Shown here: positions 1-47,500 of the stretch, piece by piece
Numbering within the stretch: position 1 is the stretch's first letter
Layout: the number at the start of each line of letters is the position of its first letter
NCBI GenBank assembly: GCA_026706695.1
Contig: JAPOYE010000089.1
Location: 1-47,500, forward strand
Origin: Candidatus Dadabacteria bacterium
GTDB lineage: Bacteria; Desulfobacterota_D; UBA1144; Nemesobacterales; Nemesobacteraceae
Length of the DNA stretch: 47,500 nucleotides
Direction of reading: 5' to 3'
The notes under the pieces: generated by a model
Databases searched by the model: none
What the model was told of the DNA's origin: nothing
The model's input: the letters and a program-made list of their open reading frames with translations, nothing else
Translations under genes and position numbers: made by a program

Positions 1-11
1 AAATTCCTGAA

Positions 12-29
12 CCCCTTTGTTTTAAGGGG
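12..29 (-). terminator. Possible weak terminator after asd
   Basis: A 6-bp perfect stem (CCCCTT / AAGGGG) with a 6-nt loop lies 10 nt beyond the asd stop codon. Read on the minus strand it is followed by only a short mixed T-containing tail, so it would be a weak intrinsic terminator at best. It could equally be a 3'-stabilising hairpin. Confidence 0.35.
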
Positions 30-38
30 CTTTAGGAC

Positions 39-1070
39 TTAGTGGGAATTGCTGACCAGAAGCTCAGCTATCTGCACTGCGTTAAGAGCCGCGCCCTTCC
101 TTAACTGGTCTCCGCTTACCCAGAGAGAAAGACCGTTCTTGACCGTGTAGTCCTCCCTGATTCTTCCGACAAAGCAGTCATCTTTCCCGGAACTTTCAAC
201 CGGCATCGGGTAGTCGGAATTCTCCGGGTCGTCAACGAGCGAGACCCCAGGGAAATTCCTGATCGCCTCCCTTGCCTCCTCGACAGTCACTTTTCTTTCC
301 GTTTCCAGATTAAGTGAAACCGAGTGGGACCGGAAAACCGGGACCCTCACGGTCGTCGCCGTGAGGACTATGGAATCATCCCCCAGTATCTTGCGCGTTT
401 CGTTATGAAGCTTCATTTCTTCCTTCGTGTAGCCGCTCTCCGTAAAGGAGTCTATGTGCGGGATCACGTTAAAGGCTATCTGGTGGGGAAACGTGTTTGT
501 TTCGCGCGGGGGCTCTTCGCTCTCAGACCAGTTTCGCACCTGGCTTTCAAGCTCCGCTATTCCACCGGCTCCCGCTCCCGAGACCGCCTGAAAGCTCGTT
601 GCGACCACCCTTTTTATTCTTGATACGTCATGGATGGGCTTAAGCGCCATAATGGCTACCGCAGTTGTGCAGTTGGGATTGGCAACTATCCCTTTTTTTT
701 CGTGAAGCGCGGCCGCCTGGGCGTTTATCTCGGGTACTACCAAGGGAATTTCGGGGTCCATGCGAAACGCCGAACTGTTGTCGATAACCACCGCTCCGCT
801 TGCAACGGCGCAGTCCGCGTATTTTCTGCTTCTTTCGGAGCCGGCGGAGAAAATAGCTATGTCTATGCCACGAAAGGAGTCCTCACCCAGCACCGAGACG
901 GTTATCTCCCTTCCGCAGAAACTGTATTTTCTCCCTCGGGAGCGCTCGGAAGCGAGAAGGCGCAGTTCTCCCACGGGAAAATTTCTTTCCTCGAGTATCT
1001 GCATCATCTCCTGTCCCACGGCGCCCGTGGCTCCCGCTATCGCCACGTTGTATTTTTCTTTTCTTTCCAT
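39..1070 (-). CDS. asd: Aspartate-semialdehyde dehydrogenase
   Basis: This enzyme reduces L-aspartyl-4-phosphate to aspartate semialdehyde with NADPH. It is the second step towards lysine, threonine, methionine and diaminopimelate. The 343-residue protein has the usual family length. Visible motifs are the nucleotide-binding GATGAVGQE (residues 13-21), SSAFRMDPEIPLVVPEIN (about 99-116), the catalytic cysteine in NPNCTT (C134), FQAVSGAG (160-167), RVPVFRSHS with the family's conserved His (about H249), and the C-terminal DQLRKGAALNAVQIAE. The ATG at 1070 is 7 nt after the rpiB stop codon, so the two genes are probably one transcript, although they are metabolically unrelated. No strong Shine-Dalgarno is seen, consistent with translational coupling. 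Aspartate kinase, the preceding enzyme, is encoded separately at 27071-28309. Confidence 0.97.
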   Translation of the reverse strand: MERKEKYNVAIAGATGAVGQEMMQILEERNFPVGELRLLASERSRGRKYSFCGREITVSVLGEDSFRGIDIAIFSAGSERSRKYADCAVASGAVVIDNSSAFRMDPEIPLVVPEINAQAAALHEKKGIVANPNCTTAVAIMALKPIHDVSRIKRVVATSFQAVSGAGAGGIAELESQVRNWSESEEPPRETNTFPHQIAFNVIPHIDSFTESGYTKEEMKLHNETRKILGDDSIVLTATTVRVPVFRSHSVSLNLETERKVTVEEAREAIRNFPGVSLVDDPENSDYPMPVESSGKDDCFVGRIREDYTVKNGLSLWVSGDQLRKGAALNAVQIAELLVSNSH

Positions 1071-1077
1071 TTTTCGA

Positions 1078-1530
1078 TCAGTCCGTACGGCTGCGATGCT
1101 TTGATTCGATTCCGGCTACTTTCTCTATGTTTTCCTTCTCAGAGGGGTCCGGTTCACTCTGGAACCAAGCGTCAAGGATTTCCTTCGCTACGTCAGGGGA
1201 TACTAGACGCAGGCTCATGGCAAGTATGTTCGCGTCGTTCCACATACGCGCCCCCGCGGCCGTCTTTGAGTCCGTGCACAGGGCGGCCCGTATTCCAGGA
1301 ACCTTGTTCGCGGCAATGCTTACCCCCGTTCCCGTCGAGCAGAACAGTATTCCCTGATCGCACTCTTTCTGAGAAACCTTCTCGGCCACCTGCTCTGCGA
1401 CTTCGGCCCATTCCACGTTTTCATCCGCAAGAGGTCCGAAGAGCTCAACGTCCAGGTCTCTTTTACGAAGCTCCTCTATTACCTCGTCGGTAAGAGCGTT
1501 TTTTTCATCACTTCCAACAGCGATCTTCAT
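1078..1530 (-). CDS. rpiB: RpiB/LacAB-family sugar-phosphate isomerase
   Basis: Belongs to the RpiB family, which interconverts ribose 5-phosphate and ribulose 5-phosphate in the pentose phosphate pathway. I place the start at the ATG at 1530 (150 residues), because GGAG sits 9 nt upstream; an earlier ATG at 1563 lacks this. The motif GILFCSTGTGVSIAANK (about 60-76) matches the family phosphate/anion-binding loop and keeps the catalytic-type cysteine (C64). Two typical histidines are absent. The usual D-H near the N-terminus is D8-E9, and the His before the N-(D/N)-A-N motif is Trp (W97 in MWNDAN). Ring-opening chemistry may therefore differ, or the substrate may not be ribose 5-phosphate. 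It lies immediately upstream of asd, with a 7-nt gap. Confidence 0.88.
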   Translation of the reverse strand: MKIAVGSDEKNALTDEVIEELRKRDLDVELFGPLADENVEWAEVAEQVAEKVSQKECDQGILFCSTGTGVSIAANKVPGIRAALCTDSKTAAGARMWNDANILAMSLRLVSPDVAKEILDAWFQSEPDPSEKENIEKVAGIESKHRSRTD

Positions 1531-1757
1531 CTTCGGGATCTCCTTTCTCAGATCGAAAAACATACCGATTCATTTTTATATAAGTCTATACCATAATATG
1601 GCGGCTACATCACGGGTAAAACAACCTGCCGGGGTTATCGTCTTAAAGAAGTGTTTTCCGTCTGCAGAATGTTTGATAGGATTAATATAACGCTTAGTTT
1701 CTGGTTGGTACCGACAGTGAAGCTCAATTTCGAAATACTCTAAAACTTGTGATATTG

Positions 1758-1780
1758 TAAAATGATCTGTCCTTAGGACA
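1758..1780 (+). promoter_or_regulatory. Possible -10 element and operator palindrome before the peptide-binding gene
   Basis: TAAAAT (1758-1763) could serve as a -10 element, but no good -35 is visible. A perfect inverted repeat, TGTCCT-T-AGGACA (1768-1780), lies just downstream and about 30 nt before the start codon. It could bind a dimeric regulator. The rest of 1564-1811 holds no convincing gene; reading frames there on the minus strand have no family resemblance. Confidence 0.3.
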
Positions 1781-1811
1781 AGATAAGCAACTTGAACATG
1801 GAGTGAAAGAT

Positions 1812-3716
1812 ATGTCTCAACAACGAAAGTTAAAAACTTACATTTTTCCCGGCAGTTCTTGGCGTAGCAAGCTTGCTGGAGGCCGTGTACTCCACAGAGG
1901 AAGACGATTACTGCGGTCATGCGCTCAGACCGGTGTTCTTTTTGCCGCTTTAGCCGTTTTCGCAACGCTGGCCTTGCTTGCCTGCTTGCACGACAGCGAC
2001 CGCCCAGGCAGCATTGCCGATCAGCTAAGAAAGAATGCCGAGGGGTTTGAGTACACGATTGGCAAGACCGGCGGGGTGCTGACGGTCGCGACCACCTCCA
2101 AGCCACTTACCCTGAACTTGGCTATTGCGAACGATACCGGGTCGACAGGAGTTCTGGGGTATCTCTTCGAGGGCCTGACCGAGACCTCGTGGCTCACTGA
2201 CGAAGTCAAACCGTTGCTGGCCGAGTCTTGGACCCATTCGGATGACGGCCTGACCTGGACTTTTTCCCTGCGCAAGGACGTGACTTGGCACGACGGAACG
2301 CCTTTTACGGCGCATGACGTGGAGTTCACCTTCAACCGCATCGTATACAACGAGGACATAAAATCCAGCGCCGGGGCAACGTTCAACTTCCGGTTTCTGG
2401 ACGAGGCTACAGGAACTTGGACGCAGGAGAGGATGACCGTCACGGCGCTTGACGACTATACGGTACGGTGCGTCTTGCCGGTGCCGTTTGCACCGTTCCT
2501 GCGCTCCATGGGTACCGCTATCTATCCCAAGCATATTCTGGAGCCGTACGTGGACGACGGCACTTTCAACGAGGTATGGGGCATAGACACGGAGCCGGCC
2601 GAAGTCATCGGCACCGGTCCCTTTACCATTGAGCGTTATGTCCCCGACGATCGCGTGGTCTTCAGTCGCAACCCGAATTACTGGCTCAAGGATGAAACGG
2701 GCAACAGTCTGCCGTACTTGGACAAAATCGTTCACCTTATCGTCCCGTCCCTAGAGACCGAACTCGCCATGTTCAAGGAAGGGGACTCAGACATTCATGG
2801 TGTGCTCGGCGAGGAATTCGCGGAACTCGAACCGCTGCAGGCGGAGGGGAATTTCACTATCCACAGGAGAGGTCCCAACTTCGGGTCGACATTTCTGGCT
2901 TTTAACATGAACCCCGACCAAAACCCGGATACAATGGAACCCTATGTAGCGGCCACCAAGCTTAAGTGGTTCCGGAATACGCAGTTCCGCCAGGCTGTCG
3001 CACACATCGTTGACAAAGACGCGATCATACGCGACGTACAGCATGGACTCGGCTACCCGCAGTGGTCCTCCATCAGTCCGGCCGCAGGTGACTTTCACAA
3101 TCCCGACGTGCGGCGGTACGAGTACGACATCGCCGAAGCCAACCGCATCCTAGATAATCTCGGCTGGGTCGATACCGACGGGGACGGGATTCGTGAAGAC
3201 GAAGCAGGCAATACGATTGCGTTCTCTCTGGTAACCCAAACCCAGGCCAACGTACGTGAAAGAATTGGAAAGATCATCCAACAGGATCTCGAGGAGATCG
3301 GCATCAAGGCGGATTTCAGGCTGGTCGAGTTCGGCGAACTCGTCTCCCAGCTGACACGCTCTTATGACTGGGAAGCTATAGTCATTGGCTTAAGCGGGGG
3401 GCCAGACCCTCATGGCGGCATTAATGTCTGGCATAGCAGTGAGAATCTGCACCTTTGGTATCCGAATCAGACGCAGCCGGCAACGGACTGGGAAGCCGAA
3501 ATAGATAGTCTTTACATAAGGGCGAGCCAGGAACTGAATCGTGGCCAACGCATAGCGCTATACCACCGCGCCCAGGAAATCGTTGCCGAGAACGTGCCGC
3601 TCATCTACACAACGCATTCGGAACGGCTGACCGCAGTCCGAAACGTCTTCGGCAACACGACGCCCACGTTGTACGGGCTTTGGGATATCCGCTACCTCTA
3701 TCGAACTGATCTATAG
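1812..3716 (+). CDS. Family 5 extracellular peptide-binding lipoprotein (DppA/OppA-like)
   Basis: This looks like the solute-binding subunit of an oligopeptide/nickel-type ABC importer (SBP_bac_5 family). The ATG at 1812 is preceded by GGAG with 8-nt spacing, giving 634 residues. An arginine-rich stretch (about 29-35) and a hydrophobic segment end in a lipobox, LLAC (C58), so the protein is probably anchored as a lipoprotein on the periplasmic side. The long n-region is unusual. The mature part has the family pattern: an ESWTHSDDGLTWTFSLR segment, WHDGTPFTAHDVEFTFNR, a GTGPF(T)-type segment and PNYW. A DTDGDG motif (about 450) is common in this family. No permease or ATPase genes are adjacent, so this is an orphan binding protein that may serve a remote transporter. 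Confidence 0.9.
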   Translation: MSQQRKLKTYIFPGSSWRSKLAGGRVLHRGRRLLRSCAQTGVLFAALAVFATLALLACLHDSDRPGSIADQLRKNAEGFEYTIGKTGGVLTVATTSKPLTLNLAIANDTGSTGVLGYLFEGLTETSWLTDEVKPLLAESWTHSDDGLTWTFSLRKDVTWHDGTPFTAHDVEFTFNRIVYNEDIKSSAGATFNFRFLDEATGTWTQERMTVTALDDYTVRCVLPVPFAPFLRSMGTAIYPKHILEPYVDDGTFNEVWGIDTEPAEVIGTGPFTIERYVPDDRVVFSRNPNYWLKDETGNSLPYLDKIVHLIVPSLETELAMFKEGDSDIHGVLGEEFAELEPLQAEGNFTIHRRGPNFGSTFLAFNMNPDQNPDTMEPYVAATKLKWFRNTQFRQAVAHIVDKDAIIRDVQHGLGYPQWSSISPAAGDFHNPDVRRYEYDIAEANRILDNLGWVDTDGDGIREDEAGNTIAFSLVTQTQANVRERIGKIIQQDLEEIGIKADFRLVEFGELVSQLTRSYDWEAIVIGLSGGPDPHGGINVWHSSENLHLWYPNQTQPATDWEAEIDSLYIRASQELNRGQRIALYHRAQEIVAENVPLIYTTHSERLTAVRNVFGNTTPTLYGLWDIRYLYRTDL

Positions 3717-3824
3717 CAGTGCTCCTGAGCCTCGGAACAACGATCGACGATTCCGTGCGCACGCAGTGCAGGTGGAAATCGGGTTTTTCTCCGAGGATAA
3801 CTCTCTGCAGGGGGCTTTCTGTTC

Positions 3825-3852
3825 TTGACAGCAATTCCCTAGTATTTATAAT
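3825..3852 (+). promoter_or_regulatory. Consensus sigma-70 promoter upstream of etfBA
   Basis: TTGACA (3825-3830), a 16-nt spacer and TATAAT (3847-3852) are both perfect consensus hexamers. Transcription would start near 3859. That is only about 6 nt before the intrinsic terminator at 3865-3895, so this promoter appears to feed directly into an attenuator before etfB. Confidence 0.8.
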
Positions 3853-3864
3853 GATACGCTTAGC

Positions 3865-3895
3865 AAGGAGTGAGCTTTTCCGCTCCTTTTTTTTT
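3865..3895 (+). terminator. Intrinsic terminator / attenuator before etfB
   Basis: An 8-bp stem (AAGGAGTG paired with CGCTCCTT, including one T-G pair), an 8-nt loop and a run of seven further T residues form a textbook rho-independent terminator on the + strand. It lies 150 nt after the peptide-binding gene and could end that transcript. Because a perfect promoter lies just upstream (3825-3852), it may also work as an attenuator of etfBA. Confidence 0.85.
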
Positions 3896-3943
3896 GAATT
3901 TTCATCTCTAGATTAAATCAGTCCAGCATGGAGGTAGTATCAG

Positions 3944-4786
3944 GTGAAGATAGTGGTTTTTATAACACAGACGCAGGACACCGAAGCGAGGATAAAGGTC
4001 GATTCCTCCGGCGATTCCATAGATACAGAAGGCATGAAATGGATCATGAATCCTTACGATGAATTCGCCGTTGAGGAGGCCATCAGGACCAAGGAAGCAT
4101 ACGGGGGCGAAGTTGTTCTGATCACAGCGGGCCCGCAGCGCGCTTCACAGGCGTTGCTTCAGGGGCTTGCAATGGGCGCCGATTCCGCAGTGCATATCTC
4201 GGATGAAGCTCTCGGGGAGACCGTTGATTCCCTTGTCATTTCAAAACTAGTCGCGTCGGAACTCGGAAATATCGAGGGGGTGGACCTGATTTTCACGGGG
4301 ATGAAGATCATTGACGAGGAATCCGTTCAGGTGGGCATACAGATAGCCGAAGAACTTGGAATTGCACACCTTGCGCTTGTAAGCAAAGTGATTGACGTAA
4401 AACCGGATGAGAAAAAGCTTGTCTGCCAGAAAGAGATCGATGGCGGAAGCGTTTCCGTCGAGGTTTCTCTCCCGGCCCTTATAACCTGTCCCGACGCTAT
4501 GAACGAGCCCCGCTACGCGTCCGTTCCCAACATAATGAAAGCAAAGAGAAAACCGATGAAAACAGTCTCCCTAGACGATGTGGATTTCGGTTCTCTCGGT
4601 ATTGACAGGGATGCCGTGGGCAAGTCTGGGGCGAAGATAAAAACAGTGAGTCTTGAAGTTCCCGAGGTGGAGAGAAAACTGAGAATTATAAAAGGAAGCG
4701 ACGAGACCACGGTCAAGGGAGATGAGATTGCCGAGTCCGCAAGGGAACTCGTTAAGCTTTTGAGAGATGACGCGAAGGTCATATGA
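3944..4786 (+). CDS. etfB: Electron transfer flavoprotein beta subunit
   Basis: EtfB, with EtfA, forms the soluble FAD/AMP heterodimer that accepts electrons from acyl-CoA and other flavin dehydrogenases and passes them to ETF:quinone oxidoreductase. The 280-residue protein has the usual length. It shows the N-terminal MNPYDEFAVEEA block (about 36-47), the AMP-binding region around GADSAVHI, and the family signature PRYASVPNIMKAKRKP (about 190-205). The start is GTG at 3944, with GGAGGT 8 nt upstream; no nearby ATG is better placed. etfA follows after 55 nt, so the pair is an operon. The consensus promoter and terminator just upstream suggest attenuation. Confidence 0.95.
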   Translation: MKIVVFITQTQDTEARIKVDSSGDSIDTEGMKWIMNPYDEFAVEEAIRTKEAYGGEVVLITAGPQRASQALLQGLAMGADSAVHISDEALGETVDSLVISKLVASELGNIEGVDLIFTGMKIIDEESVQVGIQIAEELGIAHLALVSKVIDVKPDEKKLVCQKEIDGGSVSVEVSLPALITCPDAMNEPRYASVPNIMKAKRKPMKTVSLDDVDFGSLGIDRDAVGKSGAKIKTVSLEVPEVERKLRIIKGSDETTVKGDEIAESARELVKLLRDDAKVI

Positions 4787-4841
4787 TCCGGGACATCCGG
4801 AATTGCTTTATCAGAAAGTATCGCTAGGAGGCTTGAATTAA

Positions 4842-5825
4842 ATGAGTAGTGAAATCTGGGTTGTTGCTGATATAAAGGCTGACGGACAGATAAGAAAGGT
4901 GACGTTTGAGGTTCTTTCCGAGGCCAGAAGAAAACTTGGAGGTTCCGTCTGCGCAGTGCTGCTCGGGAGCGGCGTTTCGGACAGGGTTTCTGAGCTTGCA
5001 AGCTACGGAGCGGAGAAAGTCTACGTGGTAGATAATCCCAACCTCAGGGATTTTAATCCTGACGGTTACGTGAAAGCCCTTTGCGAACTTATAAAGAAAC
5101 ACTCTCCGGCGGTTGTGCTCTCAGGCAACACGGCTTTCGCCGAGGATTATATGCCCAGAGTCGCTTCTGGCACGGGTTCGGGGCTTGCAATGGACTGCGT
5201 AGATATAGGCATGACCGACGACGGAAGGCTCAGGATAAAAAGGTATTCACACTCAAGCAGAGCAATCTCCACCCAGGAGTTTAACGGCGACGGAAGCGCG
5301 ATGATCGCCACCGTGAGGCCCAATTCCTTTAAGGAGGAAGAGTCGGCCGGCGCGGGGCAGGTAGTGAGCGAAGATGCAGGGATTACGGATGCCGACATAA
5401 AGATCAAGGTCATTGAAATGAAAACCAAGGAATCCGACCGACCCGAGCTTACCGAGGCCGAGAGGGTGGTTTCCGGCGGCAGGGGTCTTGGAAGCGAGGA
5501 GAATTTCAATCACATATACGATCTTGCGGATCTGCTTGGCGCGGCCGCTGGGGCGACAAGAGCCGCGGTCGACGCGGGATACTGTCCATATGACATGCAG
5601 GTCGGCCAGACCGGAAAGGCGGTATCTCCAGTGCTTTACGTCGCGGTTGCCATATCCGGTTCGGTACAGCATTTCTCCGGCATGGGTTCATCAAAGGTCA
5701 TAGTTTCCATAAACAAGGATCCGGAAGCCCCGATTTTCGCGAAATCCGATTATGGAATCTGCGGAGACCTTTTCCAGGTTCTTCCCCCGCTTACGGAAGA
5801 GCTCAAAAAAGCCTTGTCCGAGTAA
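4842..5825 (+). CDS. etfA: Electron transfer flavoprotein alpha subunit
   Basis: EtfA holds the FAD of the ETF heterodimer and donates electrons to the quinone reductase. The 327-residue protein has the variable N-terminal domain and the conserved C-terminal FAD-binding domain. Visible C-terminal blocks are RGLGSEENF, the VGQTGKAVSPVLYVAVAISG segment, QHFSGM, and the terminal INKDPEAPIFAKSDYGICGD motif. An AGGAGG sits about 10 nt before the ATG. The gene ends 9 nt before the convergent murI gene, so the two transcripts probably run into each other. No ETF:quinone oxidoreductase or acyl-CoA dehydrogenase gene is in the window. Confidence 0.95.
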   Translation: MSSEIWVVADIKADGQIRKVTFEVLSEARRKLGGSVCAVLLGSGVSDRVSELASYGAEKVYVVDNPNLRDFNPDGYVKALCELIKKHSPAVVLSGNTAFAEDYMPRVASGTGSGLAMDCVDIGMTDDGRLRIKRYSHSSRAISTQEFNGDGSAMIATVRPNSFKEEESAGAGQVVSEDAGITDADIKIKVIEMKTKESDRPELTEAERVVSGGRGLGSEENFNHIYDLADLLGAAAGATRAAVDAGYCPYDMQVGQTGKAVSPVLYVAVAISGSVQHFSGMGSSKVIVSINKDPEAPIFAKSDYGICGDLFQVLPPLTEELKKALSE

Positions 5826-5834
5826 CGGAACCCG

Positions 5835-6647
5835 TCACACTATATCGACGACTTCCGTTTTTTCCATGGGTTTTCCGAGGAATCTGGACGCGATTGAAGT
5901 AAAGGTTTCCGAATCATCGGTAAGGTAAAACGACATCTCCCGCGCCTTGCCGTCTTCTCTTAGCAACCCTTGGGACCTTAGTATGTTTTCGGTCTGCTTT
6001 GCGGTTTCTTCAGCTGAATCGACGAGACTTATCCCTTTGCCCATAACCCCGGCGATCGTGTTTTTAAGAATAGGGTAGTGCGTGCAGCCTAGTATCAGCA
6101 CGTCTATTCCGGATTCCTTGAGATCTCCAAGATATTTCTCGGCTATAAGGACGGCGGTTTCATCATTTTCCCATCCTTCTTCTGCAAGCGGAACGAAAAG
6201 CGGGCAGGGTTTTGAGTGTATCTCTATTGAAGAGGAGCAGATTTCCCGCAGTTTTTTCTCGTAGGAGCCGCTTTTTATGGTCGCCTGGGTGCCTATCACC
6301 CCTATCTTCCCGTTAACAGTGAGTTCCGAGGCTCTTTTCGCTCCCGGCTCCACTACTCCCACAACGGGAATTTCGAGATTTTCTTTCAGCATCTCTATAG
6401 CGTACGCAGACGCGGTGTTACACGCCACGACCAGGAGTTTTATGTTTTTTGATAAAAGGAAATTAGTGGTGCTCTCAACGTATTTTCTTACGGTTCTTTG
6501 GGATTTCGTTCCATAAGGGACTCTGGCCGTGTCGCCGAGATATACGATATTCTCCTCGCAAAGAAGGTTCATTATCTCCTTTGAGACCGTAAGTCCTCCT
6601 ATTCCCGAGTCAAAAATCCCTATTGGCCGGTTTTTTCTCTCTTCCAT
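5835..6647 (-). CDS. murI: Glutamate racemase
   Basis: This enzyme converts L-glutamate to D-glutamate in the cytoplasm for peptidoglycan precursor synthesis. The 270-residue protein carries all the hallmark motifs: FDSGIGGLT with the catalytic-region Asp/Ser (D13, S14), GDTARVPYGTKS (38-49), the first catalytic cysteine in ACNTAS (C76), and the second in GCTHYP (C188, followed by T189 and H190). The start is ATG at 6647; no strong Shine-Dalgarno is visible. It is convergent with etfA, and downstream genes are unrelated. The 74 nt upstream (6648-6721) hold nothing recognisable. Confidence 0.96.
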   Translation of the reverse strand: MEERKNRPIGIFDSGIGGLTVSKEIMNLLCEENIVYLGDTARVPYGTKSQRTVRKYVESTTNFLLSKNIKLLVVACNTASAYAIEMLKENLEIPVVGVVEPGAKRASELTVNGKIGVIGTQATIKSGSYEKKLREICSSSIEIHSKPCPLFVPLAEEGWENDETAVLIAEKYLGDLKESGIDVLILGCTHYPILKNTIAGVMGKGISLVDSAEETAKQTENILRSQGLLREDGKAREMSFYLTDDSETFTSIASRFLGKPMEKTEVVDIV

Positions 6648-6721
6648 AATTCTGCCGTCGTGGCTGCGTGCTTACTCCGGGGATGGGAAAAACGGATTTC
6701 AAATTCCGCCGGAGAAGGCGA

Positions 6722-7744
6722 TCAACTCTCTTTTCTTGATCGTGAGCTTACTTTTTTGTATTCGTTCAGGTAATCATCGGCAAGACTCTTGGCTCTCTCC
6801 ACCCTCGCTCTTCTCTTTGCCTTTCTTTTTTCCGCTTCTTTCCAGAGCCGGATTTCGTAGGGAGTTTCAGGGGTGAACTCGGGGACCGGGACGGGGTTTC
6901 CGGCTTCGTCGACTTTCACGTAGGTGAGAAACGCCGTGCACGCGTGGGATGACTCTCCGGTCTGTGTATCATACGAATCGACCTTGATAGCCAGTTCAAG
7001 AGACCTTGTTCCCACATGGGTGATGCCCGCCTTGAATTCGATCAGATTCCCGACATTAAGCGGCGAGTAGAAGAAAAGGTCGTCAAGGGATCCCGTAACC
7101 AGAACACCTTTGGTAAACCTTTTCGCCAAAATGGCGGCGCTCTCATCAATGTACTTCATAAGCTTCCCTACGGACATAAATTTCCCGTAGAAGGCGTCTT
7201 CCGGGAGCACCATCTTGGTGGTATTGAAAATGAGCCTTGAACTTTCCGTCTCATCCGCTACGTTGGAGACGTTTCTTTGCCTTCTTTTTATCTCTGGAAG
7301 TCTTTGAGCCTTCCTTTCCTCTGCCCGGGCTATAAGCTCCCGTTCAACCGTGCTGGACGCGCTTAGTTTTGCTTCTATTTTTCTCGCTCCTACATTTTCG
7401 TCCACGGCGACGAAGGCCATATAGGAGAGGGTTATAAGCTTTTTTTCATCGGTCTCCCCGTCTTCTGAGTGCACGCGTACCGCGACTTCAATGGATGAAG
7501 TTCCCACATACTCAACCCAGCTTTCAAGAACTACTATTTCCCCGATCTTTACGGGGTTAAGAAAATCTATGCTGTCTGTAGCCCCCAGGACCGCTGGCCC
7601 GTTTGCGAACTTAAAGGACGTGATGCTGCCGGTGAGCATAATCCAGTCCATGAGTATTCCGCCGTGCAGGGTCCCGTGGTTGTTCGAGTGTTCGGGAAGC
7701 ACGTACTGGACCATTTTGTTAGCAGTTTCGCGTATGGAGATCAT
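6722..7744 (-). CDS. Double-hotdog acyl-CoA thioesterase
   Basis: This is a tandem-hotdog protein of the acyl-CoA hydrolase (BACH/YciA-like) family, which hydrolyses acyl-CoA to free acid and CoA in the cytoplasm. Hotdog 1 (about residues 5-120) has the family helix motif NNHGTLHGGILMDWI, with the conserved Asn and His-Gly-Gly. Hotdog 2 (about 175-290) has the corresponding region PEDAFYGKFMSVGKLMKYIDE, which keeps the acidic end of the helix but lacks HGG, so one domain may be catalytically degenerate. The C-terminus is a highly charged Lys/Arg/Glu-rich helix (about 300-340). It lies 46 nt downstream of clpA on the same strand, so it could be read from the clpSA transcript. The exact acyl substrate cannot be told. 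Confidence 0.85.
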   Translation of the reverse strand: MISIRETANKMVQYVLPEHSNNHGTLHGGILMDWIMLTGSITSFKFANGPAVLGATDSIDFLNPVKIGEIVVLESWVEYVGTSSIEVAVRVHSEDGETDEKKLITLSYMAFVAVDENVGARKIEAKLSASSTVERELIARAEERKAQRLPEIKRRQRNVSNVADETESSRLIFNTTKMVLPEDAFYGKFMSVGKLMKYIDESAAILAKRFTKGVLVTGSLDDLFFYSPLNVGNLIEFKAGITHVGTRSLELAIKVDSYDTQTGESSHACTAFLTYVKVDEAGNPVPVPEFTPETPYEIRLWKEAEKRKAKRRARVERAKSLADDYLNEYKKVSSRSRKES

Positions 7745-7790
7745 GAGTTTTCTGGCCGCTCTCCGCCGCGGCGTGCGCTCCGGGAGAAGT

Positions 7791-10046
7791 TCAGTCAGTT
7801 TCCGCCCGAAGAACTATCTGTTCATCTTCAAGGGAGAGAATCGCCTTGCCGCCGCCTGAGAGTTCGCCGAAGAGGATTTCCTTTGAAAGCTTCTCCGCCA
7901 CCTCGGAGTTTATTACTCTTTGCACGGGTCTTGCGCCGAGCTGGGGATCGTAGCCCTTGCGGGCGAGAAAAAGCCTTGCTTCCGGCGTAAGACTGATCGT
8001 TACTTTTTTCGGGACGAGCCTCTGCTGAAGCTCTCCGATCATCTTGTCGACTATTCTCTCCACTATCTTTATATCAAGAGGGTTAAACCTGATGATTTCA
8101 TTCAGCCTGTTTCTAAATTCCGGAGAGAAGTACCTGTCTATGGCTTCCGGGCTTTTGTCCTCAAACTCTTTTTTCGCGAACCCGACGTTCCTGTTCATGC
8201 TTTCCCTTGAGCCGGTGTTCGTCGTCAGAATCAGAATTACCTGTCGGAAGTCCACCTTCCTTCCGTTTGAATCCGTGAGCGTCGCGTGGTCCATCACCTG
8301 GAGCAGTATGTTGTATATGTCCTCGTGCGCTTTCTCGATCTCATCAAGCAGAAGTACGCAGTGAGGAGATTTGTATATGGCTTCGGTAAGCTGTCCTCCC
8401 TGGTCATAGCCGACGTATCCGGGCGGCGAGCCTATGAGGCGGGAGACGGTGTGTTTTTCCATGTATTCGCTCATGTCGAAACGTATGAATTCAACCCCAA
8501 GGATCTCTGCGAGCTTTTTCGCAAGCTCCGTTTTGCCGACCCCCGTAGGTCCTGAGAACATGAAGGAGCCCACGGGCTTTTCCGGCTCGCTTATGCCGGC
8601 TCGCGACATCTGTATGGCGTTTACGAGCTTGTCTATGGCCTCGTCCTGGGCGTAAATGAATTCTTTTAGGTTGTCCCCGAGGTCGTGGAGGAGGTTTCGG
8701 TCCTCTGCTTTTACCGATTTGGTCGGTATTTTCGCGATCTTCGCGACCAGCTTCTCCATGTCGGACACTTTTACCTGTCTCGTTATCTCGGGATCAGGGT
8801 TGCGGAGCTTCACTGCGGCCCCAGCCTCGTCCATGATGTCGATCGCCTTGTCCGGAAGCTTTCTGTCCATTATGTACCTGTCGGAGAGTTCTATGCACGC
8901 TCTTATCGCTCCCCGGGAGTATTTCACGTTGTGGTACTTTTCGTAATGGCGCTTAAGTCCGAACAGGATTTTTCCGCAGTCCTCAACCGACGGCTCATCC
9001 ACGGTTACTCTCTGGAATCTTCTAGAAAGCGCGTGGTCTTTCTCGAAGATGATCCTGTATTCCTTAAGCGTCGTCGTTCCTATGCACTTTATGTCTCCTC
9101 CGGCAAGGGCGGGCTTTAGCATGTTAGACGCGTCGAGGCTTCCTCCGGAAACCGCTCCGGCTCCTATGACCGTGTGGATTTCGTCTATGAAAAGCACGTT
9201 GTCCGGATCCCTCTTGGTTTCGTCTATGACGGCGTTTAGCCTTTCCTCGAAGTCTCCCCTGTATTTCGTTCCGGCCGTAAGGGTCCCTATGTTTAGAAGA
9301 TGTATCTTGAGGTTTTTCATCGCTTCGGGGACTTCCCCGGAAACCACGCGGTGAGCCACCCCTTCAACGATCGCCGTTTTCCCTACCCCCGCGTCCCCGA
9401 CAAGCACGGGGTTGTTTTTCTTTCTCTTGCCGAGAATGTGGATTATCCTCTGAACCTCTTTCTCTCTTCCTATGAGGGGGTCGATGCTCCCGTTCCGGGC
9501 CTTTTCGATCAGGTCCGTGCAGTAAAGCTCAAGGGGGTTCTTGGTCTCGGCCTTTTTTGTTTCCTTCTGCTGTTCCTTGGTGGTTGCGGGTTTTTCCTGA
9601 TGTTCCTCGGTCCTCTCGTCTTTTCCGTGGGATATCTGCTTTATAACGGCAAACCGGGTAAGCCCCTGGCGATTCAGGAAGTACACGGCGTGCGATTCGG
9701 GAACCCTGAACATGGCGACCAGTATGTTAGCCCCGGTTATTTCTTTTTTTTCCGCGCTTTCGGCGTGCATTGAAGCCACTCTGAAGATGTACTTGCTTCC
9801 TTCGGAGTAGGTCGGTTCGGGAAGATGGGGGGAGTCGATCGAGGATACGTTTTTAGTGAGGTGTTCCTCAAGATCGTTTGCGAGAAGCCCGGTGTCGACA
9901 TCGCATTCTATCAGCACTTCCACGGCGACTTTGTCCCTTGTGAGTTCAAGGAGTATATGCTCCGGGGTGATGAACTCGTGCTTGCGGTCTTTTGCCTGCT
10001 GGTAGGCTCGGTAGAGGGTTTTCTCGAGTTCTTCTGATGCTACCAT
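7791..10046 (-). CDS. clpA: ATP-dependent Clp protease ATP-binding subunit ClpA
   Basis: ClpA is the AAA+ unfoldase that feeds substrates to the ClpP peptidase. Starting at MVASEELEK (ATG 10046, preceded by GGAG about 7 nt away), the product is 751 residues. It has an N-domain (about 1-145), a charged Lys/Glu linker (about 150-180), AAA module 1 with Walker A GDAGVGKT and Walker B LFIDEIHT, and AAA module 2 with Walker A GPTGVGKT and LLLDEIEKAH. A VGF tripeptide just before the FSPEFRNRL block sits where the IGL-type ClpP-docking loop is found. clpS lies immediately upstream with only 1 nt between genes, the classic adaptor-unfoldase pair. The longer reading frame overlapping clpS is not used. 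Confidence 0.95.
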   Translation of the reverse strand: MVASEELEKTLYRAYQQAKDRKHEFITPEHILLELTRDKVAVEVLIECDVDTGLLANDLEEHLTKNVSSIDSPHLPEPTYSEGSKYIFRVASMHAESAEKKEITGANILVAMFRVPESHAVYFLNRQGLTRFAVIKQISHGKDERTEEHQEKPATTKEQQKETKKAETKNPLELYCTDLIEKARNGSIDPLIGREKEVQRIIHILGKRKKNNPVLVGDAGVGKTAIVEGVAHRVVSGEVPEAMKNLKIHLLNIGTLTAGTKYRGDFEERLNAVIDETKRDPDNVLFIDEIHTVIGAGAVSGGSLDASNMLKPALAGGDIKCIGTTTLKEYRIIFEKDHALSRRFQRVTVDEPSVEDCGKILFGLKRHYEKYHNVKYSRGAIRACIELSDRYIMDRKLPDKAIDIMDEAGAAVKLRNPDPEITRQVKVSDMEKLVAKIAKIPTKSVKAEDRNLLHDLGDNLKEFIYAQDEAIDKLVNAIQMSRAGISEPEKPVGSFMFSGPTGVGKTELAKKLAEILGVEFIRFDMSEYMEKHTVSRLIGSPPGYVGYDQGGQLTEAIYKSPHCVLLLDEIEKAHEDIYNILLQVMDHATLTDSNGRKVDFRQVILILTTNTGSRESMNRNVGFAKKEFEDKSPEAIDRYFSPEFRNRLNEIIRFNPLDIKIVERIVDKMIGELQQRLVPKKVTISLTPEARLFLARKGYDPQLGARPVQRVINSEVAEKLSKEILFGELSGGGKAILSLEDEQIVLRAETD

Positions 10047-10047
10047 G

Positions 10048-10383
10048 TCAGCTCTCCGCCTTTTGGACTTCAAGTATGCATTTCAGCGGATGCTCGTATT
10101 TTTCCGCCAAGTCTTTTACCTGTCTTATCTTCGTGGTAGCTATGTCGTAGGTATAGCAGTCGACGACGCTTTTTCCCTTGGTGTGAGCTTCGAGCATTAT
10201 ATTTCTGCTGTCGTTTTCATTTTTGAAGAACACCTTCATGAGAACCCAGACTACGAAGTCCCTCGGGGTGTAGTCGTCGTTTAGCAGGACTATCATATAC
10301 ATATCCGGCCTTTTTACCCGGATATCCTCCCTGACGACCTGCTGGGGGTCCCTAGTATGAGTCGGATTCTCGCGCTCAGGCAT
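10048..10383 (-). CDS. clpS: ATP-dependent Clp protease adaptor ClpS
   Basis: ClpS binds the ClpA N-domain and delivers N-degron substrates. The ATG at 10383 gives 111 residues with a flexible N-terminus and the conserved core LLNDDYTPRDFVVWVL, which forms the N-degron pocket. It continues through the helix containing VFFKN and the EAHTKGKSVV segment. A longer version from GTG 10419 would overlap the end of the upstream gene and adds nothing conserved, so I prefer 10383. It begins 11 nt after the DUF482-type gene stops and ends 1 nt before clpA starts, so the three may share a transcript. Confidence 0.93.
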   Translation of the reverse strand: MPERENPTHTRDPQQVVREDIRVKRPDMYMIVLLNDDYTPRDFVVWVLMKVFFKNENDSRNIMLEAHTKGKSVVDCYTYDIATTKIRQVKDLAEKYEHPLKCILEVQKAES

Positions 10384-10393
10384 GCGCAATATT

Positions 10394-11677
10394 TTATACG
10401 ATTTTTTCCGGTTTGCCACCGCGGGCCCGCTTAAGCGGGGAGTGTCTGTTGTACTCTGAGATAAGCGAGCGCATGTAGGGTCTTTCTTCCCGAAGGAAGT
10501 TATCTATGGATCTCTGCGCCCCGGGGTTGAAAAACAGGTGGGAACTGTAAACCGGTACCGCTTCAAAACCGCGGAGGAACTTGTGTTCGCCCTGAGCGCC
10601 GGCCTCGAAGACATTTATTCCGTTATCTATGGCAAACTCTATCGGTCTGTAGTAACAGCACTCAAAATGAAGGTACGGAATCTCTATATTGCATCCCCAG
10701 TACCTGCCGTAGAGCTTGTCGCCTTTTCTGAAATTTATGGTGCCACCGACCGGATGGCCATCTATCTGCGCGATCACAAGCACGGTTTTTTCCCTGTACG
10801 TCTCGAACACCGAGTCGAAAAACTCCCTGTTAAGATAGGCGCTTCCCCATTTCCTCGAGTTGGTGCTCACATAGAATTCCCAGATGGAGTCTATGTGCTC
10901 GCGTCGTATCTGCTCTTTCTCGAGTACCGAGATCTCAACACCCAGATCGCCGAGGCGGCGTTTTTCCTTCTTTATCTGTTTTCTTCTTCCAGAGCGAAGG
11001 TCTCCGAGAAAGTCATCGAAACAGAGATAACCCGAGTTATGCCAGTGGTACTGGTGGGTGAGTCTTGAGAGAAACCCGCAGTCAGAGAGCAGTTCCTGCT
11101 CCTCTTCTGTTACGAACAGAAAATGTATTGAAGAGAGGCTCTTAAGAGAACATACTTCAACCAGTTTCTTTATGAGTGCCCGCGCACACGTTTCATAGTC
11201 GTAGTCTTTGCGAACGATTATTCTCGGTCCGGTTGTCGGGGTAAACGGCACTCCTGCGACCGCCTTTGGGTAGTATCTTAACCCCGCGTCCTGATAGGCC
11301 CGCGCCCATTGCCAGTCGAATATGTACTCGCCGTAGGAATCGGTTTTCAGGTAGAACGTAACCGCCCCGACAAGCTTTTTTCCCTCGCGCAGCAGAAGGT
11401 GGCGCGGCTCCCATCCGGTGCCCGGACCCACGCATCCGGATTTCTCGAGAGCGAAGAGAAAATCAAACTCGAAAAAGGGGTTGTTATCGGGCTGGATGGA
11501 GTCGTATTTTCTTTTTTCGACTTCCGTTATCGAATGGCATATCTGGAATGCGGTTGATTTTTTGGATAGCTTTTTTCGTACCTTCATTATCCGCAACCGG
11601 CGAGCAAAGAGGGTATCGCCGAGAAATAGTATCAGGTTTCTTTTTGTTTTTGTCGAGATGATAAGCTTGTCAGGCAT
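10394..11677 (-). CDS. DUF482 / FemAB-GNAT-like protein
   Basis: The protein resembles the DUF482 (COG3146) family, which has a FemAB/GNAT-like acyltransferase fold and is often labelled as linked to peptidoglycan. The exact reaction is unknown. Recognisable blocks are NPFFEFDFLFALE, VGPGTGWEPRHLLL, FTPTTGPR, QYHWHN, a basic KKEKRR stretch, and the C-terminal GTINFRKGDKLYGRYWG and FEAGAQGEHKFLRGF, which are characteristic of the family. ATG 11677 has GGAG 6 nt upstream and gives 427 residues, but it overlaps the start of the divergent ABC-F gene by 20 nt. ATG 11587 (397 residues) would avoid the overlap and still contains the whole domain. The gene ends 11 nt upstream of clpS. Confidence 0.82.
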   Translation of the reverse strand: MPDKLIISTKTKRNLILFLGDTLFARRLRIMKVRKKLSKKSTAFQICHSITEVEKRKYDSIQPDNNPFFEFDFLFALEKSGCVGPGTGWEPRHLLLREGKKLVGAVTFYLKTDSYGEYIFDWQWARAYQDAGLRYYPKAVAGVPFTPTTGPRIIVRKDYDYETCARALIKKLVEVCSLKSLSSIHFLFVTEEEQELLSDCGFLSRLTHQYHWHNSGYLCFDDFLGDLRSGRRKQIKKEKRRLGDLGVEISVLEKEQIRREHIDSIWEFYVSTNSRKWGSAYLNREFFDSVFETYREKTVLVIAQIDGHPVGGTINFRKGDKLYGRYWGCNIEIPYLHFECCYYRPIEFAIDNGINVFEAGAQGEHKFLRGFEAVPVYSSHLFFNPGAQRSIDNFLREERPYMRSLISEYNRHSPLKRARGGKPEKIV

Positions 11678-13544
11678 ATGTCACTCCTTCGCTGGTAAGG
11701 AACTTTTCCGAAACCTTGAGTGGAGCATAAAAAAGGGAAGAAAATACGGTCTTGTAGGTCCGAACGGCTCGGGTAAAACCACGCTGCTTGAGATCGTAAT
11801 GGGACTCATGGAGCCGGAAAAAGGGCAAGCCTCCGTCCCCTCCGCACTGACCGTGGGTTATCTGCCGCAGATAATGGATCTGGGAACGGGTGATCTTACG
11901 GTGCTCTCGGCGGCCCGCGCGAGCGATCGCGACGAAGGCGAGGATGGTTCCGAAAAACCCGTACACGAAGCCGAGAAAATCCTGTTCGGACTGGGCTTTT
12001 CGGGGGAACAGCTCTCCCAGAAGGTCTCTTCTCTTTCGGGCGGCTGGAAAATGCGGGTTGAGCTTGCGAGAATACTTCTTCTGGAACCTCAGGTTCTTCT
12101 TCTCGATGAACCGACTAATCATCTTGACATAAAAAGCATAGAGTGGCTAGAAGGGTACCTTGGAAGCTACCGTGGAACCGTGGTCCTGGTATCTCACGAC
12201 AAGTACCTCCTTGACCGCATGGTTGACACGATAGCGGAGCTTGAAGGCGGAGGGATAAGGGAGTTTCGGGGCGATCACTCTTCTTACCTTGAGAGAAAAG
12301 AGCAGATTGCCGCGGTCGCCGAGGCGACTGCTAAGAACCAGGAGAGAAAACTCCGGGCGCAGCGCCGTTTCATAGAGCGGTTCAGGTACAAGGCTTCAAA
12401 GGCAAGACAGGTGCAGAGCAGGATAAAAATGCTTGAGAAGATGGAACCCGAAGCCCCGTCCCCGGAGACCCGCAGAACCCTTGAGTTTGATTTTCCCGCC
12501 CCCGAGCGCGCGGGACGCGTGGTTTACGAGATAAGCGATTTCTCAAAGGAGTATGAGGTTCCCGGCGGTACAAGGAATGTAGTTTTTCGAAACTGCCCCG
12601 CGCTTCGCGTGGAAAGAGGAGACAGGGTAGCCGTTACCGGGAAAAACGGCGAAGGGAAAACCACTCTCTGCAAGATGATTGCCGGCGTGGAGGGTTTCTC
12701 CGGCCAAAGCCGCCTCGGCCACAACGTAACCTTGGGTTACTACGCGCAGAACCAGGACGAGATGCTTAATCCGCGGAACACGGTTTACGAAGAGTTCATC
12801 GGAGCTTATCCTCTTTTTTCCCAGACCGAGGCAAGAACGCTTCTGGGCTCGTTTCTTTTCGGCGCTTCCGATATAACCAAGAAAGTATCGGTTCTCTCGG
12901 GCGGCGAGAAAAGCCGTCTCTCACTTCTAAAGATTCTGGTTTCCCGTTCCAATTTTCTGATCCTCGACGAGCCCACGAACCACCTTGACATGGCCTCGAG
13001 GGAGGTGCTTCGTCGTGCCCTCGAGGAGTATTCCGGCACCTTTTTGCTGATAAGCCATGACAGGTATTTCATTGACAGCCTAGTAAACAGGGTGTGGTAC
13101 GTGGAAGGAGGGAAGGTCGAGACCTCTATAGGCAATTACTCTGAGTTTCTCGAGAAAAAATCCCGCGACTCCGATGATGAACAGATGCCCGCCGAGATGG
13201 AAAACGACGAACCCAGGAAAAAAACCACAAAAGCCCTCGAGGCCGAGCGGCGCAACCGGCTTTACAGGGAACTTCGCGAAAAAGGCATAGAGAACATGGA
13301 GAACTGGACACTTTTTTCGAAAAAACAGATGGAAAACGCCCTTTCGGATCTTGAGAGCAGGATATCAGAATGCGAAACTGAAAAAGAGGAGATGGAAAGG
13401 TTCCTTGCGAATCCCGAGACTTCCCCCCAAGGTACTAACTGGGAAGAAAAAACAAGGCAGCTTGGTGAACTCGAGGCGAAGCTCTCTGCCCTTTACGGCA
13501 GGTGGGACGAGGTGAGTGAGCACATGCGAAAGAATTTTAATTAA
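11658..13544 (+). CDS. ABC-F family ATPase (EttA/Uup/YheS-like)
   Basis: A soluble protein with two ABC domains and no membrane segments, so it is a ribosome-associated ABC-F ATPase rather than a transporter. ATG 11658 gives 628 residues beginning MISLSGICHSFAGKELF, the normal ABC-F N-terminus; the frame is open further upstream but not conserved. Domain 1 has Walker A GPNGSGKTT and signature LSGGWKMR with LLLDEPTNHLD. A linker rich in Arg/Lys follows (about 215-270, the P-site tRNA interaction motif region in this family). Domain 2 has Walker A GKNGEGKTT and LSGGEKSR with LILDEPTNHLD. The C-terminus is a charged coiled coil (about 510-628), as in Uup/YheS types. The subfamily cannot be fixed by eye. 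Confidence 0.93.
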   Translation: MISLSGICHSFAGKELFRNLEWSIKKGRKYGLVGPNGSGKTTLLEIVMGLMEPEKGQASVPSALTVGYLPQIMDLGTGDLTVLSAARASDRDEGEDGSEKPVHEAEKILFGLGFSGEQLSQKVSSLSGGWKMRVELARILLLEPQVLLLDEPTNHLDIKSIEWLEGYLGSYRGTVVLVSHDKYLLDRMVDTIAELEGGGIREFRGDHSSYLERKEQIAAVAEATAKNQERKLRAQRRFIERFRYKASKARQVQSRIKMLEKMEPEAPSPETRRTLEFDFPAPERAGRVVYEISDFSKEYEVPGGTRNVVFRNCPALRVERGDRVAVTGKNGEGKTTLCKMIAGVEGFSGQSRLGHNVTLGYYAQNQDEMLNPRNTVYEEFIGAYPLFSQTEARTLLGSFLFGASDITKKVSVLSGGEKSRLSLLKILVSRSNFLILDEPTNHLDMASREVLRRALEEYSGTFLLISHDRYFIDSLVNRVWYVEGGKVETSIGNYSEFLEKKSRDSDDEQMPAEMENDEPRKKTTKALEAERRNRLYRELREKGIENMENWTLFSKKQMENALSDLESRISECETEKEEMERFLANPETSPQGTNWEEKTRQLGELEAKLSALYGRWDEVSEHMRKNFN

Positions 13545-13571
13545 ATGCAGTTAAGTTTCAGTCCTGCGGGT

Positions 13572-13597
13572 TTTTCTTTATAATGATGGAACCCGCG
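13572..13597 (+). promoter_or_regulatory. Possible promoter with -10 inside a hairpin, before cstA
   Basis: TATAAT (13579-13584) is a perfect -10 hexamer; the -35 position (13556-13561, TTTCAG) is poor. The -10 lies in the loop between GCGGGTT and AACCCGC arms (about 13566-13597), a 7-bp inverted repeat that could be an operator or a terminator remnant of the upstream ABC-F gene. Confidence 0.4.
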
Positions 13598-13622
13598 ATT
13601 TTCTGATTTAAGGGAACTTTGG

Positions 13623-15278
13623 ATGAACGCAGCCGTAATAGCGATAGTCGTAATAGCTCTTTACCTGATCGGGTACAGGTATTACTCAAAGTTCATTTCC
13701 GAGAAAGTTTACGGAGTAAGAGAAGGGGAGCCTACTCCTGCCCACCAGCTGCGGGACGGCGTGGACTACGTGCCCGCCGGCAGACACATTCTTTTCGGGC
13801 ATCATTTCGCATCCATAGCGGGCGCCGCGCCTATAATAGGGCCGGCCATAGCCGTGTTCTGGGGGTGGGTTCCGGCAATTATCTGGGTTGTGTTCGGAAC
13901 TATCTTCATCGGTGCCGTTCATGATTTCGGCGCTCTGGTTATCTCGGCGAGGAACAGGGGAAGATCCGTCGGGGATCTTGCCGGCATATTCATAAGCCCG
14001 AGAGGGAGAACCCTTTTTCTTCTAATAGTCTGTTTCCTGGTCTTTTTCGTGATAGCAGTTTTCGCCTACGCGATCGCGGTTCTTTTCGTAAGCTTTCCCG
14101 CGAGCGTGCTTCCCGTGAACTTCCAGATACTGGTGGCACTTGTTATAGGGTTTCTCTTCTACAAAAGAGGGGTTCCCATCTTGTGGCCATCGATAATCGC
14201 GCTTGCGCTTCTTTACTTTATGATCTGGGCGGGAACCAAGGTTCCCCTGACCATTCCCGAGGTGATGGGAAGCCAGGTGGTGACGTGGGTAATCATTCTA
14301 ATGGTCTACTCCTTTGTGGCCTCGGTTCTCCCCGTGTGGATGCTTCTTCAGCCCAGGGACTACATAAACGGAATCCATCTTTTCGTAGGTCTCGCGATAC
14401 TTATAACGGGGATAATGGTTGCGCATCCCGAGATGCAGGCCCCGGCCATTAACTTTGCTGCCGATGGGCTTCCCGTACTTCCGTTCCTTTTCATAACCGT
14501 TGCGTGCGGAGCGGTAAGCGGATTCCACGGTCTTGTCGCGAGCGGAACCACCTCGAAGCAGCTTGACAGGATGCGGGATTCAAGATTCGTGGGTTACGGG
14601 GGTATGCTGGGGGAGGGCACCCTTGCCATGATAGCTACTCTAGCGGTCGCGGCGGGAATAGAGCGTAGTGAATGGCTTAAGCACTATCATTCGTGGGAAT
14701 CGGCATCAAGCGGCGGCATAGCGAATTTCGTCATGGGAACTTCGAGCTTTCTTACCTCAATCCATATTCCCGAGGTACTGGGAACCACCCTTATAAGCGT
14801 GATAGTGATAAGTTTCGCGGCGACTTCCCTTGATACCGGGGCCAGGATACAGAGGATCGTTATAGGGGAACTCGGGGAAGCCTACGGAATCAAGGCTCTT
14901 AAAAACAGGTATATCGGGGCATTCTTCGCCATTGTGCCTCCGCTCGCTCTCGCGCTTTTCGCGCAGGTTCCCGGCAAGGGGCCAGGCTCGGGCGGGTTTT
15001 TGCTCTGGCCTCTTTTCGGCGCTACAAACCAGCTGATAGCCGGAATCACGCTGCTTCTGATTACTCTTTACCTAAAAAGATCGAAAAAACCGTTTATCTA
15101 CACGCTCGTGCCTATGATTTTCCTGGTGGCCATGACTACTGCCTCCATATTTTTCAACCTTAAGTATTTTCTGGATAACGCGCTTCTTTTCGGTCTCTCG
15201 GCGATAATGTTCGTTCTTGCCGTCTGGCTGATTTTTGAGGCTGCAGTCGTGTCGAGGAAAACCCCGGGCGACGGCTGA
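13623..15278 (+). CDS. cstA: Carbon starvation protein CstA-family peptide/pyruvate transporter
   Basis: An integral membrane protein of the CstA family, which in characterised bacteria imports peptides or pyruvate during carbon starvation. The 551-residue protein has many hydrophobic spans. Conserved family blocks include the N-terminal GYRYYSKFI, DGVDYVPAGRHILFGHHFASIAGAAPIIGPAIA (shown here by its ends: DGVDYVP and GAAPIIGPAIA), VHDFGALV, VACGAVSGFHGLVASGTTSK, and the C-terminal LWPLFGATNQLIAG. This is shorter than the about 700-residue E. coli protein but normal for many other phyla. The ATG at 13623 follows an AGGGAA about 9 nt upstream. It converges with recR, separated by only 9 nt. 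Confidence 0.94.
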   Translation: MNAAVIAIVVIALYLIGYRYYSKFISEKVYGVREGEPTPAHQLRDGVDYVPAGRHILFGHHFASIAGAAPIIGPAIAVFWGWVPAIIWVVFGTIFIGAVHDFGALVISARNRGRSVGDLAGIFISPRGRTLFLLIVCFLVFFVIAVFAYAIAVLFVSFPASVLPVNFQILVALVIGFLFYKRGVPILWPSIIALALLYFMIWAGTKVPLTIPEVMGSQVVTWVIILMVYSFVASVLPVWMLLQPRDYINGIHLFVGLAILITGIMVAHPEMQAPAINFAADGLPVLPFLFITVACGAVSGFHGLVASGTTSKQLDRMRDSRFVGYGGMLGEGTLAMIATLAVAAGIERSEWLKHYHSWESASSGGIANFVMGTSSFLTSIHIPEVLGTTLISVIVISFAATSLDTGARIQRIVIGELGEAYGIKALKNRYIGAFFAIVPPLALALFAQVPGKGPGSGGFLLWPLFGATNQLIAGITLLLITLYLKRSKKPFIYTLVPMIFLVAMTTASIFFNLKYFLDNALLFGLSAIMFVLAVWLIFEAAVVSRKTPGDG

Positions 15279-15287
15279 GACTCTGCG

Positions 15288-15893
15288 TTACATTTCCTTT
15301 CTGTCCCGAAGCGCCTTGCCAAGCGTGAGTTCGTCTATGAACTCTATGTCTCCGCCGACGGGTATTCCGTAGGCTATTCTCGAGGTTTTGATCCCGAGGG
15401 GCTTTATTGTTCTTGAGAGGTAAACCGCGGTGGCTTCGCCTTCGACGTTTGTGCCGGTCGCGACTATTATCTCTCTTATATCCTCACGCTCCGCTCTCGC
15501 TAGAAGTTCTTTTATCCGGAGGTCTTCTGGGCCTACGCCTTCAAGAGGAGAGATTACCCCGTGGAGGACGTGGTATTTTCCCCGGAACTCCCCGCTTCTC
15601 TCAATTGCCAGCAGGTCAAGTGGTTCTTCAACGACGCAGAGGACCTGCGGGTCTCTTGAAGGATCCGAGCAGATCGCGCACGGGTCCTTTTCCGTGAAGT
15701 TAAAGCACGTGCCGCATGTGCTTACGTCGGATTTGGTTCTGATTATTGCGCTTGAGAGGCTGCGCGCGTAGGCTTCCGATGATCGGAATATGTGAAATGC
15801 AAGGCGTGTCGCGTTTTTTTCGCCGATTCCCGGAAGTTTGGAAAGTTCTTCTATTAGTCTTGAGATCGGCTCGGGAAGGCCGGTTCTTGGCAT
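15288..15893 (-). CDS. recR: Recombination protein RecR
   Basis: RecR works with RecF and RecO to load RecA on gapped DNA. The 201-residue protein has the standard layout: an N-terminal helix-hairpin-helix region (LSKLPGIGEKNATRLAFHI, residues about 17-35), a four-cysteine zinc finger (CGTC...CAIC, about 60-75), a Toprim domain with the acidic VVEEP motif (about 87-91) and HGVISPLEGVGP, and the C-terminal GIPVGGDIEFIDELTLGKAL. It starts 1 nt after the ybaB stop codon, completing the classic dnaX-ybaB-recR order. Confidence 0.97.
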   Translation of the reverse strand: MPRTGLPEPISRLIEELSKLPGIGEKNATRLAFHIFRSSEAYARSLSSAIIRTKSDVSTCGTCFNFTEKDPCAICSDPSRDPQVLCVVEEPLDLLAIERSGEFRGKYHVLHGVISPLEGVGPEDLRIKELLARAEREDIREIIVATGTNVEGEATAVYLSRTIKPLGIKTSRIAYGIPVGGDIEFIDELTLGKALRDRKEM

Positions 15894-15894
15894 C

Positions 15895-16218
15895 TTAGAT
15901 AAGCCCCGGCGGAAGCCCCATGCCGGCGGTGAAGCGCGAGACTTCGTCTTTCATAAGCTCCTGTCCCTTGTAAAGGGCCTCGTTTACAGCAGCTGTCACT
16001 AGGTCCTGTAGCATCTCAATGTCGGTTTCGCTTATTATTTCGGGCTCTACGACTATTGATACTATCTCCCCCTTTGCCTTTGCGGTAACCGTGACCATTC
16101 CTCCTCCGGAAGAAGCCTCCACGGTCTTTTCCCCGGCCTCGTTCTGAAGGCGCTCCATCTGCTCCTTCATTTTCCCCATCTGCTTCATGATGTTTTTCAT
16201 GTTTCCGCCCAGTTTCAT
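15895..16218 (-). CDS. ybaB: YbaB/EbfC-family nucleoid-associated protein
   Basis: A small DNA-binding protein of the YbaB/EbfC family, 107 residues. It has the Met/Lys/Gln-rich N-terminal helix (about 1-30), the central EASSGGGMVTVTAKAKGEI strand region, and the C-terminal helix with LVTAAVNEAL and the GLPPGL tail typical of the family. The start at 16218 has AGGGGTG just upstream, overlapping the dnaX stop codon, so translation is likely coupled; the gap to dnaX is 4 nt. Its position between dnaX and recR is the usual one. Confidence 0.95.
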   Translation of the reverse strand: MKLGGNMKNIMKQMGKMKEQMERLQNEAGEKTVEASSGGGMVTVTAKAKGEIVSIVVEPEIISETDIEMLQDLVTAAVNEALYKGQELMKDEVSRFTAGMGLPPGLI

Positions 16219-16222
16219 TTTT

Positions 16223-17920
16223 TCACCCCTGGCTTAAATTTTTTCTTTTTATCACGCTGGCGTCAAACTGCCGGATTGCGTAGTTAACTATCTCGTCCTC
16301 TGCGGGATCAGGCTTTCTTGAGGGGCCGCCGGTTCCGTTAATCCCCTCATCGTTTATGGTATCCACCTCGATCTTTACTTTCCCAACGCCTAGCATCTCC
16401 TTTAGTATCTCTCTTAATTTTCCTGATTTTTTAAGCTCTTTTTCATGATTTATGCCGTTTTTAAGAAATTTTATGCTTACCCGGTTCCCACTTACTTCAA
16501 GCAGGTGGGCCTGGGCAAGCTTTCTTGCTAAAAACTTGTCTTTGCCGTGCACAAAGTTGACGATCTCCTGTTTTGCGGGACCGTCGCCCGAGGTCTGCTC
16601 CCCGGCCGCAGACGCAGGTGTTTGCTTTGCCAGTTTTTCGTTTTCGCCCGCGTCTTTTTCTTCAACGTGCTTGCTCTCTTTCTCCGCGGGTTTGTCTTCC
16701 CGTTTCTCGGGACGGCGCTCTGCGGTTTTAGTCTGTCCTCCAGGGGAGCCCGGTGTTTTTCCCGTGCCGGAAGCCTGCGGAGACAGTCTCTCAAGCCTTT
16801 TCAGGATGTCGTCTATCTTCTCTACTTTTCCGACGGTGCTCATCTTTACAAGCGCGAGCTCAAGCACGATTTCCGGGTAAAAGGAGCCGCGTATTCTCTC
16901 TCCCCCGTCGATTATTATGTTAAAGAGAAGCTCTACGGTTTCCGTGGATTCGTCTTTTACCAGTTCTGAAAGCTCGTCCTTTTCATCCGGGGACAGGTCG
17001 GAAGTAAAATCCTTGCCGCAGATTTTAAGGTAGAGCAGGTTCCTGAACATGTAAATGATGTCTTGGGCCATCCTCCTAGGGCTTATCCCCTTTGACGCTG
17101 CGTTTCGCACGAGCTCCACGCATTTTGCCGGTTCCTTGGCGAAAACGGCTCTCAGGATGCTTTTGAGCGACTCGTTATCCGGTATGCCGAGCAGGCCTAT
17201 CACGTCCTTGTGGGTTATTTTGTCTTCGAAGGACACGGTCAGCTGGTCAAGCAGGCTCAGTGAATCCCTCATGCTGCCCTCAGATTCCCTTGCGATCAGG
17301 TAGAGGGTTTCCGTATCGATTTTTATCCCCTCCGCCTTTGTTATTTTCTCGAGAGACTCCTTTATTTTCTCGACAGGTATTTTCTTGAAGTCGTATCTCT
17401 GGCAGCGGGACATAATGGTCGGGGGAACCTTGTGGGCCTCCGTGGTCGCCAGTATGAAGATCGCGTGCTCCGGGGGCTCTTCCATTATCTTAAGGAGGGC
17501 GTTAAAGGCCGACTGGGAGAGCATGTGCACTTCGTCGATTATGTAGACTTTTTTTCTTGCGGAAGCCGGGGAGTATTTAACGCTCTCTATGATCTCGCGA
17601 ACGTCGGCCACGCCCGTGTGCGACGCGGCGTCGATCTCCTGCACGTCAAGCGATTTTCCCTCCGATATCCCCTCGCAGCTTGGGCACTGGTCCGTTGAGC
17701 AGGGGTATCTCTCCCCGTCTTTTCTCTCGCAGTTTATGGCCTTGGCGACGATTCTCGCCGTGGATGTCTTTCCCGTGCCTCTCGGGCCGGCGAAAAGCAG
17801 TGCGTGGGCTATCTTCCCGGATTCGATTGAGTTTCTGAGGGTGACGGCGGGGAATTCCTGACCTATCAGGTCTTCGAAAGTCTGGGGGCGCCACTTGCGG
17901 GCGAGTACTCTATATGCCAT
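16223..17920 (-). CDS. dnaX: DNA polymerase III subunit gamma/tau
   Basis: DnaX is the AAA+ ATPase of the clamp loader of the replisome. The start at MAYRVLARKWRP (ATG 17920, 565 residues) is the canonical N-terminus; the frame is open further upstream only because it crosses the SRP RNA. Visible are Walker A GPRGTGKTST (about 45-54), four cysteines of the zinc module (NCE...PCSTDQCPSC), Walker B IIDEVHML, and sensor 1 (ATTEAHKVP). A long low-complexity Lys/Glu/Pro-rich linker follows domain III (about 360-440), then a tau-like C-terminal domain. I found no A-AAA-AAG frameshift site, so a separate gamma form is not evident. There is no Shine-Dalgarno, and the SRP RNA ends only about 10 nt before the start codon. 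Confidence 0.96.
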   Translation of the reverse strand: MAYRVLARKWRPQTFEDLIGQEFPAVTLRNSIESGKIAHALLFAGPRGTGKTSTARIVAKAINCERKDGERYPCSTDQCPSCEGISEGKSLDVQEIDAASHTGVADVREIIESVKYSPASARKKVYIIDEVHMLSQSAFNALLKIMEEPPEHAIFILATTEAHKVPPTIMSRCQRYDFKKIPVEKIKESLEKITKAEGIKIDTETLYLIARESEGSMRDSLSLLDQLTVSFEDKITHKDVIGLLGIPDNESLKSILRAVFAKEPAKCVELVRNAASKGISPRRMAQDIIYMFRNLLYLKICGKDFTSDLSPDEKDELSELVKDESTETVELLFNIIIDGGERIRGSFYPEIVLELALVKMSTVGKVEKIDDILKRLERLSPQASGTGKTPGSPGGQTKTAERRPEKREDKPAEKESKHVEEKDAGENEKLAKQTPASAAGEQTSGDGPAKQEIVNFVHGKDKFLARKLAQAHLLEVSGNRVSIKFLKNGINHEKELKKSGKLREILKEMLGVGKVKIEVDTINDEGINGTGGPSRKPDPAEDEIVNYAIRQFDASVIKRKNLSQG

Positions 17921-17930
17921 TTTATTAAAA

Positions 17931-18033
<103 letters not shown>

Positions 18034-18324
18034 ATTGCATTCTCCAAACATATGAACCGTCGCGACTCGGTAGGTAATCAATCTACACAAAAACGGCTTT
18101 TTTAGAAATGCGCGGTCGGGAATTTCGTTTTATATCAGGGGAAAACGGCACAATGTTACGGTTGGCGGATCTTCCTCGCAATGCCTTTTTGCTTGGATTG
18201 TTTATTTCTCTGCGAGGCTTCACTTGTATTGAACAAAAGATAAATAAGATTTTAATAAACTATCTGTATATAAAATCGTGGGATACTATAAGTAAAAGTC
18301 GGAATCAGTTGGAGGTAAAAGCGC

Positions 18325-18678
18325 ATGCACGTAAAAAACATTGACGATATAGAGAGCGAGGTTCTGGAGTCTGCCAATGGCGTTTCAAGGCAGATGCTAA
18401 TAGGCCCTGAGGAGGGTCCTAATTTCTCTATGAGAAAGCTTGTCATCGAACCTGGGGGCGGCATTCCCGCTCATACAAGTGGCGCCGAGCATGAGCAGTA
18501 TGTTCTAGGCGGTACGGCCAGAGTCGGAATCGGGGATCAGGTTTATAAAGTAGCGAAGGGCGACATTGTGTTTATCCCCGCCGGAGAGCCGCACTGGTAT
18601 GAAGCTTACGGAGAGGAGCCTTTTGAGCTTCTGTCGGTTTTGCCGAATAGAGACAACGAGATGGTTTTCGCAAAATAG
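18325..18678 (+). CDS. Small cupin-domain protein 1
   Basis: A single-domain cupin of 117 residues. Cupin motif 1 is IPAHTSGAEHEQYVLGG (about 47-63), with His and Glu residues placed for metal binding. Motif 2 is GDIVFIPAGEPHWYE (about 79-93). Such proteins bind a divalent metal and can be enzymes or sensors; the substrate is unknown. GGAGG lies about 9 nt before the ATG. The next gene encodes a close paralogue (70 of 117 aligned positions identical by my count). The region 18034-18324 upstream is AT-rich, with several TATA-like boxes but no clear gene. Confidence 0.85.
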   Translation: MHVKNIDDIESEVLESANGVSRQMLIGPEEGPNFSMRKLVIEPGGGIPAHTSGAEHEQYVLGGTARVGIGDQVYKVAKGDIVFIPAGEPHWYEAYGEEPFELLSVLPNRDNEMVFAK

Positions 18679-18782
18679 CCGCTCCGGAAAAGACAGGAAA
18701 GGCTGATGCCCGCTCGTTAAGGTCAGCCGGGACTGCATATGATTCCCCTAAATGTCTATGGAATAATCCGTCTTTTCTGTGC

Positions 18783-18788
18783 TATAAT
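18783..18788 (+). promoter_or_regulatory. -10 element immediately before cupin 2
   Basis: A perfect TATAAT lies 7 nt upstream of the cupin 2 start ATG (18796). A transcript begun here would start at or within a nucleotide or two of the ATG and would be leaderless. No good -35 is visible (a GAATAA-type sequence lies at the expected distance). Confidence 0.4.
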
Positions 18789-18795
18789 GAAAATT

Positions 18796-19149
18796 ATGTA
18801 TGTAAAGAAAGTTAAAGAAGTAGAGAGTACGATTATCGGAGCAGGGCAGGGTACTTCAAGGCAGGTTCTCATCAGTCCGGAGGAAGGTCCGAACTTCGCG
18901 ATGAGAAAATTTGTTATGCAGCCCGGGGGTGATATCCCCGCTCATACCAACGCAGTTGAGCATGAGCAGTACGTGCTTGGTGGCAGGGCTCGGATTGGAA
19001 TTGGAGACGAGGTGTATAACGTCGAGAAGGATGACGTAGTCTTTATTCCTGCCGGGGTGCCGCACTGGTATGAAGTTGATGGCGATGAGCCTTTTGAGTT
19101 TCTGTGTCTTGTGCCGAATCTTGAAGATAAGATAGAGCTTATAAAATGA
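18796..19149 (+). CDS. Small cupin-domain protein 2
   Basis: A second 117-residue cupin, about 60 percent identical to the gene just upstream and aligning without gaps from MYVKKV. I therefore choose ATG 18796 over the longer frame from 18739. The metal-site motifs are kept (IPAHTNAVEHEQYVLGG and VVFIPAGVPHWYE). The strongest conservation is in EEGPNF-MRK, EHEQYVLGG and FIPAG-PHWYE, so the fold and metal site are constrained while the termini drift. The pair looks like a tandem duplication. A TATAAT directly before the start suggests an independent, possibly leaderless transcript. Function unknown. Confidence 0.83.
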   Translation: MYVKKVKEVESTIIGAGQGTSRQVLISPEEGPNFAMRKFVMQPGGDIPAHTNAVEHEQYVLGGRARIGIGDEVYNVEKDDVVFIPAGVPHWYEVDGDEPFEFLCLVPNLEDKIELIK

Positions 19150-19249
19150 TCGTACCTGGGCTTATCTGAGTCTTGCGGTGTGTTTGAACCATACGGGAAA
19201 CAGCAATTGCCGTAAATTACGCTGTGATTGCCTGTTTACCTTGGTCACT

Positions 19250-19996
19250 TCAGGACTTGCGGGCAATGTAAAAGCCATAGCTGTAATAGTTCCGGTATTT
19301 TTCATAGAGCGTGATTTCGTTTGTTTCCGCATCAATGACCTCCTTTGCTTCCTCGGTATCGTGCTTGGCCAGAAATGCATCAAAGCCGCTTCGTAGCGGA
19401 TCGTAGTAGTTATCAATCCAGCAAGATACAGGCAAAGGGAAATAGCCCTTCAGAATAAATCCTTGTTCCTCAAGCACCTTGATTTTATCCGCGGCGGTGG
19501 CAATTTCCGGATATTCATTGTCCCAGTAGGATCTGATTTCATCCGGGCGGCTCTGCGTCAGCCACGTGATTTCAGATGCGGCTAGTATGCCGCTAGGTTT
19601 TAAGAAGCGTTTGAAATAGGCAACGCTTTTTTTGAAGCCCATGTTGTAAACTGCGCCCTCGGCCCATATGGCATCAAGGCTTCCTTCTTCAAACGGCAGG
19701 TCGTCCATGGAACAGGCCAGTGTTCTGATCTTGTCGGCCAGTCCTTGTTTCTCAGCATTGGTCGTCAGCACACTCAGAAATTCGGGGAACAGATCAACGG
19801 CTGTGATGTTGGCATTCAGATTTTCCGCCAGCACCAACGTTGAGGCTCCGGTTCCGCACCCTATATCGGCAACCTGCAGTATCTCGGAAGCACAGGATAA
19901 ACCCGACAGGGTTATCGCCATTTTCGTTTGCTCTTCGCTTCCCGGACCCTGCCGGTCGTTGCTCTTGTGCAAGTCAATCAATAATTCCCAGTTCAT
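19250..19996 (-). CDS. Class I SAM-dependent methyltransferase
   Basis: A Rossmann-fold methyltransferase of 248 residues. Motif I is VADIGCGTGAST (about 43-54), followed by the acidic ITAVDLFPEF strand (motif II), CSMDDLPFEEGSLDAIWAEGA (motif III region, about 90-110) and FLKPSGILAASEI. The order resembles UbiE/Methyltransf_11-type small-molecule methyltransferases. The substrate cannot be inferred. It stands alone on the minus strand between the cupins and tRNA-Ser; a start at 19996 (MNWELLIDLH) fits the family. Confidence 0.85.
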   Translation of the reverse strand: MNWELLIDLHKSNDRQGPGSEEQTKMAITLSGLSCASEILQVADIGCGTGASTLVLAENLNANITAVDLFPEFLSVLTTNAEKQGLADKIRTLACSMDDLPFEEGSLDAIWAEGAVYNMGFKKSVAYFKRFLKPSGILAASEITWLTQSRPDEIRSYWDNEYPEIATAADKIKVLEEQGFILKGYFPLPVSCWIDNYYDPLRSGFDAFLAKHDTEEAKEVIDAETNEITLYEKYRNYYSYGFYIARKS

Positions 19997-20098
19997 CTCT
20001 AATTCCGCATTCTGATTTCTCTTGCAATTGAGGTTAGTACCAATCTCTGGCTTTTGAAATTATACCGTCAGGGGCGTAAGAAATTCGTTTCAAGTCAA

Positions 20099-20190
20099 TG
20101 GCGGAGAGAGTGGGATTCGAACCCACGAGGGAGCGTAAACCCCCTACACGCTTTCCAGGCGTGCACCTTCGGCCACTCGGTCATCTCTCC
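20099..20190 (-). tRNA. tRNA-Ser (anticodon GGA)
   Basis: The minus strand folds as a long-variable-arm tRNA: acceptor GGAGAGA/TCTCTCC, D-arm with CCGAGTGGCCGAAGG, anticodon loop CTGGAAA (GGA), a class II variable arm, and the T-arm GGTTCGAATCC. The 3' CCA is encoded. It reads UCC/UCU serine codons. Confidence 0.97.
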
Positions 20191-20280
20191 GTGCAGTTTT
20201 CTGTTCTAATGACACTACGGAACTGTCGTTTTTTCGGGAGTTTCATAAACAATTTTCCGCAGTTTGTGAAAAACCCTCTC

Positions 20281-20314
20281 TAGTTTAACAAGAGAATCGG
20301 GGTTTGTTAAACTA
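20281..20314 (+). promoter_or_regulatory. Perfect 11-bp inverted repeat directly upstream of the NUDIX gene
   Basis: TAGTTTAACAA (20281-20291) and TTGTTAAACTA (20304-20314) are exact inverted copies separated by 12 nt. The right arm ends 5 nt before the NUDIX ATG (20320), where a Shine-Dalgarno would be, and no Shine-Dalgarno is visible. It could be a dimeric repressor operator or an RNA hairpin that controls translation. Confidence 0.6.
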
Positions 20315-20319
20315 TCAAA

Positions 20320-20856
20320 ATGCCAGAGAAATGGAAGCTTCAAAAGAGCACTCCACTCAACGACTACAGAATTTTTTCGACGAAAAAGAAAAGCACCGTC
20401 TCGCCCAAAGACGGTACCGTCCACGACTTCTACGTAATGGACGCTCCCGACTGGGTTAACATTATCGCCGTTACGCCCGCCGGTGAAATCGTTTTAATAA
20501 AGCAGTTTCGCCACGGCACCGGAGAGATCACGCTTGAGATCCCGGGCGGAATGATTGATCCGGGGGAAAGTCCTGCTGAGTGCGCGCGCAGAGAGCTCCT
20601 TGAGGAAACGGGATTCACCTCCACTAGGTGGGAGCAGATAGGGTGCGTCAGGCCGAACCCGGCTTTTATGTCAAACTCCTGCTATACCTTCCTTGCATCT
20701 GGCTGTGAGCGGACGTCGGAACCGTCTTTTGACACTACAGAAGACATAGAAACCCTGCTTGTCTCTCCGCAGGAAATAAAACGATACATAAGGGAAGGCA
20801 CCATAGATCACTGCATAGTGATAGCGGCGTTCGGGTTTTACTTTCTCAGGGAGTGA
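20320..20856 (+). CDS. NUDIX hydrolase (ADP-ribose pyrophosphatase-like)
   Basis: A 178-residue NUDIX hydrolase. The box is present: G(76)-x5-E-x7-REL-x-EE-x-G, seen in GGMIDPGESPAECARREL and LEETGF. The residues before it (VLIKQFRHGTGEITLEIPGG, about 58-77) match ADP-ribose/ADP-sugar pyrophosphatases of the NudF type (QxR then E-x-PGG). It would cleave ADP-ribose or a similar nucleoside diphosphate in the cytoplasm. Start ATG 20320 has no Shine-Dalgarno and lies right behind a perfect 11-bp palindrome, suggesting specific regulation. It sits between two tRNA genes. Confidence 0.88.
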   Translation: MPEKWKLQKSTPLNDYRIFSTKKKSTVSPKDGTVHDFYVMDAPDWVNIIAVTPAGEIVLIKQFRHGTGEITLEIPGGMIDPGESPAECARRELLEETGFTSTRWEQIGCVRPNPAFMSNSCYTFLASGCERTSEPSFDTTEDIETLLVSPQEIKRYIREGTIDHCIVIAAFGFYFLRE

Positions 20857-20905
20857 TCCTGTTGATTTCTCCGGGTTTAGCGAGAATAATAGTCCCCTAT
20901 CTTAA

Positions 20906-20989
20906 GGGCGGGTGGCGGAATAGGTAGACGCGACGGCCTCAAAAGCCGTTGGGCTTTAGCCCGTGAGGGTTCGATTCCCTCTCCGCCCA
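20906..20989 (+). tRNA. tRNA-Leu (anticodon CAA)
   Basis: Acceptor GGGCGGG pairs with the 3' TCCGCCC (last pair G-T). The anticodon stem ACGGC/GCCGT closes the loop CTCAAAA, giving CAA. A class II variable arm and the T-arm GGTTCGATTCC follow. CCA is not encoded after the discriminator A, unlike the tRNA-Ser just upstream. Confidence 0.96.
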
Positions 20990-21029
20990 GAAAAAAGCTT
21001 CCGCTTCCCTCTCTCTAAGCCCCGTATCC

Positions 21030-22178
21030 TCAGTACCTGGCCATTTCCGAGTCGTACTTCTCAGCCCACTCGTCTATGCCGCCCTTGAGGTTCTTAACCT
21101 TGCTGAAACCCTGCTCGGCAAGGAAAGTCGCGGCCTTCATGCTTCTCCCACCGTGGTGGCAGTGAACGACTATGTCGTCCTTGGGGTCAAGCTCGTCCGT
21201 TCTGTCCTTGAGTTCGCCGAGGGGAATAAGCCTTGAGCCCTCGATGTTGCATATCTCGTACTCATGGGGCTCTCTCACGTCGATCAGAACGAAGTTGGCC
21301 TCGTTTTCCTTGATAGAGCTGAACTCCTCAACGGTTATCTCCTCGACCTTGGGTTTTTCCTCTTCAACCTCTTCGCCTCGGCCGATACCGCAGAACTCCT
21401 GGTAGTCTATGAGTTCGGTCACGGTCGCGTTCTCGCCGCAGACGGGGCAGTCAGGATCTTTTCGGAGCTTCAGTATCCTCGGCTCCATGTTGAGGACGTC
21501 AATAAAGAGAAGCCTTCCTATAAGGGGCGTCCCCTCGCCGATTATAAGCTTTACGACCTCTGATGCCTGAATGGTTCCCACAACTCCGGGCAGTATTCCC
21601 AGCACTCCTCCTTCGGCGCAGCTCGGCACCAGTCCCGGGGGAGGGGGCTCTGGATAGAGACACCTGTAGCAGGGGCCTCTTTTCGCGTCGAACACGCTTA
21701 CCTGACCCTCGAACCTGAAGATGCTTCCGTAGACGTTCGGAATTCCGAGGAAAACACAGGCATCGTTTGTGAGATACCTCGTGGCGAAATTGTCCGTCCC
21801 GTCGACGACCACGTCATAGTCTTTCATTATGTCCATGGCGTTGTCCGAATTCAGCATCTCGTTATAGGTAACGATATTGGTATCGGAGTTAAGTTCCAGG
21901 AGACGGTCTCTTGCGGATTCCACCTTGGGAGTGCCAACGGTCTTCTCGCTGTGGATCACCTGCCTTTGCAGGTTGCTGAAATCGACAACGTCGAAGTCCA
22001 GTATTCCCAGTGTGCCGACCCCCGCGGCCGTGAGGTATAGAGCAAGCGGAGACCCGAGCCCTCCGGCGCCGATACAGAGGACCTTTGAGTTTTTGAGTTT
22101 TTTCTGTCCCTCAATGCCGACTTCGGGCATTATAAGGTGCCTGCTGTACCTAGTTATCTCCTGGTTGCTCAAGTCCAT
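21030..22178 (-). CDS. moeZ: MoeB/ThiF-type E1 adenylyltransferase with C-terminal rhodanese domain (MoeZ-like)
   Basis: The protein adenylates the C-terminus of a sulfur-carrier protein (MoaD/ThiS-like) and can pass sulfur through its rhodanese domain. The 382 residues comprise an E1-like domain (about 1-245) with the nucleotide loop GAGGLGSP, the SNLQRQV and DGTDNFATRYL motifs, and two CxxC pairs (CYRC, CPVC) for zinc. A Glu/Lys-rich linker (about 258-275) follows. The rhodanese domain (about 280-375) has active-site loop CHHGGRS (C340). AAGGAAGG lies 8 nt before the ATG. No partner carrier-protein gene is adjacent. It could act in molybdopterin, thiamine or tRNA thiolation pathways. Confidence 0.9.
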   Translation of the reverse strand: MDLSNQEITRYSRHLIMPEVGIEGQKKLKNSKVLCIGAGGLGSPLALYLTAAGVGTLGILDFDVVDFSNLQRQVIHSEKTVGTPKVESARDRLLELNSDTNIVTYNEMLNSDNAMDIMKDYDVVVDGTDNFATRYLTNDACVFLGIPNVYGSIFRFEGQVSVFDAKRGPCYRCLYPEPPPPGLVPSCAEGGVLGILPGVVGTIQASEVVKLIIGEGTPLIGRLLFIDVLNMEPRILKLRKDPDCPVCGENATVTELIDYQEFCGIGRGEEVEEEKPKVEEITVEEFSSIKENEANFVLIDVREPHEYEICNIEGSRLIPLGELKDRTDELDPKDDIVVHCHHGGRSMKAATFLAEQGFSKVKNLKGGIDEWAEKYDSEMARY

Positions 22179-22325
22179 TTTGAATACCTTCCTTGCGATC
22201 TAAAATATTCAGACACTAAAGTTAGTACATGATTTGCATATTTTCAAACCGCAAACGCAACTTTCCCGTCAGTTAAGAAACGGGATTTTTCCCCAGGAAA
22301 CAAAATAACCGGATTCTTAGTTCCC

Positions 22326-22529
22326 TTAGGAAGTCTTTATTACGTTTGTTGCGGTGGGTCCTTTTTTACCTTGAACGATCTCAAAGGTTACTTCGTCACC
22401 CTCATTGAGAGTCTTGTAACCCTCGCCCTCAATAGCGGTGTAGTGAACAAAAACATCATCCTGCACTTCGTTGGATGTTATAAATCCATAGCCTTTGGAG
22501 CTATTAAACCATTTTACAGTTCCCTGCAT
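22326..22529 (-). CDS. csp: Cold-shock protein 1 (CspA family)
   Basis: A 67-residue single-domain cold-shock protein that binds single-stranded nucleic acid. RNP1 is KGYGFI and RNP2 is VFVHY, as in the CspA family. The start MQGTVKWFN at 22529 is the usual one; the longer frame from 22655 crosses the promoter and is rejected. It differs from the neighbouring csp gene at only two positions before the last few residues. The two genes form a tandem repeat with a period of about 378 bp that includes promoter and leader. Confidence 0.95.
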
Positions 22530-22562
22530 TATAATACCTACCTCTAAATTAATATTTGCGGG

Positions 22563-22591
22563 ATTATTCCACACCTCTATTGCTTTGTCAA
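22563..22591 (-). promoter_or_regulatory. Sigma-70 promoter of cold-shock gene 1
   Basis: On the minus strand: TTGACA (22591-22586), a 17-nt spacer, then AATAAT (22568-22563). It lies 34 nt before the ATG. The same promoter, with the same spacer length, precedes the second csp gene. Confidence 0.8.
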
Positions 22592-22706
22592 ACTGTACCT
22601 CCTCCGTTTCCAGAGAAAATCCTGGGTACGGAGGAGTCCATACAGTAGTTCTCAAAGTGTTTCGCTGTATACCTGCGTGGACCTAAAATCCGCGCGAAGC
22701 GAACTC

Positions 22707-22907
22707 TTAAGCAGGCACAACGTTTGTTGCGGTGGGTCCTTTTTTACCTTGAGTGATCTCAAAGGTTACTTCGTCGCCTTCATTGAGAGTCTTGTAACCC
22801 TCGCCCTCAATAGCGGTGTAATGAACAAAAACATCATCCTGTACTTCGCTGGATGTTATAAATCCATAGCCTTTGGAGCTATTAAACCATTTTACAGTTC
22901 CCTGCAT
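22707..22907 (-). CDS. csp: Cold-shock protein 2 (CspA family)
   Basis: A 66-residue cold-shock protein nearly identical to the next gene downstream on the same strand: S20 instead of N, T52 instead of V, and a different tail. RNP1 (KGYGFI) and RNP2 (VFVHY) are intact. It starts at MQGTVKWFN (22907). A leader with AGAGGTAGGT precedes the ATG, as in copy 1. The C-terminal codons (P-A-stop) lie in a segment also present in vestigial form at about 23085-23100. Confidence 0.95.
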
Positions 22908-22943
22908 TATAATACCTACCTCTAGAAATTTAATATCCGCGGG

Positions 22944-22972
22944 ATTATTCCAGACCTCTATCGCTTTGTCAA
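22944..22972 (-). promoter_or_regulatory. Sigma-70 promoter of cold-shock gene 2
   Basis: On the minus strand: TTGACA (22972-22967), a 17-nt spacer, AATAAT (22949-22944). The spacer differs from copy 1 at only two positions (for example GCGATAG instead of GCAATAG), showing that the duplication carried the promoter along. Confidence 0.8.
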
Positions 22973-23040
22973 ATAGAATTTTTCCTTCTCTAGGAAGAAT
23001 TCTAGGTTAGTGAGGAAACTATATAGTGGCTCTCAGAACT

Positions 23041-23098
23041 TTTCGCAGTATAATTACGTGCATCTCAAATCCGCACAAAGCGGATTCTTAAGCAGGTA
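23041..23098. repeat. Vestigial third unit end of the csp tandem repeat
   Basis: This stretch resembles 22663-22716, the junction that contains the csp2 stop codon. It keeps the same CTTAAGCAGG end, which on the minus strand reads as Pro-Ala-stop, but the rest of a csp gene is missing, replaced by the start of the 23107 gene. It contains a perfect 7-bp hairpin, AATCCGC/GCGGATT (23068-23086). I infer the remains of a third csp copy. Confidence 0.4.
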
Positions 23099-23106
23099 TA
23101 AAATCA

Positions 23107-23661
23107 ATGGAAGACAGGAAGAAAAAAAGAATCTACATTTTCTGCGTAGCGCTGTTTCTGCTCGGAGGGGGGCTTTTCTTTTATAACGTAGTGAAAAGTT
23201 TCACGGGGCTCGGCGCGACGCTTAACGAATACACTTTTCCGGGAAGCCACTCAATCAGGCTTGAGGAGGAGGGGGTTTATTCAATCTACCACCAGTACAA
23301 GAGCGCTTTCGATGAAGGAGAGACAGGCGGGGACTCCGGCGATGAGAGCTCGATAGTCGTTTACCTGAGAAAAGCTTCCGACGCGGAAAACGTGGAACTC
23401 AAGGTGCCCGATTCTAAGAAAAGGTACAGTTACATGGGAAAGAGGGGAGTGAAGATATTCGAGTTCGAAAACCCCGGGGCGACAGATTACGTGATCCAGT
23501 CTTTTACAAGTGTAGCTTCGCAACCACCCCTGTACACATTGGTTGTTGAGCGCGGCTTCGAGATAACAAGGCTCAAGGGGATACTTATCTCCCAGGCGTT
23601 TTTGCTTGTACCGACCCTTTTCGCGATAATACTTTTCATGCGCACCTACATAAGGAGCTGA
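23107..23661 (+). CDS. Hypothetical protein with N- and C-terminal membrane segments
   Basis: I do not recognise this 184-residue protein. A hydrophobic segment near the N-terminus (about 8-28, IYIFCVALFLLGGGLFFY) and another at the C-terminus (about 156-178) flank an about 125-residue soluble region that is probably on one side of the membrane. That region is rich in acidic residues and strands (for example VYLRKA and RYSYMGKRG). The arrangement suggests an envelope-anchored domain between two helices. It lies 9 nt upstream of the exonuclease gene and overlaps its likely transcript, so the three genes 23107-25489 may be one operon. Confidence 0.75.
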   Translation: MEDRKKKRIYIFCVALFLLGGGLFFYNVVKSFTGLGATLNEYTFPGSHSIRLEEEGVYSIYHQYKSAFDEGETGGDSGDESSIVVYLRKASDAENVELKVPDSKKRYSYMGKRGVKIFEFENPGATDYVIQSFTSVASQPPLYTLVVERGFEITRLKGILISQAFLLVPTLFAIILFMRTYIRS

Positions 23662-23670
23662 CCAAGGCGC

Positions 23671-24534
23671 ATGTTCAGAGACGTAAAATCCCGGGTTCTA
23701 GCTTTTGACATAGAGTGGGTTCCCGACCCCGAGTCGGGAAAGGCCGCGTACGGACTTCCGGGGGATATGTCCGATCGCGAGGTGACCGAGTTCATGTGGC
23801 AGCAGGGCGGGGCGACCGAGGAAGAGCCGATGCCGTTTCTCAAGACGGTCCTCTCGAAAATAGTTTCCATCTCGATGGTCTTCCGGGAAGCGGAGAGAGA
23901 CGGAACGGCTTCAAGGCTCAAGCTTCACTCGATTCCGTCGATTCCGACTTCTGAAGAGGATTGCTCGGAGAGAAGAATCATAGAAGACTTTTTCAGGATT
24001 CTCGACAAGCACCACCCGCAGCTCGTGGGATATAACTCCTCGGGTTCCGACATACCGATTCTTGCCCAAAGAATGATCAAGCACGGACTCCAAGGTGGTT
24101 TTTTCACGCAGAGACCTAACAGGCCTTGGGAAGGGGCCGATTTTTTTGCCCGCGGAAGCGACTGGAACGTCGATTTGATGCGTTGCGTAAGCGCCTGGGG
24201 GAAAGGCACCCCGTCTCTTCACGAAATATCGGTCGTGAGCGGAATCCCGGGTAAGATGGAGGGGGTGGATGGAAAGCAGGTTGCTCCGATGTGGCTTGAG
24301 GGAAGACTTGACGAGATAGTCGCCTATAACGAGTGCGACGCTCTTACTACCTATCTTCTTTGGCTCAGGATGGCCCACTCGATCGGACACTTCGATTCAG
24401 AGCAGTACGCGGAGGAGCAGCGGCTGCTTCGCGAAATGATAAGGCAAGAGGCCGAGAGCCCCGAAAGGCGACGGCACCTTCTGGCTTACCTCTCAAAGTG
24501 GGAGAGCCTGAGCAGGGCAGGGGCGGATGAGTAA
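23671..24534 (+). CDS. Predicted 3'-5' exonuclease, PolB-exonuclease-like (DEDDy)
   Basis: A stand-alone exonuclease resembling the proofreading domain of family B DNA polymerases (DNA_pol_B_exo2 type), 287 residues. Exo I is FDIEWV (D13, E15), Exo II is VGYNSSGSDIPIL (N122, D127), and Exo III is AYNECDALTTYLLW (Y219, D223), so all four acidic catalytic residues are present. It should remove nucleotides from 3' ends with two metal ions; its physiological role is unknown. Its end overlaps trhO by 8 nt, suggesting coupled translation. Confidence 0.88.
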   Translation: MFRDVKSRVLAFDIEWVPDPESGKAAYGLPGDMSDREVTEFMWQQGGATEEEPMPFLKTVLSKIVSISMVFREAERDGTASRLKLHSIPSIPTSEEDCSERRIIEDFFRILDKHHPQLVGYNSSGSDIPILAQRMIKHGLQGGFFTQRPNRPWEGADFFARGSDWNVDLMRCVSAWGKGTPSLHEISVVSGIPGKMEGVDGKQVAPMWLEGRLDEIVAYNECDALTTYLLWLRMAHSIGHFDSEQYAEEQRLLREMIRQEAESPERRRHLLAYLSKWESLSRAGADE

Positions 24535-25489
24535 GCAGCCCGACAGCCGTGGCATTGCCGTCTTTTCCTTCTACAAGTTCGTTGATCTTGACGGCCTTTT
24601 CGAAATAAAGAACTCCCTGCTCTCGCTTTGCGGGGAAAACGGCATAAACGGCACCTTCATTCTCGCTTCTGAGGGAATAAACGCCACCGTGGCGGGTCCC
24701 CGGGAGGGCATAGACGGGCTTATTGCCCATCTTGAGAGCGACACCAGGCTCTCGGGTGCGCAGTACAAGCTTAGTTACAACAAGAAAAGCCCATTTCACC
24801 GGCTTAAGGTGAAATTCAAGAAGGAGTTGGTCTCCATGGGCGTAAGCGCCATAAAGCCGCAGCGTCTCTCGGGGCAGCGCATACCGCCCGAGCAGTGGAA
24901 TGAGCTTATAAGCCGCTCCGACGTGCTTCTTATAGACACAAGAAACGATTACGAAAACCGCGTCGGAACCTTCAGGGGCGCCGTGAATCCCGAGACGGAG
25001 CACTTCAGGGAGTTTCCCGAGTACGTGAGGAAAAACCTCGACCCCGCGGAGCACAAGGAGGTTGCGATGTTCTGCACGGGCGGGATAAGGTGCGAGAAAG
25101 CGACATCCTATCTTCTCGAGCGGGGATTTCAGCGGGTGTATCAACTTGAAGGAGGGGTGCTTTCCTACCTCGAGCGGGTTCCGCGCGAGCAGAGCCTCTG
25201 GGAAGGGGAGTGTTTCGTGTTTGACGACCGCACCTCGGTCAGCCACGACCTTTCTAGGGGAATCTGGAGCACATGCAGAAACTGCAGGGCCCCCGTATCT
25301 CCGGAGGACAGGGAATCCGAGGAGTTCCGTGAGGGAATATCGTGCCCCCGCTGCCACGCAAAGCTTACTCCAGAGAGGATTTCATCGCTTGAGGAAAGAC
25401 AGAAGCAGATGAGGCTTGCCAGAGAGAGAAACCGCAAACATCTCGGGGCCGTAATAAAAAGAGGGAGCGCGAAACGGGCGCAGGGTTAA
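24527..25489 (+). CDS. trhO: tRNA uridine(34) hydroxylase TrhO (YceA-type rhodanese protein)
   Basis: Members of this family hydroxylate U34 in certain tRNAs (ho5U, precursor of cmo5U/mo5U). The 320 residues have an N-terminal acylphosphatase/ferredoxin-like domain (FILASEGINATVAG, about 44-57), a rhodanese domain (about 115-215) with active-site loop CTGGIRCEKA (C183), and a C-terminal CxxC pair (CRNC...CPRCH) typical of TrhO. ATG 24527 overlaps the exonuclease gene by 8 nt. The stop overlaps that of convergent cimA: both use the palindromic TTAA at 25486-25489. Confidence 0.93.
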   Translation: MSKQPDSRGIAVFSFYKFVDLDGLFEIKNSLLSLCGENGINGTFILASEGINATVAGPREGIDGLIAHLESDTRLSGAQYKLSYNKKSPFHRLKVKFKKELVSMGVSAIKPQRLSGQRIPPEQWNELISRSDVLLIDTRNDYENRVGTFRGAVNPETEHFREFPEYVRKNLDPAEHKEVAMFCTGGIRCEKATSYLLERGFQRVYQLEGGVLSYLERVPREQSLWEGECFVFDDRTSVSHDLSRGIWSTCRNCRAPVSPEDRESEEFREGISCPRCHAKLTPERISSLEERQKQMRLARERNRKHLGAVIKRGSAKRAQG

Positions 25490-27078
25490 TCTCGGGCTTC
25501 GAGTTCGTCCTTTAAGATCTTGTAGTCTATGCTGTCGACAAGAGCTTTCCAGCTCGCTTCCACTATGTTGTCGGAAACCCCCACCGTGCTCCATCTCTTC
25601 TCCCCGTCTCCCGATTCCACAAGCACCCTTACCACGGAGTCGGTACCGCCCGACCTCGACACTACCCTTACCCTGTAATCGAACAGCCTCAGGGTCTTAA
25701 GACTCGGGAAGAATTTCTCAAGCGATTTCCGAAGCGCCCTGTCTATCGCACTTACGGGGCCGGTTCCCCTTGCCACTGTATATTCCGTGACGCCGTTTAC
25801 TCGGACTTCCGCGGTGGCCTCCGAGAGCGGCTCCTCGTCACCTTCCCGTTTTTCGACCAGTGTCCGGGTGTTTTTCAGGTGAAACCGCTTTTTGTATGTT
25901 CCGAGGGTTTTTCTCACCAGCAGTTCAAAGGACGCGTCCGCCCCCTCGAACTCGTAACCCTGGTTTTCCAGAACCTTAAGTTCGTTCAGTATCTCGAGGA
26001 TTCTTTCGTCCTTGGGGTCTATTTCCACTCCCAGTTCCTGCGCCTTATAAGCTATGTTGGCCCGTCCGGAGAGGTCAGAGACCAGCACCCGCCTCCTGTT
26101 GCCGACGCTCTGGGGCTCTACGTGCTCGTAGGTGTCTGAATTCTTCATTACGGCGCTTACGTGTATTCCCCCTTTGTGAGCGAAGGCGCTCTCACCGACA
26201 AATGCCTGTTTCTTAAGAGGTGCAAGATTGGTGAGCTCATGAATGAAGTGGGACACGGAATAGAGTTTTTTCAGGTCCTCTGCGGAGATGGAATCCATCC
26301 CGAGCTTCAGGGCGATATTCGGTATTATGGCGCAGAGATTGGCGTTTCCGCACCGCTCCCCGTAGCCGTTCATGGTTCCCTGGACCTGGGATGCTCCCTC
26401 CCTTACGGCGTAAAGGGTGTTAGCGACCCCGACTTCGCTGTCGTTATGGGTGTGTATTCCTAGGCTCGGGTTATCGAACATGCCGTTAACTTCCCTTATG
26501 GCGCCCTCGACGTCCCAAGGCATGGAGCCGCCGTTTGTGTCACATAAAACGACCGTGTCGACTCCCGCCCCGTAGGCGGTCTCAAGAACCTTCGCTGAGT
26601 ACTCGGAGTTTCTCTTCCAGCCGTCAAAAAAATGCTCGGCGTCAAAAAACACCTTGTCCACGTGGCGTTTCAGGTACTCGATCGAGTCGTGTACGAGCTC
26701 GAGGTTCTCTTCAAGCTCTATTTTGAGAGCTTCTGTGACCTGGAAGTCCCAGCTTTTCCCGACGATCGTCACGACCGGGGTTTCGGCCTCCAGAAGCGCC
26801 TGTATGCTAGCGTCTTCCTCGCAGCTTTTCCTTGCGCGTCTTGTGCTTCCGAAAGCCGCGACGCTCGCGTTTTTAAGCCCCAGTTTCTTCGCTTCCTCAA
26901 AATACCCCTTGTCCCTCTCGTTAGAGCCGGGCCATCCGCCCTCGATGTAATGCACCCCGAGGTCATCCAGTCTTTGCGTTATCCGGATCTTGTCGTGTAT
27001 GGAAAAGGATATGTTTTCCCCCTGGGTTCCGTCACGCAGGGTCACGTCGTATATCTCAACGGTTCTCGAATTACTCAT
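25486..27078 (-). CDS. cimA: Citramalate synthase
   Basis: Condenses acetyl-CoA and pyruvate to (R)-citramalate, the first step of the threonine-independent route to isoleucine. It belongs to the LeuA-like DRE-TIM family. With start MSNSRTVEIYDVTLRDG (ATG 27078) it has 530 residues. It shows the DVTLRDGTQ metal/catalytic motif (about 9-17), EGGWPGSN, FFDAEHFFDGW, LCDTNGG, the metal HTHND (His-x-His) and NGYGERCGNA. A C-terminal regulatory (LeuA dimer) domain follows (about 395-530). The length and the EGGWPGSN motif match type 2 CimA rather than LeuA. Its start codon overlaps the lysC stop (ATGAGTAA), so translation is coupled. Confidence 0.95.
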   Translation of the reverse strand: MSNSRTVEIYDVTLRDGTQGENISFSIHDKIRITQRLDDLGVHYIEGGWPGSNERDKGYFEEAKKLGLKNASVAAFGSTRRARKSCEEDASIQALLEAETPVVTIVGKSWDFQVTEALKIELEENLELVHDSIEYLKRHVDKVFFDAEHFFDGWKRNSEYSAKVLETAYGAGVDTVVLCDTNGGSMPWDVEGAIREVNGMFDNPSLGIHTHNDSEVGVANTLYAVREGASQVQGTMNGYGERCGNANLCAIIPNIALKLGMDSISAEDLKKLYSVSHFIHELTNLAPLKKQAFVGESAFAHKGGIHVSAVMKNSDTYEHVEPQSVGNRRRVLVSDLSGRANIAYKAQELGVEIDPKDERILEILNELKVLENQGYEFEGADASFELLVRKTLGTYKKRFHLKNTRTLVEKREGDEEPLSEATAEVRVNGVTEYTVARGTGPVSAIDRALRKSLEKFFPSLKTLRLFDYRVRVVSRSGGTDSVVRVLVESGDGEKRWSTVGVSDNIVEASWKALVDSIDYKILKDELEARD

Positions 27079-28309
27079 CGGTTTTTCCAAGATTAAAGGC
27101 GTTGTGAAGAGTTCTTACTGCGGTCTCCGTGTCTTTTTCCTCAAGCACGCAGGAGATTTTTATTTCCGAAGTGCTTATCATCATAATGTTAATTCCCTCG
27201 TTTGCAAGGGTCTTGAACATGCGCGAAGCCACTCCGGAGTGGGTCTTCATCCCCAATCCCACCAGGGAGACCTTGGAGATAAGGTTGTCGGAGAGCACCT
27301 GCTTTCCCCCTAGCTCCCGGGCCATCTTCTCAGAGAGTTCTATTGATTTCTTGAAATCCGACTTGGGCACGGTGAACGTGAGGTCGGTAAACCCTTCCGT
27401 GCTCACGTTCTGAACGATCATGTCGACCACGATGTTATTGTCCGCTAGCGACGAGAAGAGCTTGGCCGCTATGCCGGGCTGATCGGGCACTTGGGTCACG
27501 GTGATCTTAGCCTGATCCCTGTCGTAAGAAACTCCCGATACCAGAACTTCTTCCATGGATTTCATAACTTTTTCCTCATCCAAGACCCACGTTCCTTCGT
27601 CCTCGGGCCTCGGAGTTGACTTAACATGTATAGGCACTTTAAATTTTTTTGCAAATTCCACCGCGCGGGCCTGAAGCACCTTGGAGCCCAAGGACGCCAT
27701 CTCGAGCATCTCGTCATAGGAGATACAGTTGAGTTTTCTTGCGTCGGGACAGATCCCGGGATCCGTGGTGTATACCCCGTCCACGTCATCCTTGTAGAGT
27801 TCGCACGCGTCGGCTCCCATCACGGCCGCGAGCGCCACCGCGGTCAGGTCGGAGCCTCCCCGCCCGAGCGTGGTAAGATTCCCGTTCTCGTCGACTCCCT
27901 GGAATCCCGCTACTACGACCGCTTTTTTTTCACTCAGGGCGACACGGATGTTTCTGTCGTCAATCGATTTTATCTTCGCCTTGGAGTAAATGTTGTCGGT
28001 GGTGATCCTTATCTGGTGTCCCTGGAAAGATATCGCGTCCTGCCCGAGCGATTTTATAGTCATCGCCACAAGGCCGGAGGATACCTGCTCCCCGCTTGAG
28101 GTTATAACGTCAAACTCCCTTTCATCGGGAGGATCCATTATCTCTTTTGCGAGGCCGACCAGCCTGTCGGTTTCCCCAGCCATGGCGGAAACCACCGCTA
28201 TCACGTCGTTTTTCTTCTTTTTCGTTGCTACTATATGCTCGGCTACGCGCCTTATTTTCTCGATGCTAGCAACGCTTGTTCCGCCGTATTTCTGAACGAC
28301 AAGAGCCAT
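27071..28309 (-). CDS. lysC: Aspartate kinase
   Basis: Phosphorylates L-aspartate, the entry step to lysine, threonine, methionine and diaminopimelate; asd at 39-1070 encodes the next step. The 412 residues start with VVQKYGGTSV. The kinase core has the GRGGSDLTAVALA and DDVDGVYTTDP motifs, followed by two ACT domains (about 265-335 and 345-410) that usually bind lysine or threonine for feedback control. The size matches the monofunctional class II type. ATG 28309 with AAGGG just upstream lies inside the tsaE gene (58-nt overlap); the 3' end overlaps cimA by 8 nt. Confidence 0.96.
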   Translation of the reverse strand: MALVVQKYGGTSVASIEKIRRVAEHIVATKKKKNDVIAVVSAMAGETDRLVGLAKEIMDPPDEREFDVITSSGEQVSSGLVAMTIKSLGQDAISFQGHQIRITTDNIYSKAKIKSIDDRNIRVALSEKKAVVVAGFQGVDENGNLTTLGRGGSDLTAVALAAVMGADACELYKDDVDGVYTTDPGICPDARKLNCISYDEMLEMASLGSKVLQARAVEFAKKFKVPIHVKSTPRPEDEGTWVLDEEKVMKSMEEVLVSGVSYDRDQAKITVTQVPDQPGIAAKLFSSLADNNIVVDMIVQNVSTEGFTDLTFTVPKSDFKKSIELSEKMARELGGKQVLSDNLISKVSLVGLGMKTHSGVASRMFKTLANEGINIMMISTSEIKISCVLEEKDTETAVRTLHNAFNLGKTDE

Positions 28310-28746
28310 TTTCCCTTACCTGCAACCTTTATTGTTCTCGATTCCTCATCCCCTCGGGGCGGGAATTGGATATCAATTATAACAGCGTTTCCCGGTAATA
28401 CATCCCGTACCTTGTCCGCCCATTCCACGACGGAAACTCCGTCTCCGTAGAAAAATTCCTCATAACCCGTATCCTCGAACTCCGCCCCGCCAGACAGCCT
28501 GTAGACATCGAAGTGAAAAAGAGGCACGCTGCCTTCGTAGCAGTTCATTATGACGAATGTGGGGCTGTTGGGTTCATCCTCTATTCCCAGGCCGCGGGCA
28601 AGACCCTTGGCGAAAACCGTTTTTCCCGCCCCGAGATCTCCCGTGAGTCCCACTACGGAGCCCCGGGGTATGAGTTTCCCCAGTATCTCGCCGCAAAGCA
28701 TAGTCTGCTCGGGTTTGCTCACTTCTAGTAGGAATGCGGGGTCCAT
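28252..28746 (-). CDS. tsaE: tRNA t6A threonylcarbamoyl synthesis ATPase TsaE
   Basis: TsaE is the ATPase that, with TsaB and TsaD, makes the t6A37 modification of ANN-decoding tRNAs. The 164-residue protein has Walker A GDLGAGKT (36-43), the SPTFVI segment, HFDVYRL, and the downstream VEWADKV motif characteristic of the family. Its C-terminal codons overlap the beginning of lysC by 58 nt, longer than usual for coupled genes. It follows nnr after 5 nt, a neighbour pairing often seen in bacteria. Confidence 0.95.
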   Translation of the reverse strand: MDPAFLLEVSKPEQTMLCGEILGKLIPRGSVVGLTGDLGAGKTVFAKGLARGLGIEDEPNSPTFVIMNCYEGSVPLFHFDVYRLSGGAEFEDTGYEEFFYGDGVSVVEWADKVRDVLPGNAVIIDIQFPPRGDEESRTIKVAGKGKWLLSFRNTAEQALLASRK

Positions 28747-28751
28747 GGGAA

Positions 28752-30308
28752 CTATCTTACCGTGGCGAAATGCCTTTCTTTCGTGGATGAGATGACGGAA
28801 TTTCTTGAAGCGGGGATTTTACGCGATATTTCAGAGGCGGTAAAGCCCGCGGTGCCCGTTTCATCTAAAAGAAGGTCGGCCGCGTGGCCGTGGAGGAAGA
28901 CGCCGAGCAGGCAGGACTGAAGGGGGTCGTATCCCTGGGCCGCGAGTCCCCCGATTATTCCCGTAAGCACGTCTCCGGTTCCGGCCGTGGCCATGGCGGA
29001 ATTTCCGGTCGGGTTTATGAACACCTCCCCGCCGGGAGTGGAGACGACCGTTCTCGCTCCCTTAAGAACGACGTAGCAGCCGTATTTTTCGGAAAAACGG
29101 GTCGAGATCCCGACGCGGTCATCCTGCACCTGTTTTGTTCTTACGCCGCAGAGTCTTGCCATTTCCCCTGGGTGCGGAGTTATTACCGCGGGAATTTCCG
29201 TTTTCCTTAGAATCTCGGGGTTCTTTGAAACTATGTTAAGGGCGTCGGCATCGAGCGTGACCGGCACTTCGCACTGGGTTATCACCTTCTCAAGAAACTT
29301 CCCTGCGCTTTTGGAAGTCGATATCCCGGGGCCGACGGCAAGAGCCGTCTTTTTGCCTTCAAGTTCCCGGAGCACCTCTTCGTAGGCGTCGGGATGGAAG
29401 GTTCCGTCCTTTGAGTCCTTAAGCGAAACGGACATTACCTCGGTTGTCTTTTCCTCAACAGCCGAGGATATGCTTTTTGGAACCCCCAGGGTTACGAGTC
29501 CGCTTCCGGCGCGAAGGGCTGCCTCGGCGGAGAGGACCGCAGCCCCGCTTTTTCCCGGAGAGCCTGCGAGCACGAGAAGGTGTCCGTAGGTTCCTTTGTG
29601 TGAATCGGCGGCCCTTTTTTTAATGAGGCCCCGGCATTTTTGAAACGTGAGAAGTTCAAGGGGAAGGTTCTCCCAAAGCGTTTTGGGAATTGTTATGTCC
29701 GTTACGCAGAGTTTTCCCGAGTAATCCACTCCCGGGTGAATGCACATCCCGAGTTTCGCCGGGGCGAAGGTGACGGTAACGTCGGCCTGCACGGCTGCCC
29801 CGAGAGGTTGCCCCGTATCGGCGTCAAGTCCCGAGGGTATGTCGACGGAAATGCGCCGGGCGCTCTGGCGGTTTATGAATTTTATGAGCTTCTCGTAAAA
29901 CCCTTCCACCTTCCTGTCGAGCCCGGTACCGAAGATGGCGTCGACTATGACTTCCGTATCCTTTATCCTGGGAAGCTTTCCGCCGAGCTCCCTTACGTCG
30001 GCTTCGATCTCGAGAAGCGAGTCGAGGTTCGTTTTCGCGTCACCCCTGTAGCGTTCCTTTTTCTCTGCGATGTGGACGCTTACCTCTTTTCCCGAGGAAA
30101 TAAGATGGCGCGCGATTACGAAACCGTCCCCTGCGTTGTTTCCGGCGCCGCAGATGACCGCCATCTTCTTTGCGGAAGGACACTCGGCGAGGATGACCGA
30201 CGCCACGGCTCTTCCGGCGTTCTCCATAAGCACGACGCCCGGAACTCCGAATTCCTCAATCGTCCTTCGGTCTATTTCCCTTGAGATCTGCTTGGTTGAA
30301 AGTTTCAT
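28752..30308 (-). CDS. nnr: Bifunctional NAD(P)H-hydrate repair enzyme (epimerase/dehydratase)
   Basis: Repairs damaged NAD(P)HX: the N-terminal YjeF domain epimerises R/S hydrates and the C-terminal domain dehydrates the S form using ADP. The 518 residues comprise an N-domain (about 1-215) with GAGNNAGDG, IFGTGL and SVDIPSGLDADTG, and a C-domain (about 225-510) with HKGTYGHLLVLAGSPGKSGAA (ends shown), ITPHPGEMARL, and the ribokinase-like catalytic NSAMATAGTGDVLTG. Both active regions look intact. It is followed by tsaE after 5 nt and preceded by a small Cys-rich gene after 30 nt, all on the same strand. Confidence 0.95.
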   Translation of the reverse strand: MKLSTKQISREIDRRTIEEFGVPGVVLMENAGRAVASVILAECPSAKKMAVICGAGNNAGDGFVIARHLISSGKEVSVHIAEKKERYRGDAKTNLDSLLEIEADVRELGGKLPRIKDTEVIVDAIFGTGLDRKVEGFYEKLIKFINRQSARRISVDIPSGLDADTGQPLGAAVQADVTVTFAPAKLGMCIHPGVDYSGKLCVTDITIPKTLWENLPLELLTFQKCRGLIKKRAADSHKGTYGHLLVLAGSPGKSGAAVLSAEAALRAGSGLVTLGVPKSISSAVEEKTTEVMSVSLKDSKDGTFHPDAYEEVLRELEGKKTALAVGPGISTSKSAGKFLEKVITQCEVPVTLDADALNIVSKNPEILRKTEIPAVITPHPGEMARLCGVRTKQVQDDRVGISTRFSEKYGCYVVLKGARTVVSTPGGEVFINPTGNSAMATAGTGDVLTGIIGGLAAQGYDPLQSCLLGVFLHGHAADLLLDETGTAGFTASEISRKIPASRNSVISSTKERHFATVR

Positions 30309-30338
30309 GGTTCTCTGGGGCTGGTCCCCCGGATTTGC

Positions 30339-30620
30339 CTATTTCCCCATACCGCCTGCTCCGGTGGGTCTTGTATCTCCGAGGTTTTCTATATGCGCGC
30401 TGATGAATTCCTCGGCGTGATCAAAGCAGAAATAGTAGGAAAGAAGAGTGCTGCCGCTTCGGTTAACCGTGATCAGCTGGTAGTGGCGACTGCAGATATC
30501 CATTCCGCACCTGACGCACTGCTTGATCTGGTTTCTTTCTCCCGAAAGTTCGCATTGCTCCCCTCCGGGACTTACGTGATCACACTGGTAGATTTCAACT
30601 TCTATTGTTTTTACCGACAA
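30339..30620 (-). CDS. Small Cys/His-rich protein, probably zinc-binding
   Basis: I do not recognise this 93-residue protein. It contains CDHVSPGGEQC (about 13-23), CVRCGMDICSRHY (about 35-47) and a later CFDHAEEF. The spacing of cysteines and histidines suggests a two-site zinc module, with the central CxxC-x4-CxxH resembling a ZnF/B-box-like knuckle. The start is TTG at 30620, supported by GGAGG 8 nt upstream; no in-frame ATG is available. It heads the nnr-tsaE-lysC-cimA gene run and is divergent from the radical-SAM gene. Confidence 0.65.
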   Translation of the reverse strand: MSVKTIEVEIYQCDHVSPGGEQCELSGERNQIKQCVRCGMDICSRHYQLITVNRSGSTLLSYYFCFDHAEEFISAHIENLGDTRPTGAGGMGK

Positions 30621-30673
30621 GTGCTTTACCTCCCCTTGGTTTCTTCATTAATTATACAGTTTTGCGTAAGTGT

Positions 30674-30701
30674 TTGGTAAATCACGCGGATAATTTATAA
30701 T
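30674..30701 (+). promoter_or_regulatory. Probable promoter of the host radical-SAM gene
   Basis: TTGGTA (30674-30679), a 16-nt spacer and a perfect TATAAT (30696-30701). It lies 20 nt before the ATG at 30722, in the divergent gap between the small zinc-type gene and the radical-SAM gene. Confidence 0.55.
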
Positions 30702-30721
30702 AGACGGGAAGGATAGAGTTG

Positions 30722-31690
30722 ATGATACATCCAAGACAGGCCCTAAACGGCACATTAAAGTATTTCTACATAAAGGCCACCGGAAGGCCGAAACTCCTCA
30801 ATCTTGAGATAACAAAGCTTTGCAACGCCCGCTGCGATTTCTGCGACTACTGGCAGACAAAACACGAAGAGCGTCTTTCTGACTACACTCCCGTAATAAA
30901 GAAAATAAACCCCCTCGTCACGGTTATCACGGGCGGGGAGCCTATGATCAGAAAGGATCTTCCCGATATCGTGAGACAGATAAAGGGATGCTCCATATTC
31001 ATTTTCACTTCCATGGTCACCAAGGGAGATTTCCTTACCGAGGACAAAACTGAAGAGCTTTTCGACGCGGGGATGGATCAGATCGCCGTTTCCCTTGATT
31101 TTCCGGGCGAAAAGCACGACACATACAGAGGCATTCCGGGTCTCTGGAAAAAGCTGTCGGAAACCCTGCCCGAACTGGCGGAGCGGTTTCCCGACAAAAG
31201 CCTCGTGCTTAACACCATAATAATGGAAGACAATCTCGACGAGGTGGTCGAGATAGCGAAGAAGGCCAGGGAGTGGGGAATAGCCATATCCTTCAGCTCC
31301 TACTCGGTCATGAAAACCAACAACGAAGACCACTTCGTGAAAAGGGAAGCTCTCTCGAAGGTAAGTGACCTTGTAGAGGAACTGATCGCGCTTCGAAAGA
31401 AGTGGAAGGGGACGATACTCTCAACCGAGTACTACCTGAGGGAAATCCCGGGCTATTTTGAGAGGGGAAGCGTTCCCGACTGCCTGGCCGGCATCAATCA
31501 GATACACGTTACCCCGAGCGGACACTTAAAACGCTGCTCCGAGATGCCCGTGGCTGCCCACTACAGCGAATACAGACCGGATCTTTACGAAAAAACCAAG
31601 TGCACTTCCTGCTGGTACAGCTGCAGGGGTGAGACCCAGAGCCCGGCGAACGTCAAAAGGGCCATGGAATACATGGGAATCTATATCTAA
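30722..31690 (+). CDS. Radical SAM/SPASM-like protein (site of the island junction)
   Basis: A 322-residue radical-SAM protein. The [4Fe-4S] motif is CNARCDFC (about 36-43, CX3CX2C), followed by the GGEP motif (TGGEPMIRKDL). The C-terminus has clustered cysteines (CSEM, KCTSCWYSC), like a SPASM/twitch auxiliary-cluster region. The substrate is unknown. ATG 30722 is preceded by GGAAGG about 9 nt away; a TTG just before it (30719) is less likely. The last 157 bp of the gene occur again, slightly diverged, at 41532-41688, so the gene marks the left edge of the accessory island. The 3' half may have been exchanged during insertion. Confidence 0.88.
   Translation: MIHPRQALNGTLKYFYIKATGRPKLLNLEITKLCNARCDFCDYWQTKHEERLSDYTPVIKKINPLVTVITGGEPMIRKDLPDIVRQIKGCSIFIFTSMVTKGDFLTEDKTEELFDAGMDQIAVSLDFPGEKHDTYRGIPGLWKKLSETLPELAERFPDKSLVLNTIIMEDNLDEVVEIAKKAREWGIAISFSSYSVMKTNNEDHFVKREALSKVSDLVEELIALRKKWKGTILSTEYYLREIPGYFERGSVPDCLAGINQIHVTPSGHLKRCSEMPVAAHYSEYRPDLYEKTKCTSCWYSCRGETQSPANVKRAMEYMGIYI
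31534..31690 (+). repeat. Left copy of the 157-bp direct repeat flanking the island
   Basis: The final 157 bp of the radical-SAM gene, up to and including its stop codon. It matches 41532-41688 at 149 of 157 positions by my alignment, without gaps. Identity stops abruptly on both sides: 31691 onward differs completely from 41689 onward, and sequence before 31534 differs from that before 41532. Confidence 0.9.
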
Positions 31691-31801
31691 GACGTAGCCG
31701 AACTGGTCTGCTGTTCGAAATATCTGACTACGGAAGAATGGAAGAAGTTGTCTTCACTTGTGGAGAAAATTCTTGAGACCATTGTTGCATTTATAATATA
31801 G
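31691..31801 (+). pseudogene. Truncated C-terminal remnant resembling a four-helix-bundle (S23) protein
   Basis: Directly after the radical-SAM stop codon, 36 in-frame codons remain open to a TAG at 31799. The translated end (YLTTEEWKKL, then VEKILETIVAF) resembles the C-terminal helix of four-helix-bundle proteins related to 23S rRNA intervening-sequence proteins, where a YLSEEE-like turn is followed by an amphipathic helix. There is no start codon. I read it as a gene cut by the island junction. Confidence 0.4.
31792..31797 (+). promoter_or_regulatory. -10 element of the island operon
   Basis: A perfect TATAAT lies 50 nt before the first ParB-like gene, at the end of the S23-like remnant. 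No convincing -35 at 16-18 nt is present (TTGAGA lies only 13 nt upstream), so an activator or an alternative sigma factor may be needed. Confidence 0.4.
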
Positions 31802-31846
31802 TCCATAAAAAAACAAACGCTTTAAAAGAATTAGGAGAGAAATGGA

Positions 31847-32866
31847 ATGAAAGAAAGTTACGATACTCTCAATGTCGAGGAAATAGACTTTGACATTGAC
31901 AACCCTAGGATAAAAATGGCCTTAGAAAAATACGGGGACCGATTGAATGCGGAACGTATTTATTTTGCTTTGCGGACCGCGACGGATGGGGAGCAAAAAA
32001 CTTCTTCTTTTTCCAGCCTGAAGGATTCAATTCACGCTAACAAAGGAATAACGCAACCGATCACGGTTGTATTGGTAGGAGATAAAAAAATTTGCATTGA
32101 TGGAAATTCCCGCCTTGCAATATATAAGGATTTCCTCAAGCAAGAAATCCCCGGTGATTGGTCTCGAATTAAAGCTCTGGTTATCGAAGGCGCGAGCCAG
32201 CGAGATATAGAGACAATCCGTGTATCGGCCCATCTCGTCGGTGTCAGAGAATGGCCTGCCTATGAAAAGGCTAGATATCTTGATTATCTTCGCAACCAAG
32301 AGTTCATGGAATACGAAGAGATAATAGCTCTTTGCGGAGGTGACAGAAACAAAATAGAACGTCAAATTGATGCTTACCGAGACATGAACGAATATTATCG
32401 AGATATCGTTGACGATACGGCATTTCGTATTGACAGATTTAGCGGTTTTGTAGAACTTCAGAAGCAAAATGTAAAGGATGCCATATTCCAGGCTGGATTT
32501 GAGCTAACGGATTTCGGGGAATGGATTCGGGATGGCAAGATACACCGCTTGGCTGATGTACGTCACTTGCCCAAAGTCCTTCATGATGACGAGGCTAGGG
32601 AAACTTTCCTTAATGGGGGTCTACGTTCCATAGAAGATGCGATAAAGTTGCTTGACAGAAAGAATCCCAAGTTTGCTACGGCAACTTTGGAGAATGCTAC
32701 TATATATCAGATAGCGGATATTCTCGCACGGCGTATTAATGACCTACCTTATTCTGAAGTCCGCTCTCTAAGAGAAAAAGAGCACGAAGATGTCATTGAA
32801 AATATAAACTCTCTGGAAGATTTATCCATTCGTTTAGAGAACCTTCTTGAAGATGTCTCAGAGTGA
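31847..32866 (+). CDS. ParB-like protein 1 of the island operon
   Basis: A 339-residue protein of the ParB/sulfiredoxin superfamily. Near the N-terminus is FDIDNPRIK (about 15-23), followed by a KDSI-x5-GITQPI segment and the superfamily loop DGNSRL (85-90), which corresponds to the GxxR phosphate/NTP-binding motif of ParB. A central helical region (WPAYEKARYLDY, about 136-147) is shared in position with the second ParB-like protein of the operon (WSAYEKANFAY). A poor helix-turn-helix is possible after it. Such domains in accessory operons can be nucleases, NTP-dependent DNA clamps or target-recognition factors; which applies here is unknown. AGGAG precedes the ATG. The nuclease gene starts inside its last codons. 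Confidence 0.82.
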   Translation: MKESYDTLNVEEIDFDIDNPRIKMALEKYGDRLNAERIYFALRTATDGEQKTSSFSSLKDSIHANKGITQPITVVLVGDKKICIDGNSRLAIYKDFLKQEIPGDWSRIKALVIEGASQRDIETIRVSAHLVGVREWPAYEKARYLDYLRNQEFMEYEEIIALCGGDRNKIERQIDAYRDMNEYYRDIVDDTAFRIDRFSGFVELQKQNVKDAIFQAGFELTDFGEWIRDGKIHRLADVRHLPKVLHDDEARETFLNGGLRSIEDAIKLLDRKNPKFATATLENATIYQIADILARRINDLPYSEVRSLREKEHEDVIENINSLEDLSIRLENLLEDVSE

Positions 32867-33296
32867 AGCACACAAAGCCTTGGTAAAAGGGGTAGTGGTT
32901 GCTTTGAGGTCTCGATTTACAAACATCTCAATACGGATAGACCTACAGCAAAATCCAGGAGACGAAGTGCCGCCGAAGATTGACCGCTTTAGACCTGATG
33001 TATACGCCACGCAGAAGCGAGGATATCCCGTTGTCATTGCGGAAGCCAAGACAGATGGGGATATAGACAATCGACATACGCATGACCAAGTTGTAGCCTT
33101 TATTAGATATCTGGACCGAAACGAAACGAATCTCTTCATTATGGCCGTGACCGGTTACAGAGCTGACCGTGCAAAGACCTTTCTACGCTTCATCAGGAAG
33201 GAATTACAGGTTGTTAGCACGGAAATTGAAATTTTTGACGGTTGTGATTTTTGGCGATTAGATTCGAGTGAGGGTATAAATTGGCGTTTGTACTGA
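32853..33296 (+). CDS. Small PD-(D/E)xK nuclease-like protein
   Basis: A 147-residue protein with a restriction-endonuclease-like core: RPDV (D49), a strand, then VIAEAKT (E64, K66), and a later HDQV segment, matching the PD-x(n)-ExK pattern with a downstream Gln. The family resembles the N-terminal nuclease domain of type I/III restriction subunits (HSDR_N-like), here as a separate protein. ATG 32853 overlaps the ParB-like gene by 14 nt, and the SNF2 gene starts 16 nt before this gene ends, so the products are likely made in step. A split nuclease-plus-helicase restriction machine is a reasonable inference. Confidence 0.75.
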   Translation: MSQSEAHKALVKGVVVALRSRFTNISIRIDLQQNPGDEVPPKIDRFRPDVYATQKRGYPVVIAEAKTDGDIDNRHTHDQVVAFIRYLDRNETNLFIMAVTGYRADRAKTFLRFIRKELQVVSTEIEIFDGCDFWRLDSSEGINWRLY

Positions 33297-34747
33297 GAAA
33301 ACCGCCTAAATTGAGCGCTAAACATGAGGGTTACCCTTATCAACTAGATGCCGTAAGAGAGATAAAGTCTCTTCCGTACGCAGCGATTTTTCATGAGCAG
33401 GGTCTAGGCAAGACGAAAATAGCAATTGACCTCATGTTGCTTTGGCTGAGTGAAGATGTGGTTGATACGGTATTCGTGGTCACAAAAAAAACACTAGTTC
33501 AAAACTGGTGCGATGAATTGGCTTCTCACTGCCATGTAACTCCAAGGATTTTATCCGGTAATCGCCGTGACAACAGTATCTCTCTTAACTCTCCGATACT
33601 GGTCTATGTCATGAACTACGAGGTCATATCCTCAAACTTCGACTTGATACGAGATTTCCTCCGTACTTGCAGGGTTGGAGCCGTTCTGGATGAAAGCCAA
33701 AAGATCAAGAATCCGGACGCACGACTTTCAACATGTTTCCATTCACTTGCAGAAGAATTTACCCGCCGCGTAATTATGACGGGAACCCCTGTAGCTAACC
33801 GTCCTTACGATGTGTGGTCGCAGATCAAGTTTCTAGATGGTGGCGAAGCGCTAGGTGACTCGTTTGACGATTTCAAGAAGTTTGCTGACCTTCCGTCGAC
33901 TCTAGGCAAAACGAAAGAATATGGTTTTCAGCTGGCAGGAATAATGGATAAACTGAAAGGGTTTTCCGTGAGAGAAACAAAGAGCTCAGCGGGGCTGAAC
34001 TTGCCGAGCAAAACCATCCTGACTCATCTCGTTGCACTGGAGTCTCGCCAAGCAGCAATATATTCCTCATACAGAGACGATATGTCTTATGAACTACAGA
34101 GTGTCGATGGCTTTGTTACCGATAATGCGGAAGATATTCTGAAACGCCTTCTAAGGCTTGTTCAGTGTGCTTCGAATCCATCCCTTGTAGATGATACGTA
34201 CGAAGAACTTCCTGCGAAATACCTTAAACTGGTCGAACTGCTTGACGACATCAACATTTGGTCGAACAAGGTAATTGTGTGGACCGGGTTCATTGACAAC
34301 GTTGAATGGCTATGTGGCAAGCTGGAGGAATTTGTGCCACAAAAGGTGCATGGTTCTATGTCCGTTTCAGACCGAAACCAATCTATCAGAAGGTTCAAAT
34401 CGAATAAAGATTGCAGGGTCTTGCTGGCCACGCCGGGTGCCGCCAAAGAAGGACTAACCTTAACAGTGGCTAACCATGCGATATTCTATGACCGAAGTTT
34501 CAGTCTTGATGACTATATTCAGGCACAGGACCGAATCCACAGGATTTCTCAGACCGAAGAGTGTTTCGTACACAACATACTCGCTAAAAACACCATTGAT
34601 GAATGGGTGGATGATCTGCTGAATGCTAAGTATCAGGCAGCCCGGCTTGTACAAGGAGATATATCAAAAGACAGTTTTGACACTGAGTTTAATTTTGACC
34701 TGTCGGATGCTTTAGCACAGATACTTTTGTCCGACAAGGATAAATAG
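33281..34747 (+). CDS. SNF2-family DNA helicase/translocase
   Basis: A 488-residue superfamily 2 ATPase of the SNF2/HepA type. Walker A is EQGLGKTKIA (39-48), motif II is DESQ (137-140, instead of the usual DEAH/DEGH), and motif III is MTGTPVANRPYDVWS (about 167-180). The helicase C domain has WTGFIDNVE, LLATPGAAKEGLTL and motif VI QAQDRIHRISQ. It should translocate on double-stranded DNA rather than unwind it, as SNF2 proteins do. TTG 33281 is the start, with GAGGG about 6 nt upstream, and overlaps the nuclease gene by 16 nt. There is no recognisable target-binding domain of its own, so ParB-like partners may supply specificity. Confidence 0.88.
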   Translation: MAFVLRKPPKLSAKHEGYPYQLDAVREIKSLPYAAIFHEQGLGKTKIAIDLMLLWLSEDVVDTVFVVTKKTLVQNWCDELASHCHVTPRILSGNRRDNSISLNSPILVYVMNYEVISSNFDLIRDFLRTCRVGAVLDESQKIKNPDARLSTCFHSLAEEFTRRVIMTGTPVANRPYDVWSQIKFLDGGEALGDSFDDFKKFADLPSTLGKTKEYGFQLAGIMDKLKGFSVRETKSSAGLNLPSKTILTHLVALESRQAAIYSSYRDDMSYELQSVDGFVTDNAEDILKRLLRLVQCASNPSLVDDTYEELPAKYLKLVELLDDINIWSNKVIVWTGFIDNVEWLCGKLEEFVPQKVHGSMSVSDRNQSIRRFKSNKDCRVLLATPGAAKEGLTLTVANHAIFYDRSFSLDDYIQAQDRIHRISQTEECFVHNILAKNTIDEWVDDLLNAKYQAARLVQGDISKDSFDTEFNFDLSDALAQILLSDKDK

Positions 34748-34771
34748 TATGAATCTGGAGGATGTTAAGAT

Positions 34772-35773
34772 ATGAGAGAAAATGAGATAAAGATATTGCG
34801 AGAAACCGTACAAGTAAGCAACGATTATCACAATATATATGAGCTAAGATTTCTGAAAGACAACCCCAGAGTTTATTCTTGTATATACGAGGAACCGGAT
34901 TTCGAAGACCTTCCTGAGGCTGTGCAGCAGGAAAAAATTTTTGAAAAACTTCAGGCAGAACCAAGCGTAAAGAACCTTGTACGAGAAATAGAAAGGCATG
35001 GTGGCTTGATGGAACGAATCTTAGTCCGACTCGACACAATGCAAGTTATTGAGGGCAACTCCCGATTAGCTGTATATCGAATACTGTACGAGAAAACAAA
35101 GAAAGAAGACTGGGAGCTTATCCCTTGCGATATTGTTCAAACGCTCTCTGATGAACAACAAATAGCTTATCTAAATCAAATTCATGTCAAAGGCAAAACA
35201 GAGTGGTCCGCTTACGAAAAGGCCAACTTTGCATACGCACGCAAGACACAGGGATTCCCCCTGCCTAAGATTGCCAAACTATTCGGTGAGTCTGAAGGGA
35301 CGATCCGTACCAGAATTAAGGTTGTTGAAACGATGCGGAACAACAACGATAGAGACAGGTCTCATTTTAGTCATTACGATGTTTTGGTTAGGAACCACTC
35401 AAGCGATATGAACCAACGCCCGGACTTGAAAAGTGCGTTGTTAGAACGTATTCGCAATCTGGGAGATAATGAAGAGGAAGATTTGGATTTTACGGCCCAA
35501 GAGCTTAGGAAGAAATTGCCGGCCATTATAAAAAAGCCCAAGGTTCTCAACAAATACATTGAAGGAACTATTGGCTTGGACAATGCGTATCAAAGGGCCA
35601 AGATCAGTAATGTGCAGGAAAGAATACGCGAGGCGAAAGCAATTCTGGAAGGTATAGAGAAAAAGAATGTCAAGAAGTTGGATAAGAACGACCTTAATGC
35701 ATTTAGGCAAGATGTGCGCAAGCTGGAAAGAGAAGTTGGAAGGATAGTTAGAATGACGAATGAGGCAAACTAA
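34772..35773 (+). CDS. ParB-like protein 2 of the island operon
   Basis: A 333-residue ParB-superfamily protein, clearly related in layout to ParB-like protein 1: DNPRVY (30-35), the loop EGNSRL (94-99), a DWELIPCDIV strand, WSAYEKANFAYARK (about 145-158), then a good helix-turn-helix candidate (GFPLPKIAKLFGESEGTIRT, about 161-180) as in Spo0J/ParB. A charged C-terminal region (about 280-333) could be a coiled-coil dimerisation segment. GGAGG lies 10 nt before the ATG; 24 nt separate it from the helicase gene. It directly abuts the radical-SAM gene, whose Shine-Dalgarno lies in its last codons. Confidence 0.82.
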   Translation: MRENEIKILRETVQVSNDYHNIYELRFLKDNPRVYSCIYEEPDFEDLPEAVQQEKIFEKLQAEPSVKNLVREIERHGGLMERILVRLDTMQVIEGNSRLAVYRILYEKTKKEDWELIPCDIVQTLSDEQQIAYLNQIHVKGKTEWSAYEKANFAYARKTQGFPLPKIAKLFGESEGTIRTRIKVVETMRNNNDRDRSHFSHYDVLVRNHSSDMNQRPDLKSALLERIRNLGDNEEEDLDFTAQELRKKLPAIIKKPKVLNKYIEGTIGLDNAYQRAKISNVQERIREAKAILEGIEKKNVKKLDKNDLNAFRQDVRKLEREVGRIVRMTNEAN

Positions 35774-37438
35774 ATGCTTGGAAAGAGTATTCTGCTGCTT
35801 GAACCTGGGTACAAGAATAAATACCCTCCCTTGGGGTTAATGAAGCTGGCGGCATATCACCGAAATCGAGGTGATAAGTTGCGGTTTGCTAAGGGAGAGG
35901 ATTTTTCAGTGTTGAGCGAAGCATGGGACCGTGTATATGTGACCACGCTTTTCAGCTTTGAGTGGGACCGCACTTCAAAAGCCATCGATTTTGCCATAAG
36001 AGCCGCAGGTAACCAACCGGAACGCGTGTTCGTGGGAGGTATAGCGGCTTCTCTTATGCACGATGAATTTATCAAAGAACCTAAATGGGCTGGAGTCCGG
36101 TTTATTGCTGGCCTGCTTGACAGAGCCCCTGCGCGCGCGTTGCGACTATCTGCTGACGAAGGTGATTTCGGTGCTGACGATGTTACTGGTACACCAATTG
36201 AGGAACATGTCCCGGATTACGATATCCTTGATGATATAGATTACACCTATCCCGTTAACGATGCCTATTTTGGTTATGCGTCTAGAGGGTGTATCCGTAA
36301 ATGCCATTTCTGTGGCGTTCCAAAACTTGAGGGAATGCAGAAAGAAATGCCCCCTTTATCCCAACTAGTTGAAGGTATTGAAGCGAAGTACGGTCCAAAA
36401 AAAGATCTCATACTGATGGATAACAACATCACCGCTTCTTCTCGTTACAAGGAAATCATTGCGGAAATCCGTGACCTCGGATTTACCTCGGGAAGCCGCT
36501 TGGAGCGCGATGGAAGACGCCTCAAACGGCGTGTGGACTTCAACCAAGGTGTCGATGCTAGAATACTGGTGAAATCGCCGATGTACCTGAGGGAAATGGC
36601 GACTATTTGTATCAGTCCCCTACGGATTGCGTTTGATCATATCGGTATTCGAAAAGTATACAGTACGGCGGTTCGCATGGCTGCTGACAACGGCATCACG
36701 TCACTCTCCAATTATATGCTATATAATTTCATGGACACTCCGGAAGACCTGTACAATCGAATGAAGCTGAACATTAAGCTGAACGCGGAACTTGGAATTC
36801 GCATCTGGTCCTTCCCCATGCGGTATCAACCCGTCACGCTCAAGGACCGTTCTCACATAGGGAAACATTGGAATCGATATTACCTTCGCTCCTTTCAGGT
36901 TATGTTGCAGGCAACTCACGGCGTTGTAAGTGGCAGTGAAACTTTCTTCAATCATGCCTACGGAAGCAATCAAGAGGAATTTAAGCGCCTGCTGAGTCTT
37001 CCGCATGGGTTCATTTTTCATCGCGAACATTACGAAAAAGGTGCTGGACGTTCAGTGCGGGAGGAGTATGAAATACTTCGGAACCGCATGTCTTCGAATC
37101 AAGAAGACGAATTGCTAGGCTATCTTGCCTCTTGCTTTGGTGGGGAGAAAGCCAGAGGAAGACAGTACGCCAGAATCGCTGGAACAAGCAGGGTTGACTC
37201 GCTGGTTCGTCAAGCCATATTGTTTCACACCCTGGGAACAAAGAATGAGTCAATGGTAACTAGCTCCGAACGAGTCTCTTCAATGTTTCCTCCAGTCAAT
37301 CAAGGTTTCTTGCTACCGAGTGAGGAAGAAATCGTAGAAGATTCTGGCCTTTACGAACGGGACGATGCAATCGAAAAGAAAGAGACTTCTAAGGAGCCGG
37401 AACCACCTTCCATAAGTGAGACCATATGCGGCACTTAG
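35774..37438 (+). CDS. Radical SAM protein with possible B12-type N-terminal domain
   Basis: A 554-residue radical-SAM enzyme. The N-terminal about 120 residues begin with a strand and then YPPLGLMKLAAYHRNRGDKL, which looks like the cobalamin-binding-like domain at the start of many B12-dependent radical-SAM proteins. The cluster motif is CIRKCHFC (C173, C177, C180). Downstream are DNNI, a FNQGVDARIL segment and FMDTPEDLYNRM, as in other B12-type rSAM proteins. The about 200 C-terminal residues are unfamiliar, with an acidic/proline-rich tail. The reaction could be methylation or another modification of nucleic acid or protein; the substrate is not evident. Its ATG is immediately after the ParB-like 2 stop codon. 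Confidence 0.83.
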   Translation: MLGKSILLLEPGYKNKYPPLGLMKLAAYHRNRGDKLRFAKGEDFSVLSEAWDRVYVTTLFSFEWDRTSKAIDFAIRAAGNQPERVFVGGIAASLMHDEFIKEPKWAGVRFIAGLLDRAPARALRLSADEGDFGADDVTGTPIEEHVPDYDILDDIDYTYPVNDAYFGYASRGCIRKCHFCGVPKLEGMQKEMPPLSQLVEGIEAKYGPKKDLILMDNNITASSRYKEIIAEIRDLGFTSGSRLERDGRRLKRRVDFNQGVDARILVKSPMYLREMATICISPLRIAFDHIGIRKVYSTAVRMAADNGITSLSNYMLYNFMDTPEDLYNRMKLNIKLNAELGIRIWSFPMRYQPVTLKDRSHIGKHWNRYYLRSFQVMLQATHGVVSGSETFFNHAYGSNQEEFKRLLSLPHGFIFHREHYEKGAGRSVREEYEILRNRMSSNQEDELLGYLASCFGGEKARGRQYARIAGTSRVDSLVRQAILFHTLGTKNESMVTSSERVSSMFPPVNQGFLLPSEEEIVEDSGLYERDDAIEKKETSKEPEPPSISETICGT

Positions 37439-37442
37439 GAAT

Positions 37443-38954
37443 ATGAATAAAAAAAACGAAACGACAGACAAGCTCCCTGAATTGCCGATACACATAGGTG
37501 GGGATATCCTCAGCCTTATAACGTCTGCAATGTATACTTCGCCTTTGTCTGTCTATCGCGAATATATTCAGAATGCTGCCGATTCGATTGCCGCTTTTGG
37601 CAAGCCGGAAGATTGCAAAATAGACATTAAAATTGACCTCGCTTCAATGTATTTATCAATACGAGATAATGGCTTAGGGTTATCTCATGCTCAGGCAATT
37701 GAAGAGCTTATTCCTATTGCGAACAGCAATAAGCACCGGCAAACTGACAGAGGCTTCAGAGGTATCGGTCGACTGTGTGGGCTTGCTTTTGGTGAATCGG
37801 TTTCATTTCTTACGCGTACCAAGGATACGGATCCTGTAACTCGTGTTGTGTGGAACAGAACCCATCTAAGAAGAAGTATCGACAGCAATCTGCCAATAGA
37901 AAAAATCATCTCTAATTGCGTTACGGTTGATGTTATAAAAGAGGACACTTATCCGACACGGTTCTTTGAAGTTCAAATTAGCGGTATATCTAGATACGCG
38001 GCATCTTTCATCCTAAACCGTGACTTGGTTAGCGAGTATATAGGGGAAATCTGCCCAGTTCCTTTCTCAGAAGATTTTCCGTATGCGACGCAAGTATTAA
38101 ACCTGTTTGAAGAAGACCAAAAACCTTTGATGTTGGAAATTGTAATTGATAACCAGAAAATCCCGGTTACAAGGTTGCACGGAAGCGGCACTTGTATTTC
38201 TGGGAACCATCTGGACGCATTTGTTGACTTTGAAAAAATTACCATCCCCTCATTAGAAGGTGATAGAAATGCAGCTACTGGATGGATTGCGCATTCATCT
38301 TACCTAGGTGCGCTTCTGCAAAAACCAAGCATAAGATGTATGCGTGTTAGAATAGGCAACATTCAAGTTGGAGACGAAACAGTTTTTGACCACCTCTTTT
38401 CGGAAACTCGTTTCAATCGGTGGTGTGTATCGGAAATTCATATACTGGACTCTCGCATAGTTCCCAACGCAAGGCGAGACTACTTTGAACCGGGTCCCCA
38501 CCTTAGAAACCTTGAGAACCAACTAAAGATAGTCTGTCGCAACTTGGAGAGAAAATGCAGAATTGCCTCAAAGGAACGCAATGAGCAGCGACAATTTCAG
38601 TCTCTTCTCGATAATGTTAATGCGACTTATGAACTTGCAGCATCCAAATATCTAACTGCAAAAGCGGCAAGAGAACTGATCACTGAAACCTTGGCGGAAA
38701 TTGCACGTTTGCGGGACAAACATAAAGAACCGGAATGGCAAAATGGCAAGATGGATAAGTTAAATGAGTTGGAGAGGAGGCTCTCCAGTTTCCGAGCAAG
38801 CCGAGGTCAAGTATATTTCCCAGGCATTGCTGCGTCAGAAGTATCCATATACCGAAACATTTTTCAGATTCTTACCGAAATATCTCCATCGCCGCAAGCA
38901 GCAAAAGACACAATTGATACTATTTTATCTAAGGTAAAAAGAGAAAAATTTTAG
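37443..38954 (+). CDS. Hsp90-like (GHKL) ATPase
   Basis: A GHKL-type ATPase resembling the N-terminal region of HtpG/Hsp90. The N box is YREYIQNAADSI (about 38-49; E40, N44, D47), G1 is IRDNGLGLS (73-81), and G2 is GFRGIGRLCGLAFGE (104-118), so the ATP lid motifs are intact. The middle and C-terminal parts (about 140-503) do not look like bacterial HtpG, and the protein (503 residues from ATG 37443) is shorter than HtpG, so it is not the housekeeping chaperone. A GTG at 37416 would add nine residues and overlap the radical-SAM gene. It is the last gene of the tightly packed operon; a tandem repeat and palindrome follow the stop. Confidence 0.82.
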   Translation: MNKKNETTDKLPELPIHIGGDILSLITSAMYTSPLSVYREYIQNAADSIAAFGKPEDCKIDIKIDLASMYLSIRDNGLGLSHAQAIEELIPIANSNKHRQTDRGFRGIGRLCGLAFGESVSFLTRTKDTDPVTRVVWNRTHLRRSIDSNLPIEKIISNCVTVDVIKEDTYPTRFFEVQISGISRYAASFILNRDLVSEYIGEICPVPFSEDFPYATQVLNLFEEDQKPLMLEIVIDNQKIPVTRLHGSGTCISGNHLDAFVDFEKITIPSLEGDRNAATGWIAHSSYLGALLQKPSIRCMRVRIGNIQVGDETVFDHLFSETRFNRWCVSEIHILDSRIVPNARRDYFEPGPHLRNLENQLKIVCRNLERKCRIASKERNEQRQFQSLLDNVNATYELAASKYLTAKAARELITETLAEIARLRDKHKEPEWQNGKMDKLNELERRLSSFRASRGQVYFPGIAASEVSIYRNIFQILTEISPSPQAAKDTIDTILSKVKREKF

Positions 38955-38977
38955 CAGCTATTATTTTAGCAGCTATT
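38948..38977. repeat. Perfect 15-bp tandem repeat spanning the ATPase stop codon
   Basis: ATTTTAGCAGCTATT occurs twice in a row, and the first copy contains the stop codon of the Hsp90-like gene. A further perfect palindrome (TTAATTG-TT-CAATTAA, 38976-38991) follows directly. Together they mark the boundary between the AT-rich operon and the GC-richer DGQHR gene. Confidence 0.75.
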
Positions 38978-38991
38978 AATTGTTCAATTAA
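38976..38991. promoter_or_regulatory. Palindrome between the operon and the DGQHR gene
   Basis: Two perfect 7-bp arms, TTAATTG and CAATTAA, separated by TT. It is not followed by a T-run, so it is more likely a protein-binding site than a terminator. It lies 42 nt before the DGQHR start codon. Confidence 0.4.
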
Positions 38992-39032
38992 CCCGAACAT
39001 CTTGCGTTTATAGAGATGGAGCGACCTGTGTC

Positions 39033-41345
39033 ATGACCGACCAATACCTAGGCCCCCTAGTGTCCGGCGATGAGCTTACATCCGAGCTCAGGAAACGGAA
39101 AAAGAAAGATGTGTACAAGACTGTCTCGGGTTCGTCGAAGAAGCTCATTGCTGAAAAGGTGAAGCTGGAAGAAGTTGACGGTTGGCGGATGTTCAGAAAG
39201 AACGCGAAGTCAACGCGGATGGCCAAGGCCAAGCCCGTTGACGAGCAGATTGAAGATGAAGTCTGGTGCATCCTAGCCCAGATGGGCTTCAAGGAGATGA
39301 GCAAAGGGCGTCAGTTCACGATTGCCGTCGAAAGTGACCTGCCACCACGTCAGGTCGATGTGTTTGCCAAGGACGATGAAGCCGTCATCATCGTCGAGTG
39401 CGCACAGCGCGATACGCCGGGCAAGGAGAAGATGGACCAACTGGTCGAGGAGATCAGGACAACTCGCGAGAACCTGCTCAAATCGGTCCGCGGGACCTAC
39501 GGCCAAGAGAGCAAGCTCAAAGTCAAACATGTCATCGCTACAAGAAACATCTCATGGAGAGACGAAGACCTTGCCGAGTGCGAGCAAGCGCAGATTGCGG
39601 TGGTCACCGACGGCGAACTCGACTACTATACGTCGCTCGTGCAGCATCTCAAGCACGCGGCACGCTACCAGTTTTTGGGGCATATGTTTGGCGGTCAGAA
39701 GATTGAAGGCCTAGCCAAGAAAGTCGTAGCTACCCGAAGCAAGATGGGGGGTGAGACGTTCTACACTTTCCTCATCCGCCCAGATGAGCTTTTGAAGGTC
39801 GCCTACGTCGGCCACAAGGCAAGCCGCGACATCGAGAATCTGGAAACATACCAGCGTATGCTCCAGTCGCGCCGACTGAAAAAGATTGCAGAGTACATCA
39901 ATGGTGGCGGCAAGTTTCCGACGAATATAGTTGTCAACCTGAAGACCGGCAGGAAGAAATTGCGATTTGATGCGAAGGAAAAATACGGTGAAGAGGAGTG
40001 GGGCGTACTTTATCTGCCGCCGAGCTATGCCTCGGCTTGGATCATCGATGGTCAGCATAGGCTCTACGGATACGCTTACGCACGTGCGACAGAGGGCTTC
40101 AATCAGGATTCGACGGTCTTGCCCGTGCTTGCTTATGAGAATCTTCCTGCCGAGAAGGAGATGAACCTCTTCATCGATATCAACAGCAAACAGACCAAAG
40201 TGAGCACGGGCCTGTTGGTTGAGCTTTACTCGGACCTTCATTGGGGTTCTTCCGACCCTGAAGAAGCGTTCCAAGCCCTGCTCTCGCGCATCGCCTCGCG
40301 TCTTAACGGCGAGAAGACCTCGCCGCTTCATGACCGCATGGTTGTCACCGGAAAGAAGAAGACTCGGTATCGCTGCCTGACGCAGACCTCGATCCGGGAC
40401 GGTCTTGACGTTGCCAAGCTATTAGGAACGTTCAGCAAGGGTGCAATTGTGCCGGGTCCACTGTCGACGGGCAGGTCCGATGACTATGCTGCGAACCTCA
40501 AGAAAGGCCTATCGGTGCTTTCGGATTGCCTCGGCATGTTCTCGACCCAGCTAACGAACCACTGGGAGCTCGGCGATGGTACCGGAGGATATCTATGTAC
40601 GAATAATGGCATTCGGGCTCTGTTTCACGTTATCAAAGACATTGCTGACCATATCCGGGACACAGACGGAACAGACCTTTGCCTTTTCAATGCCGATGAG
40701 ACTTTCGCGGAAATCAAACCGTATTTTCAGGTCTTGGTCGACTATTTCAACGACGCATCCGGGCAAGAAATCCAATCCTTTAGACGCACCGGCTCTTCAC
40801 TGACAGCCGTTCGGGACCAGGCCTATGGAATGGAAGCGCATATCAACAAGAAGTTTCACGACTTCAACCCCGCAGGACTGCAAAAGTACTTGGAGTCCCG
40901 TGATGAAGTGGGTACAGAAGAAGCGACCAACAATGTGAATAAGATAAACCGGAAACTCTTTGACTACGTCATCGGAACGTTGAAGAAACATTACGGTACG
41001 GAAGAAAAAGTGTGGTGGACGAAGGGTATTCCTGTTGAAATCCGCAAGGATTGCACGAGCAGATGGGAGGAAAAAAATCGTGAAGGCGAGGAAGAATCTC
41101 AGCTTTATCTGATCAACTATATCGATATCTGTCACAAGAATTGGGACTTATTCAAAGACGTGGTTTCGCTGGATTCCCGTGACAAGAACAACTGGAAAGC
41201 AAGCACGAGATGGATCAAGGACCTCAACGAGATACGCAAGATCACGGCGCATCCTGAGCGCGGCGTTCTGACCACGGACCAAGTCGCCTCCGTAAACGAG
41301 CTTTTTGACAAGGTCAAAGAGCATTTTCCTGAGGATATCTCGTAA
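39033..41345 (+). CDS. DGQHR-domain protein with degenerate nuclease-like N-domain and HEPN/Swt1-like C-domain
   Basis: A 770-residue multidomain protein. N-terminal part (about 85-205): the strand pattern RQVDVFAKDDEAVIIVECAQ resembles a Mrr/PD-(D/E)xK nuclease with D109 and E122, but the following lysine is replaced (ECA), so cleavage activity is doubtful. Central part (about 235-560): DGQHR at 339-343 (WIIDGQHRLYGYAYA) and FIDINSKQTKVS (380-391), as in DndB-like DGQHR proteins of the ParB superfamily. C-terminal part (about 640-765): WWTKGIP, a KNWDLF segment and EIRKITAHPERG, with R735-x4-H740 matching the HEPN RNase RX4-6H motif, most like the Swt1-type HEPN domain. GGAG precedes the ATG at 11 nt. 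Base composition is higher in G+C than in the preceding six genes. Confidence 0.83.
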   Translation: MTDQYLGPLVSGDELTSELRKRKKKDVYKTVSGSSKKLIAEKVKLEEVDGWRMFRKNAKSTRMAKAKPVDEQIEDEVWCILAQMGFKEMSKGRQFTIAVESDLPPRQVDVFAKDDEAVIIVECAQRDTPGKEKMDQLVEEIRTTRENLLKSVRGTYGQESKLKVKHVIATRNISWRDEDLAECEQAQIAVVTDGELDYYTSLVQHLKHAARYQFLGHMFGGQKIEGLAKKVVATRSKMGGETFYTFLIRPDELLKVAYVGHKASRDIENLETYQRMLQSRRLKKIAEYINGGGKFPTNIVVNLKTGRKKLRFDAKEKYGEEEWGVLYLPPSYASAWIIDGQHRLYGYAYARATEGFNQDSTVLPVLAYENLPAEKEMNLFIDINSKQTKVSTGLLVELYSDLHWGSSDPEEAFQALLSRIASRLNGEKTSPLHDRMVVTGKKKTRYRCLTQTSIRDGLDVAKLLGTFSKGAIVPGPLSTGRSDDYAANLKKGLSVLSDCLGMFSTQLTNHWELGDGTGGYLCTNNGIRALFHVIKDIADHIRDTDGTDLCLFNADETFAEIKPYFQVLVDYFNDASGQEIQSFRRTGSSLTAVRDQAYGMEAHINKKFHDFNPAGLQKYLESRDEVGTEEATNNVNKINRKLFDYVIGTLKKHYGTEEKVWWTKGIPVEIRKDCTSRWEEKNREGEEESQLYLINYIDICHKNWDLFKDVVSLDSRDKNNWKASTRWIKDLNEIRKITAHPERGVLTTDQVASVNELFDKVKEHFPEDIS

Positions 41346-41363
41346 ACTCATGAGGAGAGTTTT

Positions 41364-41429
41364 ATGGCCTTGGTTTCGAAATTTCTTTCAGTATTGCCTG
41401 GCGTACACGCTCACGCCACGGGCGGGTAA
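41364..41429 (+). CDS. Short 21-codon reading frame with strong Shine-Dalgarno
   Basis: Behind the DGQHR gene, GAGGAG lies 7 nt before an ATG that opens a 21-residue frame (MALVSKFLSVLPGVHAHATGG). It could be a real small peptide or the 5' stub of a gene cut at the right side of the island. Nothing similar is known to me. Confidence 0.3.
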   Translation: MALVSKFLSVLPGVHAHATGG

Positions 41430-41443
41430 CACCTGCTTACGTC

Positions 41444-41463
41444 TTCGGTCTGAATAAACCGAA
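41444..41463 (+). terminator. Possible terminator of the DGQHR transcript
   Basis: A perfect 6-bp stem (TTCGGT/ACCGAA) with an 8-nt loop, followed by a T-rich but interrupted stretch (CTTACTCTTTACCTTT). It lies about 100 nt past the DGQHR stop codon. Confidence 0.4.
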
Positions 41464-41531
41464 CTTACTCTTTACCTTTACATTCTTAACACAGCGTTTC
41501 CCGGTCGGCATGTATTTTAACGGGTGTTTTC

Positions 41532-41688
41532 CTGCTCCGAGATGCCCGTAGCCGCCCACTACAGCGACTACAAACCGGATCTTTACGAAAAAACCAAGTG
41601 CACTTCCTGCTGGTACAGCTGCAGGGGGGAGACCCAGAGCCCGGCGAACGTCAAAAGGGCCATGGAATACATGGGAATTTATATTTAG
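41532..41688 (+). repeat. Right copy of the 157-bp direct repeat (3' fragment of a radical-SAM gene)
   Basis: A second copy of the last 51 codons plus stop of the 30722-31690 radical-SAM gene, without its 5' part. It keeps the reading frame. Eight differences were counted; only two change the protein (Glu to Asp, Arg to Lys), the rest are silent or alter the stop (TAA to TAG). It therefore comes from a functional, slightly diverged homologue, not from a decaying local copy. It is either the displaced original end of the gene or the end brought in by the island. Confidence 0.9.
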
Positions 41689-41824
41689 CCCGGACGTTTA
41701 GGGTCCTTTTCGATACTCTCTGTGTGTTTAATCTGATTACGCCTTTGTCGGACTTGGTTGAATTCTAGGCGAAGGATACGTGATCAATAACCTCTCTACG
41801 GTGTTTTTGCCCCTTGCAGCTTCT

Positions 41825-41868
41825 GGGCGGCTTTATCAAAAGTGTAGGGACCGAAAAATAAACCGCCC
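41825..41868. other. Long inverted repeat downstream of the ADP-ribosylglycohydrolase gene
   Basis: GGGCGG-C-TTTAT and ATAAA-CCGCCC can pair over 11 bp with a single bulged C, leaving a loop of about 20 nt. It lies 60 nt past the end of the minus-strand gene. It lacks a T-run in that direction, and its function is unknown. The remaining sequence 41689-41928 shows no gene. Confidence 0.5.
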
Positions 41869-41928
41869 TGTGTTTTGTCGCAAGTCCGGAAATGATTTTC
41901 TAGCACCCCTTCGTACTTAGACCTGCGT

Positions 41929-42714
41929 TCAAGTTCGGACTGCCGTCTTGTACATTCGTTCCATCACCTTGACAATATCCGGGGCCCCGGAAAGGGACTG
42001 ATCCACAGCCTGCGCCACAAGGTGATCAGGAATGCCATGCATAGCTTCGGCAATCGGCCCGGCTATCGCCGCCAGTGTGTCGGAGTCGCCTCCTAGAGAG
42101 ATAGCGTTTCGAACGGCGTCTTCAAAACTTGTTGATTCAAGTGCGCACGTGATGGCTTCGGGAACGGTTTGTTGGCAGGTGTTGCTGTAGGAATATCCGG
42201 ATCGGATATCATCAACTGCCTTGGAGAGATCGTATTCGTATTCGCGCTCGATGGTCTTGCGTATGTCCTTCGGTTCGTATTTCTGAAAGGCAAGCCAGAT
42301 GGCGTGCGTCGCTGCCCTCGCTCCCTTCATGCCCTCGGGGTGGTTGTGAGTGATCCTGGTTACCCGGTCGGTGGCCGCAAGCGCCTCTTCGAGCGGATGG
42401 CTCCGGTTAAGGAAGGCAGCCGGCGACACCCGCATTACCGCTCCGTTTCCATAGCTGTGATACGGCTGGGGATCAGGGCTCGCGATCCAGTTTCTGAACA
42501 TGGTGCCGTAGCCACGATTCGGATGGTTCCGGCCCCATCGCTGCAGGGTGGGTGCGGCGGGCAGGTTGTCAAGGAGTATCTCCGCGACCGCTGCGGTACA
42601 CACCGAGTCGTCGGTGTAAAAACAGTTGTTTTGTAAGAGCTCAACCTCCTCTGTCTCGAAGGGTACGAATAAATAGACCGAACCCGCGATATCTCCAATT
42701 ATGGCTCCCCACAT
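41929..42714 (-). CDS. ADP-ribosylglycohydrolase family protein (DraG-like)
   Basis: A 261-residue protein of the ADP-ribosylglycohydrolase (DraG/ARH) family, which removes ADP-ribose from proteins or related substrates. The start MWGAIIGDIAGS (ATG 42714) has AGGAGG 7 nt upstream; a longer frame from 42765 is not needed. The dinuclear Mg site motifs are visible: TDDSV near the N-terminus, then SYGNGAVMRVSP and THNHPEGMKGA in the middle, and SLGGDSDTLAAIAG at the C-terminus. All expected acidic residues are kept, so it should be active. It lies just outside the right repeat of the island and reads towards it; whether it is chromosomal or part of accessory DNA is open. Confidence 0.9.
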   Translation of the reverse strand: MWGAIIGDIAGSVYLFVPFETEEVELLQNNCFYTDDSVCTAAVAEILLDNLPAAPTLQRWGRNHPNRGYGTMFRNWIASPDPQPYHSYGNGAVMRVSPAAFLNRSHPLEEALAATDRVTRITHNHPEGMKGARAATHAIWLAFQKYEPKDIRKTIEREYEYDLSKAVDDIRSGYSYSNTCQQTVPEAITCALESTSFEDAVRNAISLGGDSDTLAAIAGPIAEAMHGIPDHLVAQAVDQSLSGAPDIVKVMERMYKTAVRT

Positions 42715-42814
42715 AGTGTTGCCTCCTGTCCGTGCTCTTTCCCGCTTTGCCCGACTACGCGCCACCAGTTTTCACGAAGCAGGAAAAAAGGCAGCGTTTC
42801 TTCAGGGACTGGTA

Positions 42815-44260
42815 TCAGGTTCTCTGTGCTTTCCAGTCGGTGCCGCCCGGGCGGTCTTCAAGCACGATTCCCTTGGAACTTAGGTAGTCCCTTATTTCAT
42901 CGGCCTTTTTCCAGTTCTTTTCCTCTCTGGCCGAGTTTCTCTCCTCTATAAGTTTTTCTATCTCAAAGGGATCTATGTCTGAGAGGTTGGCGGTGGACTT
43001 TCTTTTCTCCATGTACTCGGCCGGTTCCTCTGAGAGGACTCCGAGCACTCCGCATATCTCCTTTATCTTCTCAAGCGCTAGGGTTGCGCTTTGAGTCTTT
43101 CCCACGGAGTCAAGCGATCTGTTAATCGAGCGTATCAGGTCAAAAAGACTCCCCACCACATCGGCAGTATTGAAGTTGTCGCTCATCGAAGAGTGAAAAT
43201 CCTCTTCGAATTTCCTGATCGAACCCTCAAGTGCGGGGTCGGAGCCCTTGGCTTCCCGCGCCTCTGCGGCTCTCAGCAGGGCCTGGTATATTCTCTCAAG
43301 CGCCGCCTCGCTGTCATGCATGCTTTTCTCCGAGAAATCTGCCGGGTTCTGGTAGTGGTGCGAGAGGAAGAAAAGCCTTATGGCCTCCGGGGACCATCTT
43401 TTAGTTGCCTCGGAAAGCGTGAAGAAGTTCCCCAGGGACTTTGACATCTTCTCCTTGTTTATTCTTATCAGGCCGTTATGAAGCCAGTACTTTGCAAACG
43501 GCTCTCCGGAGGCAGCCTCCGACTGGGCTATCTCGTTTTCGTGGTGCGGGAAGATGAGGTCCTTTCCCCCTCCATGTATCTCGAAATTCGTTCCCAAATA
43601 CTCCATGCTCATAACGGAGCACTCTATGTGCCATCCGGGCCTTCCGTCTCCCCACGGGCTTTTCCAAGCCGGCTCGCCGGGTTTTGACTCCTTCCAGAGC
43701 GCGAAATCAAGAGGGTCTTCCTTTTCCTCGTTTACGTCTATTCTCACTCCTTCAAGCATGTGATCAAGCGACCTGCAGGAGAGCTTTCCGTAGTCCGGGA
43801 ATTTTCTCACGGAGAAAAAGACGTTGTTGCCCGAGCGGTAGGCGAAGCCTTTCTCTATTATCTTTTCTATGAGCGCTATTATCTGCTCCAGATGCTCGGT
43901 TACCCGGGGCTCGACGTCTGGAGTCTCAACCCCTATCGAGGCCATGTCCTCTCTGTATTCCTTTATGTACTTCTCGGATATCTCATCGCAGCTTACCCCT
44001 TCCTGATTGGAGCGGGTTATTATCTTGTCGTCTATGTCGGTGTAGTTTCTCGCGAACAGAACGTCGTAGCCGGCGTATCTGAGGAATCTCTGTATAATGT
44101 CAAAAGACACCGCGGAGCGGGCGTGCCCCAGATGGGCTGAGTCATATACCGTGGGACCGCAGACATACATCCGGACCTTGTCTCCCTCAAAGGGAATGAG
44201 ATCTTCTTTTTTCTGCGAGAGAGAATTGTAGATTTTTATTTTGGGAAGTTCTTTCGGCAT
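42815..44260 (-). CDS. cysS: Cysteine--tRNA ligase
   Basis: Charges tRNA-Cys with cysteine. The 481-residue protein has the class I motifs HLGHA (HIGH-type, about 43-47) and KMSKS, and zinc ligands in MYVCGPTVYD, the ECSV segment and HHENE. FPHHENEIAQSEA and the C-terminal DALR-like helical domain are typical of CysRS. The length is normal. The ATG at 44260 has no Shine-Dalgarno directly before it; the only AAGGAGG is in the 5' arm of a hairpin at 44269-44289, whose 3' arm can mask it. Confidence 0.97.
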   Translation of the reverse strand: MPKELPKIKIYNSLSQKKEDLIPFEGDKVRMYVCGPTVYDSAHLGHARSAVSFDIIQRFLRYAGYDVLFARNYTDIDDKIITRSNQEGVSCDEISEKYIKEYREDMASIGVETPDVEPRVTEHLEQIIALIEKIIEKGFAYRSGNNVFFSVRKFPDYGKLSCRSLDHMLEGVRIDVNEEKEDPLDFALWKESKPGEPAWKSPWGDGRPGWHIECSVMSMEYLGTNFEIHGGGKDLIFPHHENEIAQSEAASGEPFAKYWLHNGLIRINKEKMSKSLGNFFTLSEATKRWSPEAIRLFFLSHHYQNPADFSEKSMHDSEAALERIYQALLRAAEAREAKGSDPALEGSIRKFEEDFHSSMSDNFNTADVVGSLFDLIRSINRSLDSVGKTQSATLALEKIKEICGVLGVLSEEPAEYMEKRKSTANLSDIDPFEIEKLIEERNSAREEKNWKKADEIRDYLSSKGIVLEDRPGGTDWKAQRT

Positions 44261-44268
44261 GTTTCAAG

Positions 44269-44289
44269 GGAGGTCACTGCGAGACCTCC
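44269..44289 (-). promoter_or_regulatory. Hairpin containing the Shine-Dalgarno-like sequence of the cysS leader
   Basis: On the minus strand GGAGGTC pairs perfectly with GACCTCC (7 bp, 7-nt loop). The 3' arm ends 8 nt before the cysS ATG. The 5' arm is the only good Shine-Dalgarno match nearby and would be hidden when the hairpin forms. It could be a translational control element or a terminator remnant; there is no T-run. Confidence 0.5.
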
Positions 44290-44353
44290 TTATCCCGTGG
44301 TATTTTTCGAAGGGAAAATTCTACGTATTCGTTCCCTAAATTCAAGGGTTAGG

Positions 44354-44365
44354 GCGCACGTGCGC
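44354..44365. other. 12-bp perfect palindrome in the cysS-rrn gap
   Basis: GCGCACGTGCGC is its own reverse complement. It lies in the 400-nt region between cysS and the rRNA operon (44261-44660), which otherwise holds the cysS leader hairpin, AT-rich sequence, and the rRNA promoter and boxA-like site. No gene is seen there. Confidence 0.4.
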
Positions 44366-44543
44366 AAGGCGACCGGGGCTCTTTTCTCAAAATCTGAGCA
44401 AAGAAGGCGGATTTTTGCCCCTTTCCAGCAGTTTTTTCTTCAAAGTGAAAAAAAAGCTTGCCAAAGCAAAACCGTCCGTTAGTATGATGGTTCACTTTCA
44501 TTTTTTTGTTTGAAGTTGTTTTGTTTTCCTTGTTCTTTTTAAA

Positions 44544-44571
44544 TTGACAATTTCCGGTGGGTGAGTACTAT
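44544..44571 (+). promoter_or_regulatory. rRNA operon promoter
   Basis: TTGACA (44544-44549), a 16-nt spacer and TACTAT (44566-44571). An alternative -10, TATATT at 44569-44574, would give a 19-nt spacer. It lies about 90 nt before the 16S gene, with an A+T-rich stretch (44500-44543) upstream that could act as an UP element. Confidence 0.65.
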
Positions 44572-44591
44572 ATTCTACCCATTTTGATAGC

Positions 44592-44602
44592 TTGATCTTT
44601 GA
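44592..44602 (+). promoter_or_regulatory. boxA-like antitermination site before 16S
   Basis: TTGATCTTTGA occurs here and again at 46459-46469 before 23S, in both cases followed by a similar AAATTTAA / CAATTGAA stretch. The position and repetition fit NusB/NusE boxA elements of rRNA operons. Confidence 0.55.
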
Positions 44603-44662
44603 AAATTTAATAGCAGATGATAGCGGGCGAACTAGAGCAGTATCCGTAAATTCTTTTAAATT

Positions 44663-46202
<1,540 letters not shown>

Positions 46203-46280
46203 TCACGGAGATATCTGTCTCTTTTTCGCTCGTCATCTGCTTTTTACGAAAAAGTATTTCCTGCGCTTATAAAGCAACAG

Positions 46281-46357
<77 letters not shown>

Positions 46358-46360
46358 GTA

Positions 46361-46433
46361 GGGGGTGTAGCTCAGTTGGGAGAGCGCCTGCTTTGCAAGC
46401 AGGAGGTCGACGGTTCGAGCCCGTTCACCTCCA
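46361..46433 (+). tRNA. tRNA-Ala (anticodon TGC)
   Basis: Lies in the 16S-23S spacer, 3 nt after tRNA-Ile. Acceptor GGGGGTG/CACCTCC, anticodon loop TTTGCAA (TGC), T-arm GGTTCGAGCCC. CCA is not encoded, although the neighbouring tRNA-Ile has it. Confidence 0.98.
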
Positions 46434-46458
46434 CATAAAAAGAATTTCGAATGCTTTT

Positions 46459-46469
46459 TTGATCTTTGA
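46459..46469 (+). promoter_or_regulatory. boxA-like antitermination site before 23S
   Basis: TTGATCTTTGA, an exact repeat of the element at 44592-44602, lies about 70 nt before 23S, the usual position of the spacer boxA in rrn operons. Confidence 0.55.
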
Positions 46470-46537
46470 CAATTGAATATAACGCTGAGAAACAGAATTG
46501 ATCGTGTTGTTAGTATTATCGAGGATTTTCACGCCTC

Positions 46538-47500
<963 letters not shown>

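Follow-up and report, generated by a model that had tools for sequence, protein, structure and literature searches.

A radical-SAM gene and an Hsp90-like ATPase gene form the core of one modular mobile system, a conclusion that is well supported, and we found a copy of this system in the 47,500-nt window (the whole stretch of Candidatus Dadabacteria DNA that was analysed). We read it as a mobile, modular anti-invader cassette of the mark-and-restrict kind, with a probability of roughly 55%. The original prediction had taken the operon to be a unit. The gene set does recur, far beyond chance, but it is not fixed; it consists of the radical-SAM plus Hsp90-like core with exchanged modules, which are as follows.

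Module A: ParB–PD-(D/E)xK nuclease–SNF2–ParB
Module B: NurA-like–HerA-like–second GHKL
Module C: DGQHR–HEPN
Module D: PIN–second GHKL
Module E: small DndB/DpdB-like protein

In the window, the seven-gene set forms a 10.0-kb cassette flanked by 156-nt direct repeats, the two copies being 96% identical with a spacing of 9998 bp.

31534–31689, no strand: left 156-nt direct repeat, at the 3' end of the insertion-site gene (30719–31690)
31847–32866, plus strand: w1 (ParBa), ParB-fold protein with NPR and GNSR motifs, opening module A
32853–33296, plus strand: w2, stand-alone PD-(D/E)xK nuclease (predicted from motifs)
33281–34747, plus strand: w3, SNF2-type superfamily-2 ATPase (TTG start assumed)
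34772–35773, plus strand: w4 (ParBb), second ParB-like protein with NPR and GNSR motifs
35774–37438, plus strand: w5 (core), radical-SAM protein with a CxxxCxxC cluster, a VDFNQGxDxR signature and a Rossmann (cobalamin-binding-like) N-terminal domain
37443–38954, plus strand: w6 (core), Hsp90-like GHKL ATPase, N-terminal and middle domains
39033–41345, plus strand: w7 (module C), N-terminal region, DGQHR (DndB/DpdB-like) domain and C-terminal HEPN domain (R-x4-H)
41532–41687, no strand: right 156-nt direct repeat and cassette end

All seven reading frames lie where the original prediction had placed them and at the intervals it gave: w1 and w2 overlap by 14 nt (taking w2 from the ATG at 32853) and w2 and w3 by 16 nt, followed by gaps of 24 nt (w3/w4), 0 nt (w4/w5), 4 nt (w5/w6, taking w6 from the ATG at 37443) and 78 nt (w6/w7). 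This copy is chromosomal and close to an rRNA operon. The insertion site is variable and is empty in related Dadabacteria (congeners), and a deletion remnant lies at another location in a congener. The upstream radical-SAM gene (30719–31690) was rejected as a cassette member because it is retained in the empty-site congeners, where it forms the insertion site. An ADP-ribosylglycohydrolase gene (41929–42765) was also set aside; it is outside the repeats and varies independently. Genes of defence families occur among the cassette neighbours, a count made without a matched control.

Linkage of the core and exchange of modules

The radical-SAM gene is directly followed by the Hsp90-like ATPase gene in 78 of the 80 best genome loci, the remaining 2 being cut by contig ends, and in genome loci the pair most often overlaps by 4 nt. 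Among the 72,556 plasmids searched, the radical-SAM protein, the ATPase and the small DGQHR protein each occur at full length in 12, and these 12 are identical for all three. ParBa of module A was found in 7 plasmids and full-length w7 in 5, all of them among these 12 core carriers, and module A was never found without the core. An independent search of viral contigs with ParBa returned 8 loci, of which 7 adjoin the radical-SAM and ATPase genes; the eighth adjoins a divergent radical-SAM gene that overlaps ParBa.

At least 10 bacterial phyla, named from record titles, carry the system. Distant bacteria, plasmids and viral contigs share the six-gene order, which is kept at 23–76% protein identity across phyla. 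The original prediction was to stand or fall on whether this order occurs in unrelated genomes and whether the operon matches a named system; with the order recurring and no named system matched, it survived. At least 36 changes in module content map onto the radical-SAM tree. The two ParB genes are part of the nuclease/SNF2 module, and the DGQHR–HEPN gene acts as a module of its own, either in place of others or in addition to them.

Domain content of the core and modules

The original prediction had called a radical-SAM enzyme, an Hsp90-like ATPase, two ParB-like proteins and a DGQHR–HEPN protein, all of which are borne out by the matches below, and a 'split' nuclease–SNF2 protein, which is not. 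The match of w5 to radical SAM is weak in Pfam (PF04055, below cut-off) and strong to PHROG 9298 (1e-40). The superfamily features are present, with the CxxxCxxC cysteines C173, C177 and C180 invariant and the fold matched as well. The predicted fold of w5 resembles the cobalamin-type methylases TsrM, TokK and CysS and the methylthiotransferases MiaB and RimO at 11–15% identity, sharing with them a Rossmann N-terminal domain and a radical-SAM barrel. Unlike MiaB and RimO, the w5 family lacks a second iron–sulphur cluster, since it has a single invariant set of cluster cysteines, and the VDFNQGxDxR motif is its own signature relative to both groups. The N-terminal region has a fold like that of TsrM, TokK and CysS and conserved PPLGL, TTLF and GG88-89 motifs, with no Pfam B12-binding match. 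The host encodes two other B12-binding proteins. Counting against a mark on DNA, no target-recognition domain was recognised, and members of the radical-SAM family are not basic, with a median net charge of −5, although net charge proved uninformative as a test for DNA binding.

The second core protein, w6, is an Hsp90/HtpG-like GHKL ATPase by sequence and fold. It carries the Pfam domain HATPase_c_3 and matches HtpG (E 6e-14) and, in fold, TRAP1 (TM 0.62 over the N-terminal and middle fragment). The Bergerat motifs are conserved across its family, with E..QN..D in 86 of 90 members and RG..G.GR in 88 of 90.

In module A, both w1 and w4 have PHROG/RepB matches as ParB-like proteins, and the w1 profile matches Noc, SbnI and ParB structures across the ParB-fold region (E 0.005–0.03). 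The catalytic residues P50, D51, E66, K68 and Q81 of w2 are invariant (27/27 family members) and include the PD...ExK motif of PD-(D/E)xK nucleases. SNF2 and Helicase_C domains were found in w3. We rejected the idea that the nuclease is a fragment split from SNF2; in all 53 SNF2 loci with this gene set, the nuclease model matches a separate, overlapping reading frame.

For w7, the DGQHR match is strong (1e-57) and that to HEPN_Swt1 lies below the Pfam cut-off (5e-4). The protein clears the domain cut-offs of Pfam (DndB) and TIGR03187 (DGQHR), but its score of 83.9 falls far short of the dnd_1 equivalog cut-off of 450. The HEPN motif (R-x4-6-H) lies in a helical C-terminal domain, with R735 invariant and H740 nearly so. 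A sequence search of the PDB with w7 gave no matches.

Comparison with named systems

As originally predicted, the set is undescribed: the Pfam, NCBIfam, PADLOC and PHROG models gave no match to the cassette as a whole system. Profile searches likewise gave no specific matches to the hallmark genes of Dnd, Ssp, Dpd, BREX, DISARM, Zorya and Druantia, in agreement with the absence claimed earlier. A literature search for combinations of DGQHR, radical SAM, GHKL, HerA, NurA, ParB and SNF2 returned no description; Iyer 2013, on DNA-modification prediction, fell outside its coverage.

There is a parallel in organisation with Dnd and Ssp, which pair a modification module with exchangeable restriction modules, DndABCDE being decoupled from DndFGH and other nucleases (PMC10853773). 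DndB is itself a DGQHR/ParB-superfamily protein. Unlike Dnd and Ssp, the cassette has a radical-SAM plus Hsp90-like ATPase core, and searches of w1–w7 with Pfam, NCBIfam and PADLOC found no DndA, DndC (PP-loop), DndD (SMC-like), DndE, DndF/G/H or Ssp matches. Similarly, the DGQHR protein resembles DpdB and the SNF2 protein the SNF2 part of DpdE, but the scores are far below the cut-offs (DpdB 61 against 300, DpdE 38.6 against 500), and the same searches found no TGT-family match to DpdA (TGT-like transglycosylase) and no other Dpd genes.

An SNF2 ATPase with a nuclease is also found in Zorya and DISARM (ZorD, an SNF2 plus Mrr-like protein, and DrmD). The ZorD match, however, is generic to SNF2 (65.6 bits against a cut-off of 1500) and the cassette has no match to the ZorA/ZorB membrane motor proteins; for DISARM, DrmD scores 43 against 950, matches to DrmD and DrmA are generic SNF2 matches, and no specific match to DrmA, DrmB, DrmC or the methylase was found. 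BREX PglZ and BrxC and Druantia DruE are absent, with only a generic helicase match to BrxH models. The paraMORC/GHKL restriction–modification operons (Iyer et al. 2008, PMC2292703) couple GHKL ATPases with superfamily-2 helicases and nucleases, whereas the cassette GHKL protein resembles Hsp90 in both sequence and fold; the text of PMC2292703 contains none of the words 'radical', 'ParB', 'HerA' or 'NurA'. HerA-like and NurA-like proteins go together in module B as they do in HerA-based defence (NurA/HerA, HerA_antiphage, MADS mad8), but in module B they are tied to a radical-SAM and two-GHKL set.

Proposed function and alternatives

Context, mobility and domain content give good support to a role in DNA conflict, which sustains that part of the original prediction of a defence or DNA-marking system, and an anti-invader role is likely. 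Beyond this, we infer a mark on DNA, a self/non-self logic and antiviral activity. The mark-and-restrict reading is favoured by the linkage and module exchange set out above, the folds of the two core proteins, the variable insertion site and deletion remnant, the defence-family neighbours, the phage homologues described below, and the likeness of the DGQHR proteins to DndB and DpdB, which belong to known DNA-modification systems. The radical-SAM enzyme, with its cobalamin-domain-like N-terminus, and the Hsp90-like ATPase would together put a chemical mark in place or keep it there, most probably on DNA, as a label of self. In module A, the two ParB-fold NTPase/clamp proteins may read the mark or the state of the DNA, the SNF2 motor would translocate along DNA and the PD-(D/E)xK nuclease would cut what is unmarked. 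Module C could act separately as another effector, in which a sensor of DNA or nucleotides resembling DndB/DpdB is fused to a HEPN RNase, and the RNase would arrest growth if restriction fails. None of 7 distant DGQHR–HEPN relatives occurs with the core, which counts against a necessary dependence of module C on a mark. In other genomes the same core may drive NurA/HerA, PIN or further modules.

More tentatively, self-marking immunity of a new class may be at work here: a radical-SAM enzyme of the cobalamin type, served by the Hsp90-like ATPase, would write a DNA modification not known from any restriction system, the modules would read it and stand-alone writers of phages would counterfeit it. 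Phages do carry relatives of the w5 family (PHROG 9298). In several records, phage homologues without the ATPase adjoin DNA methyltransferase or ParB-like genes, which fits the expectation for a mimicked mark. Methyltransferase enrichment at these homologues is weak (9/146 near genes against 4/147 far genes), and Pfam enrichment around them is weak and not decisive.

The leading alternative, which we consider unlikely, is an anti-invader system whose radical-SAM enzyme does not modify DNA. The enzyme would instead make a small-molecule signal or modified nucleotide, in a viperin-like manner, or would mature or chaperone effectors with the ATPase, and the modules would be alternative effectors. 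Hsp90 folds remodel client proteins, and an Hsp90-like partner alongside a second GHKL protein (modules B, D and others) suits effector control; the fold neighbours of w5, however, are methylating and methylthiolating enzymes and not viperin. The HEPN and PIN modules could act without reading DNA, but two of the main modules are DNA-processing machines (ParB, SNF2, PD-(D/E)xK, HerA-like and NurA-like) and the small DGQHR protein resembles DndB/DpdB.

It is improbable that the cassette is a Type IV-like defence without self-marking, whose core would sense or edit modified phage DNA and whose modules would cut marked invaders. Relatives of this radical-SAM family occur in phages, which could make a phage mark the target, and in GmrSD and SspE it is folds of the ParB/DUF262 type that sense modified DNA. 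This reading would, however, leave unexplained why module A accompanies the core in 7/7 plasmids and a radical-SAM gene in 8/8 viral contigs. Least probable of all is a non-defence role in which ParB-like proteins and helicases would maintain a replicon or mobile element through partition, replication or repair. Such a role would suit the ParB folds and frequent plasmid carriage but not a cassette that is also chromosomal (the window copy included), whose conserved gene set lacks a ParA partner and which carries nuclease, HEPN and PIN effectors, exchanges its modules and has a defence-gene neighbourhood.

The cassette is a separate system at the level of Dnd, Dpd, Zorya and DISARM, unlisted in the system libraries and literature searched. 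If, as the mark-and-restrict reading proposes, the core marks DNA, the mark would be a new base or backbone chemistry and, to our knowledge, the first self mark written by a radical-SAM enzyme, and the phage radical-SAM genes of PHROG 9298, a large family of unknown function, would be explained as counter-defence.

The seven-gene cassette and its insertion site

Domain searches of the seven cassette genes (w1-w7), whose reading frames and spacing are as originally predicted, bore out SNF2 for w3, radical SAM for w5, an Hsp90-like ATPase for w6 (HATPase_c_3/HtpG-like) and DGQHR-HEPN for w7 (DGQHR and HEPN_Swt1). The ParB-like proteins proposed for w1 (ParBa) and w4 (ParBb) stay putative, with weak profile matches and motifs as their whole basis. 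The w2 protein gave no significant match in the databases; it carries a complete PD-(D/E)xK motif, retained across the nuclease family and invariant in the 27 members aligned. The gene set was also predicted to be undescribed, and no PADLOC, NCBIfam or Pfam model fits w1-w7 as a system; matches of the w3 SNF2 protein to ZorD, DpdE and DrmD fell far under the NCBIfam cut-offs of those models.

Direct repeats bound the cassette, and a remnant of it was found in a congener:

31534-31689 and 41532-41687: 156-nt direct repeat, 96% identical copies, spacing 9998 bp
L245:8872-9711 (contig C48 of G022, a congener without the core): deletion remnant, open 280-aa frame

In congener G017, sequence matching window 29996-31689 abuts that matching 41532-43094 through one copy of the repeat, so the insert is exactly w1-w7, with no integrase. 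The genes flanking the site are 1.4-5 kb apart in congeners compared with 12.5 kb in the window, and the insert has a G+C content of 45.8% against 51-52% in its flanks. Across 14 genomes from the genus, counting the one that holds the window, the radical-SAM gene is present in only 2. The closest relative of w5 is a 98% identical protein from a genome labelled Candidatus Dadabacteria, with coordinates as in congener G024, where the left border is the same and similarity ends just short of the end of w7. In the G022 remnant, which sits elsewhere than the window's site, w1 residues 1-112 (84% identity) are fused in frame to w7 residues 602-770 (80%), at its HEPN end; in that genome as well, then, w1 and w7 formed the ends of a single unit, whose interior was deleted in one piece.

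The insertion-site gene (30719-31690) is another radical-SAM gene, PTO1314-like, also present in empty-site congeners. The interval as far as cysS is a variable hotspot in which inserts are gained and lost among congeners, including an ADP-ribosylglycohydrolase (41929-42765).

A conserved core with exchangeable modules

A protein search of 72,556 plasmids returned 12 full-length radical-SAM relatives, and a genome scan returned 524 candidates, the best 80 of which were read. With family models mapped, the Hsp90-like gene directly follows the radical-SAM gene in 78 of these 80 loci; contig ends cut the pair in the other two. This core is accompanied by one or more modules of the nuclease, helicase, HEPN, PIN or second-GHKL kind in 57 of 60 loci with adequate flanks, as counted by a reading-frame picker that scored L054 empty, yet this locus has an unpicked GHKL paralogue. 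The modules are as follows:

Module A: ParB-nuclease-SNF2-ParB
Module B: NurA-like-HerA-like-GHKL
Module C: DGQHR-HEPN
Module D: PIN_8-GHKL
Module E: small DGQHR, DndB-like
Another accessory module (L048:4304-8234, L088, L093): HerA-like protein, GHKL paralogue and PP_RS20740-family protein, convergent with the core

Weak profile matches, inspected motifs and a single annotated viral record are the basis of the NurA and HerA labels. The radical-SAM tree shows at least 36 changes of module combination, and modules have thus been exchanged around a conserved core. By record title, carriers belong to Pseudomonadota, Acidobacteriota, Nitrospirota, Chloroflexota, Gemmatimonadota, Verrucomicrobiota, Actinomycetota, Latescibacterota, Binatota, Poribacteria and Dadabacteria, although many records are metagenome bins and single assignments may be wrong. 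Identical radical-SAM proteins in bins labelled Gammaproteobacteria (L020) and Nitrospira (L021) reflect either recent transfer or a binning error. Near the core at L083:13182-15025, L086:6819-8686 and L092:3002-4819, a second small-DGQHR gene is followed by a 275-283-aa partner.

To ask whether other components occur without the core, we searched with them separately. Among plasmids, full-length ATPase, small DGQHR and radical-SAM proteins each occur in the same 12 records, which include near-duplicates and so represent fewer independent lineages. All 7 plasmids with ParBa and all 5 with full-length w7 lie within these 12, and the PIN protein is found in 11 of them, plus one distant relative elsewhere. 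Among viral contigs, the SNF2 module is present at all eight ParBa loci and the radical-SAM and ATPase genes at seven. The eighth, L189, has a divergent 452-aa radical-SAM gene (L189:8631-9989) overlapping ParBa by 4 nt. Its product has an FRQGMDIR motif and apparently substitutes for the usual core; archaeal and gut phages have homologues, and one of these homologues overlaps a gene for a DNA methyltransferase (L236:5779-8125). No same-family radical-SAM gene was found near seven DGQHR-HEPN proteins on viral contigs (L191-L197), a distant branch 31-33% identical to w7 that is possibly a separate stand-alone system. A 282-302-aa gene often comes directly after these, on their downstream side.

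Core enzymes and their phage relatives

The radical-SAM structure model (mean pLDDT 86.5) has a Rossmann N-domain and a radical-SAM barrel, with TsrM, MiaB, RimO, CysS and TokK as best fold matches. Only Cys173, 177 and 180 are invariant in the family, so the family lacks the second cluster found in methylthiotransferases. Conserved TTLF (57-60) and GG (88-89) are spaced in a way that would suit a cobalamin domain; the Pfam B12-binding model gave no match to the protein, and the host genome encodes two other B12-binding proteins. The ATPase model (pLDDT 86.9) has the Hsp90 N-terminal and middle fold, with ATP-site motifs in nearly all family members. Among catalytic motifs, Walker A is kept in 49 of 50 SNF2 proteins, DGQHR in 16 of 16 DGQHR-HEPN proteins, and R-x4-H in most C-termini inspected.

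Viral radical-SAM relatives (~50 non-redundant proteins, mostly ~300 aa) mostly lack the ATPase and have in common cluster motifs and VDFNQGxDxR, for which the search pattern partly selects. Several adjoin DNA methyltransferase, ParB-like or PAPS-reductase genes, with weak enrichment in near over more distant genes (9/146 versus 4/147). On an uncultured archaeal plasmid (L014:10597-16170), three DNA methyltransferase genes immediately follow a radical-SAM relative.

Proposed function of the system

We consider it almost certain (about 0.95) that these gene sets form one system. One core serves several unrelated nuclease modules, the modules are tied to it, and phages carry the radical-SAM gene alone; the simplest account of these observations is a self mark, which the core would write and each module would read. 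That the core marks DNA is an even bet. Alternatively, it may synthesise a signal or mature an effector, the modules may attack marked phage DNA, or the system may serve replicon maintenance. Up to 11 defence families were matched among 83 non-system neighbouring genes (E below 1e-25), a raw count that stands without a matched control.

The system would resemble Dnd/Ssp and Dpd in its modular plan, a modification module with exchangeable restriction, but by the defining gene tests of those systems the w1-w7 set belongs to none of them. Restriction operons with GHKL ATPases are already known (PMC2292703), but the Hsp90-like/radical-SAM pair is not among them. No account of the system was found in the literature searched; preprints and most subscription papers were outside that search, so a description may exist elsewhere. 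The system is real, mobile and widespread, undescribed within the reach of the tests made, and very probably directed against invaders.
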